DNA of 36,281 bases from contig LFRY01000004.1 of assembly GCA_001512995.1 (NCBI GenBank), positions 1 through 36,281 on the forward strand. The letters are read 5' to 3'. Numbering within the stretch: the stretch's first letter is position 1; every line of letters begins with the position of its first letter. Source of the DNA: Acholeplasmatales bacterium DTU067. GTDB taxonomy: Bacteria; Bacillota_I; Bacilli_A; ML615J-28; CAG-698. Positions 1-36,281 of the stretch are shown here, piece after piece. Position numbers and translations under genes: made by a program. The notes beneath the pieces were generated by a model. The model was not told the origin of the DNA and ran no database searches. It saw nothing but the letters and a program-made list of their open reading frames with translations.

Positions 1-10
1 TAAAATAGAT

Positions 11-36
11 AATGAATTACTTTATTTTAATTCACT
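11..36 (-). terminator. Weak intrinsic terminator of udk
   Basis: Read on the minus strand, AGTGAATTA and TAATTCATT form a 9-bp stem with one G-T pair and an 8-base loop, followed by the T-rich tail ATCTATTTTA (positions 10 to 1). It lies about 40 bases past the udk stop. The stem is AT-rich, so termination may be weak. Nothing else is recognisable in bases 1-75. Confidence 0.4.
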
Positions 37-75
37 GTCTACTTTAAGAGTATCATAACAAACAAGGTAGCTTAA

Positions 76-696
76 TTATTTGTTTAAGATGTCTGCGATT
101 TTCACGGCAATGATGTCAACCGCGACCCTATTTTCCCCGCCCTCAGGGATGATCAGGTCCGCGTATTGTTTCGATGGTTCAACAAATTCCAAATGCATCG
201 GCCGCACGGTGGAGAGGTATTGGTCGATGACGGAATCGATGCTCCTGCCCCTTTCGTGTATGTCCCTCCGCAGACGGCGAATGAAACGGAGATCGTCCGG
301 GGTCTGCACGAAAAGTTTGATGTCAAAGAGGTCCCTGAGTTCGGGGATTACAAAAAGCATGATTCCTTCGACGATGATCACGTTCACAGGCTCAATTCTT
401 TCCACTTTGTCGGAGCGGTTGTGAAGGATGAAATCATAAATCGGTTTTTCAATCGGAATCCCATTTTTGAGCATTTTTAAATGCTGGATCAATAGTTTGG
501 TGTCGTATGCAGAAGGGTGGTCGTAGTTGACCTGTTTTCGTTCCTCAAAAGAATAGTCGCTCAAATCCCTGTAATAATCATCCATCTTGATGACGACGAC
601 TGATCCAAAACCCTGCGAGAGTTCGCAAATCTTCTTCGCAACCGTGGTTTTGCCGCTTGCGGTTCCACCCGCAATTCCGATGATTGTGCTATTCAT
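76..696 (-). CDS. udk: Uridine kinase (uridine/cytidine kinase)
   Basis: Cytoplasmic enzyme of pyrimidine salvage that phosphorylates uridine and cytidine to UMP and CMP. The 206-residue product begins with a P-loop (GIAGGTASGKTT, residues 6-17), followed by the DDYY motif of the nucleoside-binding region, a YDHP(S)A segment and the arginine-rich lid RFIRRLRRDIHERGR, all in family order; the length matches bacterial Udk. An in-frame ATG at 744 is rejected as start because it lies in the -35 box of the promoter; ATG 696 has a good GGAGGA ribosome binding site about 5 bases upstream. It is transcribed alone, away from the gene at 883. Confidence 0.95.
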   Translation of the reverse strand: MNSTIIGIAGGTASGKTTVAKKICELSQGFGSVVVIKMDDYYRDLSDYSFEERKQVNYDHPSAYDTKLLIQHLKMLKNGIPIEKPIYDFILHNRSDKVERIEPVNVIIVEGIMLFVIPELRDLFDIKLFVQTPDDLRFIRRLRRDIHERGRSIDSVIDQYLSTVRPMHLEFVEPSKQYADLIIPEGGENRVAVDIIAVKIADILNK

Positions 697-715
697 ATAA
701 TCCTCCGTTTTTGAT

Positions 716-744
716 ATTATAACCTTTGCATCAATGGTTGTCAA
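716..744 (-). promoter_or_regulatory. Perfect sigma-A promoter of udk
   Basis: On the minus strand TTGACA (744-739) is followed after exactly 17 bases by TATAAT (721-716). This is the full consensus for the housekeeping sigma factor and sits about 20 bases upstream of the udk start codon at 696. It also shows that translation cannot start at the ATG at 744. Confidence 0.9.
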
Positions 745-817
745 TCTACAGTGATTGTCTTGACTTCCTTAATTCAACATATTTTTCTGATAAATATGAT
801 ATAATAATCATAAGCAT

Positions 818-846
818 TTTACAAATTCCCCATTTCCATATATAAT
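818..846 (+). promoter_or_regulatory. Sigma-A promoter for the 883 gene
   Basis: TTTACA (818-823) and TATAAT (841-846) are separated by 17 bases, 37 bases before the ATG at 883. A second TATAAT (800-805) has no fitting -35 box. The rest of the 697-882 interval is AT-rich and otherwise featureless. Confidence 0.7.
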
Positions 847-882
847 ATAGTCAAATAACATTTAGAAAAGCATGGTGAAGAC

Positions 883-1566
883 ATGGGATACGTTAAGAAC
901 ATATTATCTGCCGTTCTCGGAATCGGTTTGGTTTTTTTCATTCTGAACGGCGCGATCAAGAACATCCGCTATAGAAGACGGGGGCTGACCAACCTCATTG
1001 TGGGGTTGCTCTTGGCTCTGGCCTTCACGGTTGCTTTCGTGGTTGATTATCGGAAAGAAGTGCATTGGTTGGCTTATTACCGATATTATCTCTTCATGCT
1101 GATGCCCCTTGTCTACGGCCTTGGCCTCGCTTATTATTTTTTGCTGCACATGCGCGGGCGGCCTTTGATAACGAGCAAGAGGACCGTCAGCAAATACTAC
1201 TTCACCGATTACCTTTATATTATTTATCGGCATGACAATGACATTTGTCTGGAGGAGAAAAAAGAAAAATATCGGGGTTTGGTTTACAAATTGAAGCACG
1301 GATCTTTCCATGAAAGTTTCATCCACAACCTGAACAGGAAATTGCAGGTCAAAGGCAGAGCGGAAGTTGAAAAAGTCGGAAAGGTGACCTACAGAGCCAA
1401 AAAGAAAACCTATCATTGCTATCAGGTACGCCTCTTTGAAAACCAAGAGATCAAGAATCTAAGCTGCGTAAATGCCTACCAATTGGTCAACATGCCGATG
1501 GATGATTTCGACAAGGAAATCCTCTTCCGGATGATCATCGGCGAATACTTCACTTTGGACAAATGA
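883..1566 (+). CDS. Membrane protein with degenerate Nudix-like domain
   Basis: Uncharacterised 227-residue protein. The N-terminal 95 residues hold three hydrophobic helices (about residues 5-23, 36-55 and 64-88). The cytoplasmic remainder resembles a Nudix fold: residues around HESFIHNLNRKLQV have the spacing of the Nudix-box helix (E-x7-R-x-L) but lack the glutamates that bind metal in the REUXEE part, so hydrolase activity is unlikely. A conserved-looking end (MPMDDFDKEILFRMIIGEYF) follows. ATG 883 is preceded by GGTGAAG. It is transcribed alone and ends at a shared terminator with hflX. The Nudix assignment is an inference from spacing; it could simply be an unknown membrane protein. Confidence 0.6.
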   Translation: MGYVKNILSAVLGIGLVFFILNGAIKNIRYRRRGLTNLIVGLLLALAFTVAFVVDYRKEVHWLAYYRYYLFMLMPLVYGLGLAYYFLLHMRGRPLITSKRTVSKYYFTDYLYIIYRHDNDICLEEKKEKYRGLVYKLKHGSFHESFIHNLNRKLQVKGRAEVEKVGKVTYRAKKKTYHCYQVRLFENQEIKNLSCVNAYQLVNMPMDDFDKEILFRMIIGEYFTLDK

Positions 1567-1593
1567 AAGACCGGAGCTATATCCGGTCTTTTT
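1567..1593. terminator. Bidirectional terminator between 883 gene and hflX
   Basis: Perfect 9-bp stem AAGACCGGA / TCCGGTCTT (1567-1575 and 1582-1590) with a 6-base loop and a T-run on the plus strand; the minus strand also has a short T-run after the stem. It ends the plus-strand gene directly after its stop codon, and the last codons and stop of hflX lie within the hairpin. Confidence 0.85.
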
Positions 1594-2848
1594 CCACATC
1601 GTATGCGCGGACAAGTTCGTATAATTGGGCGGAAACCTTCGCATCAAGCAAATAGCAGTCTTCTTCCGCCCGTTCGTTTTCGATAATCGCATTTTCTTTG
1701 ATTTTGGAATAAAGCTTCCCTTTCTCATAGGGCAGTTTCAAACGGACCGGGAGATAATCGCGGAAGAGTTCTTCCTCAATCATCCTCAACAATCCATCAA
1801 TGTTATGCTGGTGCTTGGCGCTGATCTTTATTGCTTTGTCATAGAGCGGGGGGATGTAAAAATCTTCTCCCAGCAGGTCGGATTTGTTGAAGCAGTAGAT
1901 CATGGGAATTTTGTCGGCGCCGAGTTCTTTCAGAACTTGGTTGGTCACCGCGATTTGTTTCTCGTAATTTGGGTTGGAACTATCCACGATGTGGAGAATC
2001 AAATCCGCCTCCGTTATTTCTTCCAATGTTGATTTAAAGGCTTCCACCAAATGGTGGGGGAGTTTGTTCACGAATCCGACAGTGTCGGTTGCGAGGAAAG
2101 ATAAATTGTCCTCCGTTTTTATGTGCCGCGTGGACGTTTCGAGGGTGGCGAAAAGCATGTCTTTTTCAAAGACTTCCTTCCTCTTCGCCACTGAATGATT
2201 AAGCAAAGCATTCAGCGTCGATGATTTTCCGGAATTCGTGTAACCGACGAGGCTGACGATTTTCATTTCTTGTTTCTTCCGGAGTTTTCTCTGCGTTTGG
2301 CGGAGCTTTTTTAATTCCCGAAGTTCGTTTTGGATGGCACTGATTTGTTTGGAAATGAGGCGCCTGTCCAGTTCCAGTTGCATTTCTCCGCCGCCCCTGC
2401 CGCGCAGGCCGCCGACGCTTCCTGTCTGGCGCGAAAGGTTTCTGTGGGCACCGACCAAACGGGGGAGGAGGTATTTTTTGGAGGCGAGCTCCACTTGCAA
2501 CATAGCTTCCTTGGTTTTCGCCCTTCTTTTGAAAATTTCCAAAATCACATAGGTGCGGTCATAGACCCTCACGTTCAAGGTTTTTTCCAGATTCCTGATT
2601 TGAAGGGGAGTGAGTTCGTCGTTCGCAACTATGAGATCGCAATCTTCTCCGGAAAGCCAGGCTTGGATTTCTTTGATTTTTCCGCTGCCCATGTATGTGT
2701 TGTGGTTGATTTTCTGTATGTTTTGGGTGATCGCATCCAGAACTTCGATGTCGCAGGATTCGCAGAGTTCTTTCAACTCCTCCAACTCTGCAAGGAGTTC
2801 CGATTGCTCCTTTCCGGAATTCACCCCAATAAGTAATGCTTTTTCCAT
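1577..2848 (-). CDS. hflX: GTPase HflX (ribosome-associated)
   Basis: HflX binds the 50S subunit and splits or rescues stalled ribosomes using GTP. The 423-residue product has the HflX N-terminal domain, the glycine-rich linker (SVGGLRGRGGGEMQLELDRR) and a coiled segment, then the G domain: G1 GYTNSGKS, G2 region TLETSTR, G3 DTVGF, G4 NKSD, in order. Length is normal. The ATG at 2848 has a modest AGAAGTGA ribosome binding site. It lies 46 bases downstream of nrdJ in the same direction with a hairpin between; I see no clear promoter of its own, so it may depend on read-through from nrdJ. Its end runs into the terminator shared with the convergent gene. Confidence 0.95.
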   Translation of the reverse strand: MEKALLIGVNSGKEQSELLAELEELKELCESCDIEVLDAITQNIQKINHNTYMGSGKIKEIQAWLSGEDCDLIVANDELTPLQIRNLEKTLNVRVYDRTYVILEIFKRRAKTKEAMLQVELASKKYLLPRLVGAHRNLSRQTGSVGGLRGRGGGEMQLELDRRLISKQISAIQNELRELKKLRQTQRKLRKKQEMKIVSLVGYTNSGKSSTLNALLNHSVAKRKEVFEKDMLFATLETSTRHIKTEDNLSFLATDTVGFVNKLPHHLVEAFKSTLEEITEADLILHIVDSSNPNYEKQIAVTNQVLKELGADKIPMIYCFNKSDLLGEDFYIPPLYDKAIKISAKHQHNIDGLLRMIEEELFRDYLPVRLKLPYEKGKLYSKIKENAIIENERAEEDCYLLDAKVSAQLYELVRAYDVEKDRI

Positions 2849-2865
2849 AAAATCACTTCTTTCTC

Positions 2866-2893
2866 TAAAATAAAAGGGAAGGAAAACCTTCCC
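2866..2893 (-). terminator. Terminator/attenuator between nrdJ and hflX
   Basis: On the minus strand GGGAAGG-TTTT-CCTTCCC (2893-2876) is followed by CTTTTATTTTA-like T-rich sequence. The stem begins immediately after the nrdJ stop codon (2896-2894). It is a good intrinsic terminator, yet hflX starts only 28 bases past the hairpin. Confidence 0.8.
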
Positions 2894-5419
2894 TCAAACA
2901 TCGCATTTCAATTGCGCGTTGCAATTCGTGCAGGTATTGCATCCGCCGATGTCTTCCACAGTTCCTTCCAAACAAATAGGGCAGAGATCCCCGATTTCGA
3001 TGCCGATGTTCCGGTTGGCTTTTGTAGAAGGCTGGTTGATTTGGTCTTTTTCTTTTTGAACCGTCTTTTCTTCGATTTCGATGCCAAGATCGGTAAGTTC
3101 AACCTGTTTCGGCAGGGTGTCTTCTTTCTTCAGAGTGAGAACCTGAGCGTCGCGGCTGCCGTCGACATAGACGGTTCCGCCCTTCGCTCCGCCCTTGTAA
3201 AGGCGAAAATAGATATACTCGACTTCTTCGATGGTCGTTCCGCGGGGCGCGTTGACGGTTTTGGAAATCGAAGAGTCAACCCAGCGCTGAATGACGCATT
3301 GGACGTCGACATGCTCTTCCGGAGTGAGATCCATCGCGGAAACGAAAATGTCGGGGAGATTTTCCTGGGAATATTCGGGATGCATTTCAAGATATCTGTC
3401 GACGACGGGGGCATTCACTTCCATGAATTTACCCAACCGGCCGCTGCGGTAATATTTAAAGGCATAATAGGGTTCGAGGCCGGTGGAAACTCCGACCATG
3501 GTTCCGGTGGAACCCGTCGGGGCAATCGTCAACAAATGCGAATTTCTGATTCCGTATTTCAGAACGCCTTCACGGATGTGTTCGGGCATCCGCTTCATAT
3601 AACCGGTTTCGATGAACCTCTTTCTGGAACCGTATTGGTCGAGGAAGGGGAAGCTTCCCTTTTCTTTCGCCAGTTCAATCGAAGTTTCATAAGCCGTGCA
3701 GGCTATGAATCCGAATAATTTATCGATGAATTCATTTGCTTCTTTGCTTCCGTAACGCAGGTTGCAGTAAATGATGAGATCATGGAGCCCCATGACTCCC
3801 ATGCCAATCCTTCGTTCGCCCAGGGCCTGAACTCTGTTTTCTTCAAGAAAATAGGTGGTTTTGTCGATGACGTTGTCCTGCATGCGGATGGAAGTCCGGA
3901 TCGTTCTTCTGAGTTTCTCCCAATCGACAGTTTGTTTTTTTGAATCAAACATGTTTGAAAGATTGACGGCAGCAAGATTGCAGACGGAATAAGCAGCGAG
4001 CGGCTGTTCACCGCAGGGGTTGGTGCAGACAACCTGCTGGCCGTATGCTTTCGCGTTCGTCATTTCATTGGCGTTGTCGATGAAGAAAATGCCCGGTTCC
4101 GCGGAGTAGGTTGCGCAAACATTTATCAAATTCCAAAGTTCGCGCGCCCTGATGGTTTTATGGACCCTGACGGGGTAGCCCATCTCTTCCCAGACGCGGA
4201 CGTCGCCGATCAGATGCCATTTTTCGTCATAAGCGGCCTTTTCGCCCGCCGTGTAATTGTCGATGTCTGGATAGCGCAATTGGTAATCCAGATCATGTTC
4301 CACGGCATGCATGAATTCTTTCGTAATGGCGATGCTGATGTTGGCTCCGGAAAGATATTCCGGTTGGTGGACTTGGTAAAAGCCTTGGTTCCTTAAAACT
4401 TCTTCGGCTCTTTTCAAAGTCGATTTGCTTACCAGATCGGGATTGGAATGCCCCATCTCGACGATCGTTTCGTAGATTTCAACTTCTTCGGGAGTGAGGG
4501 GTATGAATTTCAGCTTGTTCTTGGCGGCGGCGATGATGTCCGAATCCTTCATGTTGTTGATCAGGAAGAGCAAAATCCGCGGATTTTGCATCTTGCTGAC
4601 GATGAATTCAATCACGTCCGGATGCCAATCAGCCAACATGATCATCTGCGCACCCCTGCGCGATCCGCCCTGTTCCACAAGATGCGTGAGTTGGGAAAGG
4701 TCGTTCAGCCAACTGACCGCGCCCGAAGATTTACCGTTGACTCCTTTCGCCAGCGAATTCTTCGGTCGGAGAGTGGAGCCGTTCGTTCCCACGCCCCCAC
4801 CGCGCGACATGATTTCCATCACTTTTTGTCGGTGAATGCTGATGCCGACCCTGGAATCATGGATGAAGGGCATGACGAAGCAATTGAAGTAGGTGACATT
4901 GGTCTGCGAACCGGCGCCGAAAAGCACCCTCCCGGCGGGGATGACATTCATTTCATTCAGCTCGCGGTAGAATTCGTTCATCACTTCAAGCGTTTCGCCC
5001 TGCGCGAGATTGTTGGCGACCCGGTGGCAAATCTGCTCATAAAAGAGCTCGAGCGGTTTGTCCACTTCGTTGATCTTTCTTTTGATGATGTTGTCGGGAC
5101 CGAGATCCTCGCACATGCCCGCATATTCGGTTTCCAATTTAATGTAGGCGTAATCGTCGTTCAAGCCCACGATGTTGCCGATGCCGCGTGTCGGGAATTT
5201 CGGATCGTCCTTGATGACAACCAAAACCAGGTCTCCGATTCCAAGCGAAACATGGTTTATGTCTTTCTGGGAATAACGGTCAAGCATCACCAAGCGGGAA
5301 ACGCTGGAAAAAGTTTTAAACATACGGGCTTGGTCCACCAAGAATAAATGCGGAAAGTGTTTTTTGATATCTGCATTTAGTTTTTCGATTAATTCTTTTG
5401 GATAAACCGTATTGCCCAT
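2894..5419 (-). CDS. nrdJ: Adenosylcobalamin-dependent ribonucleotide reductase (class II)
   Basis: Reduces ribonucleotides to deoxyribonucleotides with an adenosylcobalamin-generated thiyl radical, so it works with or without oxygen. The 841-residue chain shows the RNR barrel: VIPAGRVLFGAGS, FNCFVMP, SRGGGVGTNGSTLRPK, the active-site NPCGEQPL loop, and the APTGSTGTMVGVSTGLEP motif. The C-terminus carries a cysteine-rich tail (C813-P-I-C816, C827, C830, C833, C839) that probably recycles the active-site disulfide and binds zinc. Residues about 30-130 form an extra N-terminal barrel-like domain (GDLVLVVIKDDPKFPTRGIG) rather than an obvious ATP cone. No NrdB-type partner gene is nearby. ATG 5419 has an AGAGG ribosome binding site. 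Confidence 0.95.
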   Translation of the reverse strand: MGNTVYPKELIEKLNADIKKHFPHLFLVDQARMFKTFSSVSRLVMLDRYSQKDINHVSLGIGDLVLVVIKDDPKFPTRGIGNIVGLNDDYAYIKLETEYAGMCEDLGPDNIIKRKINEVDKPLELFYEQICHRVANNLAQGETLEVMNEFYRELNEMNVIPAGRVLFGAGSQTNVTYFNCFVMPFIHDSRVGISIHRQKVMEIMSRGGGVGTNGSTLRPKNSLAKGVNGKSSGAVSWLNDLSQLTHLVEQGGSRRGAQMIMLADWHPDVIEFIVSKMQNPRILLFLINNMKDSDIIAAAKNKLKFIPLTPEEVEIYETIVEMGHSNPDLVSKSTLKRAEEVLRNQGFYQVHQPEYLSGANISIAITKEFMHAVEHDLDYQLRYPDIDNYTAGEKAAYDEKWHLIGDVRVWEEMGYPVRVHKTIRARELWNLINVCATYSAEPGIFFIDNANEMTNAKAYGQQVVCTNPCGEQPLAAYSVCNLAAVNLSNMFDSKKQTVDWEKLRRTIRTSIRMQDNVIDKTTYFLEENRVQALGERRIGMGVMGLHDLIIYCNLRYGSKEANEFIDKLFGFIACTAYETSIELAKEKGSFPFLDQYGSRKRFIETGYMKRMPEHIREGVLKYGIRNSHLLTIAPTGSTGTMVGVSTGLEPYYAFKYYRSGRLGKFMEVNAPVVDRYLEMHPEYSQENLPDIFVSAMDLTPEEHVDVQCVIQRWVDSSISKTVNAPRGTTIEEVEYIYFRLYKGGAKGGTVYVDGSRDAQVLTLKKEDTLPKQVELTDLGIEIEEKTVQKEKDQINQPSTKANRNIGIEIGDLCPICLEGTVEDIGGCNTCTNCNAQLKCDV

Positions 5420-5460
5420 ATGTCTAAACCTCTCTTTTCTCTGATTTTCTATTATTCTAT

Positions 5461-5466
5461 ATTATA
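5461..5466 (-). promoter_or_regulatory. Possible -10 box for nrdJ
   Basis: The minus strand reads TATAAT at 5466-5461, about 42 bases before the nrdJ ATG. The -35 position (17 bases upstream) is only a T-tract, so the promoter looks weak or activator dependent. No B12 box or cobalamin riboswitch is visible in the 163-base gap. Confidence 0.4.
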
Positions 5467-5499
5467 CTATAAAACGACAAAGAAAAAAAGCATTTACCC

Positions 5500-5520
5500 A
5501 GATGAAAGTGATTTTCATCT
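5500..5520. promoter_or_regulatory. Perfect inverted repeat between divergent nrdJ and clp-like gene
   Basis: AGATGAAA and TTTCATCT form an 8-bp perfect palindrome around the 5-base centre GTGAT. It lies just upstream of the -35 regions of both divergent promoters, and only a short non-T-run sequence follows on either side, so an operator is as likely as a transcribed hairpin. It does not match CIRCE or the CtsR heptad repeat. Confidence 0.4.
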
Positions 5521-5526
5521 TTTCCC

Positions 5527-5556
5527 GTGAAATTAATCATCCCCTTTTCATATAAT
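5527..5556 (+). promoter_or_regulatory. Promoter for the clp-like gene
   Basis: GTGAAA (5527-5532), an 18-base spacer and TATAAT (5551-5556), 27 bases before the TTG start at 5583. The -10 is perfect and the -35 is poor. Confidence 0.5.
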
Positions 5557-5582
5557 GATACTAGAAAGAAAGAGGTGAAGTT

Positions 5583-7538
5583 TTGTTTCCTGAATTCGAT
5601 TATCAAAGCCGGAAGATAATTGCGGCAGCCGAAGCTGAGAAAAAAAGATTCGGGGCGGTCGGAAGCGAATGCCTGCTTTTGGGTATGATGAAAGCCAAGA
5701 ATTTGCTCTGTTGGGATTTCCTGAAGGAGACCGTGGCCAAGCAGGACATCGACAGCGAACTATCAAAGCTTGTCATTCTGAGAAAAAGCGCAAGCAATTA
5801 TACTTTTAAACTTTTGGAAATATTGAGGAATGCGAAAGCGGCGGCATTGCTGGAAAAAAGCAAATATGTTTTTCCCGAACATCTGCTCTATGCAATGCTC
5901 ACAACCCCCTCTTCCATTGCTCTGGACATTTTGGAAAGACTCGGGGCGGACGTCGGTCTTTTAATTGAAGAACTGAATAACATCTATTCCTTCCATGCTT
6001 CCGAGGACATGGCCGGCAATTATCTCGTCAACATCACCAAGGAAGCAAAATTGGAACGTCTGAACCCCTTCATCGGTCGCGCGGACTTGATTGACAAAAT
6101 CATCCGGATTCTTTCCAAGAAGCAGAAAAACAATCCGATGCTGATTGGGAGCGCCGGCGTAGGAAAGAGCGCTTTGGTCGAAGGGGTTGCCATGAAAATG
6201 CTTGAAGTCAATCCAAAAATCAATATCTACCGCCTTGATCTGGGGATGATCATTGCGGGAACGAAATACCGCGGCGATTTGGAAGAGAGATTAATTGAAG
6301 TCATGGACAGAATCAAAAACCCTTATTCGATTGTCTTTATTGACGAAATTCACAACATCGTTGGTTCCGGGTCCAGCGAAGGTACCCTAGACATCGCCAA
6401 CATTTTGAAACCGATTCTTGCCCGTTCAGAAATCAAATGCATCGGCGCGACGACCTTGGAAGAATATTACCGATACATCGAAAAAGACAAAGCTTTATCT
6501 CGCCGCTTTCAGAACGTGTTCGTGGATGAAGCCTCACCGGAGGAAGCATATGAAATCATTCGCGGAATTGCTCAGAAATACGAAGACTTCCACAAAGTCA
6601 AATACAAAGACCAGATACTGAGATACATCGTTTCTTCATCCGGATTTCTCGCCAACCGCAAACTCCCCGATAAGGCAATCGACATTATGGACGAAGCGGG
6701 TTTGGTTTGCAGGATGGCGGGAAGAAAGAACGTCACAAAGGCCGATGTCGACAAAATAGTTTTTGAAAACCTTGGCATTCGCTATGACAATGTCACCAAA
6801 AAAATCAAAACCGTGCCCAATTTCCAGAATCTTTCCAAATATTATTTTCAATATTTCATTAATCTTGGCATCAGAAAAACGATTCTCAACATCCAAACCT
6901 CCGAGGACTATCTGGATTTGCTGATCGATGATTTCAAACACGTCTTTAACATCAAAGACGAAGTCATCCTGAAACTGGATTTTGCCAGGTTTCACGAAAG
7001 CTTCCATTCTTCTTCCCTGATTGGCGCGCCGGCCGGCTATGTCGGTTATGAGAGCGGGGGCATTCTGACCGAACATGTTCTGAAATATCCGATCAGCGTC
7101 GTCGTCATCAAAAATTATCTTTCCGGAAGCAGGAACATCACCAACCAGATCGAAAGCATTCTAGGCGAAGGCAGCATCGTCGATTCCAAAGGAAGAACGA
7201 TAGATTTCCGGAATACAATTTTCGTGTTTTTGGAATCCGAAAGCGGCCAAAGAATTGGTTATTTGGGCGAGGCCAGAACCGAAAACAAAATCCTGCCCCT
7301 GATTGATGAGGTTGTTCTTGATTCGAAAAAGGACGATTATTATTTGGAAAAATTACGGCGCGTTTTGGAAAAAATGAAAACCTACAACTATGATCTCGTT
7401 CTTGACATTTCCTCGCTAGACAAGAAGACCTACGCAAAGGTTTTGAGCGAAATCAGCAATCTGGAAAATTTCAAACGGCATCGGACTTATGTCATAAAAT
7501 ACATTGATGACAAAATACTCTTTGAAACAAAAAAATGA
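5583..7538 (+). CDS. Clp/Hsp100-type AAA+ ATPase with inactive second ring
   Basis: Related to ClpA/ClpB/ClpC unfoldases but only 651 residues (relatives are about 750-860). Residues 1-140 are a Clp N-domain pair. AAA-1 is intact: Walker A G189-SAGVGKS, Walker B VFIDE (D254, E255), sensor-1 GATT, arginine finger region ALSRRF. AAA-2 keeps the signature GAPAGYVGYESGG (from G481) but the expected Walker A just before reads NIQTSEDY-like sequence without GxxGxGK, and the Walker B Asp-Glu pair is replaced by K510-N511; the C-terminal domain is shortened. No ClpP-binding (I/L)G(F/L) loop was recognised. The TTG start follows AGAGGTG. It has its own promoter and terminator. Confidence 0.85.
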   Translation: MFPEFDYQSRKIIAAAEAEKKRFGAVGSECLLLGMMKAKNLLCWDFLKETVAKQDIDSELSKLVILRKSASNYTFKLLEILRNAKAAALLEKSKYVFPEHLLYAMLTTPSSIALDILERLGADVGLLIEELNNIYSFHASEDMAGNYLVNITKEAKLERLNPFIGRADLIDKIIRILSKKQKNNPMLIGSAGVGKSALVEGVAMKMLEVNPKINIYRLDLGMIIAGTKYRGDLEERLIEVMDRIKNPYSIVFIDEIHNIVGSGSSEGTLDIANILKPILARSEIKCIGATTLEEYYRYIEKDKALSRRFQNVFVDEASPEEAYEIIRGIAQKYEDFHKVKYKDQILRYIVSSSGFLANRKLPDKAIDIMDEAGLVCRMAGRKNVTKADVDKIVFENLGIRYDNVTKKIKTVPNFQNLSKYYFQYFINLGIRKTILNIQTSEDYLDLLIDDFKHVFNIKDEVILKLDFARFHESFHSSSLIGAPAGYVGYESGGILTEHVLKYPISVVVIKNYLSGSRNITNQIESILGEGSIVDSKGRTIDFRNTIFVFLESESGQRIGYLGEARTENKILPLIDEVVLDSKKDDYYLEKLRRVLEKMKTYNYDLVLDISSLDKKTYAKVLSEISNLENFKRHRTYVIKYIDDKILFETKK

Positions 7539-7567
7539 ACCGGAAAAGAAATCCGGTTCTTTTCTTC
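7537..7567 (+). terminator. Intrinsic terminator of the clp-like gene
   Basis: GAACCGGA / TCCGGTTC (7537-7544 and 7552-7559) with an A-rich 7-base loop, followed by TTTTCTTCT. The stem starts inside the TGA stop codon. Confidence 0.85.
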
Positions 7568-7570
7568 TGA

Positions 7571-7598
7571 TTGTATTTGTCGGAAAATATGATATAAT
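7571..7598 (+). promoter_or_regulatory. Promoter of the helicase-like/ankyrin/cdaA operon
   Basis: TTGTAT (7571-7576), 16 bases, TATAAT (7593-7598) with a TGA extended -10 directly in front. It lies about 45 bases upstream of the start at 7644, and no terminator is seen until beyond cdaA. Confidence 0.6.
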
Positions 7599-7643
7599 AA
7601 TTTAAGTAAGGAAATAATATTATTAATTTTTCTGGGATGGATC

Positions 7644-10600
7644 ATGATGCGCGAATACCATAAATTCACTCTCGACAACAGCAACAAACATTTACTGGAT
7701 TTGTTTTACCAAAACGGTACTTATCTGGAAATCGGCAGCATTGACCATAACGTTTTGGTTCGGCTTTTGAATTTTGAACTGATTGACTGCGAAGACCTCG
7801 TATTTTTTCCCTTGCTTTTGCGCGGTCTGGGGAAATTCGATGTCGAAAACGAGAATTTAAAAAAGATCCTCCCTTTTTTGTTTTTTGAAAGACTGCATCA
7901 GAAGAATAAAAACAATCAGCTCTTTATCACCTATGGACTTCTCCATCATAAGGATGAACAAAAACGGGAAATTTTTTCGCCATTGGCGCTGATTCCCGTG
8001 AACATATATTTGGAAAACGGAAGAATTTTCATCCAGCAAATCGGTCGTCCTTTTGAAAATGCGATATTGCTTAGTTATTTGCTTAATGAAAAGAATATCG
8101 AAATTGCGGGGGGCGAAAAAATTGATTCCCCCTATGCTCTTGACGAATATTGTTTCAGCTTTGAGAAGCACGGCTTTTCGGTAAAACTTGAAAATTATCT
8201 GACCTTCGCCGCTTTGAAAGAGCCGGAACTGAAGTTGGAGCGGAGCCTCTTTGATTATGAGGGGGGATATCCTGAATATCTTTCCGATTGCCTCTATGAG
8301 GGCGAACCGGAACTTTATTACTCCCAAAAACTGACCCGCAGGCAGAGGCAGGCCGTTTATAAAGCTGTTTCCGGAGACAATCTCGTCATTGCCGGGAGGC
8401 TCGGGACCGGGAAAACCACTGCCCTGTTTAACATCGCCCTCAATGCGATTGCTTTCGGAAAAAGAGTCCTTTATGTTTCGAACATGAAGGAAAGTTTGGA
8501 GCAGATCCGCTCGCTCTTTGCGGGGTTGGGTCTTAACCATTACCTCACCGATCTCACAAATTCATTTGCCAGCATTCACCAACTGGAATTGTTCGACGAG
8601 CCAGATGGACGCGGCGGGGAAGCCGATTCGGAAAAACTGCATCAAAACTACCGTTTCATCAAGAAGTATGTCAGCGCAATGACGGGAAGAATTCTCGATT
8701 TCCGTTTCATCGACATCGTGAACAGTTTGGCGCGGATTGCGGAATTTCCGAAAAAGAAATTGGAAATTGACGATTTTTCCTCCCTTTACAAAAGCGAGTA
8801 CGAAGAAATCCATGCCGCTCTCAAAAAAATCGAAGAAAATTTGAAAAGAATCGGGGATTTCAATAAAAGCATCTGGAACGAAATTCCCGTCTTCAATAAC
8901 ATCAAATATCCCAATCAAATCTTTGCTTTGATTCATCAGCTGCAGAAGAATTATCTCATCCTCCAAGAACAAAAAGAAACCTTGGAACAGCGTTTCGGAC
9001 TGAAACCGATAAAAAACTATGCCTATCTGAAAAGCGTGTTCCATGATCTCAAAGGCTTGGACATTAACGCTTTCCCCCTCTCTTGGGTGAGCTCGGAAAC
9101 ATTCAGCGAAGCCCGGGAGGAATTCAAGTCCCTGAAAACACAAATTTACCAAATCCAGGAACTTGAGTATCTCTTGAGCTCGCGCTATGTCAATAATGAA
9201 TCCGTCGACATCGAAGCGGAAATGGCAGCCCTCTTCGGGCCCTTCTTCGGGGAAGAGGATGCGGAAAAGATCGACAGGCTTTTGAAAGAAAGGGCGGAAT
9301 TGAATGTCATCATCAACAAAATCTCCGTCCAAACAAAAATATACGAACGGAACAGGAAGAAGCTTGTCAATCTTTTGAATTGGGATTTTCCGCAGACGGA
9401 CCATGTTTTGAAGGAAATCTCCAATCTGAACGAAATCATCCAAACGACTGATTTCAGTCAGGAATTTCTGGCGACAATAAGCTCCGGAAACTATGAGGAA
9501 ACCGTGAAGAAACTCCGGAAGCTGGCGGATGCGATCGAAAAAACGGAAACGGAAATTGAGGAATTGTTCTCCGAAGGCGGAAGAGGAAAAACTAGAATCG
9601 GACGCGCGGAGGTTGACAAATTTCTGGAAGACAAACCGCTGAAGAAGAGTTCCCAGCGCTTGCTTGCCAATTTGAAAAAAGCAAACCCGCAAACATTTTC
9701 TGAAAAAATGGAGCGCTACCGCGGGCTGAAAACGCGCATTTCCGAATTGCAGGAGGAATTCAAGGCTCTATCGGGATTCCATTATGGGGAAAGCGTCTTT
9801 ACAAATCTGGACAGACTCCATTCCTATTTTGAGAATCTATCCGACAAGCTGATCAGATCCAAATTTTTGAAATTCCTGAAAAACGCAGCCAAGCTCGGCC
9901 CCGAGGACTTGAAACGGAAACGGAATTACCGCAATCTCTTTGATTTGTTTTCTAAAGCCTATCTGTTGATCAGCATTTACTACCGGGAATTATTGGCATA
10001 CGGCTTCAAGAATGCAGAAACTGAATTTCTGGGCAAACTGAAAGACATTGGCGTTATCTCCGGGTATTTGGAAAACCTCTATCTTTCCAATGAGCGCATC
10101 AAGGAGATCCAGAGGAATCGGGAACTTGATTATGTTTCCGCATCCGAATATCTTGAACTCCACAAACTCTTTTTGGGAATAAAAGAAAAGAAAGCTGTTT
10201 TGGAAGAAAACCACCGTTACCGCTATCTTTACGGAAAACTCTACGAGGATTACCATACAAACATCAACAATGTCTCCCGCTTCCTTCAAGCTTATAAATT
10301 ATATTCCGATTGTTTCGCCGACCAGGAGAAATTGATCGAAAGCTTGAACGAAGACACGCATATGGAATTGCTTGCCCATCTTGCGGTCTGCGAAGAAGCG
10401 AGCGAGAATTTGGCGGAAGTGTTTAAAATCTTTTTCAAGATTTTCCGGGACAGCGTTTCGAAATATTATTATTCGAGTTTTTCGGAAATCTTGGAATTCT
10501 TGGCGGAGCTTGCGGAAAGTAAGGACGAGCTCATCAGTTATCTCGCAGTGTCGGACAATTTGAGGATCCTGCACCGTCACGGCCTCACGAAACTGATTGA

Positions 10601-11906
10601 TTACATCCTGGCTCTGGAGAATCCGGAGAATCTGGCTTTAGATTTCAAATTCACCTATCTGGAAACGCTGAAGGAGCTTTATCTGGAGATGCATCCTTAT
10701 TTGGCGGATTATCAGGTTTTGGAATCCTGCCTGGAATTGGCGATGACCTATGAGGAGGAAATGATTGCCGCTTTTGAGAAGCAGACGATCCAGAAAATCA
10801 AGCGTCAAAGCAGCAATAAATTCCATCCGCTCGGAATCAGGAATTTGGATTACATTGGCTATATCCGGAGAACCACCGGAACCAAACATCTCTTTCTTAC
10901 TGACACGCAGATTCTGAATAATTTCCTGAACCCCGGTGATTTCGATTTGATATTGATTGATGATGCTCAACTCCTGCACGCCAACCATTATTGCAAAGCC
11001 CTGCAGGGGATGCAGGTCATCGTCGCGGGAGAACAGCAATTGCTTGGTTCGGTATCCGAAAACCTGATTTCCCGGGTCAGCAACAGCAAGACAATCATTT
11101 TTGATTTGCGTTTTTTGCCTACTCCGCACAGACTGCTGCGGCAGGTCAAGGGGCTCAGGGGACTCAGTTATGCCGATCTCATGAGCAATCAGGGAATCGA
11201 AATCGTCACGGAAGGGATCGACGAATTGATTTTATTGTTTGTGGAAAGGAATGGCGTACTCAATGTGTTCCTTCCCGGCATTGAAAGGCAGAGAGCGCTC
11301 TATGAAAAACTCGCCAATCTCCTCTTGGAAAAGAATTATAAGGAAGAAGAGATCATCGAGATTTTCCGGAAAAAGCTCAACATCTGCGACCTGGCATACG
11401 AATATCTCATCGATGCCGATTACAACATCTTCTATTTGGATGCTTATTACAAAACCGAATCCGATTATGAAATCGCAAACTTTCTTGACCTGTTGATGCT
11501 CTGCCGGAGGAAGATGATTGTTTATGATGGAATGAGATTGTTGGAAAGCGGAACGGAAACGAAGTTTTTGACCGAACTGAGGAAAATTGTTTTCAATCCG
11601 GACATCTGTTTTCCGAAAGAAGCGACGGGAGCGGTGGCGCTCCTTGCGGAGAGGCTCGAAGAAGCGGGCATCAAGGTGTATTCTTCATCCCTTTTCAGTC
11701 TGTTCCTACAAAAGGGAGAGAAATATTACGGAGTTCTGGTTTTTTGGTCGGAGGACAACGCTGATTACGAAATCCTCAATGAATACCGGGAAAACTATCT
11801 CCTCGGAAAAAAACTCATGGACATTTTTATCGTTTGGTCATGGGAATTGATGGAGTCAACCGCAAAAGTCTTCGAAAAAATAATGAGAGGAATGAAGGAT
11901 GTCTAA
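7644..11906 (+). CDS. Giant degenerate SF1 (UPF1/DUF4011-like) helicase-related protein
   Basis: Very large (1420 residues) cytoplasmic protein laid out like DUF4011-type helicase-nucleases. N-terminal 1-200: a DUF4011-like region (FSPLALIPVNIYLENG). RecA-1: LTRRQRQAVYKAV (Q-motif region), Walker A from G251 (GRLGTGKTT), then about 800 residues dominated by Lys/Glu coiled coil, Walker B LILIDDAQ (D1106, D1107) and motif III VIVAGEQQLLGS. The RecA-2 half is eroded: where QGxE (motif V) and VAxTRA (motif VI) belong I read LAYEYLIDADYNIF and DLLMLCRRKMIVYD. The last 90 residues follow the outline of the MTES_1575-type nuclease fold (ALLAERLEEAGIKVY ... FIVWSWELM) without catalytic D/ExK residues. 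It may therefore bind or hydrolyse ATP but is unlikely to be a processive helicase or nuclease. ATG at 7644 or 7647; the ribosome binding site (GGGATGG) is weak. It overlaps the next gene by 8 bases. Confidence 0.75.
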   Translation: MMREYHKFTLDNSNKHLLDLFYQNGTYLEIGSIDHNVLVRLLNFELIDCEDLVFFPLLLRGLGKFDVENENLKKILPFLFFERLHQKNKNNQLFITYGLLHHKDEQKREIFSPLALIPVNIYLENGRIFIQQIGRPFENAILLSYLLNEKNIEIAGGEKIDSPYALDEYCFSFEKHGFSVKLENYLTFAALKEPELKLERSLFDYEGGYPEYLSDCLYEGEPELYYSQKLTRRQRQAVYKAVSGDNLVIAGRLGTGKTTALFNIALNAIAFGKRVLYVSNMKESLEQIRSLFAGLGLNHYLTDLTNSFASIHQLELFDEPDGRGGEADSEKLHQNYRFIKKYVSAMTGRILDFRFIDIVNSLARIAEFPKKKLEIDDFSSLYKSEYEEIHAALKKIEENLKRIGDFNKSIWNEIPVFNNIKYPNQIFALIHQLQKNYLILQEQKETLEQRFGLKPIKNYAYLKSVFHDLKGLDINAFPLSWVSSETFSEAREEFKSLKTQIYQIQELEYLLSSRYVNNESVDIEAEMAALFGPFFGEEDAEKIDRLLKERAELNVIINKISVQTKIYERNRKKLVNLLNWDFPQTDHVLKEISNLNEIIQTTDFSQEFLATISSGNYEETVKKLRKLADAIEKTETEIEELFSEGGRGKTRIGRAEVDKFLEDKPLKKSSQRLLANLKKANPQTFSEKMERYRGLKTRISELQEEFKALSGFHYGESVFTNLDRLHSYFENLSDKLIRSKFLKFLKNAAKLGPEDLKRKRNYRNLFDLFSKAYLLISIYYRELLAYGFKNAETEFLGKLKDIGVISGYLENLYLSNERIKEIQRNRELDYVSASEYLELHKLFLGIKEKKAVLEENHRYRYLYGKLYEDYHTNINNVSRFLQAYKLYSDCFADQEKLIESLNEDTHMELLAHLAVCEEASENLAEVFKIFFKIFRDSVSKYYYSSFSEILEFLAELAESKDELISYLAVSDNLRILHRHGLTKLIDYILALENPENLALDFKFTYLETLKELYLEMHPYLADYQVLESCLELAMTYEEEMIAAFEKQTIQKIKRQSSNKFHPLGIRNLDYIGYIRRTTGTKHLFLTDTQILNNFLNPGDFDLILIDDAQLLHANHYCKALQGMQVIVAGEQQLLGSVSENLISRVSNSKTIIFDLRFLPTPHRLLRQVKGLRGLSYADLMSNQGIEIVTEGIDELILLFVERNGVLNVFLPGIERQRALYEKLANLLLEKNYKEEEIIEIFRKKLNICDLAYEYLIDADYNIFYLDAYYKTESDYEIANFLDLLMLCRRKMIVYDGMRLLESGTETKFLTELRKIVFNPDICFPKEATGAVALLAERLEEAGIKVYSSSLFSLFLQKGEKYYGVLVFWSEDNADYEILNEYRENYLLGKKLMDIFIVWSWELMESTAKVFEKIMRGMKDV

Positions 11907-12468
11907 ACGCGGCGAAAAAAAAAGATTTATGGAGTTTGTAAAAAGCGTGAAACAAAACCCGTTTCGCTACTATTACATAAAAAGTTCCCTGGCAAAAATG
12001 AAGGACGAAGAAATTGAGGTCAACACCCAGGATTATAACGGGCGCACGCTTCTGCATCTGGCCTTGAAGCTGAACAACCTCAGGCTCTTCAATTTATTCC
12101 TGAAATCCGGTGTCAATCCCGATTTGGCGGACATCAATGCGGAAACGCCCCTCCATCGGGCTGTTCTGGACGGAAAAATTAATTTCATAAGAAGTCTGAT
12201 CAAAAACGGCTGCGAAATCAATATCACAGGGGAGCAGGAACAGTCCCCCCTGCATTTGGCGGTTGTCTCCGGCAATCTCGACATCATTAAATTGCTGGTT
12301 GACAGCGGCGCCGACCTTTTGCTTGCGGACGAAAGCAATAATTTGCCGATTGATTATGCAATCGACGAAAAAGACGAAAAAGTCATCAGGTATTTGCTCT
12401 CGAAACAAGAGGTGGACGAGGAAAGAATGAATAAAATCAGAGAAATATTTGACAAGAAAGGTGAATGA
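11899..12468 (+). CDS. Ankyrin-repeat protein
   Basis: 189-residue soluble protein with about four consecutive ankyrin repeats (residues ~48-165): GRTLLHLAL, ETPLHRAV, QSPLHLAVVSGNLDIIKLLV and NLPIDYAI mark the helices, with inter-repeat loops NPDLADIN and DLLLADESN. The N-terminal 45 residues are basic (RGEKKRFMEFVKSVKQ) and could form a helix or bind nucleic acid. No signal peptide or membrane segment. Its ATG lies inside the end of the giant helicase-like gene (8-base overlap) and its stop is one base before the cdaA ATG, so the three are almost certainly co-translated. Ankyrin arrays bind proteins; likely partners are the neighbouring products, which is an inference. Confidence 0.85.
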   Translation: MSKRGEKKRFMEFVKSVKQNPFRYYYIKSSLAKMKDEEIEVNTQDYNGRTLLHLALKLNNLRLFNLFLKSGVNPDLADINAETPLHRAVLDGKINFIRSLIKNGCEINITGEQEQSPLHLAVVSGNLDIIKLLVDSGADLLLADESNNLPIDYAIDEKDEKVIRYLLSKQEVDEERMNKIREIFDKKGE

Positions 12469-12469
12469 A

Positions 12470-13276
12470 ATGATCTTGTTCAAGGATTTGATTGAAACAT
12501 TGCGCGATTATACGAAGGACTGGTCGGCGCTCGGAATCATCCGCTTATGCATTGATTTGCTTTTGGTTGGTTTCACGTTGTTTTTCATCTATAAATTGCT
12601 CAGGGCAAAAATTCGCGGTTATAAATTATTGCTCATTCTCCTCGGTTTTTCCTTCTTTTATTTGCTTGTCTTTTTCCTGCAATTGGAGCTCTTCCTCACG
12701 CTCCTGAATTACCTGATTTTTTGGAGTTTGGGTTTGCTCGTCATCATTTACACACCGGAGATCAGGCATTCATTGGAATATTTTTTCTCAGCCCATAAAA
12801 ACGCCTCCTTTTTTACAACCAAACAGGAAAAGAGGGAAATCATCAATATTCTTTTGTCCACGGTTGAATATCTTTCCAAGCGAAGAATGGGGGCGCTGAT
12901 CACGATTGAGCGCGAAGAAAATCTGAATAATTACATTGAGAAAGCAATCGAAATCAAGGGGACGATCACGCAGGAATTGCTGACGACGATTTTCACTCCG
13001 GGGACGGCCTGCCATGACGGCGCAGTCATCATCAGGAAAAACAAAATCATGTGCGCCGGTGCTTACCTCCCATCGACGGACAAGTACGACGTTCCGAAAT
13101 CTTTGGGGACCAGGCATCGGGCGGCAATCGGAATCAGCGAAAGAAGCGACGCTTTTACAATCGTCGTCTCCGAAGAAACAGGCAATGTTTCCGTCACGAT
13201 CGACGGCAACATCATGATGAAAATCAATATTGAAAGGTTGGAAGAACTGCTCGACCGCTATTTGATTCTCAAATAA
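12470..13276 (+). CDS. cdaA: Diadenylate cyclase CdaA
   Basis: Makes cyclic di-AMP from two ATP; c-di-AMP controls potassium, osmotic balance and cell wall in Firmicutes. The 268-residue protein has three N-terminal membrane helices (about residues 20-95) and a DAC/DisA_N domain with the catalytic DGA (ACHDGAVIIRKN), GAYLPST and the ATP-binding RHR (GTRHRAAIG) motifs. Length is typical. ATG 12470 follows AAAGGTGA; an upstream in-frame TTG at 12449 is less likely because it adds seven residues encoded across the ribosome binding site. Unlike the usual cdaA-cdaR-glmM order, it is the last gene of an operon with the giant helicase-like and ankyrin genes, and no cdaR (YbbR) or glmM follows. Confidence 0.95.
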   Translation: MILFKDLIETLRDYTKDWSALGIIRLCIDLLLVGFTLFFIYKLLRAKIRGYKLLLILLGFSFFYLLVFFLQLELFLTLLNYLIFWSLGLLVIIYTPEIRHSLEYFFSAHKNASFFTTKQEKREIINILLSTVEYLSKRRMGALITIEREENLNNYIEKAIEIKGTITQELLTTIFTPGTACHDGAVIIRKNKIMCAGAYLPSTDKYDVPKSLGTRHRAAIGISERSDAFTIVVSEETGNVSVTIDGNIMMKINIERLEELLDRYLILK

Positions 13277-13280
13277 TTTA

Positions 13281-13309
13281 TTGGCATCCCCGGTCTAGTG
13301 TGCTATAAT
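13281..13309 (+). promoter_or_regulatory. Strong sigma-A promoter for mgsA operon
   Basis: TTGGCA (13281-13286), 17-base spacer, TATAAT (13304-13309), with TGC in front of the -10 (extended -10). It starts 5 bases after cdaA ends and drives mgsA, the PAS protein, ispD and ispF. No terminator separates it from cdaA, so read-through from upstream is also possible. Confidence 0.85.
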
Positions 13310-13332
13310 TAAAACAAAGGAAGTGTTGAACG

Positions 13333-13686
13333 GTGAGAATTGCTCTGATTGCCCATGACAAGAAGAAGAATGAATTGATTGATTTTGTAAAGGAAAACAA
13401 GGCTTTTTTTCAAGAGCATGAATTGGTTGCGACGGGAACGACCGGAAAAAGGCTCATTGACGAGACCGGCCTGACCGTCCGCTGCTATAAATCGGGGCCC
13501 TTGGGAGGTGACCAGGAAATCGGGGCGAATGTCGCCAAGGGAAGAATCGACATGGTGATTTTCTTCCGCGATCCCCTGACCGCCCAGCCCCATGAGCCTG
13601 ACGTGTCTGCGCTCCTCCGTCTTTGCGATGTTTATTCCATTCCGCTGGCAACAAACAGAAAGAGCGCCGAGTTGTTTGTAAAATGA
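13333..13686 (+). CDS. mgsA: Methylglyoxal synthase
   Basis: Converts dihydroxyacetone phosphate to methylglyoxal plus phosphate, a bypass that relieves sugar-phosphate build-up. The 117-residue product carries [10 protein letters not shown], the phosphate-binding GTTGKRL segment, [13 protein letters not shown] and the [15 protein letters not shown] motif with the catalytic aspartate region, plus the C-terminal LATNRKSAE. The length is close to the usual 120-150. It starts with GTG at 13333 after AAGGAAGTG. First gene of a four-gene unit. Confidence 0.95.
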
Positions 13687-13698
13687 GGAGGGGAAGAG

Positions 13699-15231
13699 AT
13701 GGATAGGATAGGCGAATTCATCATACAGAACGAAAGCTTTCTGACAGCCGTGCTTTCGCTGGTGTTGGTGCTCTTTTTTGCTGCTTTCGAAAAGAAAAGA
13801 AAGCTTCCGTTGCTTTCCTTGCTGATTGCCCTTTCAGCTTTGGCGGCGATCTTTGTTTATTGTTTTTTCCCCGAAATCATCCTTTTCGGTATTCCGTTTA
13901 CGGTATTGGCGGCAAGTTACATCGTTCTTGCCTTCTTTGTCAACCTCATAACTTATGCAGTATTGAATTCTTCCTTTTATAGGCGCATGCATCTTGTCAA
14001 AGTCGCGGCAGACAGCATCGGACACAAAATCTATGCCTATCTTGACAGTCACGCTCGCCTGCTTGATTTCACGGAAGAATTCGCAAACATGCTCGGTTTG
14101 AAAAAGAACAAGAAAAAGCATTACGAAGAAGCGGTCAGCAAGATTCTGGTTGACAGCCAAGAGATGGGTTTGAATGTTTTCATACATTATATCGGAACCC
14201 AGGAAGAAAGGGATTATCGGGTTGCGCTCACTCTTGAGGACGGCCGGACGCTGAAAATGGATCTGAAGAAAAGAAAAGTGATATCATCAGGAACGTTGCT
14301 CGGTTATGTGTTGCTCTCGTTTGCGGGGGTAAGAGCCGGGGACGGAGCAGAAGGTGCTACTTTAAACAATTACTTAAATTTTCTTGGCGAACCTATTTTT
14401 TATTATGATTTCCGCTTACGAAAATATGTTTTGACGCGCGAGATGATGAATCTTCTCGGTGTGTCGGAAAACGTCCTTGGGGAAAACAATTTTCTTTCAA
14501 TCGTGGTTTCTGAAGACATGCCCCTGATTTCAAAACGGGATCTGGGCGACAAAATCCAAAAAATCCATTACCGCCTGAAAACTTCCAAAGGCGATCTCTG
14601 GTTTGAAGAAAGCAACGTCAATTTCGAGGGGCAGAAATATCTGATTGCGCATCGAACCGATTTTTCAAATCTGAAAATGAATTTTCTTGACCAAAAATCC
14701 CTCCTTGAAACGGCGCGCCTTGTTTATGAACGCAATAATTGGCTGGCGCTGGCCCTGGTAAAGATCACCAACCATCAGAAAATCAAACAGCGGGTCGGAA
14801 GGGATGCCGGCGATGTGATTATCTCCCGTTTCTTCAGCCGCGCAGGGAGTGAACTCGGTCTGTCAAGTTTGAAGATTTATCGTTTGGAAGAGTCAGTTTT
14901 TGGGCTTCTGATTGATAAAAATGACCTTTATAACAGTTTGCTTGCGCTCCTGAACAAGGAAAACAATGTTTTTGTAAAAACGGAAATCAGTTTTAATGAA
15001 ATCCAATATCAAGTGGAAAGCGCGCTGGGAATCATCGGCAGTGAAAACGCAGAAGATTCCCGCCCGGAAACCATCATTCGCGGAGCTTACGAAGCCTTGG
15101 AATTGGCTGAAGATCCGAAATATGCCCGCAATTATTCCCTGTATGTTCCGAAAGCGAAAATCGATCTCGATTTGGACGACATGGGGATTGATTTGAGCGA
15201 TGATTTCCTTGACTCAATTCTAAAAGAATGA
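13699..15231 (+). CDS. Membrane PAS protein with degenerate GGDEF domain (GdpP-like front half)
   Basis: 510 residues. Three membrane helices (about 12-32, 36-55 and 60-90) are followed by two PAS-like regions (about residues 110-215 and 228-325) and a region with the outline of a diguanylate cyclase domain (about 340-410: NNWLALALVKITNHQKI, RDAGDVIISRFF) in which the GGDEF loop is replaced by RLEESVF (from residue 395). It therefore cannot make c-di-GMP. This order resembles the c-di-AMP phosphodiesterase GdpP (membrane helices, PAS, degenerate GGDEF), but the DHH/DHHA1 catalytic half is absent; the chain ends with an acidic tail (DLDLDDMGIDLSDD). A strong GGAGG site precedes the ATG. It sits 12 bases after mgsA, one transcription unit away from cdaA. 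Function unknown; sensor/regulator by inference. Confidence 0.7.
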   Translation: MDRIGEFIIQNESFLTAVLSLVLVLFFAAFEKKRKLPLLSLLIALSALAAIFVYCFFPEIILFGIPFTVLAASYIVLAFFVNLITYAVLNSSFYRRMHLVKVAADSIGHKIYAYLDSHARLLDFTEEFANMLGLKKNKKKHYEEAVSKILVDSQEMGLNVFIHYIGTQEERDYRVALTLEDGRTLKMDLKKRKVISSGTLLGYVLLSFAGVRAGDGAEGATLNNYLNFLGEPIFYYDFRLRKYVLTREMMNLLGVSENVLGENNFLSIVVSEDMPLISKRDLGDKIQKIHYRLKTSKGDLWFEESNVNFEGQKYLIAHRTDFSNLKMNFLDQKSLLETARLVYERNNWLALALVKITNHQKIKQRVGRDAGDVIISRFFSRAGSELGLSSLKIYRLEESVFGLLIDKNDLYNSLLALLNKENNVFVKTEISFNEIQYQVESALGIIGSENAEDSRPETIIRGAYEALELAEDPKYARNYSLYVPKAKIDLDLDDMGIDLSDDFLDSILKE

Positions 15232-15240
15232 GGGACGAAA

Positions 15241-15900
15241 ATGTTTGATGCGATCATTCTCCTTGCCGGAAAAGGGAAGCGCACGGGCCTCCCCTACAAC
15301 AAGGTTTTCCATGAACTTAACAGCAAACCCCTGTTCCGCCATTCTCTGGAAAAGTTTTTGGAGTTACCCTCCTGTAGGAAGGTGGTGCTGGTCTGCGAGA
15401 AAACGGAAATTGCTGCCGTGCAGGCGTTGGTTTCCGATCCGCGGATCGCGTTAACCGAAGGCGGAAGCGAACGCCAGGACAGCGTCAGGGCGGGAATGGA
15501 AGCATGCGAGAGCGAAGTCGTGTTGATCCATGACGGAGCGCGCCCCTTCGTCACGGGAGAAGAAATCGAAGCCGTTTTCCGGGCGACCCTCCGCAGCAAA
15601 GCCGCCGCCCCGGGCATCAGGCCCAGGGATACGATTGCGGAAGCGGGGGAAGCTTATAGGACGCTGGACAGAAATAAACTTTGGAAGGTTTTGACTCCGC
15701 AGGGGGTTTACAGAAACCTTTATTTGGAAGCTTGGCGTCTGGCTGCGGCAGAAGCTTATTACGGAACTGATGACATCAGCCTTCTTGCCAAGTATTTGGG
15801 AATCATCCCGGAAATTGTTCCGGGAAGTGATAAAAACATCAAGGTAACGACCGCAGAAGATTTGCTGTTCTTAGAATTTTTAAGCCGGAGGGAAGCATGA
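15241..15900 (+). CDS. ispD: 2-C-methyl-D-erythritol 4-phosphate cytidylyltransferase
   Basis: Third step of the MEP isoprenoid pathway: MEP + CTP to CDP-ME. The 219-residue protein has the nucleotidyltransferase N-terminus LLAGKGKRTGLPYNKVF (with the conserved Arg14 and Lys21), GGSERQDSVRAGM, the HDGARPFV motif, the TPQGVYRN segment, GTDDISLLAKYLG and VPGSDKNIKVTTAEDL. Its stop codon overlaps the ispF start (ATGA), so the two are translationally coupled, as in many bacteria. Confidence 0.93.
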   Translation: MFDAIILLAGKGKRTGLPYNKVFHELNSKPLFRHSLEKFLELPSCRKVVLVCEKTEIAAVQALVSDPRIALTEGGSERQDSVRAGMEACESEVVLIHDGARPFVTGEEIEAVFRATLRSKAAAPGIRPRDTIAEAGEAYRTLDRNKLWKVLTPQGVYRNLYLEAWRLAAAEAYYGTDDISLLAKYLGIIPEIVPGSDKNIKVTTAEDLLFLEFLSRREA

Positions 15901-16397
15901 AATACCGCATCGGGCATTCCCAGGATGTCCACCGTTTTGAAAAAGGAAGGCCCCTGATTCTCGGAGGCGTTAACATCCCCTTTGAGCGCGGGCTCGCGGG
16001 GCATTCCGATGCCGATTGCGTCTTTCATGCCGTTAGCGAAGCAATCATCGGCGCTTTGGGATTGGGCGATCTCGGAACCCATTTTCCCGACACAGATCCC
16101 AGATATAAAAACATCTTCTCTTCCTTTTTTGTAGAGGAAGCTCGGAAGCTGCTTTTGACCTACGGATACAGCATTGCCAATCTTGATGTCACAATTTATG
16201 CGGAAAGGCCACTTCTCAAAGCCCATGTTCCGAAGATGCGGGAGAACTTAGCGGGACTTCTCGGGATTGAATCCGAACGCGTGAATCTGAAAGCGACGCG
16301 CGGCGAAGGCCTGGGGTTCATCGGCCATGGCAAAGGCATCGGCGCAGAGTGCGTGGTATTGATATACAAAGAAGAAATAATAAAGAAAGTATTATAG
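15897..16397 (+). CDS. ispF: 2-C-methyl-D-erythritol 2,4-cyclodiphosphate synthase
   Basis: Cyclises CDP-ME 2-phosphate to MEcPP, the fifth MEP-pathway step. The 166-residue protein shows the metal-binding D-x-H (GHSQDVH), LAGHSDADC with HAVSEAIIGALGLGDLG, FPDTDP, and the C-terminal KATRGEGLGFIGHGKGI substrate motif. Overlaps ispD by four bases (ATGA). IspE, which acts between IspD and IspF, is not in the window. Confidence 0.95.
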   Translation: MKYRIGHSQDVHRFEKGRPLILGGVNIPFERGLAGHSDADCVFHAVSEAIIGALGLGDLGTHFPDTDPRYKNIFSSFFVEEARKLLLTYGYSIANLDVTIYAERPLLKAHVPKMRENLAGLLGIESERVNLKATRGEGLGFIGHGKGIGAECVVLIYKEEIIKKVL

Positions 16398-16398
16398 C

Positions 16399-16423
16399 GC
16401 ATTCCGAAAGGGATGCTTTTTTT
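16399..16423 (+). terminator. Terminator of the mgsA-ispF operon
   Basis: GCATTCC-GAAA-GGGATGC stem (7 bp with one G-T pair, GNRA-type tetraloop) followed by seven T residues (16417-16423), immediately after the ispF stop. Confidence 0.9.
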
Positions 16424-16426
16424 ATG

Positions 16427-16451
16427 AAAAAGAACTTGCAGGGCAAGTTCT
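16427..16451 (-). terminator. Terminator of the CBS-domain gene
   Basis: Perfect 9-bp inverted repeat AGAACTTGC / GCAAGTTCT (16431-16439, 16443-16451) with a 3-base loop; on the minus strand it is followed by TTTTT. It starts directly after the stop codon (16454-16452) and sits back to back with the plus-strand ispF terminator. Confidence 0.85.
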
Positions 16452-16922
16452 CTAGAGTGGGAAATCGTCGACTTCCAAATATTTAAGCGGTTTTTCAGTT
16501 TGCGGATTCGGGATTGATATTTCATACAAAATTTCATTGATGAACTTATTGGTGTGTTTTGTCCGGGCAACATCGGCCAGGCTCACAACACCGCAGAGTT
16601 TCTTTTCGTCATTGACGACGACTAAGCGTCTGATTTGATATTCGCCCATCACTTCCAGGGCCCGGGAGACTTTTTCATCGCGGTGGATGTCGACCACCAC
16701 AGGCGTCATGACATCTTCAACGGTTGCTTCGCCCGAAAGCCCCCGCGCCAGCCCGCGGATGACGATATCGCGGTCCGTGAGCACGCCCAGAACTTCGCGT
16801 TCGGCGTTGACGACGGGAACGAACCCGATGTCGTGCTTTTCGAAAAGTTTCGCAACCTCCGCGATTTTTGTGTCCTTAGTTGCTGTTATAACTTTTTTTG
16901 TCATTAATTCTTTTATTTTCAT
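16452..16922 (-). CDS. CBS-domain pair protein
   Basis: 156-residue soluble protein made of two CBS motifs (residues ~6-60 and ~70-125; VEDVMTPVVVDIHRDEKVSRAL, RRLVVVNDEKKLCGVVSLADVA). Such Bateman modules bind adenine nucleotides or related ligands (in some Firmicutes c-di-AMP or AMP) and act as regulatory proteins. The last 30 residues are unconserved-looking (NPQTEKPLKYLEVDDF). GAGGTGAAATC precedes the ATG. It is the only minus-strand gene in the 5.5-36 kb part of the window. The ligand cannot be told from sequence alone. Confidence 0.88.
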   Translation of the reverse strand: MKIKELMTKKVITATKDTKIAEVAKLFEKHDIGFVPVVNAEREVLGVLTDRDIVIRGLARGLSGEATVEDVMTPVVVDIHRDEKVSRALEVMGEYQIRRLVVVNDEKKLCGVVSLADVARTKHTNKFINEILYEISIPNPQTEKPLKYLEVDDFPL

Positions 16923-17008
16923 GATTTCACCTCGCCCTTATTATAAATTAAAAATTAAAATTATATACATTTATTTAAATCCGGGTACTATAATTTAGTA
17001 GAGTTATT

Positions 17009-17665
17009 ATGAAAGTCAAATCTTTTTTGAAATTTTCGAAGATTATCCTTTTCCTCTTCCTCCTCTTTTTTATGATCAACCTCATCTCCGGATATTTTTC
17101 CGAGAGGGTGCGGACCTATGTTGAACAAAAAGCGGAACTTGAAGTCGCAAACATCCTTGCTGCCGCCGTTTCTGAATCGGTCCTTCCCCACATCGACTTG
17201 GACGATTTGATCAAGACGGTGACGGTCGGAGGGGAAGCGGAAAGCATTTATATCAACACCTATCAGGTCAACAAGATTATGGCGGAAACCACGAAGGCAT
17301 TGCAAAGGGAGCTAGCAAGAATCGAAAACGACGAGGTGCTGAACAATTTAGTCCTCCCCTTTAACATCATCATCAGCGAAATCTTTTATACAAAATACGG
17401 TCCTTCCGTCAACATCGACATCCTTCCTGTCGGAAGCCTTGTCTGCGATGTCGTCACCACCTTCGATGATTACGGCATCAACAACATGCTGCTTGAGGTG
17501 AGCATCGTCGCGAACGTGAAGGTGCAGACGGTCATCCCCCTGCAAAAACAGGAAGTTGAAGTCGAAACCAGAATACCGATCGTCGTCCAGGTCATCCAGG
17601 GCAAAGTGCCGATTTATTATTATCACAACACCGACAGCAAATTCATTCCCCATCCGCTTCCGTAA
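17009..17665 (+). CDS. yunB: Sporulation protein YunB homologue
   Basis: 218 residues with one N-terminal membrane helix (about residues 10-30), then an extracytoplasmic domain typical of YunB: EQKAELEVANILAAAVSESVLP, a central segment ending with SEIFYTKYGPSVNIDILPVGSL, and a C-terminal region with the INNMLLEVSIVANVKVQTVIPL pattern that precedes VETRIPIVVQVIQGKVP. In Bacillus YunB is mother-cell expressed and needed for proper sporulation; its biochemical role is unknown. A TATAAT lies at 16990-16995 with no good -35; a sporulation sigma promoter could not be recognised. Identification rests on family resemblance I recall, without a search. Confidence 0.8.
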   Translation: MKVKSFLKFSKIILFLFLLFFMINLISGYFSERVRTYVEQKAELEVANILAAAVSESVLPHIDLDDLIKTVTVGGEAESIYINTYQVNKIMAETTKALQRELARIENDEVLNNLVLPFNIIISEIFYTKYGPSVNIDILPVGSLVCDVVTTFDDYGINNMLLEVSIVANVKVQTVIPLQKQEVEVETRIPIVVQVIQGKVPIYYYHNTDSKFIPHPLP

Positions 17666-17704
17666 AATTCAATCATTTTATTTTTATTTTTCTCAAAACT
17701 GTAG

Positions 17705-17710
17705 TATAAT
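17705..17710 (+). promoter_or_regulatory. Probable -10 box of the nfu gene
   Basis: TATAAT 26 bases before the ATG at 17736, in an AT-rich gap without a clear -35 hexamer. No terminator hairpin is visible after yunB. Confidence 0.45.
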
Positions 17711-17735
17711 ATTATTACGAAAGGAACGTGATTAT

Positions 17736-17972
17736 ATGGATACGGCACAAACGGAAAAACAAGTAAGGACAATTCTCACCAAGATTCGCCCCTATCTGCA
17801 ACGCGACGGAGGAGACATTGAGTTTGTAAAAATAGAAGACGGAATAGTATATGTGCGACTTCTCGGAGCCTGCGTCGGTTGCCCGAGCGTCAATCTTACC
17901 TTGAAAGACGGCATCGAAGCGATTCTGCTGGAAGAAGTTCCCGGAATCATCGGCGTCGAAAACATTGTTTGA
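17736..17972 (+). CDS. NifU C-terminal-like (Nfu) Fe-S cluster protein
   Basis: 78-residue single-domain Nfu protein that carries or delivers Fe-S clusters. Features: RPYLQRDGGDIEFVKIEDG, the cluster-binding C-x-x-C (GACVGCPS) and the closing EEVPGIIGVENIV. Start ATG 17736 has AAAGGAA upstream; earlier in-frame codons lie inside yunB and are not used. Comparable to Bacillus YutI. Own promoter and terminator. Confidence 0.9.
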   Translation: MDTAQTEKQVRTILTKIRPYLQRDGGDIEFVKIEDGIVYVRLLGACVGCPSVNLTLKDGIEAILLEEVPGIIGVENIV

Positions 17973-17974
17973 AC

Positions 17975-17993
17975 GGGCGAAAAGCCCTTTTTT
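17975..17993 (+). terminator. Terminator of the nfu gene
   Basis: Short stem GGGC-GAAAA-GCCC (17975-17978, 17984-17987) with six T residues, three bases after the stop codon. Confidence 0.75.
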
Positions 17994-18041
17994 AATAGGA
18001 AATAATCTCTAATCAATCACCGGTAATTTTACCATTTCTTC

Positions 18042-18071
18042 TTAACAAAAACCCGGGGATTGTGGTATAAT
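18042..18071 (+). promoter_or_regulatory. Promoter of the S1-protein/pgi unit
   Basis: TTAACA (18042-18047), 18 bases, TATAAT (18066-18071) with a TGG extended -10. It lies 24 bases before the ATG at 18096. Confidence 0.7.
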
Positions 18072-18095
18072 AGGTACAAGTTTTCGAGGTGTAGC

Positions 18096-18485
18096 ATGAT
18101 AAAAAAGGGAGAGATAGTATATGGAAAGATAACCAACATTCTCGGATACGGGGCTTTCGTCTCCGTCGGGGAATATGACGGTTTGATCCATATTTCCGAA
18201 TTTTCGGACAAGTATGTCAGAAGCATCGACGAGTATGTTTCGGTTGGCCAAAGAGTGAAACTGAAGGTCCTGGATGTGGACGAAAAAGCGAAAAGGTTGA
18301 AACTGAGTTACAAATTGCTGCATAAACAAAGGGGCGTGAAAGGGGAAGTTCCGAAATTCATCATCGGCTTCAAGACGCTCCGCAAGGCGATTCCCGATTT
18401 CATCACCAAAGAACTCGAAAAAATCAAAAGGGAACCGCTCAAGACAAATTTGCTTAAGGAAGGGAAATTAAAAATCAAATTCTAG
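18096..18485 (+). CDS. S1 RNA-binding domain protein (YugI/GSP13-like)
   Basis: 129 residues. Residues 1-72 are a canonical S1/OB fold (KKGEIVYGKITNILGYGAFV, YDGLIHISEFSDKYV, VGQRVKLKVLDVDEKAKRLKLS), followed by a basic tail. In Bacillus such proteins bind ribosomes or RNA as general stress proteins. Start ATG 18096 is chosen because GAGGTG lies just upstream; an earlier in-frame ATG at 18060 falls upstream of the -10 box. Eleven bases separate it from pgi. Confidence 0.88.
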   Translation: MIKKGEIVYGKITNILGYGAFVSVGEYDGLIHISEFSDKYVRSIDEYVSVGQRVKLKVLDVDEKAKRLKLSYKLLHKQRGVKGEVPKFIIGFKTLRKAIPDFITKELEKIKREPLKTNLLKEGKLKIKF

Positions 18486-18496
18486 AGGTTGGGAAT

Positions 18497-19774
18497 ATGA
18501 GAATAATTGATTATCAACATGCTTTAAAATTCATTACGGAAAAAGAGATAGCTGCCATGGAGGGCGAAACTCTCTCCGCTAAATCGAAACTTGTGAATAG
18601 AACCGGCCCGGGATCGGATTTCACCGGCTGGGTTGATTACCCGCTTGCAGGTGAAGAAAACATCAAAAAAATCACTGCCGCCGCCCGCAGAATCAGGGAG
18701 AATTCGGAAGTTCTCCTCGTGATTGGCATTGGCGGCTCCTATCTCGGCGCGAAGGCCGGTCTGGAGTTGCTCAACCCTTATTTTGGAAAGCAGGGTGGGC
18801 CGGAAATCCTTTTTGCGGGGCACACCCTTTCCTCGTCTTATACGCGGGAACTCATAGATTATTTGCAGGGAAAGAACTTTTCCGTCAATGTCATTTCCAA
18901 GTCGGGGACGACCACGGAACCGGCGATTGCTTTCCGGATTTTTAAAAAGCTTTTGGAAGAAAAATATGGGGAGGAAGCCCGCGAGCGCATTTATGTGACC
19001 ACGACGATTGGGAAAGGCGCTCTTTATGGAATTGCCGTGGAAAATGGCTACGAGATGTTTGGGATTTCTGAGGACATCGGCGGCCGTTATTCTGTCCTGA
19101 CGCCGGTTGGCCTTTTGCCCTTCGCAGTTGCGGGCATCGATGTCGGAGCGATTCTGGAAGGAGCTGCTTCCGCGCGGGAAGACGCGCTCACAAAACCCTA
19201 TCTTGAAAATGACGCCCTGCTCTATGCGGCTTTAAGAAATCTTTTCTACCGCCGCGGCAAAACCGTCGAATTATTGGCAAGTTATGAACCAAAACTCAGG
19301 TATTTCGGCGAATGGTACAAACAGCTTTTTGGGGAATCCGAGGGGAAGGATGGCAAGGGCTTGTTCCCTGCAAGCGTCCTCTACACCACCGATCTCCATT
19401 CCCTTGGCCAATATGTCCAGGACGGCGAAAGAATTCTTTTCGAGACCGTCATTAATTTTGAGAAGCCGGAGAAAGATATGGTTCTGATCCGTGAAGAGGA
19501 GGATTTTGACGGGCTGAATTACCTGGCCGGAAAGAGCTTGGACTATGTCAACAGACAGGCCTTAAAGGGCACCGTTCTGGCCCATGTTGACGGGGACGTG
19601 CCTAATCTGCTTTTGAACTTTCCGGAAATCTCCGCACGGCAATTCGGACGCATGGTTTACTTCTTCATGTTCGCTTGCGGCGTTAGCGGTTATCTGTTGG
19701 GAGTGAATCCCTTTAACCAGGAAGGCGTCGAAGCTTATAAGCGGAACATGTTTACTTTATTGGGCAAGCCTTGA
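18497..19774 (+). CDS. pgi: Glucose-6-phosphate isomerase
   Basis: Interconverts glucose 6-phosphate and fructose 6-phosphate in glycolysis. The 425-residue protein is of the short Firmicutes type: IGIGGSYLGAKAGLELL, the phosphate-binding VISKSGTTTEPAIAFRIF, IGGRYSVLTPVGLLP, GEWYKQLFGESEGKDGKG with the catalytic glutamate, TTDLHSLGQYVQDG with the catalytic histidine, and NQEGVEAYKRNMF with the C-terminal lysine. Preceded by AGAGGTTGGGA. Co-transcribed with the S1 protein. Confidence 0.97.
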   Translation: MRIIDYQHALKFITEKEIAAMEGETLSAKSKLVNRTGPGSDFTGWVDYPLAGEENIKKITAAARRIRENSEVLLVIGIGGSYLGAKAGLELLNPYFGKQGGPEILFAGHTLSSSYTRELIDYLQGKNFSVNVISKSGTTTEPAIAFRIFKKLLEEKYGEEARERIYVTTTIGKGALYGIAVENGYEMFGISEDIGGRYSVLTPVGLLPFAVAGIDVGAILEGAASAREDALTKPYLENDALLYAALRNLFYRRGKTVELLASYEPKLRYFGEWYKQLFGESEGKDGKGLFPASVLYTTDLHSLGQYVQDGERILFETVINFEKPEKDMVLIREEEDFDGLNYLAGKSLDYVNRQALKGTVLAHVDGDVPNLLLNFPEISARQFGRMVYFFMFACGVSGYLLGVNPFNQEGVEAYKRNMFTLLGKP

Positions 19775-19809
19775 AAATAAATTTCGGAAAACAGAATATT
19801 GGCCAAACG

Positions 19810-19850
19810 GAAATCAAATATCTTTGCCATATTTGATTTCTTGTCATTTC
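19810..19850 (+). terminator. Terminator of the S1/pgi unit
   Basis: Perfect 12-bp AT-rich stem GAAATCAAATAT / ATATTTGATTTC (19810-19821, 19829-19840) with a 7-base loop, followed by TTGTCATTTC. The T-tail is interrupted, so efficiency is uncertain. Confidence 0.65.
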
Positions 19851-19888
19851 TTCGCCTCGTTTTTAATAAGTTGATATTGTGATGGAAA

Positions 19889-20563
19889 ATGAAGGTTAAG
19901 AAGGTCTTCAATGCAATTCTCTTGGGCGTTCTCTTCATCACTTCTGTCGGGGCGGTGGTGGTGAGCAGGAATATCGTCTCTGAATCGAAACTGATTTACA
20001 TTGATCCGGGGCACGGGGGTTCGGACGGCGGGGCGGTCGGATACCAAGGCATCAGCGAAAAAGACATCGTGCTTGCCATCGGGAAAAAGCTGAAGCATTT
20101 TTTGGAACAGGCCGGTTATGAAGTCCTGATGACAAGGAGCGGGGATTATGACCTTGCGCCGGAAGATAGCGAAAACCGCAAACGGGACGACATTCACAAA
20201 AGAACGGAACTGATCAATTCCTCGCGTTGCCGACTCTATGTTTCGATTCATGCCAATAAATTTTCCAATCCCAGGATTTTCGGCGCGCAGGTCTTTTATA
20301 ATCCGCGCTCGGAGGAATCGAGGGAGCTTTCGGAAGCGATTCAGGAAGCGATCAAAGCCCTGCTTCAAAACACGGACAGATTCGCAAAAACCATCAGCGA
20401 CAAATACCTCATCGACAATGCAAAGAAAACCGGCTGCCTCGTCGAAGTCGGGTTTTTATCGAATCCGGAGGAAGCGAAGATGCTGACCGACGAACATTAT
20501 CAAGAAAAACTTGCTTATGCTATTTTTCTCGGCATAGCATCTTTTCTCGATAAGAACCGCTGA
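19889..20563 (+). CDS. cwlD: N-acetylmuramoyl-L-alanine amidase, CwlD-like
   Basis: Zinc amidase (Amidase_3) that removes peptides from muramic acid; CwlD makes the muramic-delta-lactam of the spore cortex. The 224-residue protein has an N-terminal membrane/signal helix (residues 8-26), then IDPGHGGSDGGAVG (first zinc His), SEKDIVLAIGKKL, MTRSGDYDLAPED, HKRTELINSS, LYVSIHANKFS (zinc His), and LVEVGFLSNPEEA (catalytic Glu). The DYDLA and KRTELIN segments and the short, SPOR/LysM-free layout fit CwlD rather than growth-phase amidases. ATG 19889; the ribosome binding site is weak. No clear sigma-A promoter in the 48 bases after the pgi terminator, compatible with a sporulation sigma factor. Confidence 0.87.
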   Translation: MKVKKVFNAILLGVLFITSVGAVVVSRNIVSESKLIYIDPGHGGSDGGAVGYQGISEKDIVLAIGKKLKHFLEQAGYEVLMTRSGDYDLAPEDSENRKRDDIHKRTELINSSRCRLYVSIHANKFSNPRIFGAQVFYNPRSEESRELSEAIQEAIKALLQNTDRFAKTISDKYLIDNAKKTGCLVEVGFLSNPEEAKMLTDEHYQEKLAYAIFLGIASFLDKNR

Positions 20564-20566
20564 TTA

Positions 20567-20575
20567 TGGTATAAT
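20567..20575 (+). promoter_or_regulatory. Extended -10 promoter of the t6A operon
   Basis: TGGTATAAT (20567-20575) starts four bases after the cwlD stop and lies 15 bases before the tsaE ATG at 20591. The -35 (TCGATA, 20547-20552, 17-base spacer) is poor and sits inside cwlD. Confidence 0.6.
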
Positions 20576-20590
20576 ACATGGGGTGAAACA

Positions 20591-21043
20591 ATGGTCAAAG
20601 AAATAGAAATCTACAGCGAAAGCGAAATGATCGCTTTGGGACATAGAATCGGCAAACTCTTGGACAAAAACATGGTCATCGCTCTGACCGGTGATTTGGG
20701 GGCCGGAAAAACCACTCTTACGAAAGGCATCGGACAAGCCCTGGGGGTGGAGTCAACAATCAACAGCCCCACATTCATCATTCTCAAAGTCCATTTCGGG
20801 AGAATGCCCCTCTATCACATGGATGTTTACAGAATAGGACCGGACAGCGGGGACGATTATCTGGAAGAATATTTTGAAAAGGAGGGCGTCGCCGTGATCG
20901 AATGGGCGGAAAACATCGCCCATCTTCTGCCGGATTCATATTTGGGAATTGAAATCAAGAATCTCGGCGGCACGAAAAGGGCAGTGCGCCTTTCCGGGAA
21001 TAATCCGAAATATGAAAAAATCATTGAAAGCGTGATTGTATGA
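20591..21043 (+). CDS. tsaE: tRNA t6A biosynthesis ATPase TsaE
   Basis: ATPase that works with TsaB and TsaD in making N6-threonylcarbamoyladenosine at A37 of ANN-decoding tRNAs. 150 residues with Walker A LTGDLGAGKTTLTKGIG, the switch-like SPTFIILKVH, YHMDVYRIG and the Walker-B-like VAVIEWAENI. GGGGTGAAAC precedes the ATG. Its last codon overlaps tsaB (ATGA). Confidence 0.96.
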   Translation: MVKEIEIYSESEMIALGHRIGKLLDKNMVIALTGDLGAGKTTLTKGIGQALGVESTINSPTFIILKVHFGRMPLYHMDVYRIGPDSGDDYLEEYFEKEGVAVIEWAENIAHLLPDSYLGIEIKNLGGTKRAVRLSGNNPKYEKIIESVIV

Positions 21044-21615
21044 AAACTCTTTATCTTGATGCTTCTACAAGCCTGCTCTACGTTTCTTTTTATGAGGGCG
21101 AGAAAAAACTCTATGAGGTTTTGGGCGAGGGCAGGAACGACCATTCGGAGAATCTGTTGAATGCGGTGAAGGCCGGGCTGGAAGAATGCAATCTGAAAGT
21201 AAAAGATTTCGAAAGAATCGTCGTCGGCATCGGTCCCGGTTCCTACACGGGGCTCAGGGTTGCCCTGACCGTCGCCAAAATGTTTGCCTGGACTTTAAAC
21301 ATCCCCCTTTATAAAGCAAGCTCCTTGGATTTTCTTGCTTCAGGATATTTTCGGCGGGACGGGATTTATGCGATTTCCACCCGCGCGAAGAAGGGCCATG
21401 TTTACGGAAAACTGCTTGAGATAAAAGCAGGAAAGCAGAGAGACATCCTTGAGGATGCCTTTCTGAAAACAGAGGAGTTTGATGAAAAAATTGCCGCCCA
21501 TGATTATCAAGCGGTGGGCGTTGACAATTATCTGATTGATCCGCTGCTTTTAAAAATTACAAAAGTCGACGATTTGCACGACATTACGCCTAATTATTTG
21601 CGTGGGGAGTTATGA
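21040..21615 (+). CDS. tsaB: t6A biosynthesis protein TsaB
   Basis: ASKHA-fold partner that dimerises with TsaD. 191 residues: LYLDASTSLLYVSFYEG, HSENLLNAV, and the signature VVGIGPGSYTGLRVAL-TVAKMFAWTLNIPLY. Shorter than the ~230 residues of many relatives, with a reduced C-terminal subdomain. Overlaps tsaE and rimI by four bases on each side (ATGA). Confidence 0.95.
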   Translation: MKTLYLDASTSLLYVSFYEGEKKLYEVLGEGRNDHSENLLNAVKAGLEECNLKVKDFERIVVGIGPGSYTGLRVALTVAKMFAWTLNIPLYKASSLDFLASGYFRRDGIYAISTRAKKGHVYGKLLEIKAGKQRDILEDAFLKTEEFDEKIAAHDYQAVGVDNYLIDPLLLKITKVDDLHDITPNYLRGEL

Positions 21616-22061
21616 AATATCTCATCAGGCCGCTTGAAGAAAAGGACATTGAGGCGATCGTTGCCGGAGAAATGGAAGTGTTCGGGGATTCGCTGGGCTA
21701 TGACTTGATTTATGCCGATTTGAAACTGAATCCCTATGCCCATTATCTTGTGCTGGAAATTGACGGCGAAGTCGGCGGTTATTTGAGTTTGTGGATTACG
21801 GGGGAGGCCGCGGAAATGATTAATTTTTATGTCGCGAAGAAATACCAGGGAATGGGTTTCGGGAAGAAATTGCTTGATTTTGCTCTGCGCCTCTGCCGCT
21901 TATGCAAGGTCAAGTCGCTCAGTTTGGAAGTCAGGAGCTCAAACCTTCCTGCTCTGAGGCTTTATGAAAAATACGGCTTCGTCTTCTCCCATGTCCGGAA
22001 ATCCTATTATCGGGACGGAAGCGACGCCCATGTCCTGATCAAAAAGTTTGAGGTGAAATAA
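21612..22061 (+). CDS. rimI: Ribosomal protein S18-alanine N-acetyltransferase RimI family
   Basis: GNAT acetyltransferase of 149 residues, classically acetylating the N-terminus of S18, though the target can vary. It shows the GNAT core: EVGGYLSLWI, AEMINFYVAKKYQGMGFGKKLLDFAL (acetyl-CoA-binding R/Q-x-x-G-x-G/A, here QGMGFG), LEVRSSNLPALRLYEKYGF and VRKSYYRDGSDA with ILI-type ending. Coupled to tsaB (ATGA) and to tsaD (TAATG). Confidence 0.93.
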   Translation: MKYLIRPLEEKDIEAIVAGEMEVFGDSLGYDLIYADLKLNPYAHYLVLEIDGEVGGYLSLWITGEAAEMINFYVAKKYQGMGFGKKLLDFALRLCRLCKVKSLSLEVRSSNLPALRLYEKYGFVFSHVRKSYYRDGSDAHVLIKKFEVK

Positions 22062-23026
22062 TGATTGTTTTAGGCGTGGAAACAAGCTGCGACGAGACAG
22101 CGGTCGCGGTCGTGAAGGACGGAAGGGAAATCCTCTCCAATGTCGTCTTCTCGCAAATCAAATACCATCAAGATTACGGGGGCGTGGTACCGGAGGTTGC
22201 GAGCAGGCATCATTTAAGAAAGATCATCCCCGTATTCGAGCGGGCGTTGGCGGAAGCGAAGATCAACCCAGCGGAAATCGATTTGGTGGCGGTGACGGCG
22301 AAACCGGGACTGATCGGTTCTTTGTTTGTTGGGATCAACGCCGCCAAGGCTTTTGCGCTCGCCCACGACTTGGAATACATGGAAGTCAATCACATCGAAG
22401 GGCACATCTATGCCAACTACATCGAAAAGGATTTTTATTTTCCGATTCTGGCCTTGGTCGTCTCCGGGGGACACACGGAACTCATCCTGATGCGTGACCA
22501 TTACCAATTCGAGGTTTTGGGAGAAACCTTGGACGATGCGGTCGGCGAATGCTATGACAAAGTCGGGCGCGTGATGGGGCTGGATTATCCCGCGGGCGCC
22601 CTGGTCGATGAGCTCGCGCAGCGGGGGAAGCCGGCTTATAAACTTCCGCTGATTTACCTAGACAAGGACAGCTATGATTTTTCTTTCTCAGGTCTGAAAT
22701 CGGCAGTGATAAATCTGCTCAATACGGCGAAAATGAAAAACGAAGAGGTGAATCTCGCGGATTTGGCACGTTCATTTCAGGACAGCGCGGTCAAAGTCCT
22801 GACCGACAAAACGATCCGCGCCGCCAAGGAACACAATGCCCGGCAAATCATCGTCGCTGGGGGAGTCGCTGCCAACCGCGGACTGCGAGAAGCTTTGCAA
22901 GCGGAAGTGAAAAAGCTTGACGGCGTCGCTCTGAGTTTTCCCTCCTTAAAATATTGCACGGACAATGCCGCCATGATCGCGGTTGCGGCTTATTTCAAAC
23001 ATCGGACCGAAAACAAGCGCTCTTGA
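22061..23026 (+). CDS. tsaD: tRNA N6-threonylcarbamoyltransferase TsaD
   Basis: Transfers the threonylcarbamoyl group to A37 of tRNA. 321 residues with VLGVETSCDETAVAVV, PEVASRHHL, the metal-binding H-x-x-x-H in NHIEGHIYA, VSGGHTELIL, ETLDDAVGECYDKVGR, DFSFSGLKSA, VAGGVAANRGLR and the closing CTDNAAMIA. Length slightly below the usual ~335. Last gene of the t6A operon; its stop codon lies in the loop of the terminator. TsaC/Sua5, which supplies the intermediate, is not in the window. Confidence 0.97.
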   Translation: MIVLGVETSCDETAVAVVKDGREILSNVVFSQIKYHQDYGGVVPEVASRHHLRKIIPVFERALAEAKINPAEIDLVAVTAKPGLIGSLFVGINAAKAFALAHDLEYMEVNHIEGHIYANYIEKDFYFPILALVVSGGHTELILMRDHYQFEVLGETLDDAVGECYDKVGRVMGLDYPAGALVDELAQRGKPAYKLPLIYLDKDSYDFSFSGLKSAVINLLNTAKMKNEEVNLADLARSFQDSAVKVLTDKTIRAAKEHNARQIIVAGGVAANRGLREALQAEVKKLDGVALSFPSLKYCTDNAAMIAVAAYFKHRTENKRS

Positions 23027-23046
23027 GGGCGCTTTTCTACTTTTTT
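23015..23046 (+). terminator. Terminator of the t6A operon, with the tsaD stop in its loop
   Basis: AAGCGCTC / GGGCGCTT (23015-23022, 23027-23034; one G-T pair) closed by a TTGA loop that contains the TGA stop of tsaD, then a T-rich tail TTCTACTTTTTT. Confidence 0.8.
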
Positions 23047-23066
23047 AAAACATTGCCTTGAAAATA

Positions 23067-23095
23067 TTGTAAAATTCGAAGAAAAATGGTATAAT
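23067..23095 (+). promoter_or_regulatory. Promoter of the six-gene 23141-33503 operon
   Basis: TTGTAA (23067-23072), 17 bases, TATAAT (23090-23095) preceded by TGG (extended -10). The TTG start of the first gene is 46 bases downstream after a strong GAGGAGG site. Confidence 0.75.
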
Positions 23096-23140
23096 TATAA
23101 ATGATTATATAACGGATGCGAGAAGAGGAGGACTAAAAAA

Positions 23141-24733
23141 TTGCACGTTTTCAACGTCTTTTCATTCGACGCGATAATTTTATTGGTCTTCGCGCTCTTC
23201 CTCTTCATGGGCATCTATTTCGGTTTACGCAAGCAATTGGGAATTGTGTTGCAGTTGGGGCTTCCCCCTGTGATTCTATATTTTCTTTTTGATGAATTCC
23301 TGTTTTTACATGAGAAAATCTTCAAAACAAGCACTGAACGGTACTTGTTCAATGCATTGTTTGTTTATATACTTGCTTATTTGATACTCTTTTTCTTAAT
23401 CGGCTTGCTTTATGGGCTGATCAAGCCGCCGGTAAGAAAAAGGGTTTTGGAGCGCCCGCGGATCTACTCCCGGATTGTGGGCGGGGTTCTGGGGCTTGTC
23501 TCCGCATTTTTATTCAGTTCGCTGCTCCTCTATTTTCTGAAACCCGTTCTCGGGTTCCATTACCGTTCCCCCCTGACCAAGGTTATGGTTGCTGCGGACA
23601 ATCGGGTTTTGACACTTTCCAAATTGAATCGCTATCAATATGTGAATGTCGATAAATACCGCGAGTATGACGAAGCGCTCGCTTTATTTACCGGAAGGGC
23701 GGCCCTCGATTTTTACGAGGAAACCAAAGAACGCATCGAAAGCCTTCCGGAATTGGAAACAAAAATTGCGGGCATCCGCCCCCTGCTTTCCTCCGCTTCC
23801 GCTGACCTCTTCGGAGAAGGCAAGTTATCCGAGCTGGTTCGGAAAGACGGAAAAAAGCGGGTCTACCAGAGGATTTTGGATTTCGAAAAGGAAAATGAAG
23901 ATTTTTCTGAAATAAATCAGACCTTTTCGGAATTGCAAGAAAAGCAGGCCTATGTGTTGCTTGCGGAAATAATTGATGAAACTTCTTTTCCCGCCTTGAT
24001 GGAAGCGCTGGATGCTAACCTTGGCGAAGTCCTTGCGGAGTTTCCGGATTTGGAAAGCAGACTTGCTTTTGAACGGGGCCACGGGGCGGCTTTGTATTAT
24101 CTTGATAACGGGCCTGCATTCAGAAAGCATCTTCCAGAAGCCGGAGCGGAGTTGGAGCACCATGTCCTGGCTTTCGAAACAATGCTCTCCGGGGATCCCG
24201 CTCAGTTTGCGGAAAGTTTCCTTGCGGAAGCAGGCGGGAAATATCCGCAGCTTGGGGAAGCGTTCAGGGCTTATCTCCGGAACAGAGAGGCAATCTCCGA
24301 GCTCCCCAAAAATCTTACTTTCGCCGCGAAGATCGTGCTTGCGGAAGAAGCTAAGCATTGGTTTGTAAATCATCTTTGGGAAGACGTGGGCTTGCTTAAG
24401 CATTATCTCTTTGATGCTTTAGGAAATCCAAGAAACCGCAGCCACAGGCTTTATTCCGAATATTTCTTCGTCCATTATTTGGCTTCTGCGGATGAATACG
24501 AGCATTTCGGAGGTCAGGAATTATTGGAATGCTTGAATGAACTGGAGGTCCTTGTACAAAAGGGATTGCTTCCGCGGGAGCTTGCGGAAAAATATGTCGC
24601 CAATTTATTCCTGGAAGAAGACAGCATTCTTGCGATGCTTGCCGGGGATGGTTTTTCGGAGATGCTCGAGGTTGAGCATGAGTTTTTGCCGGAAAACTTG
24701 AAAGCGGAGTTGGCGAAAAGGGGAAAGCGATGA
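23141..24733 (+). CDS. CvpA-like membrane protein with long soluble tail
   Basis: 530 residues. The first 150 form four hydrophobic helices (about 10-28, 33-50, 68-95 and 108-132) with the layout of CvpA/colicin V production proteins (FDAIILLVFALFLFMGIYFG-type start, glycine-rich last helix IVGGVLGLVSAFLFSSLLL). The remaining 380 residues are hydrophilic, predicted mostly helical and acidic, with no motif I recognise. It begins with TTG after a strong AGAGGAGGAC ribosome binding site; no ATG-led alternative retains the first helix. It overlaps the next gene by four bases (ATGA). CvpA-type proteins in Firmicutes sit in the cell envelope, often with division or DNA-repair genes; the function of the tail is unknown. 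Confidence 0.7.
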   Translation: MHVFNVFSFDAIILLVFALFLFMGIYFGLRKQLGIVLQLGLPPVILYFLFDEFLFLHEKIFKTSTERYLFNALFVYILAYLILFFLIGLLYGLIKPPVRKRVLERPRIYSRIVGGVLGLVSAFLFSSLLLYFLKPVLGFHYRSPLTKVMVAADNRVLTLSKLNRYQYVNVDKYREYDEALALFTGRAALDFYEETKERIESLPELETKIAGIRPLLSSASADLFGEGKLSELVRKDGKKRVYQRILDFEKENEDFSEINQTFSELQEKQAYVLLAEIIDETSFPALMEALDANLGEVLAEFPDLESRLAFERGHGAALYYLDNGPAFRKHLPEAGAELEHHVLAFETMLSGDPAQFAESFLAEAGGKYPQLGEAFRAYLRNREAISELPKNLTFAAKIVLAEEAKHWFVNHLWEDVGLLKHYLFDALGNPRNRSHRLYSEYFFVHYLASADEYEHFGGQELLECLNELEVLVQKGLLPRELAEKYVANLFLEEDSILAMLAGDGFSEMLEVEHEFLPENLKAELAKRGKR

Positions 24734-25695
24734 AGACGGAACCCAAATACTATGTTTTCGACAAGGACAGAAAAGAATTGGTGGAAGTCGCTTCCGAAAA
24801 CGACAATTACCAGATGAACAACGATGCCAACAAATATCCCTTTTTAAAAACCAATCCCTTTCTTTATAATCCCGAAACCGCGCCGCTCGTTGTTTACAGC
24901 ATTGAAGACTTTTCAATCACAGTCAAAAAACGGGAGTTGGTTTTCGGCGATGTTATCAGGGATCCGAACATTCCGCTTGCAAAACGGAAAAGAATCATAA
25001 AAAAAGCATTCAAAACATGGAAAAAAAGTTATAATAAAGAAAAGAAATTGACCTTCTCCGAAGGAGACAAAATCGTCGATGTGCTCGGAGAAGTATCCGT
25101 ATTGAAATTTTCCTGGAAATACAAGCTCATTCTTGGTTTGTCATTCTGTTTGACCGTGCTCCTTTCCAGGATTGAAAGTTTGCTCTGGGAGAAGTTTTCC
25201 CTGACAGGATTCGGAAACTACCTCCACCAATTACTTTCTCAAATGTTTTCAGGGCGTAGCTGGCTCCGCGGTGTCGGGAACTTGACCGTCTACACACTCT
25301 TGTTTGCGATTCTTTTCGTTCTCATAGCAAACATGATTTCGAAAGAATACCTTCGGAATTACAGACTCACGGAAACATTTTTGAGCGTTTCCGAAAAAAA
25401 CATCGACCGCTCATTCAAAAAAAGATGGAGGCAGGCCAGAAAATATTATCTACGCGCCCTGAAAAACATCAGAAAGGTTCCGCCTTTGGCCATCGGCGCC
25501 GTTCAGGAAGGACAAGTAAACATCCAATTGTTCAGGGAGGCCTGCCAGGTTCTGATTGACAGAGCCTATAAGTACAAAAAAGCAAAACCCTTCATTTCCG
25601 CATTCAAATTTGTTTTGCTTTCATTGGGGGTTCTCGGAACGGGAACCATCCTCGCATTTACTTTTTATGAGATGATTCTCTCTCTGTTCAGATAA
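24730..25695 (+). CDS. Unknown three-helix membrane protein
   Basis: 321 residues, no family recognised. The N-terminal 130 residues are hydrophilic (KYYVFDKDRKELVEVASEN, a polar region with aromatic residues), followed by membrane helices at about 132-152, 183-205 and 292-318. Between the second and third is a basic cytoplasmic-looking loop (RSFKKRWRQARKYYLRALKNI). Coupled to the CvpA-like gene by ATGA overlap and followed by the coiled-coil gene 34 bases later, so the three products probably form one envelope-associated assembly (inference). Confidence 0.75.
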   Translation: MKTEPKYYVFDKDRKELVEVASENDNYQMNNDANKYPFLKTNPFLYNPETAPLVVYSIEDFSITVKKRELVFGDVIRDPNIPLAKRKRIIKKAFKTWKKSYNKEKKLTFSEGDKIVDVLGEVSVLKFSWKYKLILGLSFCLTVLLSRIESLLWEKFSLTGFGNYLHQLLSQMFSGRSWLRGVGNLTVYTLLFAILFVLIANMISKEYLRNYRLTETFLSVSEKNIDRSFKKRWRQARKYYLRALKNIRKVPPLAIGAVQEGQVNIQLFREACQVLIDRAYKYKKAKPFISAFKFVLLSLGVLGTGTILAFTFYEMILSLFR

Positions 25696-25729
25696 ATATA
25701 CACAAGCATGTCTTGGGAAAGAGGAAATT

Positions 25730-28700
25730 ATGAAAGAAGTAACTTCCGAAAAATTAGATATCGTTGAAAACGCCAGCGAAGAAAAAGAAGAGCAAGCGTC
25801 GGAAACTTCCCAAGCTAAGAGCACTAAGAAGACGGGAAGCAAGAAGACGAAGAAAGATCCGGAAGCTGAAATGATGGATGCTCTCGAAAGAGTCAGGCAG
25901 GAAGAAAGAGCTAAGCTTGAGGCTTTGCAAGCTCGTGAACGGGAGAAGACCAGACAAATGGTCGAAAAAGAAAGAGCTAAATTGGAAGCTGAGTTGGAAA
26001 AAGAAATCAAAGCTCTGGAAGCGCAGCTTGCGAAGGAAATGGCCAAGGCAGAAATAACCGATCCTGTGCCGAGCCTAAGTCTGCGTGAAGAAAAACCCGA
26101 AGTTCCGAAAAGAACGCGGAAAAAGGCAGCTGCCAAACCTGCGACCAAAGTGCCTGCGGAAAAAGAAGTTGTCCAGACCGCAGTCGCAATCGATTTGGGC
26201 GATCAACCGGTGCCCGAAGCAGCAGCAGCCTCCGAGGCAAAAGTTCCGGCCAAAGCTCCTGCGGAAGTTCCTGTTCCAGCCGAAAGCATGGAAGCAGCCC
26301 AAGAGAGCGCGGCTCTTTCCGAAACCGCATTCGCCGATGCCGTGAGCGCGGACGTGGAACCCGGAGCGGCGGAAGTTCCTGCGGAAGTTACCGAAACCGT
26401 TGCCGTGGCCCCGCAAGAGGGCGCCGATGCCGTGAGCGCGGATCTGAAGCCTGGAGCCGCGGAAATCCCTGCGGAAGTTACGGAAACCGTTGCCGTGGCC
26501 CCGCAAGCCGGCACCGATGTGCCTCTGGAAAAGGCGGAAATAAGCGCAGAAATTGCCGCGCCGGCAACGGCAGAAAAGGACGCGGGTACCGTCATCAACA
26601 GTTTGGAAAAACTGCGTGAAAAGGTTTTTGCGCAAAAGCAGCTTGAGCGTGAGCTCCTTGAAAAAGAGGCGACGAGAATTCAGGAGAAAGATCGGCAGCT
26701 TCTTGAGAAAATCAATCTGGTTTATGAAGAACTCCAGCAAGAAGAATTGCAGGGAACCCAGACTCAGATTGATTCTTTGCTTGAAGAAAGCGAAAAGCTG
26801 AGAAGGAGAATCGACGAGCTCGAAGCGATTGTCAATAAAGTCAAAGCTTTGAAACTCAACGACATTTCCGTCATTGACGAGAAAACCTTCGAACTTACGA
26901 AGGAGTTCACCGTCTATGCCTCCGATTCCGCAAGCGTAAACAAACTCATCAAAGACATCGAGGCGGAATTGGAAAGCCTTACGGAAGAACATCAAAAATC
27001 GCTGGCGAAGTTGCGGGAAGCCGAAGCGGCGAAGGACCAGTTCTATGCGCAACTCCTCAAATTGGAATCCGAGAACAAGGCCAATCAGCAGGAAATCAAG
27101 AGATTGCGCACTGAATTAGAAAACAAAGAAAAGCTATATTATTCGCAGATCAGCAATCTGAATAATCAGATCCTCAAGGCCGAGGAAAGACTCAAGGAAG
27201 AAAGAGATAATATCCGCTCAGTTTTGATGGAAATCGAAACTCTCAAGTTCGAGAAGCAGAAACTGATGAACGAGAACACCGGCCTGAAAGCTGAAATCGA
27301 GATGCTTAAAGACAAACTGGAAAAACGGCTTGAATCCAGCATTGATGTGGCCGCCCGCATTGATTTGCTTGAAGCAGAAAAATCATTGCTTGAGAATAAA
27401 ATCCTTCAATTAAACAAACAATTAATCCATAAAGAAAGGATGAAACCCGAAGGGAGGGCGGACGATCCTTATTCGGATCTCCTCTCCGAAATCAGGCGTC
27501 TGAAACAGGATGTTGAAGAATTGAAAACAAGGCAATTTCCGTTCTTCATGCCTGATTTTTCCGCCTACTCAGATGCGGAAAAAAACTGCCCCTATGTCCG
27601 CTTTTTCAATCCCATGCTCATCCCCAATCTCACACCCCAGCCCCAGCCCCTGAACGAAGAATTGGTCAGGGAAGTCAGAGAACTGAAAAAAGAATTTGAA
27701 AACTTCAAACAGGGAAAATCCTCTGACGAAGATGGGGCCGATAACGGCGAGAAACAAAGGCTGGAGGAATATTCCCGGAAACTTGAAGAATATCGGGAAG
27801 AATTGGAAAGGAACAAGGCCGAATTGAACCTTTTGGCCGAAAGAAAGGATAAGGAGATCGCCAAAATCACGCAAGACTTTGAAACGCAGATGCAGGCGAA
27901 GGACAAAGAAAAGAACATGATCAAAGCGGAAAAAGAGAAAAAAATTCAAGAACTCCAGCAAAAAATCCGGGAAAAGGATGCTTTGATTGAGAAAATCAAC
28001 CAGGAAGTCAAACGCCTGACAGAAGAGGACATCTTCGATCCTGAGTTCAAACGGAAAATCAGGGTCATCAGGGACATGCGCAGGGAATGCGAAGAAAAAG
28101 CAGTGAAGATGGAAGAAGAGCATTTGCATAATGTGAAGGCAGTCAAGGAAAAGATCGACGGCAAAAATTTGGAAATTGACGTCATCAACGACAGAATCTT
28201 CCAACTGGAAATGAGTTTTCGGCAGGCAGGCGATTACAGCAGCGCCGCCCAAGAAGAATATGAAAAAAGCAAAAGCAAATTGTTGCTTGAACGCGGGCTT
28301 CATGAAGAAAAATTGCGCGAATTGGAAGAAGACATGAAGCGCCTGGAAAGCAAGTACGAGGATTTCCTGAAAGGCAATGCTGAGGAAATTGAAAAACTGA
28401 ACAATCAGGAAGCGGAGACAATCGAGTTCTACTTAAACAAACTCCGCCGTTCCCGCGCAAAGCAGCTGGAAGGTTTTCAGAATCCGGAAAGCGAAAAGCA
28501 GGAATTGCTAGATCAGCTTGACAGGCTGAAGGAAGAACCCGAAAGCAATCCCGACGAAATCGAAGTCGACATGCCTTTTGTCGCTCCGCAGGAAGACAAA
28601 TCCTCTGACCTTGAAAATGAAATCGAGGAATTGACCCGGCAGTACAGCGTATACTACAGTCAAATCACGGAACTGAAAGCCGAACAGGACAAGCGCGTTG

Positions 28701-29101
28701 AGGCCGAAAAAAGACTCCGGATGAACGACAGGAATGTATATGACTATTGCAGCAGCAAGGTCAATCTCGAAGAATGCCTGAAGGCATATCAGGAGAAGAG
28801 TCTGCTTGCGGAAGAGAAAGAAAATGAGCTGAGCAGGACCGGTGACCGTTCCGCGCAGTTGAAGCTGAAGGCGGAGCTCCAAGACCTGGAAGTGCACAGG
28901 AATGATCTGCGCGCCAAGATTGATTTTTACAGGAAACAAATTCAGGAGTTTGAAAGAGCGGACATTGTCCAGAAATATCAGTCCCTGCTCATGCAAATCG
29001 AAAAAATCAACAACATCCTCCGGGAGAAACGCGAAAAAGCCCAAGAAATAAAAGCTCTGGTTCAAGCAAAAACAAGAGAATTGGAGATGTTAAGAGGATA
29101 A
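25730..29101 (+). CDS. Large cytoplasmic coiled-coil protein
   Basis: 1123 residues, no signal peptide, membrane helix or nucleotide-binding motif. Order: Lys/Glu-rich start (residues 1-115), a flexible Ala/Pro/Glu/Val-rich linker (about 120-285) with a 30-residue tandem repeat, then heptad-rich coiled coil to the end, broken once at about 600-640 by an aromatic and proline-rich stretch (FFMPDFSAYSDAEKN, NLTPQPQPL). The overall shape is that of a rod-like scaffold; it lacks the ATPase heads of SMC or Rad50 and the repeats of a surface protein. AGAGGAA precedes the ATG; the next gene starts immediately after its stop. Role unknown; a cytoskeletal or polar scaffold tied to the two upstream membrane proteins is the most natural guess. 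Confidence 0.8.
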   Translation: MKEVTSEKLDIVENASEEKEEQASETSQAKSTKKTGSKKTKKDPEAEMMDALERVRQEERAKLEALQAREREKTRQMVEKERAKLEAELEKEIKALEAQLAKEMAKAEITDPVPSLSLREEKPEVPKRTRKKAAAKPATKVPAEKEVVQTAVAIDLGDQPVPEAAAASEAKVPAKAPAEVPVPAESMEAAQESAALSETAFADAVSADVEPGAAEVPAEVTETVAVAPQEGADAVSADLKPGAAEIPAEVTETVAVAPQAGTDVPLEKAEISAEIAAPATAEKDAGTVINSLEKLREKVFAQKQLERELLEKEATRIQEKDRQLLEKINLVYEELQQEELQGTQTQIDSLLEESEKLRRRIDELEAIVNKVKALKLNDISVIDEKTFELTKEFTVYASDSASVNKLIKDIEAELESLTEEHQKSLAKLREAEAAKDQFYAQLLKLESENKANQQEIKRLRTELENKEKLYYSQISNLNNQILKAEERLKEERDNIRSVLMEIETLKFEKQKLMNENTGLKAEIEMLKDKLEKRLESSIDVAARIDLLEAEKSLLENKILQLNKQLIHKERMKPEGRADDPYSDLLSEIRRLKQDVEELKTRQFPFFMPDFSAYSDAEKNCPYVRFFNPMLIPNLTPQPQPLNEELVREVRELKKEFENFKQGKSSDEDGADNGEKQRLEEYSRKLEEYREELERNKAELNLLAERKDKEIAKITQDFETQMQAKDKEKNMIKAEKEKKIQELQQKIREKDALIEKINQEVKRLTEEDIFDPEFKRKIRVIRDMRRECEEKAVKMEEEHLHNVKAVKEKIDGKNLEIDVINDRIFQLEMSFRQAGDYSSAAQEEYEKSKSKLLLERGLHEEKLRELEEDMKRLESKYEDFLKGNAEEIEKLNNQEAETIEFYLNKLRRSRAKQLEGFQNPESEKQELLDQLDRLKEEPESNPDEIEVDMPFVAPQEDKSSDLENEIEELTRQYSVYYSQITELKAEQDKRVEAEKRLRMNDRNVYDYCSSKVNLEECLKAYQEKSLLAEEKENELSRTGDRSAQLKLKAELQDLEVHRNDLRAKIDFYRKQIQEFERADIVQKYQSLLMQIEKINNILREKREKAQEIKALVQAKTRELEMLRG
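26336..26515 (+). repeat. Two 90-bp tandem repeats in the coiled-coil gene
   Basis: Units at 26336-26425 and 26426-26515 are nearly identical in DNA, each encoding 30 residues that begin DAVSAD and end near VAVAPQ. The shared segments GATGCCGTGAGCGCGGA and GAAACCGTTGCCGTGGCC are exact. In-frame, inside the flexible Ala/Pro-rich linker. Confidence 0.9.
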
Positions 29102-29764
29102 ATGCTGATTACCATTAAGAAGTCAATTTTGGAGAAAGTCCCGAGTTTTGATGTCATCGCCCTCAAGATGGATGTGGAACTGAAAGGGAGCGAGGAAATC
29201 AAACCTTTGGTTGAAAAAATAGAGAAGGAGATAATGGAGGAGTATTCATTGGCTGATGTCCTGAATATTCCTCTTATTAAAGAAAGTCGGGATGGTTACA
29301 AAGCCTTCGGCAAAGACCCCTCCCGTTACCGCTTGGCTTGCGAGTCACTGCTCCGGAGGTTGGTGAAGGGCAGGGGGCTTTACTTGATCAACAATCTCGT
29401 GGATGCGGGGAATGTTTTGTCGATCATGGCAAAGCGTTCCGTCGCCGTTCTCGATTATGACAAAATCGAAGGCGATGTAGAAATCAGAATCGGAACCGAG
29501 GACGATGAATATTACGGCATCGGCAGAGGAAAAATAAATGTTGCCGACATTCCCGTCTATGTCGACAGAAACGGACCTTTCGGCTCCACGACTTCGGATA
29601 CGGAAAGGACCGCCATCACCGCTGATACAAAAACAATCCTGCTCTTCATCATCTGTTTCAGCGAAAAGCAAATGGAAGAACACGAACAGTTGGCAAAGGA
29701 CCTTTTCATTAAATATGCGAATGCGAAAAATATAGAAAGAATGAAGGTAAAGAAAGAATGCTAA
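29102..29764 (+). CDS. B3/4 domain protein (PheRS beta editing-domain homologue)
   Basis: 220-residue stand-alone B3/B4 domain, the fold that in phenylalanyl-tRNA synthetase clears mischarged tRNA. Recognisable parts: [42 protein letters not shown] and [24 protein letters not shown] (the region that would line the pocket). Stand-alone forms are common in Firmicutes but their substrate is not established. ATG directly follows the coiled-coil stop, and the gene overlaps glnS by 7 bases, so its product is made together with GlnRS. Confidence 0.88.
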
Positions 29765-31401
29765 GGGAAGAAATTTCGAACTTCATAAAAACCATCATGG
29801 AAAAGGACTTGGAAGCGGGCTTCGTGAGCGAAATCGTGACCCGTTTTCCCCCCGAACCAAATGCATATTTGCATCTTGGCCATGCCCGGGCGCTGGTGAT
29901 GAATTTCGAACTGGCGAAATATTTCAACGGGCGTACAAATCTCCGCTTTGACGACACCAATCCTTCCAAAGAGGAAGCGGAGTTTGTGGAAGCGATTATC
30001 AGGGACGTGGAATGGCTGGGATACAAACCGTATAAAATCACTTTCGGATCGGATTATTTCGAAGCAAAATTCCAGTATGCCGTGAAACTCATTAAAAAAG
30101 GCCTGGCTTACGTCGATGACCTGAGCCAGGATGAAATCAGGGAGTACCGCGGCACTCTGACCGAACCGGGGAAGAATTCACCATACCGCGACAGGAGCGT
30201 CGAAGAGAATCTGAGGCTCTTCGAAGAGATGCGCCAGGGGAAATACCAAGATGGGGAAAAAGTGCTCCGGGCGAAAATCGACATGAGCCATCCGAATCTG
30301 AACATGCGCGACCCCGTGCTTTACAGAATCATGCATGTCGAGCATCACCGCCAGGGAAACAAGTGGTGCATCTATCCGATGTATGATTTTGCGCATCCTT
30401 TGCAGGATGCGATTGAAGGCATCACCCATTCTCTCTGCAGCTTGGAATACGAAAACCACCGCATCCTCTATGACTGGGTTGTTGAAAATTGTAAGACGCC
30501 CCATGTTCCACAGCAGATTGAATTCGGTCGTTTGAACATCACCAACACAATCATGAGCAAGAGGTATCTCAGGGAGCTTGTGGAAAAGGGGAAGGTCGAG
30601 GGCTATGACGATCCGCGCATGCCCACGCTCGTCGGTTTGAAACGCCGCGGCTACACCCCCGAAGCAATCAAGAATTTCATCATCGCGACAGGGCTTTCCC
30701 GCACCAATTCCACCGTCGAAAGCGATATGCTCGAGCATTTCCTCCGCGAGGATTTGAAGATGAAGGCCAAGCGCCTGATGGCGGTGATCAATCCTTTGAA
30801 AGTCATCATCACCAATTTTCCGGAAGGGAAGGTTGAATACCTCGATGCTCCGAACAATGTTGAAAACCCGGATTTGGGAACGAGGAAAATCGCTTTTTCG
30901 CGGAACCTCTACATTGACAGGAACGATTTTGTATTAGAGAAGCCTAACAAGCATTATAAACGCCTGGCTTTGGGTTTGGAAGTACGGCTCTTCCACGCTT
31001 ATTTCATCAAAGCCCATGATGTCATCTACGACGAAAATGGCAACATTGAGGCAGTGCTCTGCACTTATGATCCGGAAACGAAGAGCGGCAGCGGTTTTTC
31101 CGCCCGGAAGCCCAACGGGACGATTCATTTCGTGGAAGCGTCGACCGCGCGTCCCGCGACCTTCAATCTTTTTGAGCCCTTGATTATTGATGACGAAACG
31201 GATGGGCGGAGTTTCCTGGAACGCCTCAATCCCAATTCGTGGCTCGTAAAAGAAGGGTACATCGAAAACGCGCCGGAAGGTTTTGCGGAACTGGACAGAT
31301 TCCAATTCATCCGCGAAGGTTATTTTGCGGTGGACAAAACCTCTTCCACGGAACGCCTCGTTTTCAATAGAATCGTGCCTTTGAAATCATCCTTCAGATA
31401 G
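29758..31401 (+). CDS. glnS: Glutaminyl-tRNA synthetase
   Basis: Charges tRNA-Gln directly with glutamine. 547 residues: class I signature [26 protein letters not shown], the [20 protein letters not shown] tRNA-acceptor region, the MSKS-like IMSKRYL, the [21 protein letters not shown] segment and both C-terminal anticodon-binding barrels (VIITNFPEG ... GTIHFVEA). Distinguished from GluRS by the barrel C-terminus. Many Firmicutes lack GlnRS and use GatCAB transamidation, so its presence is notable. Overlaps the B3/4 gene by 7 bases. Confidence 0.97.
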
Positions 31402-31409
31402 GAGAAAAC

Positions 31410-33503
31410 ATGCTCAGTGATTTAAATCCCCAGCAACAAAAAGCTGTTTTGGAAATTGATGGACCAGTGATGGTCTTTGCCGGTGCGGGCAGCGGAAAAA
31501 CCAGGACTCTGACGCACCGGGTGGCTTACATGATAAAAACGGGTAAAGTTGCGCCAGGAAACATCCTGGCCATTACCTTTACCAACAGGGCAACCAACGA
31601 AATGCGGGAGAGGCTTCTGCAGATGATCGGCCCCTATGCTTACGAGGCGACGATTTCCACCTTTCATTCGCTCTGTGCAAGAATTCTCAGGAGAGAAATC
31701 GGCTTGCTGGGTTATAAGCAAAGCTTCACGATTGCTGACGAAGAAGATCAATTGAAGAAAATCAATGAAGCCGTGAATTTGGAAAACTTCGACCGCAAAC
31801 AATATCCCGGCAAAAGACTGCAAAAATCTTTCAACTATCATAAATGTTTCGGAAGAAAGCCCGAGGATCCGATTGAAAGAAGGATCTTCGATCGGTATGA
31901 GAAGATCATGAAGGAAGAAAACCTTCTTGATTTTGAAGATCTCCTGCTTAAGGTTAAAGAAATTTTTATCAGCCATCCGGAGGTTCTGGAAAAATACTCT
32001 CAAAAATACCGCTACATTCTTGTTGATGAGTTTCAGGATACCAATCTGATTCAATACCAGATTGTGAGAATGTTGGCGGAAAAAAGCCGCAATCTCTTCG
32101 TCGTCGGCGATGACGATCAAAGTATCTATAGTTTCCGCGGGACCAATTATGAGAACATGAACCTGTTCAAAAAGGATTTTCCGGAACACAAGCTCTTCCA
32201 TCTGACCCAGAATTACCGCTCCACGCAAACGATTCTGGACGGATGCAACAGGCTGATAGCCAACAACAAAAACCGCGAACAGAAAGAATTGTTCTCCGAA
32301 ATTCCGGGCGAACCGGAAGATGTGAAAATATACCAGGCTTATAACGAAAAACTTGAAGTCGATTACATATTGAACGAGATATTCTCCTTGAAATTAAAGG
32401 GAGCCGAGTATTCCCAGATGGCGGTGCTTTACAGGAACAGCGTTTTGATGCGCAATTTGGAACTCGGGCTGATCCAGATGGGTCTTCCCTATCAGGTCTA
32501 CGGGGGCATTTCGTATCTCAGAAGAAGGGAAATCAAGGATGTGATCGCTTATTTCAAGCTGATGCTGGATCATGACGACGTTCATAGTTTCAGGAGAATC
32601 GTGAACGTTCCTTCCCGTCTGCTCGGCGAGCAAACGGTGAAAAAGGTTTTGGAGATTAAGGACAAATACCGTATGGATCTCTTTTCAGCAATCGATGCCT
32701 GCAAAACCCTGCTCACTCCGAAACGTTACAAAGCCTTACAGGATTTCAAAAACTTGATCATTGCTTTCCGGGAAAAGATGGAGACGGAGAATTTAATCGA
32801 TGTCTACGATGAATTGCTTGATGCAATCAAATACCGGGAATTCATGAACGAACTTGACAATTCGGACGAAAGGCTGGAAAACCTCGAAGAATTCAAGAGC
32901 ATTTTGGTGCAGATTGAAACCGACTTGCGCAATCTCCCCAGAGCAACAAAACTACAAGAAGCCTTTGATGAAGCCGTGCTTTCGGAAGAAAAGCCCGAAA
33001 GAAGGCGTAACAACCCCAAGGGCATTACGCTTTCCACCATCCATTCCGCAAAAGGCCTGGAATTCGACTATGTCTTCGTCATCGGTTTGGAAGAAAACGT
33101 CTTTCCCAATGCCTACCGCTTTGCTTCGGATGAGGAATTGGAGGAAGAGCGGCGCATCGCCTACGTCGCTTTTACAAGAGCCAAAAAGAAACTCCATCTG
33201 TTGAGCACCCAAAGCCGCCTCCTGTACGGCGAAATCTTCCGGAATCCCACTTCCCGTTTTGTATTGGAATTTTCCGGAGTGCAGCCCCTGGAATTTGATT
33301 TCAACCAGGAGCCTGATTACGTTGAAGAACCAGAGAAGCCGAAGGAAAACGCCGACTTCCGCGTCGGCGACAAGGTCATTCATAAAGCCTTCGGTTCCGG
33401 AATTATCATTGCCATCGAAGGCGAGAGCGGTCAGATCTTTTTTGACCGCGAGAAAAGTTTGAAGAAAATCCTTTTGGATCATCCTGCTTTGAGAAAACTT
33501 TAA
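31410..33503 (+). CDS. pcrA: ATP-dependent DNA helicase PcrA/UvrD family
   Basis: SF1A 3'-5' helicase for repair and plasmid/chromosome maintenance. 697 residues with all motifs: LNPQQQKAVLEIDGPVMV (Q), Walker A GAGSGKTRTLTHRV, motif Ia ITFTNRATNEMRERL, STFHSLCARIL, Walker B VDEFQDTN, GDDDQSIYSFRG, NYRST, motif V STIHSAKGLEFDYVFVIGLEENVFPN, motif VI AYVAFTRAKKKLHL. The last 50 residues form the Tudor-like tail (RVGDKVIHKAFGSGIIIAIEG) that in PcrA binds RNA polymerase. Last gene of the operon; the usual neighbour ligA is not present. Confidence 0.95.
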   Translation: MLSDLNPQQQKAVLEIDGPVMVFAGAGSGKTRTLTHRVAYMIKTGKVAPGNILAITFTNRATNEMRERLLQMIGPYAYEATISTFHSLCARILRREIGLLGYKQSFTIADEEDQLKKINEAVNLENFDRKQYPGKRLQKSFNYHKCFGRKPEDPIERRIFDRYEKIMKEENLLDFEDLLLKVKEIFISHPEVLEKYSQKYRYILVDEFQDTNLIQYQIVRMLAEKSRNLFVVGDDDQSIYSFRGTNYENMNLFKKDFPEHKLFHLTQNYRSTQTILDGCNRLIANNKNREQKELFSEIPGEPEDVKIYQAYNEKLEVDYILNEIFSLKLKGAEYSQMAVLYRNSVLMRNLELGLIQMGLPYQVYGGISYLRRREIKDVIAYFKLMLDHDDVHSFRRIVNVPSRLLGEQTVKKVLEIKDKYRMDLFSAIDACKTLLTPKRYKALQDFKNLIIAFREKMETENLIDVYDELLDAIKYREFMNELDNSDERLENLEEFKSILVQIETDLRNLPRATKLQEAFDEAVLSEEKPERRRNNPKGITLSTIHSAKGLEFDYVFVIGLEENVFPNAYRFASDEELEEERRIAYVAFTRAKKKLHLLSTQSRLLYGEIFRNPTSRFVLEFSGVQPLEFDFNQEPDYVEEPEKPKENADFRVGDKVIHKAFGSGIIIAIEGESGQIFFDREKSLKKILLDHPALRKL

Positions 33504-33525
33504 ATCCCTTTTTAGGGATTTTTTT
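33502..33525 (+). terminator. Terminator of the 23141-33503 operon
   Basis: AAATCCCT-TTTT-AGGGATTT (33502-33509, 33514-33521) followed by a T-run to 33525. It overlaps the TAA stop of pcrA. Confidence 0.85.
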
Positions 33526-33547
33526 GATTTTTTGCGGAATACTTAAA

Positions 33548-33576
33548 TTGACAAATGCCCCATTAACGTATATAAT
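33548..33576 (+). promoter_or_regulatory. Perfect sigma-A promoter of the acyltransferase-gltS unit
   Basis: TTGACA (33548-33553), exactly 17 bases, TATAAT (33571-33576): the full consensus, 27 bases upstream of the start codon. Second perfect promoter of the window besides udk. Confidence 0.9.
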
Positions 33577-33602
33577 AAAAAAAATCAATGATGAGGTGCA
33601 AA

Positions 33603-34778
33603 ATGTGGATGAAATTTCGCCACAAGGTGGCATTTGCCTTGCTCAGGCCCATTTTTAAAGTTTATGCGCGATTGCGATACGGTTACAGAACAAAAACCTA
33701 TCGTCTTGAAAAAGGGCCCTATTTATTGTTGTTCAACCACACGACAAACTTAGATCCCCTCATGATGGCTCTTTCCTTCAAAGGCCCGGTATATTTCGTT
33801 GCCAATGACGACCTCTTTAACATCCCCGTCATTTCCCCCATCATCAAATACTTGGCTTCGCCGATTCCAAAGGCGAAAGCGGTCCGGGACATCTCGACCG
33901 TGAAGGCCTGCATCCGAGTGGCGCGGGAGGGCGGAAAGATCGGCATCTCTCCTGAAGGGAACCGTAATTACAGCGGTGTCTTGAACCATATCGACAAGTC
34001 GATCGTGAAGTTGATCAAGTTCCTGAAAATTCCCGTGGTCCTCTACAACATCAAGGGCGGCTTCGGGGTCAATCCCCGTTTTTCCCGAAAACTCCGAAAA
34101 GGAAAAATGTACGGTGAAATCGGACGCATCCTCACTCCCGAAGAAATCAGGGAATATTCGGAAGAGGAAATCTATGAGATTCTCGTCAAGGCTTTGACAG
34201 TGGACGATTTTGCCTTGAATCAGAAATACAGGGGCAAGGCTTTGGCCGAAAATCTGGAGAGCGCCTTTTATGTCTGCCCCGTTTGCGAAGATTTTCGGAA
34301 AATGGATTCCGAAGGCAATCATTTCTTCTGCCGTGATTGCGGGCTTGAGGTTGAATACACCGAGGAGTTGAAGTTCAAAACGGAAGATGAGCGTTTCAAA
34401 TTCGAAAGAGTTCCGGAATATTACCGGTATCAGGAGGATTTCATCAGGAACGCCGATGTCATGAACATCACTTTTTCCGATTCCGGAATCGTCCTTAAAG
34501 AAATAGTGCGCCGTTTCCGTAAAGAAATCTTGAAAGGAAACATGTCTTTCAATCATGAAGGATTGCGTTTTTGGAATGATAAGAAAGGAGTCATCATTAA
34601 ATACGAAGACATTCTCTCTTTTGCCATCGTCTACCAAAACACCTTGATCATCAATTTGGAGAAGCAAACTTACCAGGTCAGCGCCGGACCTTCGTTCAAC
34701 GCGCTGAAATACGTGCATTTGTTTAATCAGATACGAAATCATCTAGAAGGAGTAGAAAATGGATTTTTGGGTATTTGA
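33603..34778 (+). CDS. PlsC-type acyltransferase with zinc-ribbon and extra C-terminal domain
   Basis: 391 residues. Residues ~30-195 form a 1-acyl-glycerol-3-phosphate acyltransferase: H46-TTNL-D51 (HX4D), PVYFVANDDLFNIPV, and ISPEGNRNYSG (the FPEG motif, E118, G119). Unlike ordinary 200-250-residue PlsC, a four-cysteine zinc ribbon follows (C225-P-V-C228 and C243-R-D-C246) and then ~140 residues rich in beta-like pattern (GVIIKYEDILSFAIVYQNTLIINLEKQTYQVSA, in two parts) resembling a PH-type domain. Likely makes phosphatidic acid at the membrane; the tail may be regulatory. Start: ATG 33603 (GAGGTG 4 bases upstream) or ATG 33609; the ATG at 33588 is upstream of that site. Its end overlaps gltS by 20 bases. 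Confidence 0.85.
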   Translation: MWMKFRHKVAFALLRPIFKVYARLRYGYRTKTYRLEKGPYLLLFNHTTNLDPLMMALSFKGPVYFVANDDLFNIPVISPIIKYLASPIPKAKAVRDISTVKACIRVAREGGKIGISPEGNRNYSGVLNHIDKSIVKLIKFLKIPVVLYNIKGGFGVNPRFSRKLRKGKMYGEIGRILTPEEIREYSEEEIYEILVKALTVDDFALNQKYRGKALAENLESAFYVCPVCEDFRKMDSEGNHFFCRDCGLEVEYTEELKFKTEDERFKFERVPEYYRYQEDFIRNADVMNITFSDSGIVLKEIVRRFRKEILKGNMSFNHEGLRFWNDKKGVIIKYEDILSFAIVYQNTLIINLEKQTYQVSAGPSFNALKYVHLFNQIRNHLEGVENGFLGI

Positions 34779-36156
34779 AATCAAATTTTTTGATGCTTGG
34801 ATTGCCATCGGCGTCATGACCGTCGTCTTTTTGCTTGCGAATGTTCTGAGAAGAAAAGTGGGCATCATCAGGAAGAGCTTGCTTCCGACAGCCGTTCTGG
34901 CGGGGCTCATCATGCTGATTTTGAAAGCTCTGGGGCTCTATGATTGGCTCAATTTGGATAGGAATGAAGTCAACACATTTTTTGAAGCTCTGACTTACCA
35001 TGCCCTGGCTTTGGGCGTCATTGCTCTGACCCTGAAATCAACCAAGAAAGAAAAGGCGCGGAACCGGCAAATAGAAATTTTCAACAGCGGCCTCATCACC
35101 GTGAACACCTATCTTTTACAAGGTATCATCGGTGCCGGGGTCACCTTGCTGCTTGCGACAACATTCATGAAGAATTTGTTTCCCGCATCCGGGCTGCTCC
35201 TGCCCCTGGGATACGGGCAGGGAACCGGCCAGGCCGTCAATTTCGGGCACATGTATGAAGTAAAACACGGCTTTTTCGGCGGGACGAGTTTCGGCCTCAC
35301 GATTGCCACGGTCGGATTCCTCATCGCCTGTTTGGTGGGTGTCGGGCACATCGTCCTCATGCGTCGCCGCGGAAAAATCAAGGAAGTGGAAAAGAATGAA
35401 TTCGTCACGACGGAAATCGTCGCTTCCCCCAACGAAGTTCCGGTTACGGAAGCGATTGACAGAATGACAATCCAAATCGTCTTGATGCTCTTGGTATATT
35501 TCCTGACCTTCCTCTTCATGTTCGGCATTGAGCAACTTCCTTTGGGGAAATTCGGCGAAGAAAGCGTCAAACCCTTGATTTGGGGATTTAACTTCCTGAT
35601 CGGTTCGCTCTTGGCGGCTTTGCTGAAGATTGTGTTCAGGGGCTTGAAAAAAATAAATCTCATGACCAGGGATTATCCCAACAATTATCTCCTCAACCGC
35701 ATTTCCGGCTTCTGCTTTGACATCATGATCGTCGCCGGCACTTCCGCCATCGAAATGTCAGTTTTGAAGGAATTAATCCTCCCCTTAGTAATAATCTGCT
35801 TTGTGGGGGCAGTTCTTACTTATTTCTATGTGCGGAAGCTTTCCTACACTCTCTTTCCCGATTACCAGGACGAAGCCTTCCTTTCCCTCTTCGGGATGCT
35901 CACCGGAACGACCAGCACGGGCATGATCCTTCTCCGGGAGGTCGATCCCAGATTTGAAACGCCTGCCGCGAACAATCTCATTTACCAGGCCTTCTACGCG
36001 ATTGCTTTGGGATTCCCCCTCTTCCTGCTCCTCGGAATCGCCCCCAAGGGCACGAAGCACACTTTCATTTCTCTCCTGGTTTTGGTGGCGATGTTCATCG
36101 TCTTTAACATCCTCCTCTTCCGGAGGCAGCTTTTCGGAAAAAAACGAAAAGCATAA
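34759..36156 (+). CDS. gltS: Sodium/glutamate symporter GltS family
   Basis: Secondary transporter importing glutamate with Na+. 465 residues (E. coli GltS is 401) with about ten to twelve membrane helices. Recognisable family loops: LLPLGYGQGTGQAVNFGHMYE and GGTSFGLTIATVGFLIACLVG in the first half, and SAIEMSVLKELILPLVIICF and the GMLTGTTSTGMILLREVDP re-entrant region in the second. A hydrophilic central loop (KIKEVEKNEFVTTEIV) divides the halves. AAGGAG precedes the ATG inside the end of the acyltransferase gene (20-base overlap), so the two are co-transcribed. Confidence 0.92.
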   Translation: MDFWVFEIKFFDAWIAIGVMTVVFLLANVLRRKVGIIRKSLLPTAVLAGLIMLILKALGLYDWLNLDRNEVNTFFEALTYHALALGVIALTLKSTKKEKARNRQIEIFNSGLITVNTYLLQGIIGAGVTLLLATTFMKNLFPASGLLLPLGYGQGTGQAVNFGHMYEVKHGFFGGTSFGLTIATVGFLIACLVGVGHIVLMRRRGKIKEVEKNEFVTTEIVASPNEVPVTEAIDRMTIQIVLMLLVYFLTFLFMFGIEQLPLGKFGEESVKPLIWGFNFLIGSLLAALLKIVFRGLKKINLMTRDYPNNYLLNRISGFCFDIMIVAGTSAIEMSVLKELILPLVIICFVGAVLTYFYVRKLSYTLFPDYQDEAFLSLFGMLTGTTSTGMILLREVDPRFETPAANNLIYQAFYAIALGFPLFLLLGIAPKGTKHTFISLLVLVAMFIVFNILLFRRQLFGKKRKA

Positions 36157-36178
36157 AAAGGTATTTAACATAAATAAT

Positions 36179-36209
36179 AAAAGTATATGTCCTTGTGCAT
36201 ATACTTTTT
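36179..36209 (+). terminator. Terminator of the acyltransferase-gltS unit
   Basis: AAAAGTATATG / CATATACTTTT (36179-36189, 36198-36208) with an 8-base loop, the T-run continuing past the stem. The remaining 72 bases to the window end are AT-rich, with no gene I can support. Confidence 0.75.
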
Positions 36210-36281
36210 CTTATCTGGTATGTTATATTACAATACATATGAGACCTAATCTTGTATAAAAAGCAAAAGTGATTTATACTC

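Follow-up and report, generated by a model that had tools for sequence, protein, structure and literature searches.

A conserved operon joins the c-di-AMP cyclase CdaA to a putative pseudo-helicase and an ankyrin-repeat protein

In the 36,281-nucleotide stretch of DNA analysed here (the window), the gene for a membrane diadenylate cyclase, CdaA, stands directly behind the genes for a large degenerate helicase-like protein, termed BIG, and an ankyrin-repeat protein, termed ANK. The same three genes (the trio) are contiguous and co-directional in 44 of 47 BIG-bearing genomes from three families, and because order and strand recur in this way the trio is not a chance assembly; co-selection of BIG, ANK and CdaA is well supported. 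The usual partners CdaR and GlmM are missing from the locus and BIG and ANK are found there instead, which bears out the claim, made in a preliminary description of this DNA, that the partners of cdaA are unusual. We propose, as a reading that we hold to be about as probable as not, that the operon is a lineage-specific c-di-AMP synthase module in which BIG and ANK, in place of CdaR and GlmM, would control CdaA.

Organization of the locus

The three genes lie on the forward strand. BIG (7644-11906) encodes a 1420-residue protein that appears to be a pseudo-helicase, degenerated from the SF1 (UPF1/DUF4011) type, in which a long helical and coiled-coil insertion parts Walker A from Walker B. It overlaps by 8 nt with ANK (11899-12468), which encodes a 189-residue ankyrin-repeat protein, and a 1-nt gap separates ANK from cdaA (12470-13276), whose 268-residue product starts at the ATG at 12470. 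The layout of three reading frames overlapping or one base apart, ending at position 13276, is as first described. Inside the cluster, no convincing promoter or terminator was found, the number of candidate sites being the same as in shuffled sequence. A terminator-like hairpin (7537-7559, forward strand; 8-bp stem with 5 G-C pairs and a T-rich tail) at the 3′ end of the preceding ClpC-like gene would set that gene apart from the trio, and a strong promoter-like site 3′ of cdaA (13281-13309, forward strand; 11/12 matches with a TG extension), assigned to mgsA and the genes downstream, would bound the operon. The weak promoter-like site upstream of BIG (7589-7618, forward strand; 9/12 matches) is by itself no evidence. 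A single promoter for BIG, ANK and cdaA, as had been proposed, is thus a candidate reading, consistent with the lack of excess internal sites, the hairpin before the cluster and the promoter-like site after it.

The upstream gene (5583-7538, forward strand) encodes a short ClpC/ClpA-like protein of 651 residues, which is often the upstream neighbour of BIG; its first AAA module is intact, and the second is matched from profile position 30 onwards, seemingly without a Walker A motif. Downstream, mgsA (13333-13686, forward strand), encoding methylglyoxal synthase, is often, not always, a neighbour of cdaA. It is followed by a gene (13699-15231, forward strand) for a degenerate GGDEF protein, whose relatives add PAS domains and which often adjoins cdaA; a GGDEF-type gene recurs near cdaA even in families that lack BIG (L111, L114). 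No DHH/DHHA1 or other phosphodiesterase domain was found in this protein, which resembles a GdpP-type protein reduced to its front half; on the question of a c-di-AMP phosphodiesterase, DHHA1 proteins do exist, as identified at the level of domains. About 3 kb from cdaA, a reverse-strand gene (16452-16922) encodes a stand-alone protein with two CBS domains, which bears a resemblance to the c-di-AMP-binding protein CbpB but falls far below its model (36 versus 125 bits). A further gene (17009-17665, forward strand) encodes a YunB-like sporulation protein (107.4 bits against a cut-off of 111.9), in a lineage that databases name Acholeplasmataceae/Tenericutes. Similar genes are found after the locus in a number of f2 genomes, a hint at spore or spore-derived functions. 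Further along, a 1123-residue protein (25730-29101, forward strand) gave no Pfam match, and its C-terminal end gave only a weak one, to an SMC-like NCBIfam model.

Distribution and linkage of the trio

The first set of relatives comprised 60 genomes, 42 of them from the window's own order (families f1 and f2), and gene neighbourhoods were compared across 59 stretches from relatives and the window. CdaA was found in 58 of the 60 relatives and BIG in all 42 from the same order (43/43 with the window's genome); together with four genomes of family f4 these make up the 47 BIG-bearing genomes, and the two of these four that were added after the profile search described next also carry the trio. A search with a BIG profile through 395 genomes of the class and 392 of the phylum (overlapping draws) returned no full-length BIG outside f1, f2 and f4. 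Those near relatives that have names, all in f1, are uncultured metagenome assemblies labelled Acholeplasmataceae, Tenericutes or Bacilli.

The close packing seen in the window is general: the distance from BIG to ANK ranges from -62 to +6 nt (41 junctions) and that from ANK to CdaA from -26 to +19 nt (40 junctions). The flanks differ among genomes, with ClpC-like, HflX, ribonucleotide reductase and other genes upstream and mgsA, the GGDEF-type gene and others downstream; the trio persists while these flanks change, which rules out chance adjacency or plain synteny. FastTree phylogenies have 26 of 36 splits in common between BIG and CdaA, 23 between BIG and ANK and 22 between ANK and CdaA, against at most 3 when BIG-CdaA labels were shuffled, and BIG identity across the three families is 15-20%. 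The relatives were thus checked for regular separation of the three genes, and the contiguity that prevails among them upholds the conserved unit of the preliminary description.

In two genomes of genus g14 (G015 and G024), BIG is followed by CdaA after a spacer of 57-60 nt and ANK is absent; a profile search did not find ANK elsewhere in the g14 genomes. Read by eye, this spacer contains a conserved promoter-like element, TTGCAA-17-TACGAT (L075:8038-8098 and the equivalent in L086). In G022, contig ends split the trio, BIG and ANK lying at one end and CdaA at another. The apparent lack of ANK in L097 and L098 is a gene-calling artefact, ANK being present in frame. Stop codons interrupt the BIG of one f4 genome (G078; L125:2-4078), in which ANK and cdaA follow, owing to decay or to sequencing or assembly error.

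CdaA and the absence of its usual partners

The window CdaA scored 200.2 bits against the NCBIfam CdaA model TIGR00159 (equivalog cut-off 188.8) and 139 bits against DAC, and it aligns to solved CdaA structures. It is the only CdaA of its genome, and in most genomes searched no cyclase other than CdaA was found. Its catalytic motifs are DGA (13016-13024, residues 183-185) and RHR (13112-13120, residues 215-217), both on the forward strand; among 47 trio CdaAs, D183, G184 and R215-R217 are present in 47/47 and A185 in 43/47, so that nearly all keep the catalytic motifs and are predicted diadenylate cyclases. In the CdaA tree, a branch with support 95/81 separates the trio CdaAs from the rest. 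Immediately ahead of the DAC domain, all eight CdaR-type CdaAs carry FQxEIR, whereas the form FQxEI[KR] occurs in just one of the 47 trio CdaAs. According to published work, CdaR contacts CdaA in the latter's transmembrane region (PMC8573169, PMC10243994), and we infer that FQxEIR may be part of this contact. Most trio CdaAs retain the arginine of the GlmM-contact region, and this residue therefore gives no hint of a changed cytoplasmic partner.

Of the 45 trio genomes tested, 43 gave no match to YbbR/CdaR (PF07949): the window's own and 42 of the other 44. In the exceptions, G017 and G039, YbbR stands on separate contigs next to a further cdaA of the canonical kind; the two assemblies rank among the more contaminated, these cdaA-cdaR pairs are probably contamination, and the two YbbR genes were therefore set aside. 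Among 13 CdaA-bearing members of the class that have no trio, eight contain YbbR, and where inspected their CdaA is followed by CdaR- and GlmM-sized genes. The other five have neither a YbbR match nor BIG, so loss of CdaR does not demand replacement by the trio, and because the correlation between the trio and CdaR loss is based on about two clades it is phylogenetically weak. GlmM (TIGR01455) is linked to cdaA in no trio genome, and at E<=1e-30 neither the window's genome nor most trio genomes yielded a GlmM match; by the lack of cdaR and of glmM alike, the window locus falls outside the canonical cdaA-cdaR-glmM arrangement. Loss of the cell wall is not the explanation, because mraY, a peptidoglycan gene, occurs in the window's genome and has a patchy presence among trio genomes: many f1 and f2 genomes and both f4 genomes tested carry it and others do not, all with the trio.

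BIG is a degenerate relative of DUF4011 helicases

The window BIG is a P-loop SF1 protein that matches DUF4011 at 20.0 bits, below the gathering score of 22.2, and 8 of 19 BIGs match DUF4011 at E<=0.01. The alignment of its residues 87-370 to L126, a DUF4011 helicase from the same class, has a probability of 98.8%; among solved structures, profile searches matched IGHMBP2 and Sen1; and the NCBIfam helicase models ProA and Hhe gave 103 bits (cut-off 1500) and 28 bits (cut-off 2000), respectively. Against the PADLOC model PDC-S37, BIG scored 86 bits and L126 1000 bits. A model of residues 221-1420 (mean confidence 70.8) returned Setx/Sen1/UPF1-type folds; with mean model confidence of 70.8 and 61.0 and matches among SF1/SF2 helicases, the fold searches are only broadly informative. 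The C terminus was modelled as alpha-beta-beta-beta-alpha-beta and matched a tRNA splicing endonuclease (prob 0.99) with a low TM-score. Coiled-coil matches to SMC-like proteins were uninformative.

Walker A of the window BIG (GRLGTGKTT, residues 251-259; 8394-8420, forward strand) and Walker B (ILIDDAQ; 10950-10970, forward strand) are separated by about 850 residues, largely helical. Walker A is kept in all f1 and f2 BIGs that include the region and is gone in f4, where VENRHHKLQ and AKQGTRK are found; the first Walker B aspartate, D1106, is invariant in 41 BIG sequences, and the position of the catalytic glutamate is usually occupied by aspartate. The arginine of motif VI (TRA[KR]) is present in none of the 41, and Pfam searches of BIG yielded neither AAA_12 nor the MTES_1575 nuclease domain. 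The closest complete relatives observed, L126:3841-8331 and L127:2103-6524 (family f21), are PDC-S37-type DUF4011-AAA-MTES_1575 helicases of 1473-1496 residues that have both motif VI and AAA_12 (domain order in L126: DUF4011-AAA_11-AAA_12-MTES_1575-DUF3320) and do not lie near cdaA. By these comparisons BIG is predicted to descend from DUF4011/UPF1-like helicases of the PDC-S37 type. Because motif VI is absent, AAA_12 and MTES_1575 are unmatched and Walker A is lost in f4, it is best described as a putative pseudo-helicase, which probably binds nucleotide in f1 and f2 and probably does not in f4. The earlier view of BIG as a degenerate UPF1/DUF4011-type protein gains from the L126 alignment, the IGHMBP2, Sen1 and ProA matches and the uniform loss of motif VI.

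ANK carries a conserved acidic surface

The window ANK matches Ank_2 at 93.7 bits. Beyond the ankyrin consensus, E112, E114, D144, E145 and E157 are conserved in most of 43 sequences, and E145 in all of them, which suggests a conserved binding face on ANK. We do not claim that this surface mimics GlmM on the CdaA arginine, since g14, which has no ANK, keeps the arginine. The preliminary description suggested that ANK may bridge BIG to CdaA, so that nucleic-acid or nucleotide status would set c-di-AMP output. The first idea is weakened by g14, which lost ANK yet has BIG still adjoining CdaA, and the second by f4, in which BIG lost Walker A yet stays in the trio, so that ATP sensing is not obligatory there.

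Discussion

Activity of CdaA requires head-to-head association of its DAC domains. GlmM binds the cyclase domain and prevents this association; CdaR and GlmM both bind and regulate CdaA, CdaR through the membrane region; and DisA, another cyclase, is bound and inhibited by the RadA helicase, whose gene adjoins disA (PMC8573169). In the model that we favour, CdaA would be an active membrane-anchored diadenylate cyclase, as predicted from its motifs; BIG would be a pseudo-helicase partner, with Walker A and an altered Walker B in f1 and f2 and with motif VI and recognisable nuclease residues absent everywhere; and ANK would be an adaptor. BIG and ANK would replace CdaR and GlmM in the control of CdaA, acting most likely on the assembly of the DAC domains into the active head-to-head form, which they would either promote or block. 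Replacement is suggested by the contiguous trio, the absence of CdaR, the loss of FQxEIR, the agreement of the trees and the precedents of CdaR, GlmM and RadA. Against it speak the dispensability of ANK in g14, the CdaR loss in genomes that have no trio, the small number of clades behind the correlation and the retained arginine of the GlmM-contact region. Its parts differ in strength: a physical complex of BIG or ANK with CdaA seems to us evenly balanced between true and false, control running from BIG and ANK to CdaA falls somewhat short of that, and that BIG senses ATP or nucleic acid is doubtful. Since g14 does without ANK and f4 without Walker A, the constant part of the module seems to be the scaffold of BIG, and neither ANK nor the binding of ATP.

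Among described systems, the Firmicutes cdaA-cdaR-glmM operon (PMC8573169, PMC10243994) likewise has three genes, with a membrane CdaA of the same family and co-encoded partners. Unlike it, the trio has BIG and ANK as partners, both upstream of cdaA; clean trio genomes have no YbbR, GlmM is unlinked or absent and CdaA lacks FQxEIR. The radA-disA pair is a precedent for the way of working, as the gene of an ATPase/helicase that binds and inhibits a c-di-AMP cyclase lies directly upstream of the cyclase gene (PMC8573169); the two systems differ, however, in that RadA is an active helicase of another family and BIG a degenerate member of SF1, and in that DisA is a soluble, DNA-scanning enzyme and trio CdaA a membrane-bound one. 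The DUF4011 SF1 helicases with putative or known roles in defence (PDC-S37, Hhe, ProA) have, like BIG, an N-terminal DUF4011-like region, RecA1, a helical insertion and Walker A and B, but BIG gave no match to AAA_12, motif VI, MTES_1575 or DUF3320 and stays far under every family cut-off.

The same genes could work in the opposite direction, with BIG and ANK as the effector and c-di-AMP, or CdaA as a membrane anchor, controlling BIG on nucleic acids or membranes. Effectors encoded in the same operon are common in nucleotide signalling, and conservation of Walker A and the Walker B aspartate in f1 and f2 suggests that BIG still binds nucleotide. However, the loss of motif VI in 41/41 sequences and of Walker A in f4 makes a conserved motor activity of BIG unlikely, domain searches observed none of the known c-di-AMP-binding domains in BIG or ANK, and we regard this direction as rather improbable. 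Conserved operons can also unite genes that have nothing but expression timing in common. If so, BIG and ANK would have an unrelated housekeeping role and would have only the transcript in common with cdaA, in keeping with the status of all three as ordinary single-locus genes of the lineage and with the promoter-like spacer before cdaA in g14, by which the linkage can loosen. The trio nevertheless outlives the change of both flanks across three families at the low BIG identity given above, its junctions stay overlapping, and CdaR loss and the altered CdaA motif accompany it; expression coupling or operon inertia is on this evidence unlikely.

Anti-phage defence, with CdaA making an alarm signal and BIG as sensor or effector helicase, would fit the closest described relatives of BIG, the defence helicases ProA, Hhe and PDC-S37. 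The trio is nonetheless inherited order-wide, in single copy, at one locus and with largely congruent trees, unlike patchy defence islands, and this inheritance disfavours defence. The scores of BIG stay under the family cut-offs (ProA, 103 of 1500 bits) and a patchy or mobile distribution is not seen; the defence-like paralogue class (PDC-S37, L126) is located elsewhere, without cdaA; and CdaA is in most genomes the only cyclase found. We consider defence very improbable. More ambitious is the idea that a defence-type helicase was domesticated to a pseudo-enzyme that gates CdaA through an ankyrin adaptor, the ATP or nucleic-acid occupancy of BIG setting c-di-AMP; this we think unlikely as well.

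Our preferred reading remains that of BIG and ANK as controlling partners of CdaA. Among open-access papers on CdaA or c-di-AMP in connection with ankyrin proteins, DUF4011, Mollicutes/Acholeplasma or gene neighbourhoods, no account of the trio was found; as this scope takes in open-access papers, novelty of the trio is not proven. The trio is apparently a CdaA operon with unrelated, substituting partners, and in two related, poorly known and mostly uncultured groups BIG and ANK probably took over control of CdaA. With a pseudo-helicase and an ankyrin protein in the place of CdaR, these groups would then provide a natural experiment, in which partners of a different fold act on a CdaA that is itself conserved and in which the natural loss of ANK from g14 and that of Walker A from f4 reveal the indispensable part of the module. 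A defence-type helicase would, moreover, have become a regulatory scaffold and, if occupancy of BIG does gate CdaA, the c-di-AMP network would have gained a new input.

Follow-up and report, generated by a model that had tools for sequence, protein, structure and literature searches.

Three adjacent genes in a 36,281-nucleotide stretch of DNA from Acholeplasmatales bacterium DTU067 (contig LFRY01000004.1; hereafter the window) encode a CvpA-type membrane protein, a protein with three transmembrane (TM) helices and a coiled-coil rod, and these fall into two units, the membrane pair and the rod. Their recurring gene order across genera is beyond chance, while the treatment of the three genes as one obligate module is not supported. 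The best reading of the set, held tentatively, is that rod and pair constitute a membrane-linked cytoskeletal scaffold.

The operon and its distribution

The three open reading frames lie head-to-tail on the forward strand (Table 1), and the junctions given in a preliminary description of this DNA are exact to the base, with the ATGA at 24730-24733 shared by genes 1 and 2 and a gap of 34 bases between gene 2 and the rod gene. The co-transcription proposed for the trio is probable as well, but the unit would comprise six genes rather than three, continuing through a B3/4-domain gene, gltX and pcrA. The promoter-like site and the terminator-like hairpins around this unit are pattern matches only, in numbers that do not exceed shuffled expectation. 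Upstream of gene 1, the window also contains yunB and an Amidase_3 (cortex-type amidase) gene.

Table 1. Positions of the six-gene unit, its flanking signals and the protein regions discussed in the text
Feature	Position	Strand	Description
Terminator-like hairpin	23015-23034		3' of tsaD, 5' of the promoter-like site; pattern match
Promoter-like site	23067..23095	+	TTGTAA-17-TGnTATAAT; extended -10; consensus match 10/12
Gene 1, CvpA-type membrane protein	23141..24733	+	530 aa; TTG start; AGGAGG upstream
Gene 1, four-helix CvpA/Colicin_V domain	23165..23539	+	Pfam PF02674 (own-genome search); TM helices
Gene 1, tail	23531..24730	+	Predicted all-helical folded domain; AlphaFold and loop charge distribution
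Gene 2, three-TM protein	24730..25695	+	321 aa; without curated family
Gene 2, conserved N-terminal region	24853..25029	+	Predicted cytoplasmic; NPFxYN...SIEDF...KRKR...W.KD
Gene 2, basic helical hairpin	25339..25608	+	Between TM2 and TM3; predicted cytoplasmic
Gene 3, coiled-coil rod	25730..29101	+	1123 aa; acidic; without TM helix
Gene 3, conserved C-terminal part	27437..29098	+	About residues 570-1121 (approximate); hhalign
Gene 4, B3/4-domain protein	29102..29764	+	ATG begins at the base directly after the gene 3 stop
Gene 5, gltX	29758..31401	+	Glutamyl-tRNA synthetase; overlaps gene 4
Gene 6, pcrA	31410..33503	+	UvrD/PcrA-type helicase
Terminator-like hairpin	33502-33521		3' of gene 6; pattern match

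Synteny of the trio, suggested earlier as a check, extends through most genera of the window's family, where homologues of all three proteins occur in the same order, but pair and rod separate elsewhere. In this family 24 loci are covered on both sides by their contig; at 23 of them the three-TM gene lies immediately 5' of the rod, which in two cases is split over two open reading frames, and the CvpA-type gene precedes the rod at 20 of 23 loci. Insertions are frequent between tsaD and the CvpA-type gene, and none were seen among the three genes where all are present; the neighboring B3/4, gltX and pcrA genes are retained as faithfully as the pair and the rod.

The rod is present at every examined locus in two families of one uncultured order. 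It had been expected that the coiled-coil gene would not occur without the membrane genes, and this fails in the sister family because the pair is missing at seven of nine rod loci, with the rod occupying the same slot; within the window's family, the genome G025 likewise has the rod without the pair. Conversely, in the Haloplasmataceae the CvpA-type and three-TM genes are found together twice, next to B3/4-gltX at one locus and next to a class A PBP gene and a gene of recU size at the other. Neither locus has an adjacent rod, and the recurrence of the pair is good evidence of a functional unit. A phylum-wide search recovered no three-TM homologue outside the class. A search for related loci with the three-TM protein as query returned no match and its alignment diverged too far to yield patterns, so the B3/4 protein was used as the query to reach the named genomes. 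In other SMC-poor relatives, a neighbor of this B3/4 gene encodes a protein that resembles an HU tethered to the membrane.

Features of the membrane pair and the rod

The product of gene 1 has four hydrophobic helices within residues 11-130 and resembles the Pfam Colicin_V (CvpA, PF02674) profile at an E value of 1e-4 (22.6 bits, under the curated cut-off of 29.3); 20 of its 22 aligned homologues match the same profile at E ≤ 0.01 (best 3e-13). It is not the housekeeping CvpA of the lineage, as a second copy in the same genome (248 aa, G000:C47) scores better, and a separate, shorter CvpA occurs elsewhere in most genomes of the family. In the AlphaFold model the tail forms a compact and wholly helical domain (mean pLDDT 88, pTM 0.84) and not an extended rod; a long folded tail of this kind is usual among the CvpA-type homologues. 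The earlier assignment as a CvpA-like protein with a long helical tail stands in its family and helicity. From the charge distribution of the loops, the tail is probably extracytoplasmic, in which case it would not be adjacent to the rod. A fold search with gene 1 modeled as a whole gave no match above Z 4.4, and the profiles of genes 1 and 2 reached a best E value of only 0.015 against PDB sequences.

Gene 2 encodes three TM helices and a basic loop of 90 residues, much as the preliminary description had it. The distribution of K+R (means of 29.6 at the N-terminus and 22.3 in the second loop, inside, versus 3.0 and 0.5 outside) predicts that the N-terminus and second loop are cytoplasmic. Two residues, P43 and W97, are invariant in the homologue alignment, and the conserved N-terminal domain is also present in the Haloplasmataceae. 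In that family, whose loci have no adjacent rod, the loop is no less basic (net charge +8 to +17), and therefore the charge is no adaptation to the rod; the idea that the acidic rod docks electrostatically on this loop was rejected for the same reason. The three-TM family has no match among curated families. DUF2207_C matched 6 of 27 homologues (best E 5e-6), the window protein not among them, and was read as weak TM similarity instead of an identity. Foldseek aligned gene 2 with BAR, I-BAR and IKK/TBK1 helical domains (E of at least 0.02, Z 8 to about 10). The BAR alignments (Z 8-9.4) include TM helices, and because the tool gives similar scores for helical arrangements that are common, these matches are not taken to indicate a BAR protein.

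The rod is rich in charged and polar residues (46% K/E/R/D/Q; net charge -56) and has a heptad periodicity of 3.5 residues (z 5.8 over locally shuffled sequence) that is absent in about residues 1-250 and starts at about residue 250. By this periodicity, the rod is a coiled coil over most of its length, as is expected of coiled-coil-rich cytoskeletal proteins. The sequence contains no TM segment and no Walker A or LSGG motif, consistent with the coiled coil without ATPase heads that had been described, and neither a Pfam SMC domain or hinge nor a DNA-binding domain was found in it. The rod family has no match over cut-off among curated families, and the earlier statement that nothing matches known divisome, SMC or flagellar parts was borne out among these families. 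The rod also hits an archaeal SMC-related profile, at E 6.5e-5, but only within the coil and far under that profile's cut-off, and it is not considered an SMC relative. The C-terminal part is conserved across both families: it aligns with the entire sister-family rod at an hhalign E value of 1.7e-11 over 483 columns, with null comparisons run, which indicates that the two are the same rod.

Possible roles of the rod and the membrane pair

The host order, which is related to the wall-less Bacilli, is poor in detectable shape and chromosome-organizing genes. Neither rod family has an orthologue-grade match to SMC, and the window's genome has no match to the SMC hinge. EzrA (PF06160) was not found over cut-off in the tested genomes of either rod family, true MreB occurs in one genome only among those examined, and FtsW/RodA/SpoVE is absent in 11 of 19 genomes of the window's family, all 11 of which keep the rod locus. 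These absences, combined with the persistence of the set where FtsW/RodA/SpoVE is missing, fit an alternative scaffold.

In the scaffold reading, two older units lie side by side and probably cooperate in the window's family. The CvpA-type and three-TM proteins would form an integral membrane pair, with the CvpA-type tail folded outside the cell and the conserved N-terminal domain and basic helical stalk of the three-TM protein extending into the cytoplasm. The cytoplasmic rod of 1123 residues may assemble into a scaffold that the pair holds near the membrane, presumably through contact between them, and such a scaffold may serve the cell cortex or division in a lineage where SMC and EzrA go undetected and MreB is mostly missing. 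What the analysis shows directly is the order of the genes, their probable co-transcription, the signals of topology, the conservation and, within the window's family, the joint occurrence; assembly of the rod, its contact with the pair and a part in shape or division are inferred. Against it are the rod loci of the sister family and G025 that have no pair, and the presence of gltX and pcrA, genes without a shape role, in the same operon. The rod of the sister family would have to function without the pair, and the pair of the Haloplasmataceae without a rod beside it.

It is somewhat unlikely that the three genes are mere neighbors, the pair with an envelope role and the rod with a cytoplasmic one, joined through the essential gltX/pcrA operon. 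Outside the window's family each unit does turn up at this locus on its own and the unrelated B3/4, gltX and pcrA genes are equally well kept, yet the three-TM gene adjoins the rod, with no insertion between, in nearly all loci of the window's family and over many genera. A division-ring organizer that replaces EzrA, spacing FtsZ at the membrane or restraining it there and using the pair as one anchor among several, is an unlikely explanation as well. EzrA goes undetected in the rod families and is present in each of the four Haloplasmataceae that were tested, a family whose loci lack an adjacent rod, and the CvpA-type gene yshB of B. subtilis forms a bicistronic operon with the Z-ring gene zapA (PMC4406074); however, rod and EzrA profiles are dissimilar (hhalign E 0.2-0.45) and the rod itself lacks a TM anchor.

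The missing SMC, the helicase gene in the operon and the HU-like protein beside the B3/4 gene of SMC-poor relatives could suggest that the rod organizes the chromosome in SMC-less cells, for example by linking nucleoid and membrane. This is quite improbable for an acidic protein without an ATPase motif or DNA-binding domain, and f13 likewise lacks SMC, yet has no rod at this locus. A role in endospore formation, which would agree with yunB and the Amidase_3 gene upstream and with the single FtsW/RodA/SpoVE gene of the window's genome, is very improbable given the 11 genomes that keep the rod locus without any such gene.

The membrane-linked scaffold thus remains the preferred, tentative reading. 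It is doubtful that rod and pair are the main cortex and division scaffold of the order; in that case these relatives of the wall-less Mollicutes would possess an independent cytoskeleton, one that arose when a rod was added to a membrane pair also in use in Haloplasma. Two protein families that lack a curated name emerge from the analysis, that of the three-TM protein and that of the rod, the latter retained across an order without detectable SMC or EzrA and mostly without MreB, even where FtsW/RodA is missing. If the rod does serve as a scaffold of the cortex or of division, this order would illustrate how the standard shape machinery can be replaced en route to wall-less life. Part of this question is testable in the culturable Haloplasma, which has two copies of the membrane pair.

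Related proteins and architectures

Gene 1 shares its four-TM N-terminal domain with the CvpA family (PF02674, including B. subtilis YshB) and differs by an added helical domain of 380-400 residues that is predicted to be extracytoplasmic. The same layout is seen in MarP (Rv3671c) of Mycobacterium tuberculosis, in which four N-terminal TM helices precede an extracytoplasmic domain (PMC6628586). The MarP domain is a serine protease, whereas the gene 1 tail is all-helical with no enzyme family detected. EzrA (PF06160) is, like the rod, a long helical cytoplasmic protein of Bacilli, but it has an N-terminal TM anchor, while the rod has none, shows no profile similarity to it and has no Pfam EzrA match. 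With SMC and related ATPases the rod shares a long coiled coil, but not the head, hinge or Walker motif. By general build, the rod may be likened to crescentin-like, coiled-coil-rich cytoskeletal proteins, as it is head-less, with a variable N-terminal part and a possible scaffold function, and it differs from them in being encoded with a membrane pair.

Distribution of the membrane pair and the rod

In the window's family, the gene for the three-helix membrane protein (three-TM; gene 2) lies immediately 5' of the rod gene (gene 3) in 23 of the 24 loci with both sides visible, the exception being genome G025, and the CvpA-type gene (gene 1) precedes the two in 20/23 loci. Two of these rods, those of L033 and L037, are each divided between two ORFs. 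The sister family of the same order has the rod at all nine loci and the pair of membrane genes at just two, the remaining seven having the order groEL-rod-B3/4-gltX-pcrA. All six Haloplasmataceae loci have the order CvpA-three-TM-B3/4-gltX, with no rod between the pair and B3/4, and four of them have in addition another CvpA/three-TM pair (L083, L085, L087 and L089), which faces a class A PBP gene and a recU-sized gene. In f13, another family of the class, the rod slot is occupied by a short charged protein. By these gene orders, therefore, the pair has the wider distribution in the class, and the rod, at this locus, characterises the window's order. The three-gene module proposed in the preliminary description keeps its linkage in the window's family but dissolves outside it, for example at the seven sister-family loci that have a rod without the pair, an arrangement that the preliminary description had itself named as refuting it, so the term is valid for the window's family only.

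Homologues of gene 2, searched for in 395 class genomes and 392 phylum genomes, occur in the window's family, part of the sister family, the Haloplasmataceae and some of f13, with weak matches in families f7 and f21 and none outside the class among the 392 phylum genomes. Their distances correlate with those of gltX (r 0.64; 0 of 2000 permutations higher), which is consistent with vertical descent. Separately, groEL stands at this locus in the sister family (L117, L120 and L124), with groES as well in L117 and L120; the groEL-like protein of L124 (genome G032) is 482 aa and strongly diverged.

The locus and its probable transcription unit

The three ORFs lie exactly where first described, with the ATGA start-stop overlap at 24730 and the 34-base gap before gene 3. 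A plausible ribosome-binding site precedes each gene, and gene 1 begins at TTG, shortly 3' of AGGAGG. The B3/4-domain gene starts immediately after the gene 3 stop; together with flanking hairpins and a promoter-like site (Table), which are consensus matches in numbers not above shuffled expectation, this makes a six-gene transcription unit likely (CvpA-type, three-TM, rod, B3/4, gltX and pcrA).

The window is a complete contig of a 1.47 Mb genome (90% complete). Records of named relatives, with B3/4 protein identity of about 60–80%, are labelled Acholeplasmatales, Acholeplasmataceae or Bacilli; most are metagenome assemblies, several from rumen samples. Many relatives have a putative lipoprotein gene between tsaD and the module; the L034 protein combines BspA-type leucine-rich repeats with a Big_2 domain, and that of L043 is M6-protease-like (judged by eye). 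Elsewhere in the window, a grouped ClpA/ClpB-like ATPase gene, 1420-aa helicase-type protein and ankyrin-repeat protein form a possible defence island; the helicase-type protein is similar to one part of ProA, an anti-phage protein, with an E of 6e-30 that falls far short of the cut-off.

Table. Features of the window and of related loci
Feature	Position	Setting	Basis
Gene 1 (CvpA-type)	23141-24733	window
Gene 2 (three-TM)	24730-25695	window
Gene 3 (rod)	25730-29101	window
Terminator-like hairpin	23015-23034	between tsaD and gene 1	pattern match only
Promoter-like site, extended -10	23067-23095	between tsaD and gene 1	consensus match only
Terminator-like hairpin	33502-33521	end of pcrA	pattern match only
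Possible defence island	5583-12468	window
Putative lipoprotein gene	L029:3334-5181	between tsaD and module
Putative lipoprotein gene	L034:6281-7642	between tsaD and module
Putative lipoprotein gene	L115:8141-9460	between tsaD and module
Putative lipoprotein gene	L043:10357-12627	between tsaD and module
TM-linker-HU gene	L184:5376-7232	adjoining B3/4
TM-linker-HU gene	L185:11848-13665	adjoining B3/4
TM-linker-HU gene	L192:7554-8876	adjoining B3/4
TM-linker-HU gene	L193:10744-12207	adjoining B3/4
TM-linker-HU gene	L194:5771-6850	adjoining B3/4
TM-linker-HU gene	L198:11908-13818	adjoining B3/4

Properties of the three proteins

The CvpA/Colicin_V domain occupies residues 1–130 of gene 1, and its profile is matched by 20 of 22 aligned homologues, the window protein falling under the Pfam cut-off. 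Mean positive residues (N-terminus 0.2; short first loop 1.8; longer second loop 3.2; third loop 6.1) argue for an N-out protein with its 400-residue tail outside the cell, a layout like that of MarP, in which four TM helices are followed by a periplasmic domain (PMC6628586). The tail is a compact all-helical domain in the AlphaFold model, for which a fold search found no solved structural counterpart, and in several relatives the TM domain stands alone (172–199 aa). Since most genomes of the window's family encode a second, shorter CvpA elsewhere, gene 1 is a paralogue, probably distinct from the housekeeping copy. CvpA-domain proteins with tails, totalling 845–1612 residues, also occur in sister-family genomes and Haloplasma (L271–L275, L282); long-tailed CvpA proteins are widespread in the class and seemingly unstudied.

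The window's gene 2 protein (321 residues) matched nothing in curated-family searches. Its loop charges clearly predict a cytoplasmic N-terminus, loop 1 outside, basic loop 2 inside and an outer C-terminus. The cytoplasmic N-terminal region is conserved (NPFxYN...SIEDF...KRKRIIK...W.KD), with P43 and W97 invariant in an alignment of 24 sequences, and a second cytoplasmic element is a helical hairpin stalk extending TM2 and TM3.

The rod is acidic, with no TM helix or ATPase motif; its coiled-coil periodicity begins at about residue 250, after a variable Ala/Pro/Glu-rich region, and its length ranges from 499 to 1472 residues among relatives. Because coiled coils inflate profile scores, kinship of the rods of the two families was judged on nulls and on their identical position before B3/4. 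The C-terminal part is common to all rods of the window's family (two subgroups, hhalign E 1.7e-24; score 221 vs a shuffled null of 45 +/- 14), and the sister-family rod (487–533 aa) aligns with it nearly full length (E 1.7e-11, 483 columns). Other runs gave 66–72 forward, against 36–41 for reversed columns and 29–32 for block shuffles (maximum 50); against the subgroup with short CvpA proteins the score was 56, little over the reversed control of 48. EzrA profiles gave no match to the rod profile.

Cellular background and interpretation

The anatomy, topology signals, conservation and linkage observed here are best read as a scaffold linked to the membrane, of which the pair would form the membrane component and the rod the component in the cytoplasm; that the rod assembles and contacts the pair, and its role, we infer. 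Direct anchoring of the rod is weakened because most sister-family loci retain a rod in the absence of the pair and because the basic loop of gene 2 is equally basic at loci without an adjacent rod. The genes could alternatively be neighbours without a functional link, against which stands the linkage kept in the window's family.

Two rivals concern the rod itself. It might be a chromosome organiser: tested genomes of the two rod-bearing families gave fragmentary, sub-cut-off SMC matches only, and among the genomes that the hinge search listed, none of theirs has the hinge. With no orthologue-grade head or hinge match in these families or f13, and SMC present in the Haloplasmataceae and most other class families, SMC has apparently been lost clade-wide in the three. 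It might instead be an EzrA-like division organiser; EzrA had no match above the cut-off in the tested genomes of the two families. Among these, true MreB was found in G013 only, the other, weak profile matches lying in frames of about 600 codons that we take to be DnaK; seven MreBs are mentioned for Haloplasma in a review (PMC8432965). FtsW/RodA/SpoVE is single-copy in 8/19 genomes of the window's family and missing in 11/19, and the rod locus is present both with and without it; a published survey documents how wall synthesis has decayed in related lineages of the gut (PMC7301438). Some members may be spore-forming, since the window has yunB and an Amidase_3 gene 5' of the module; a sporulation role for the module is nevertheless unlikely, as it does not track that trait.

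In Izemoplasma-type genomes, a gene adjoining B3/4 encodes what appears to be an HU protein tethered to the membrane, in which a long charged linker joins two TM helices to one or two HU DNA-binding domains at the C-terminus (PF00216, best E 3e-40).

The CvpA family is already known, and coiled-coil scaffolds lying close to the membrane are likewise a known kind of system. The three-TM and rod families matched no curated model among those searched, and a limited literature search found no publication on them.
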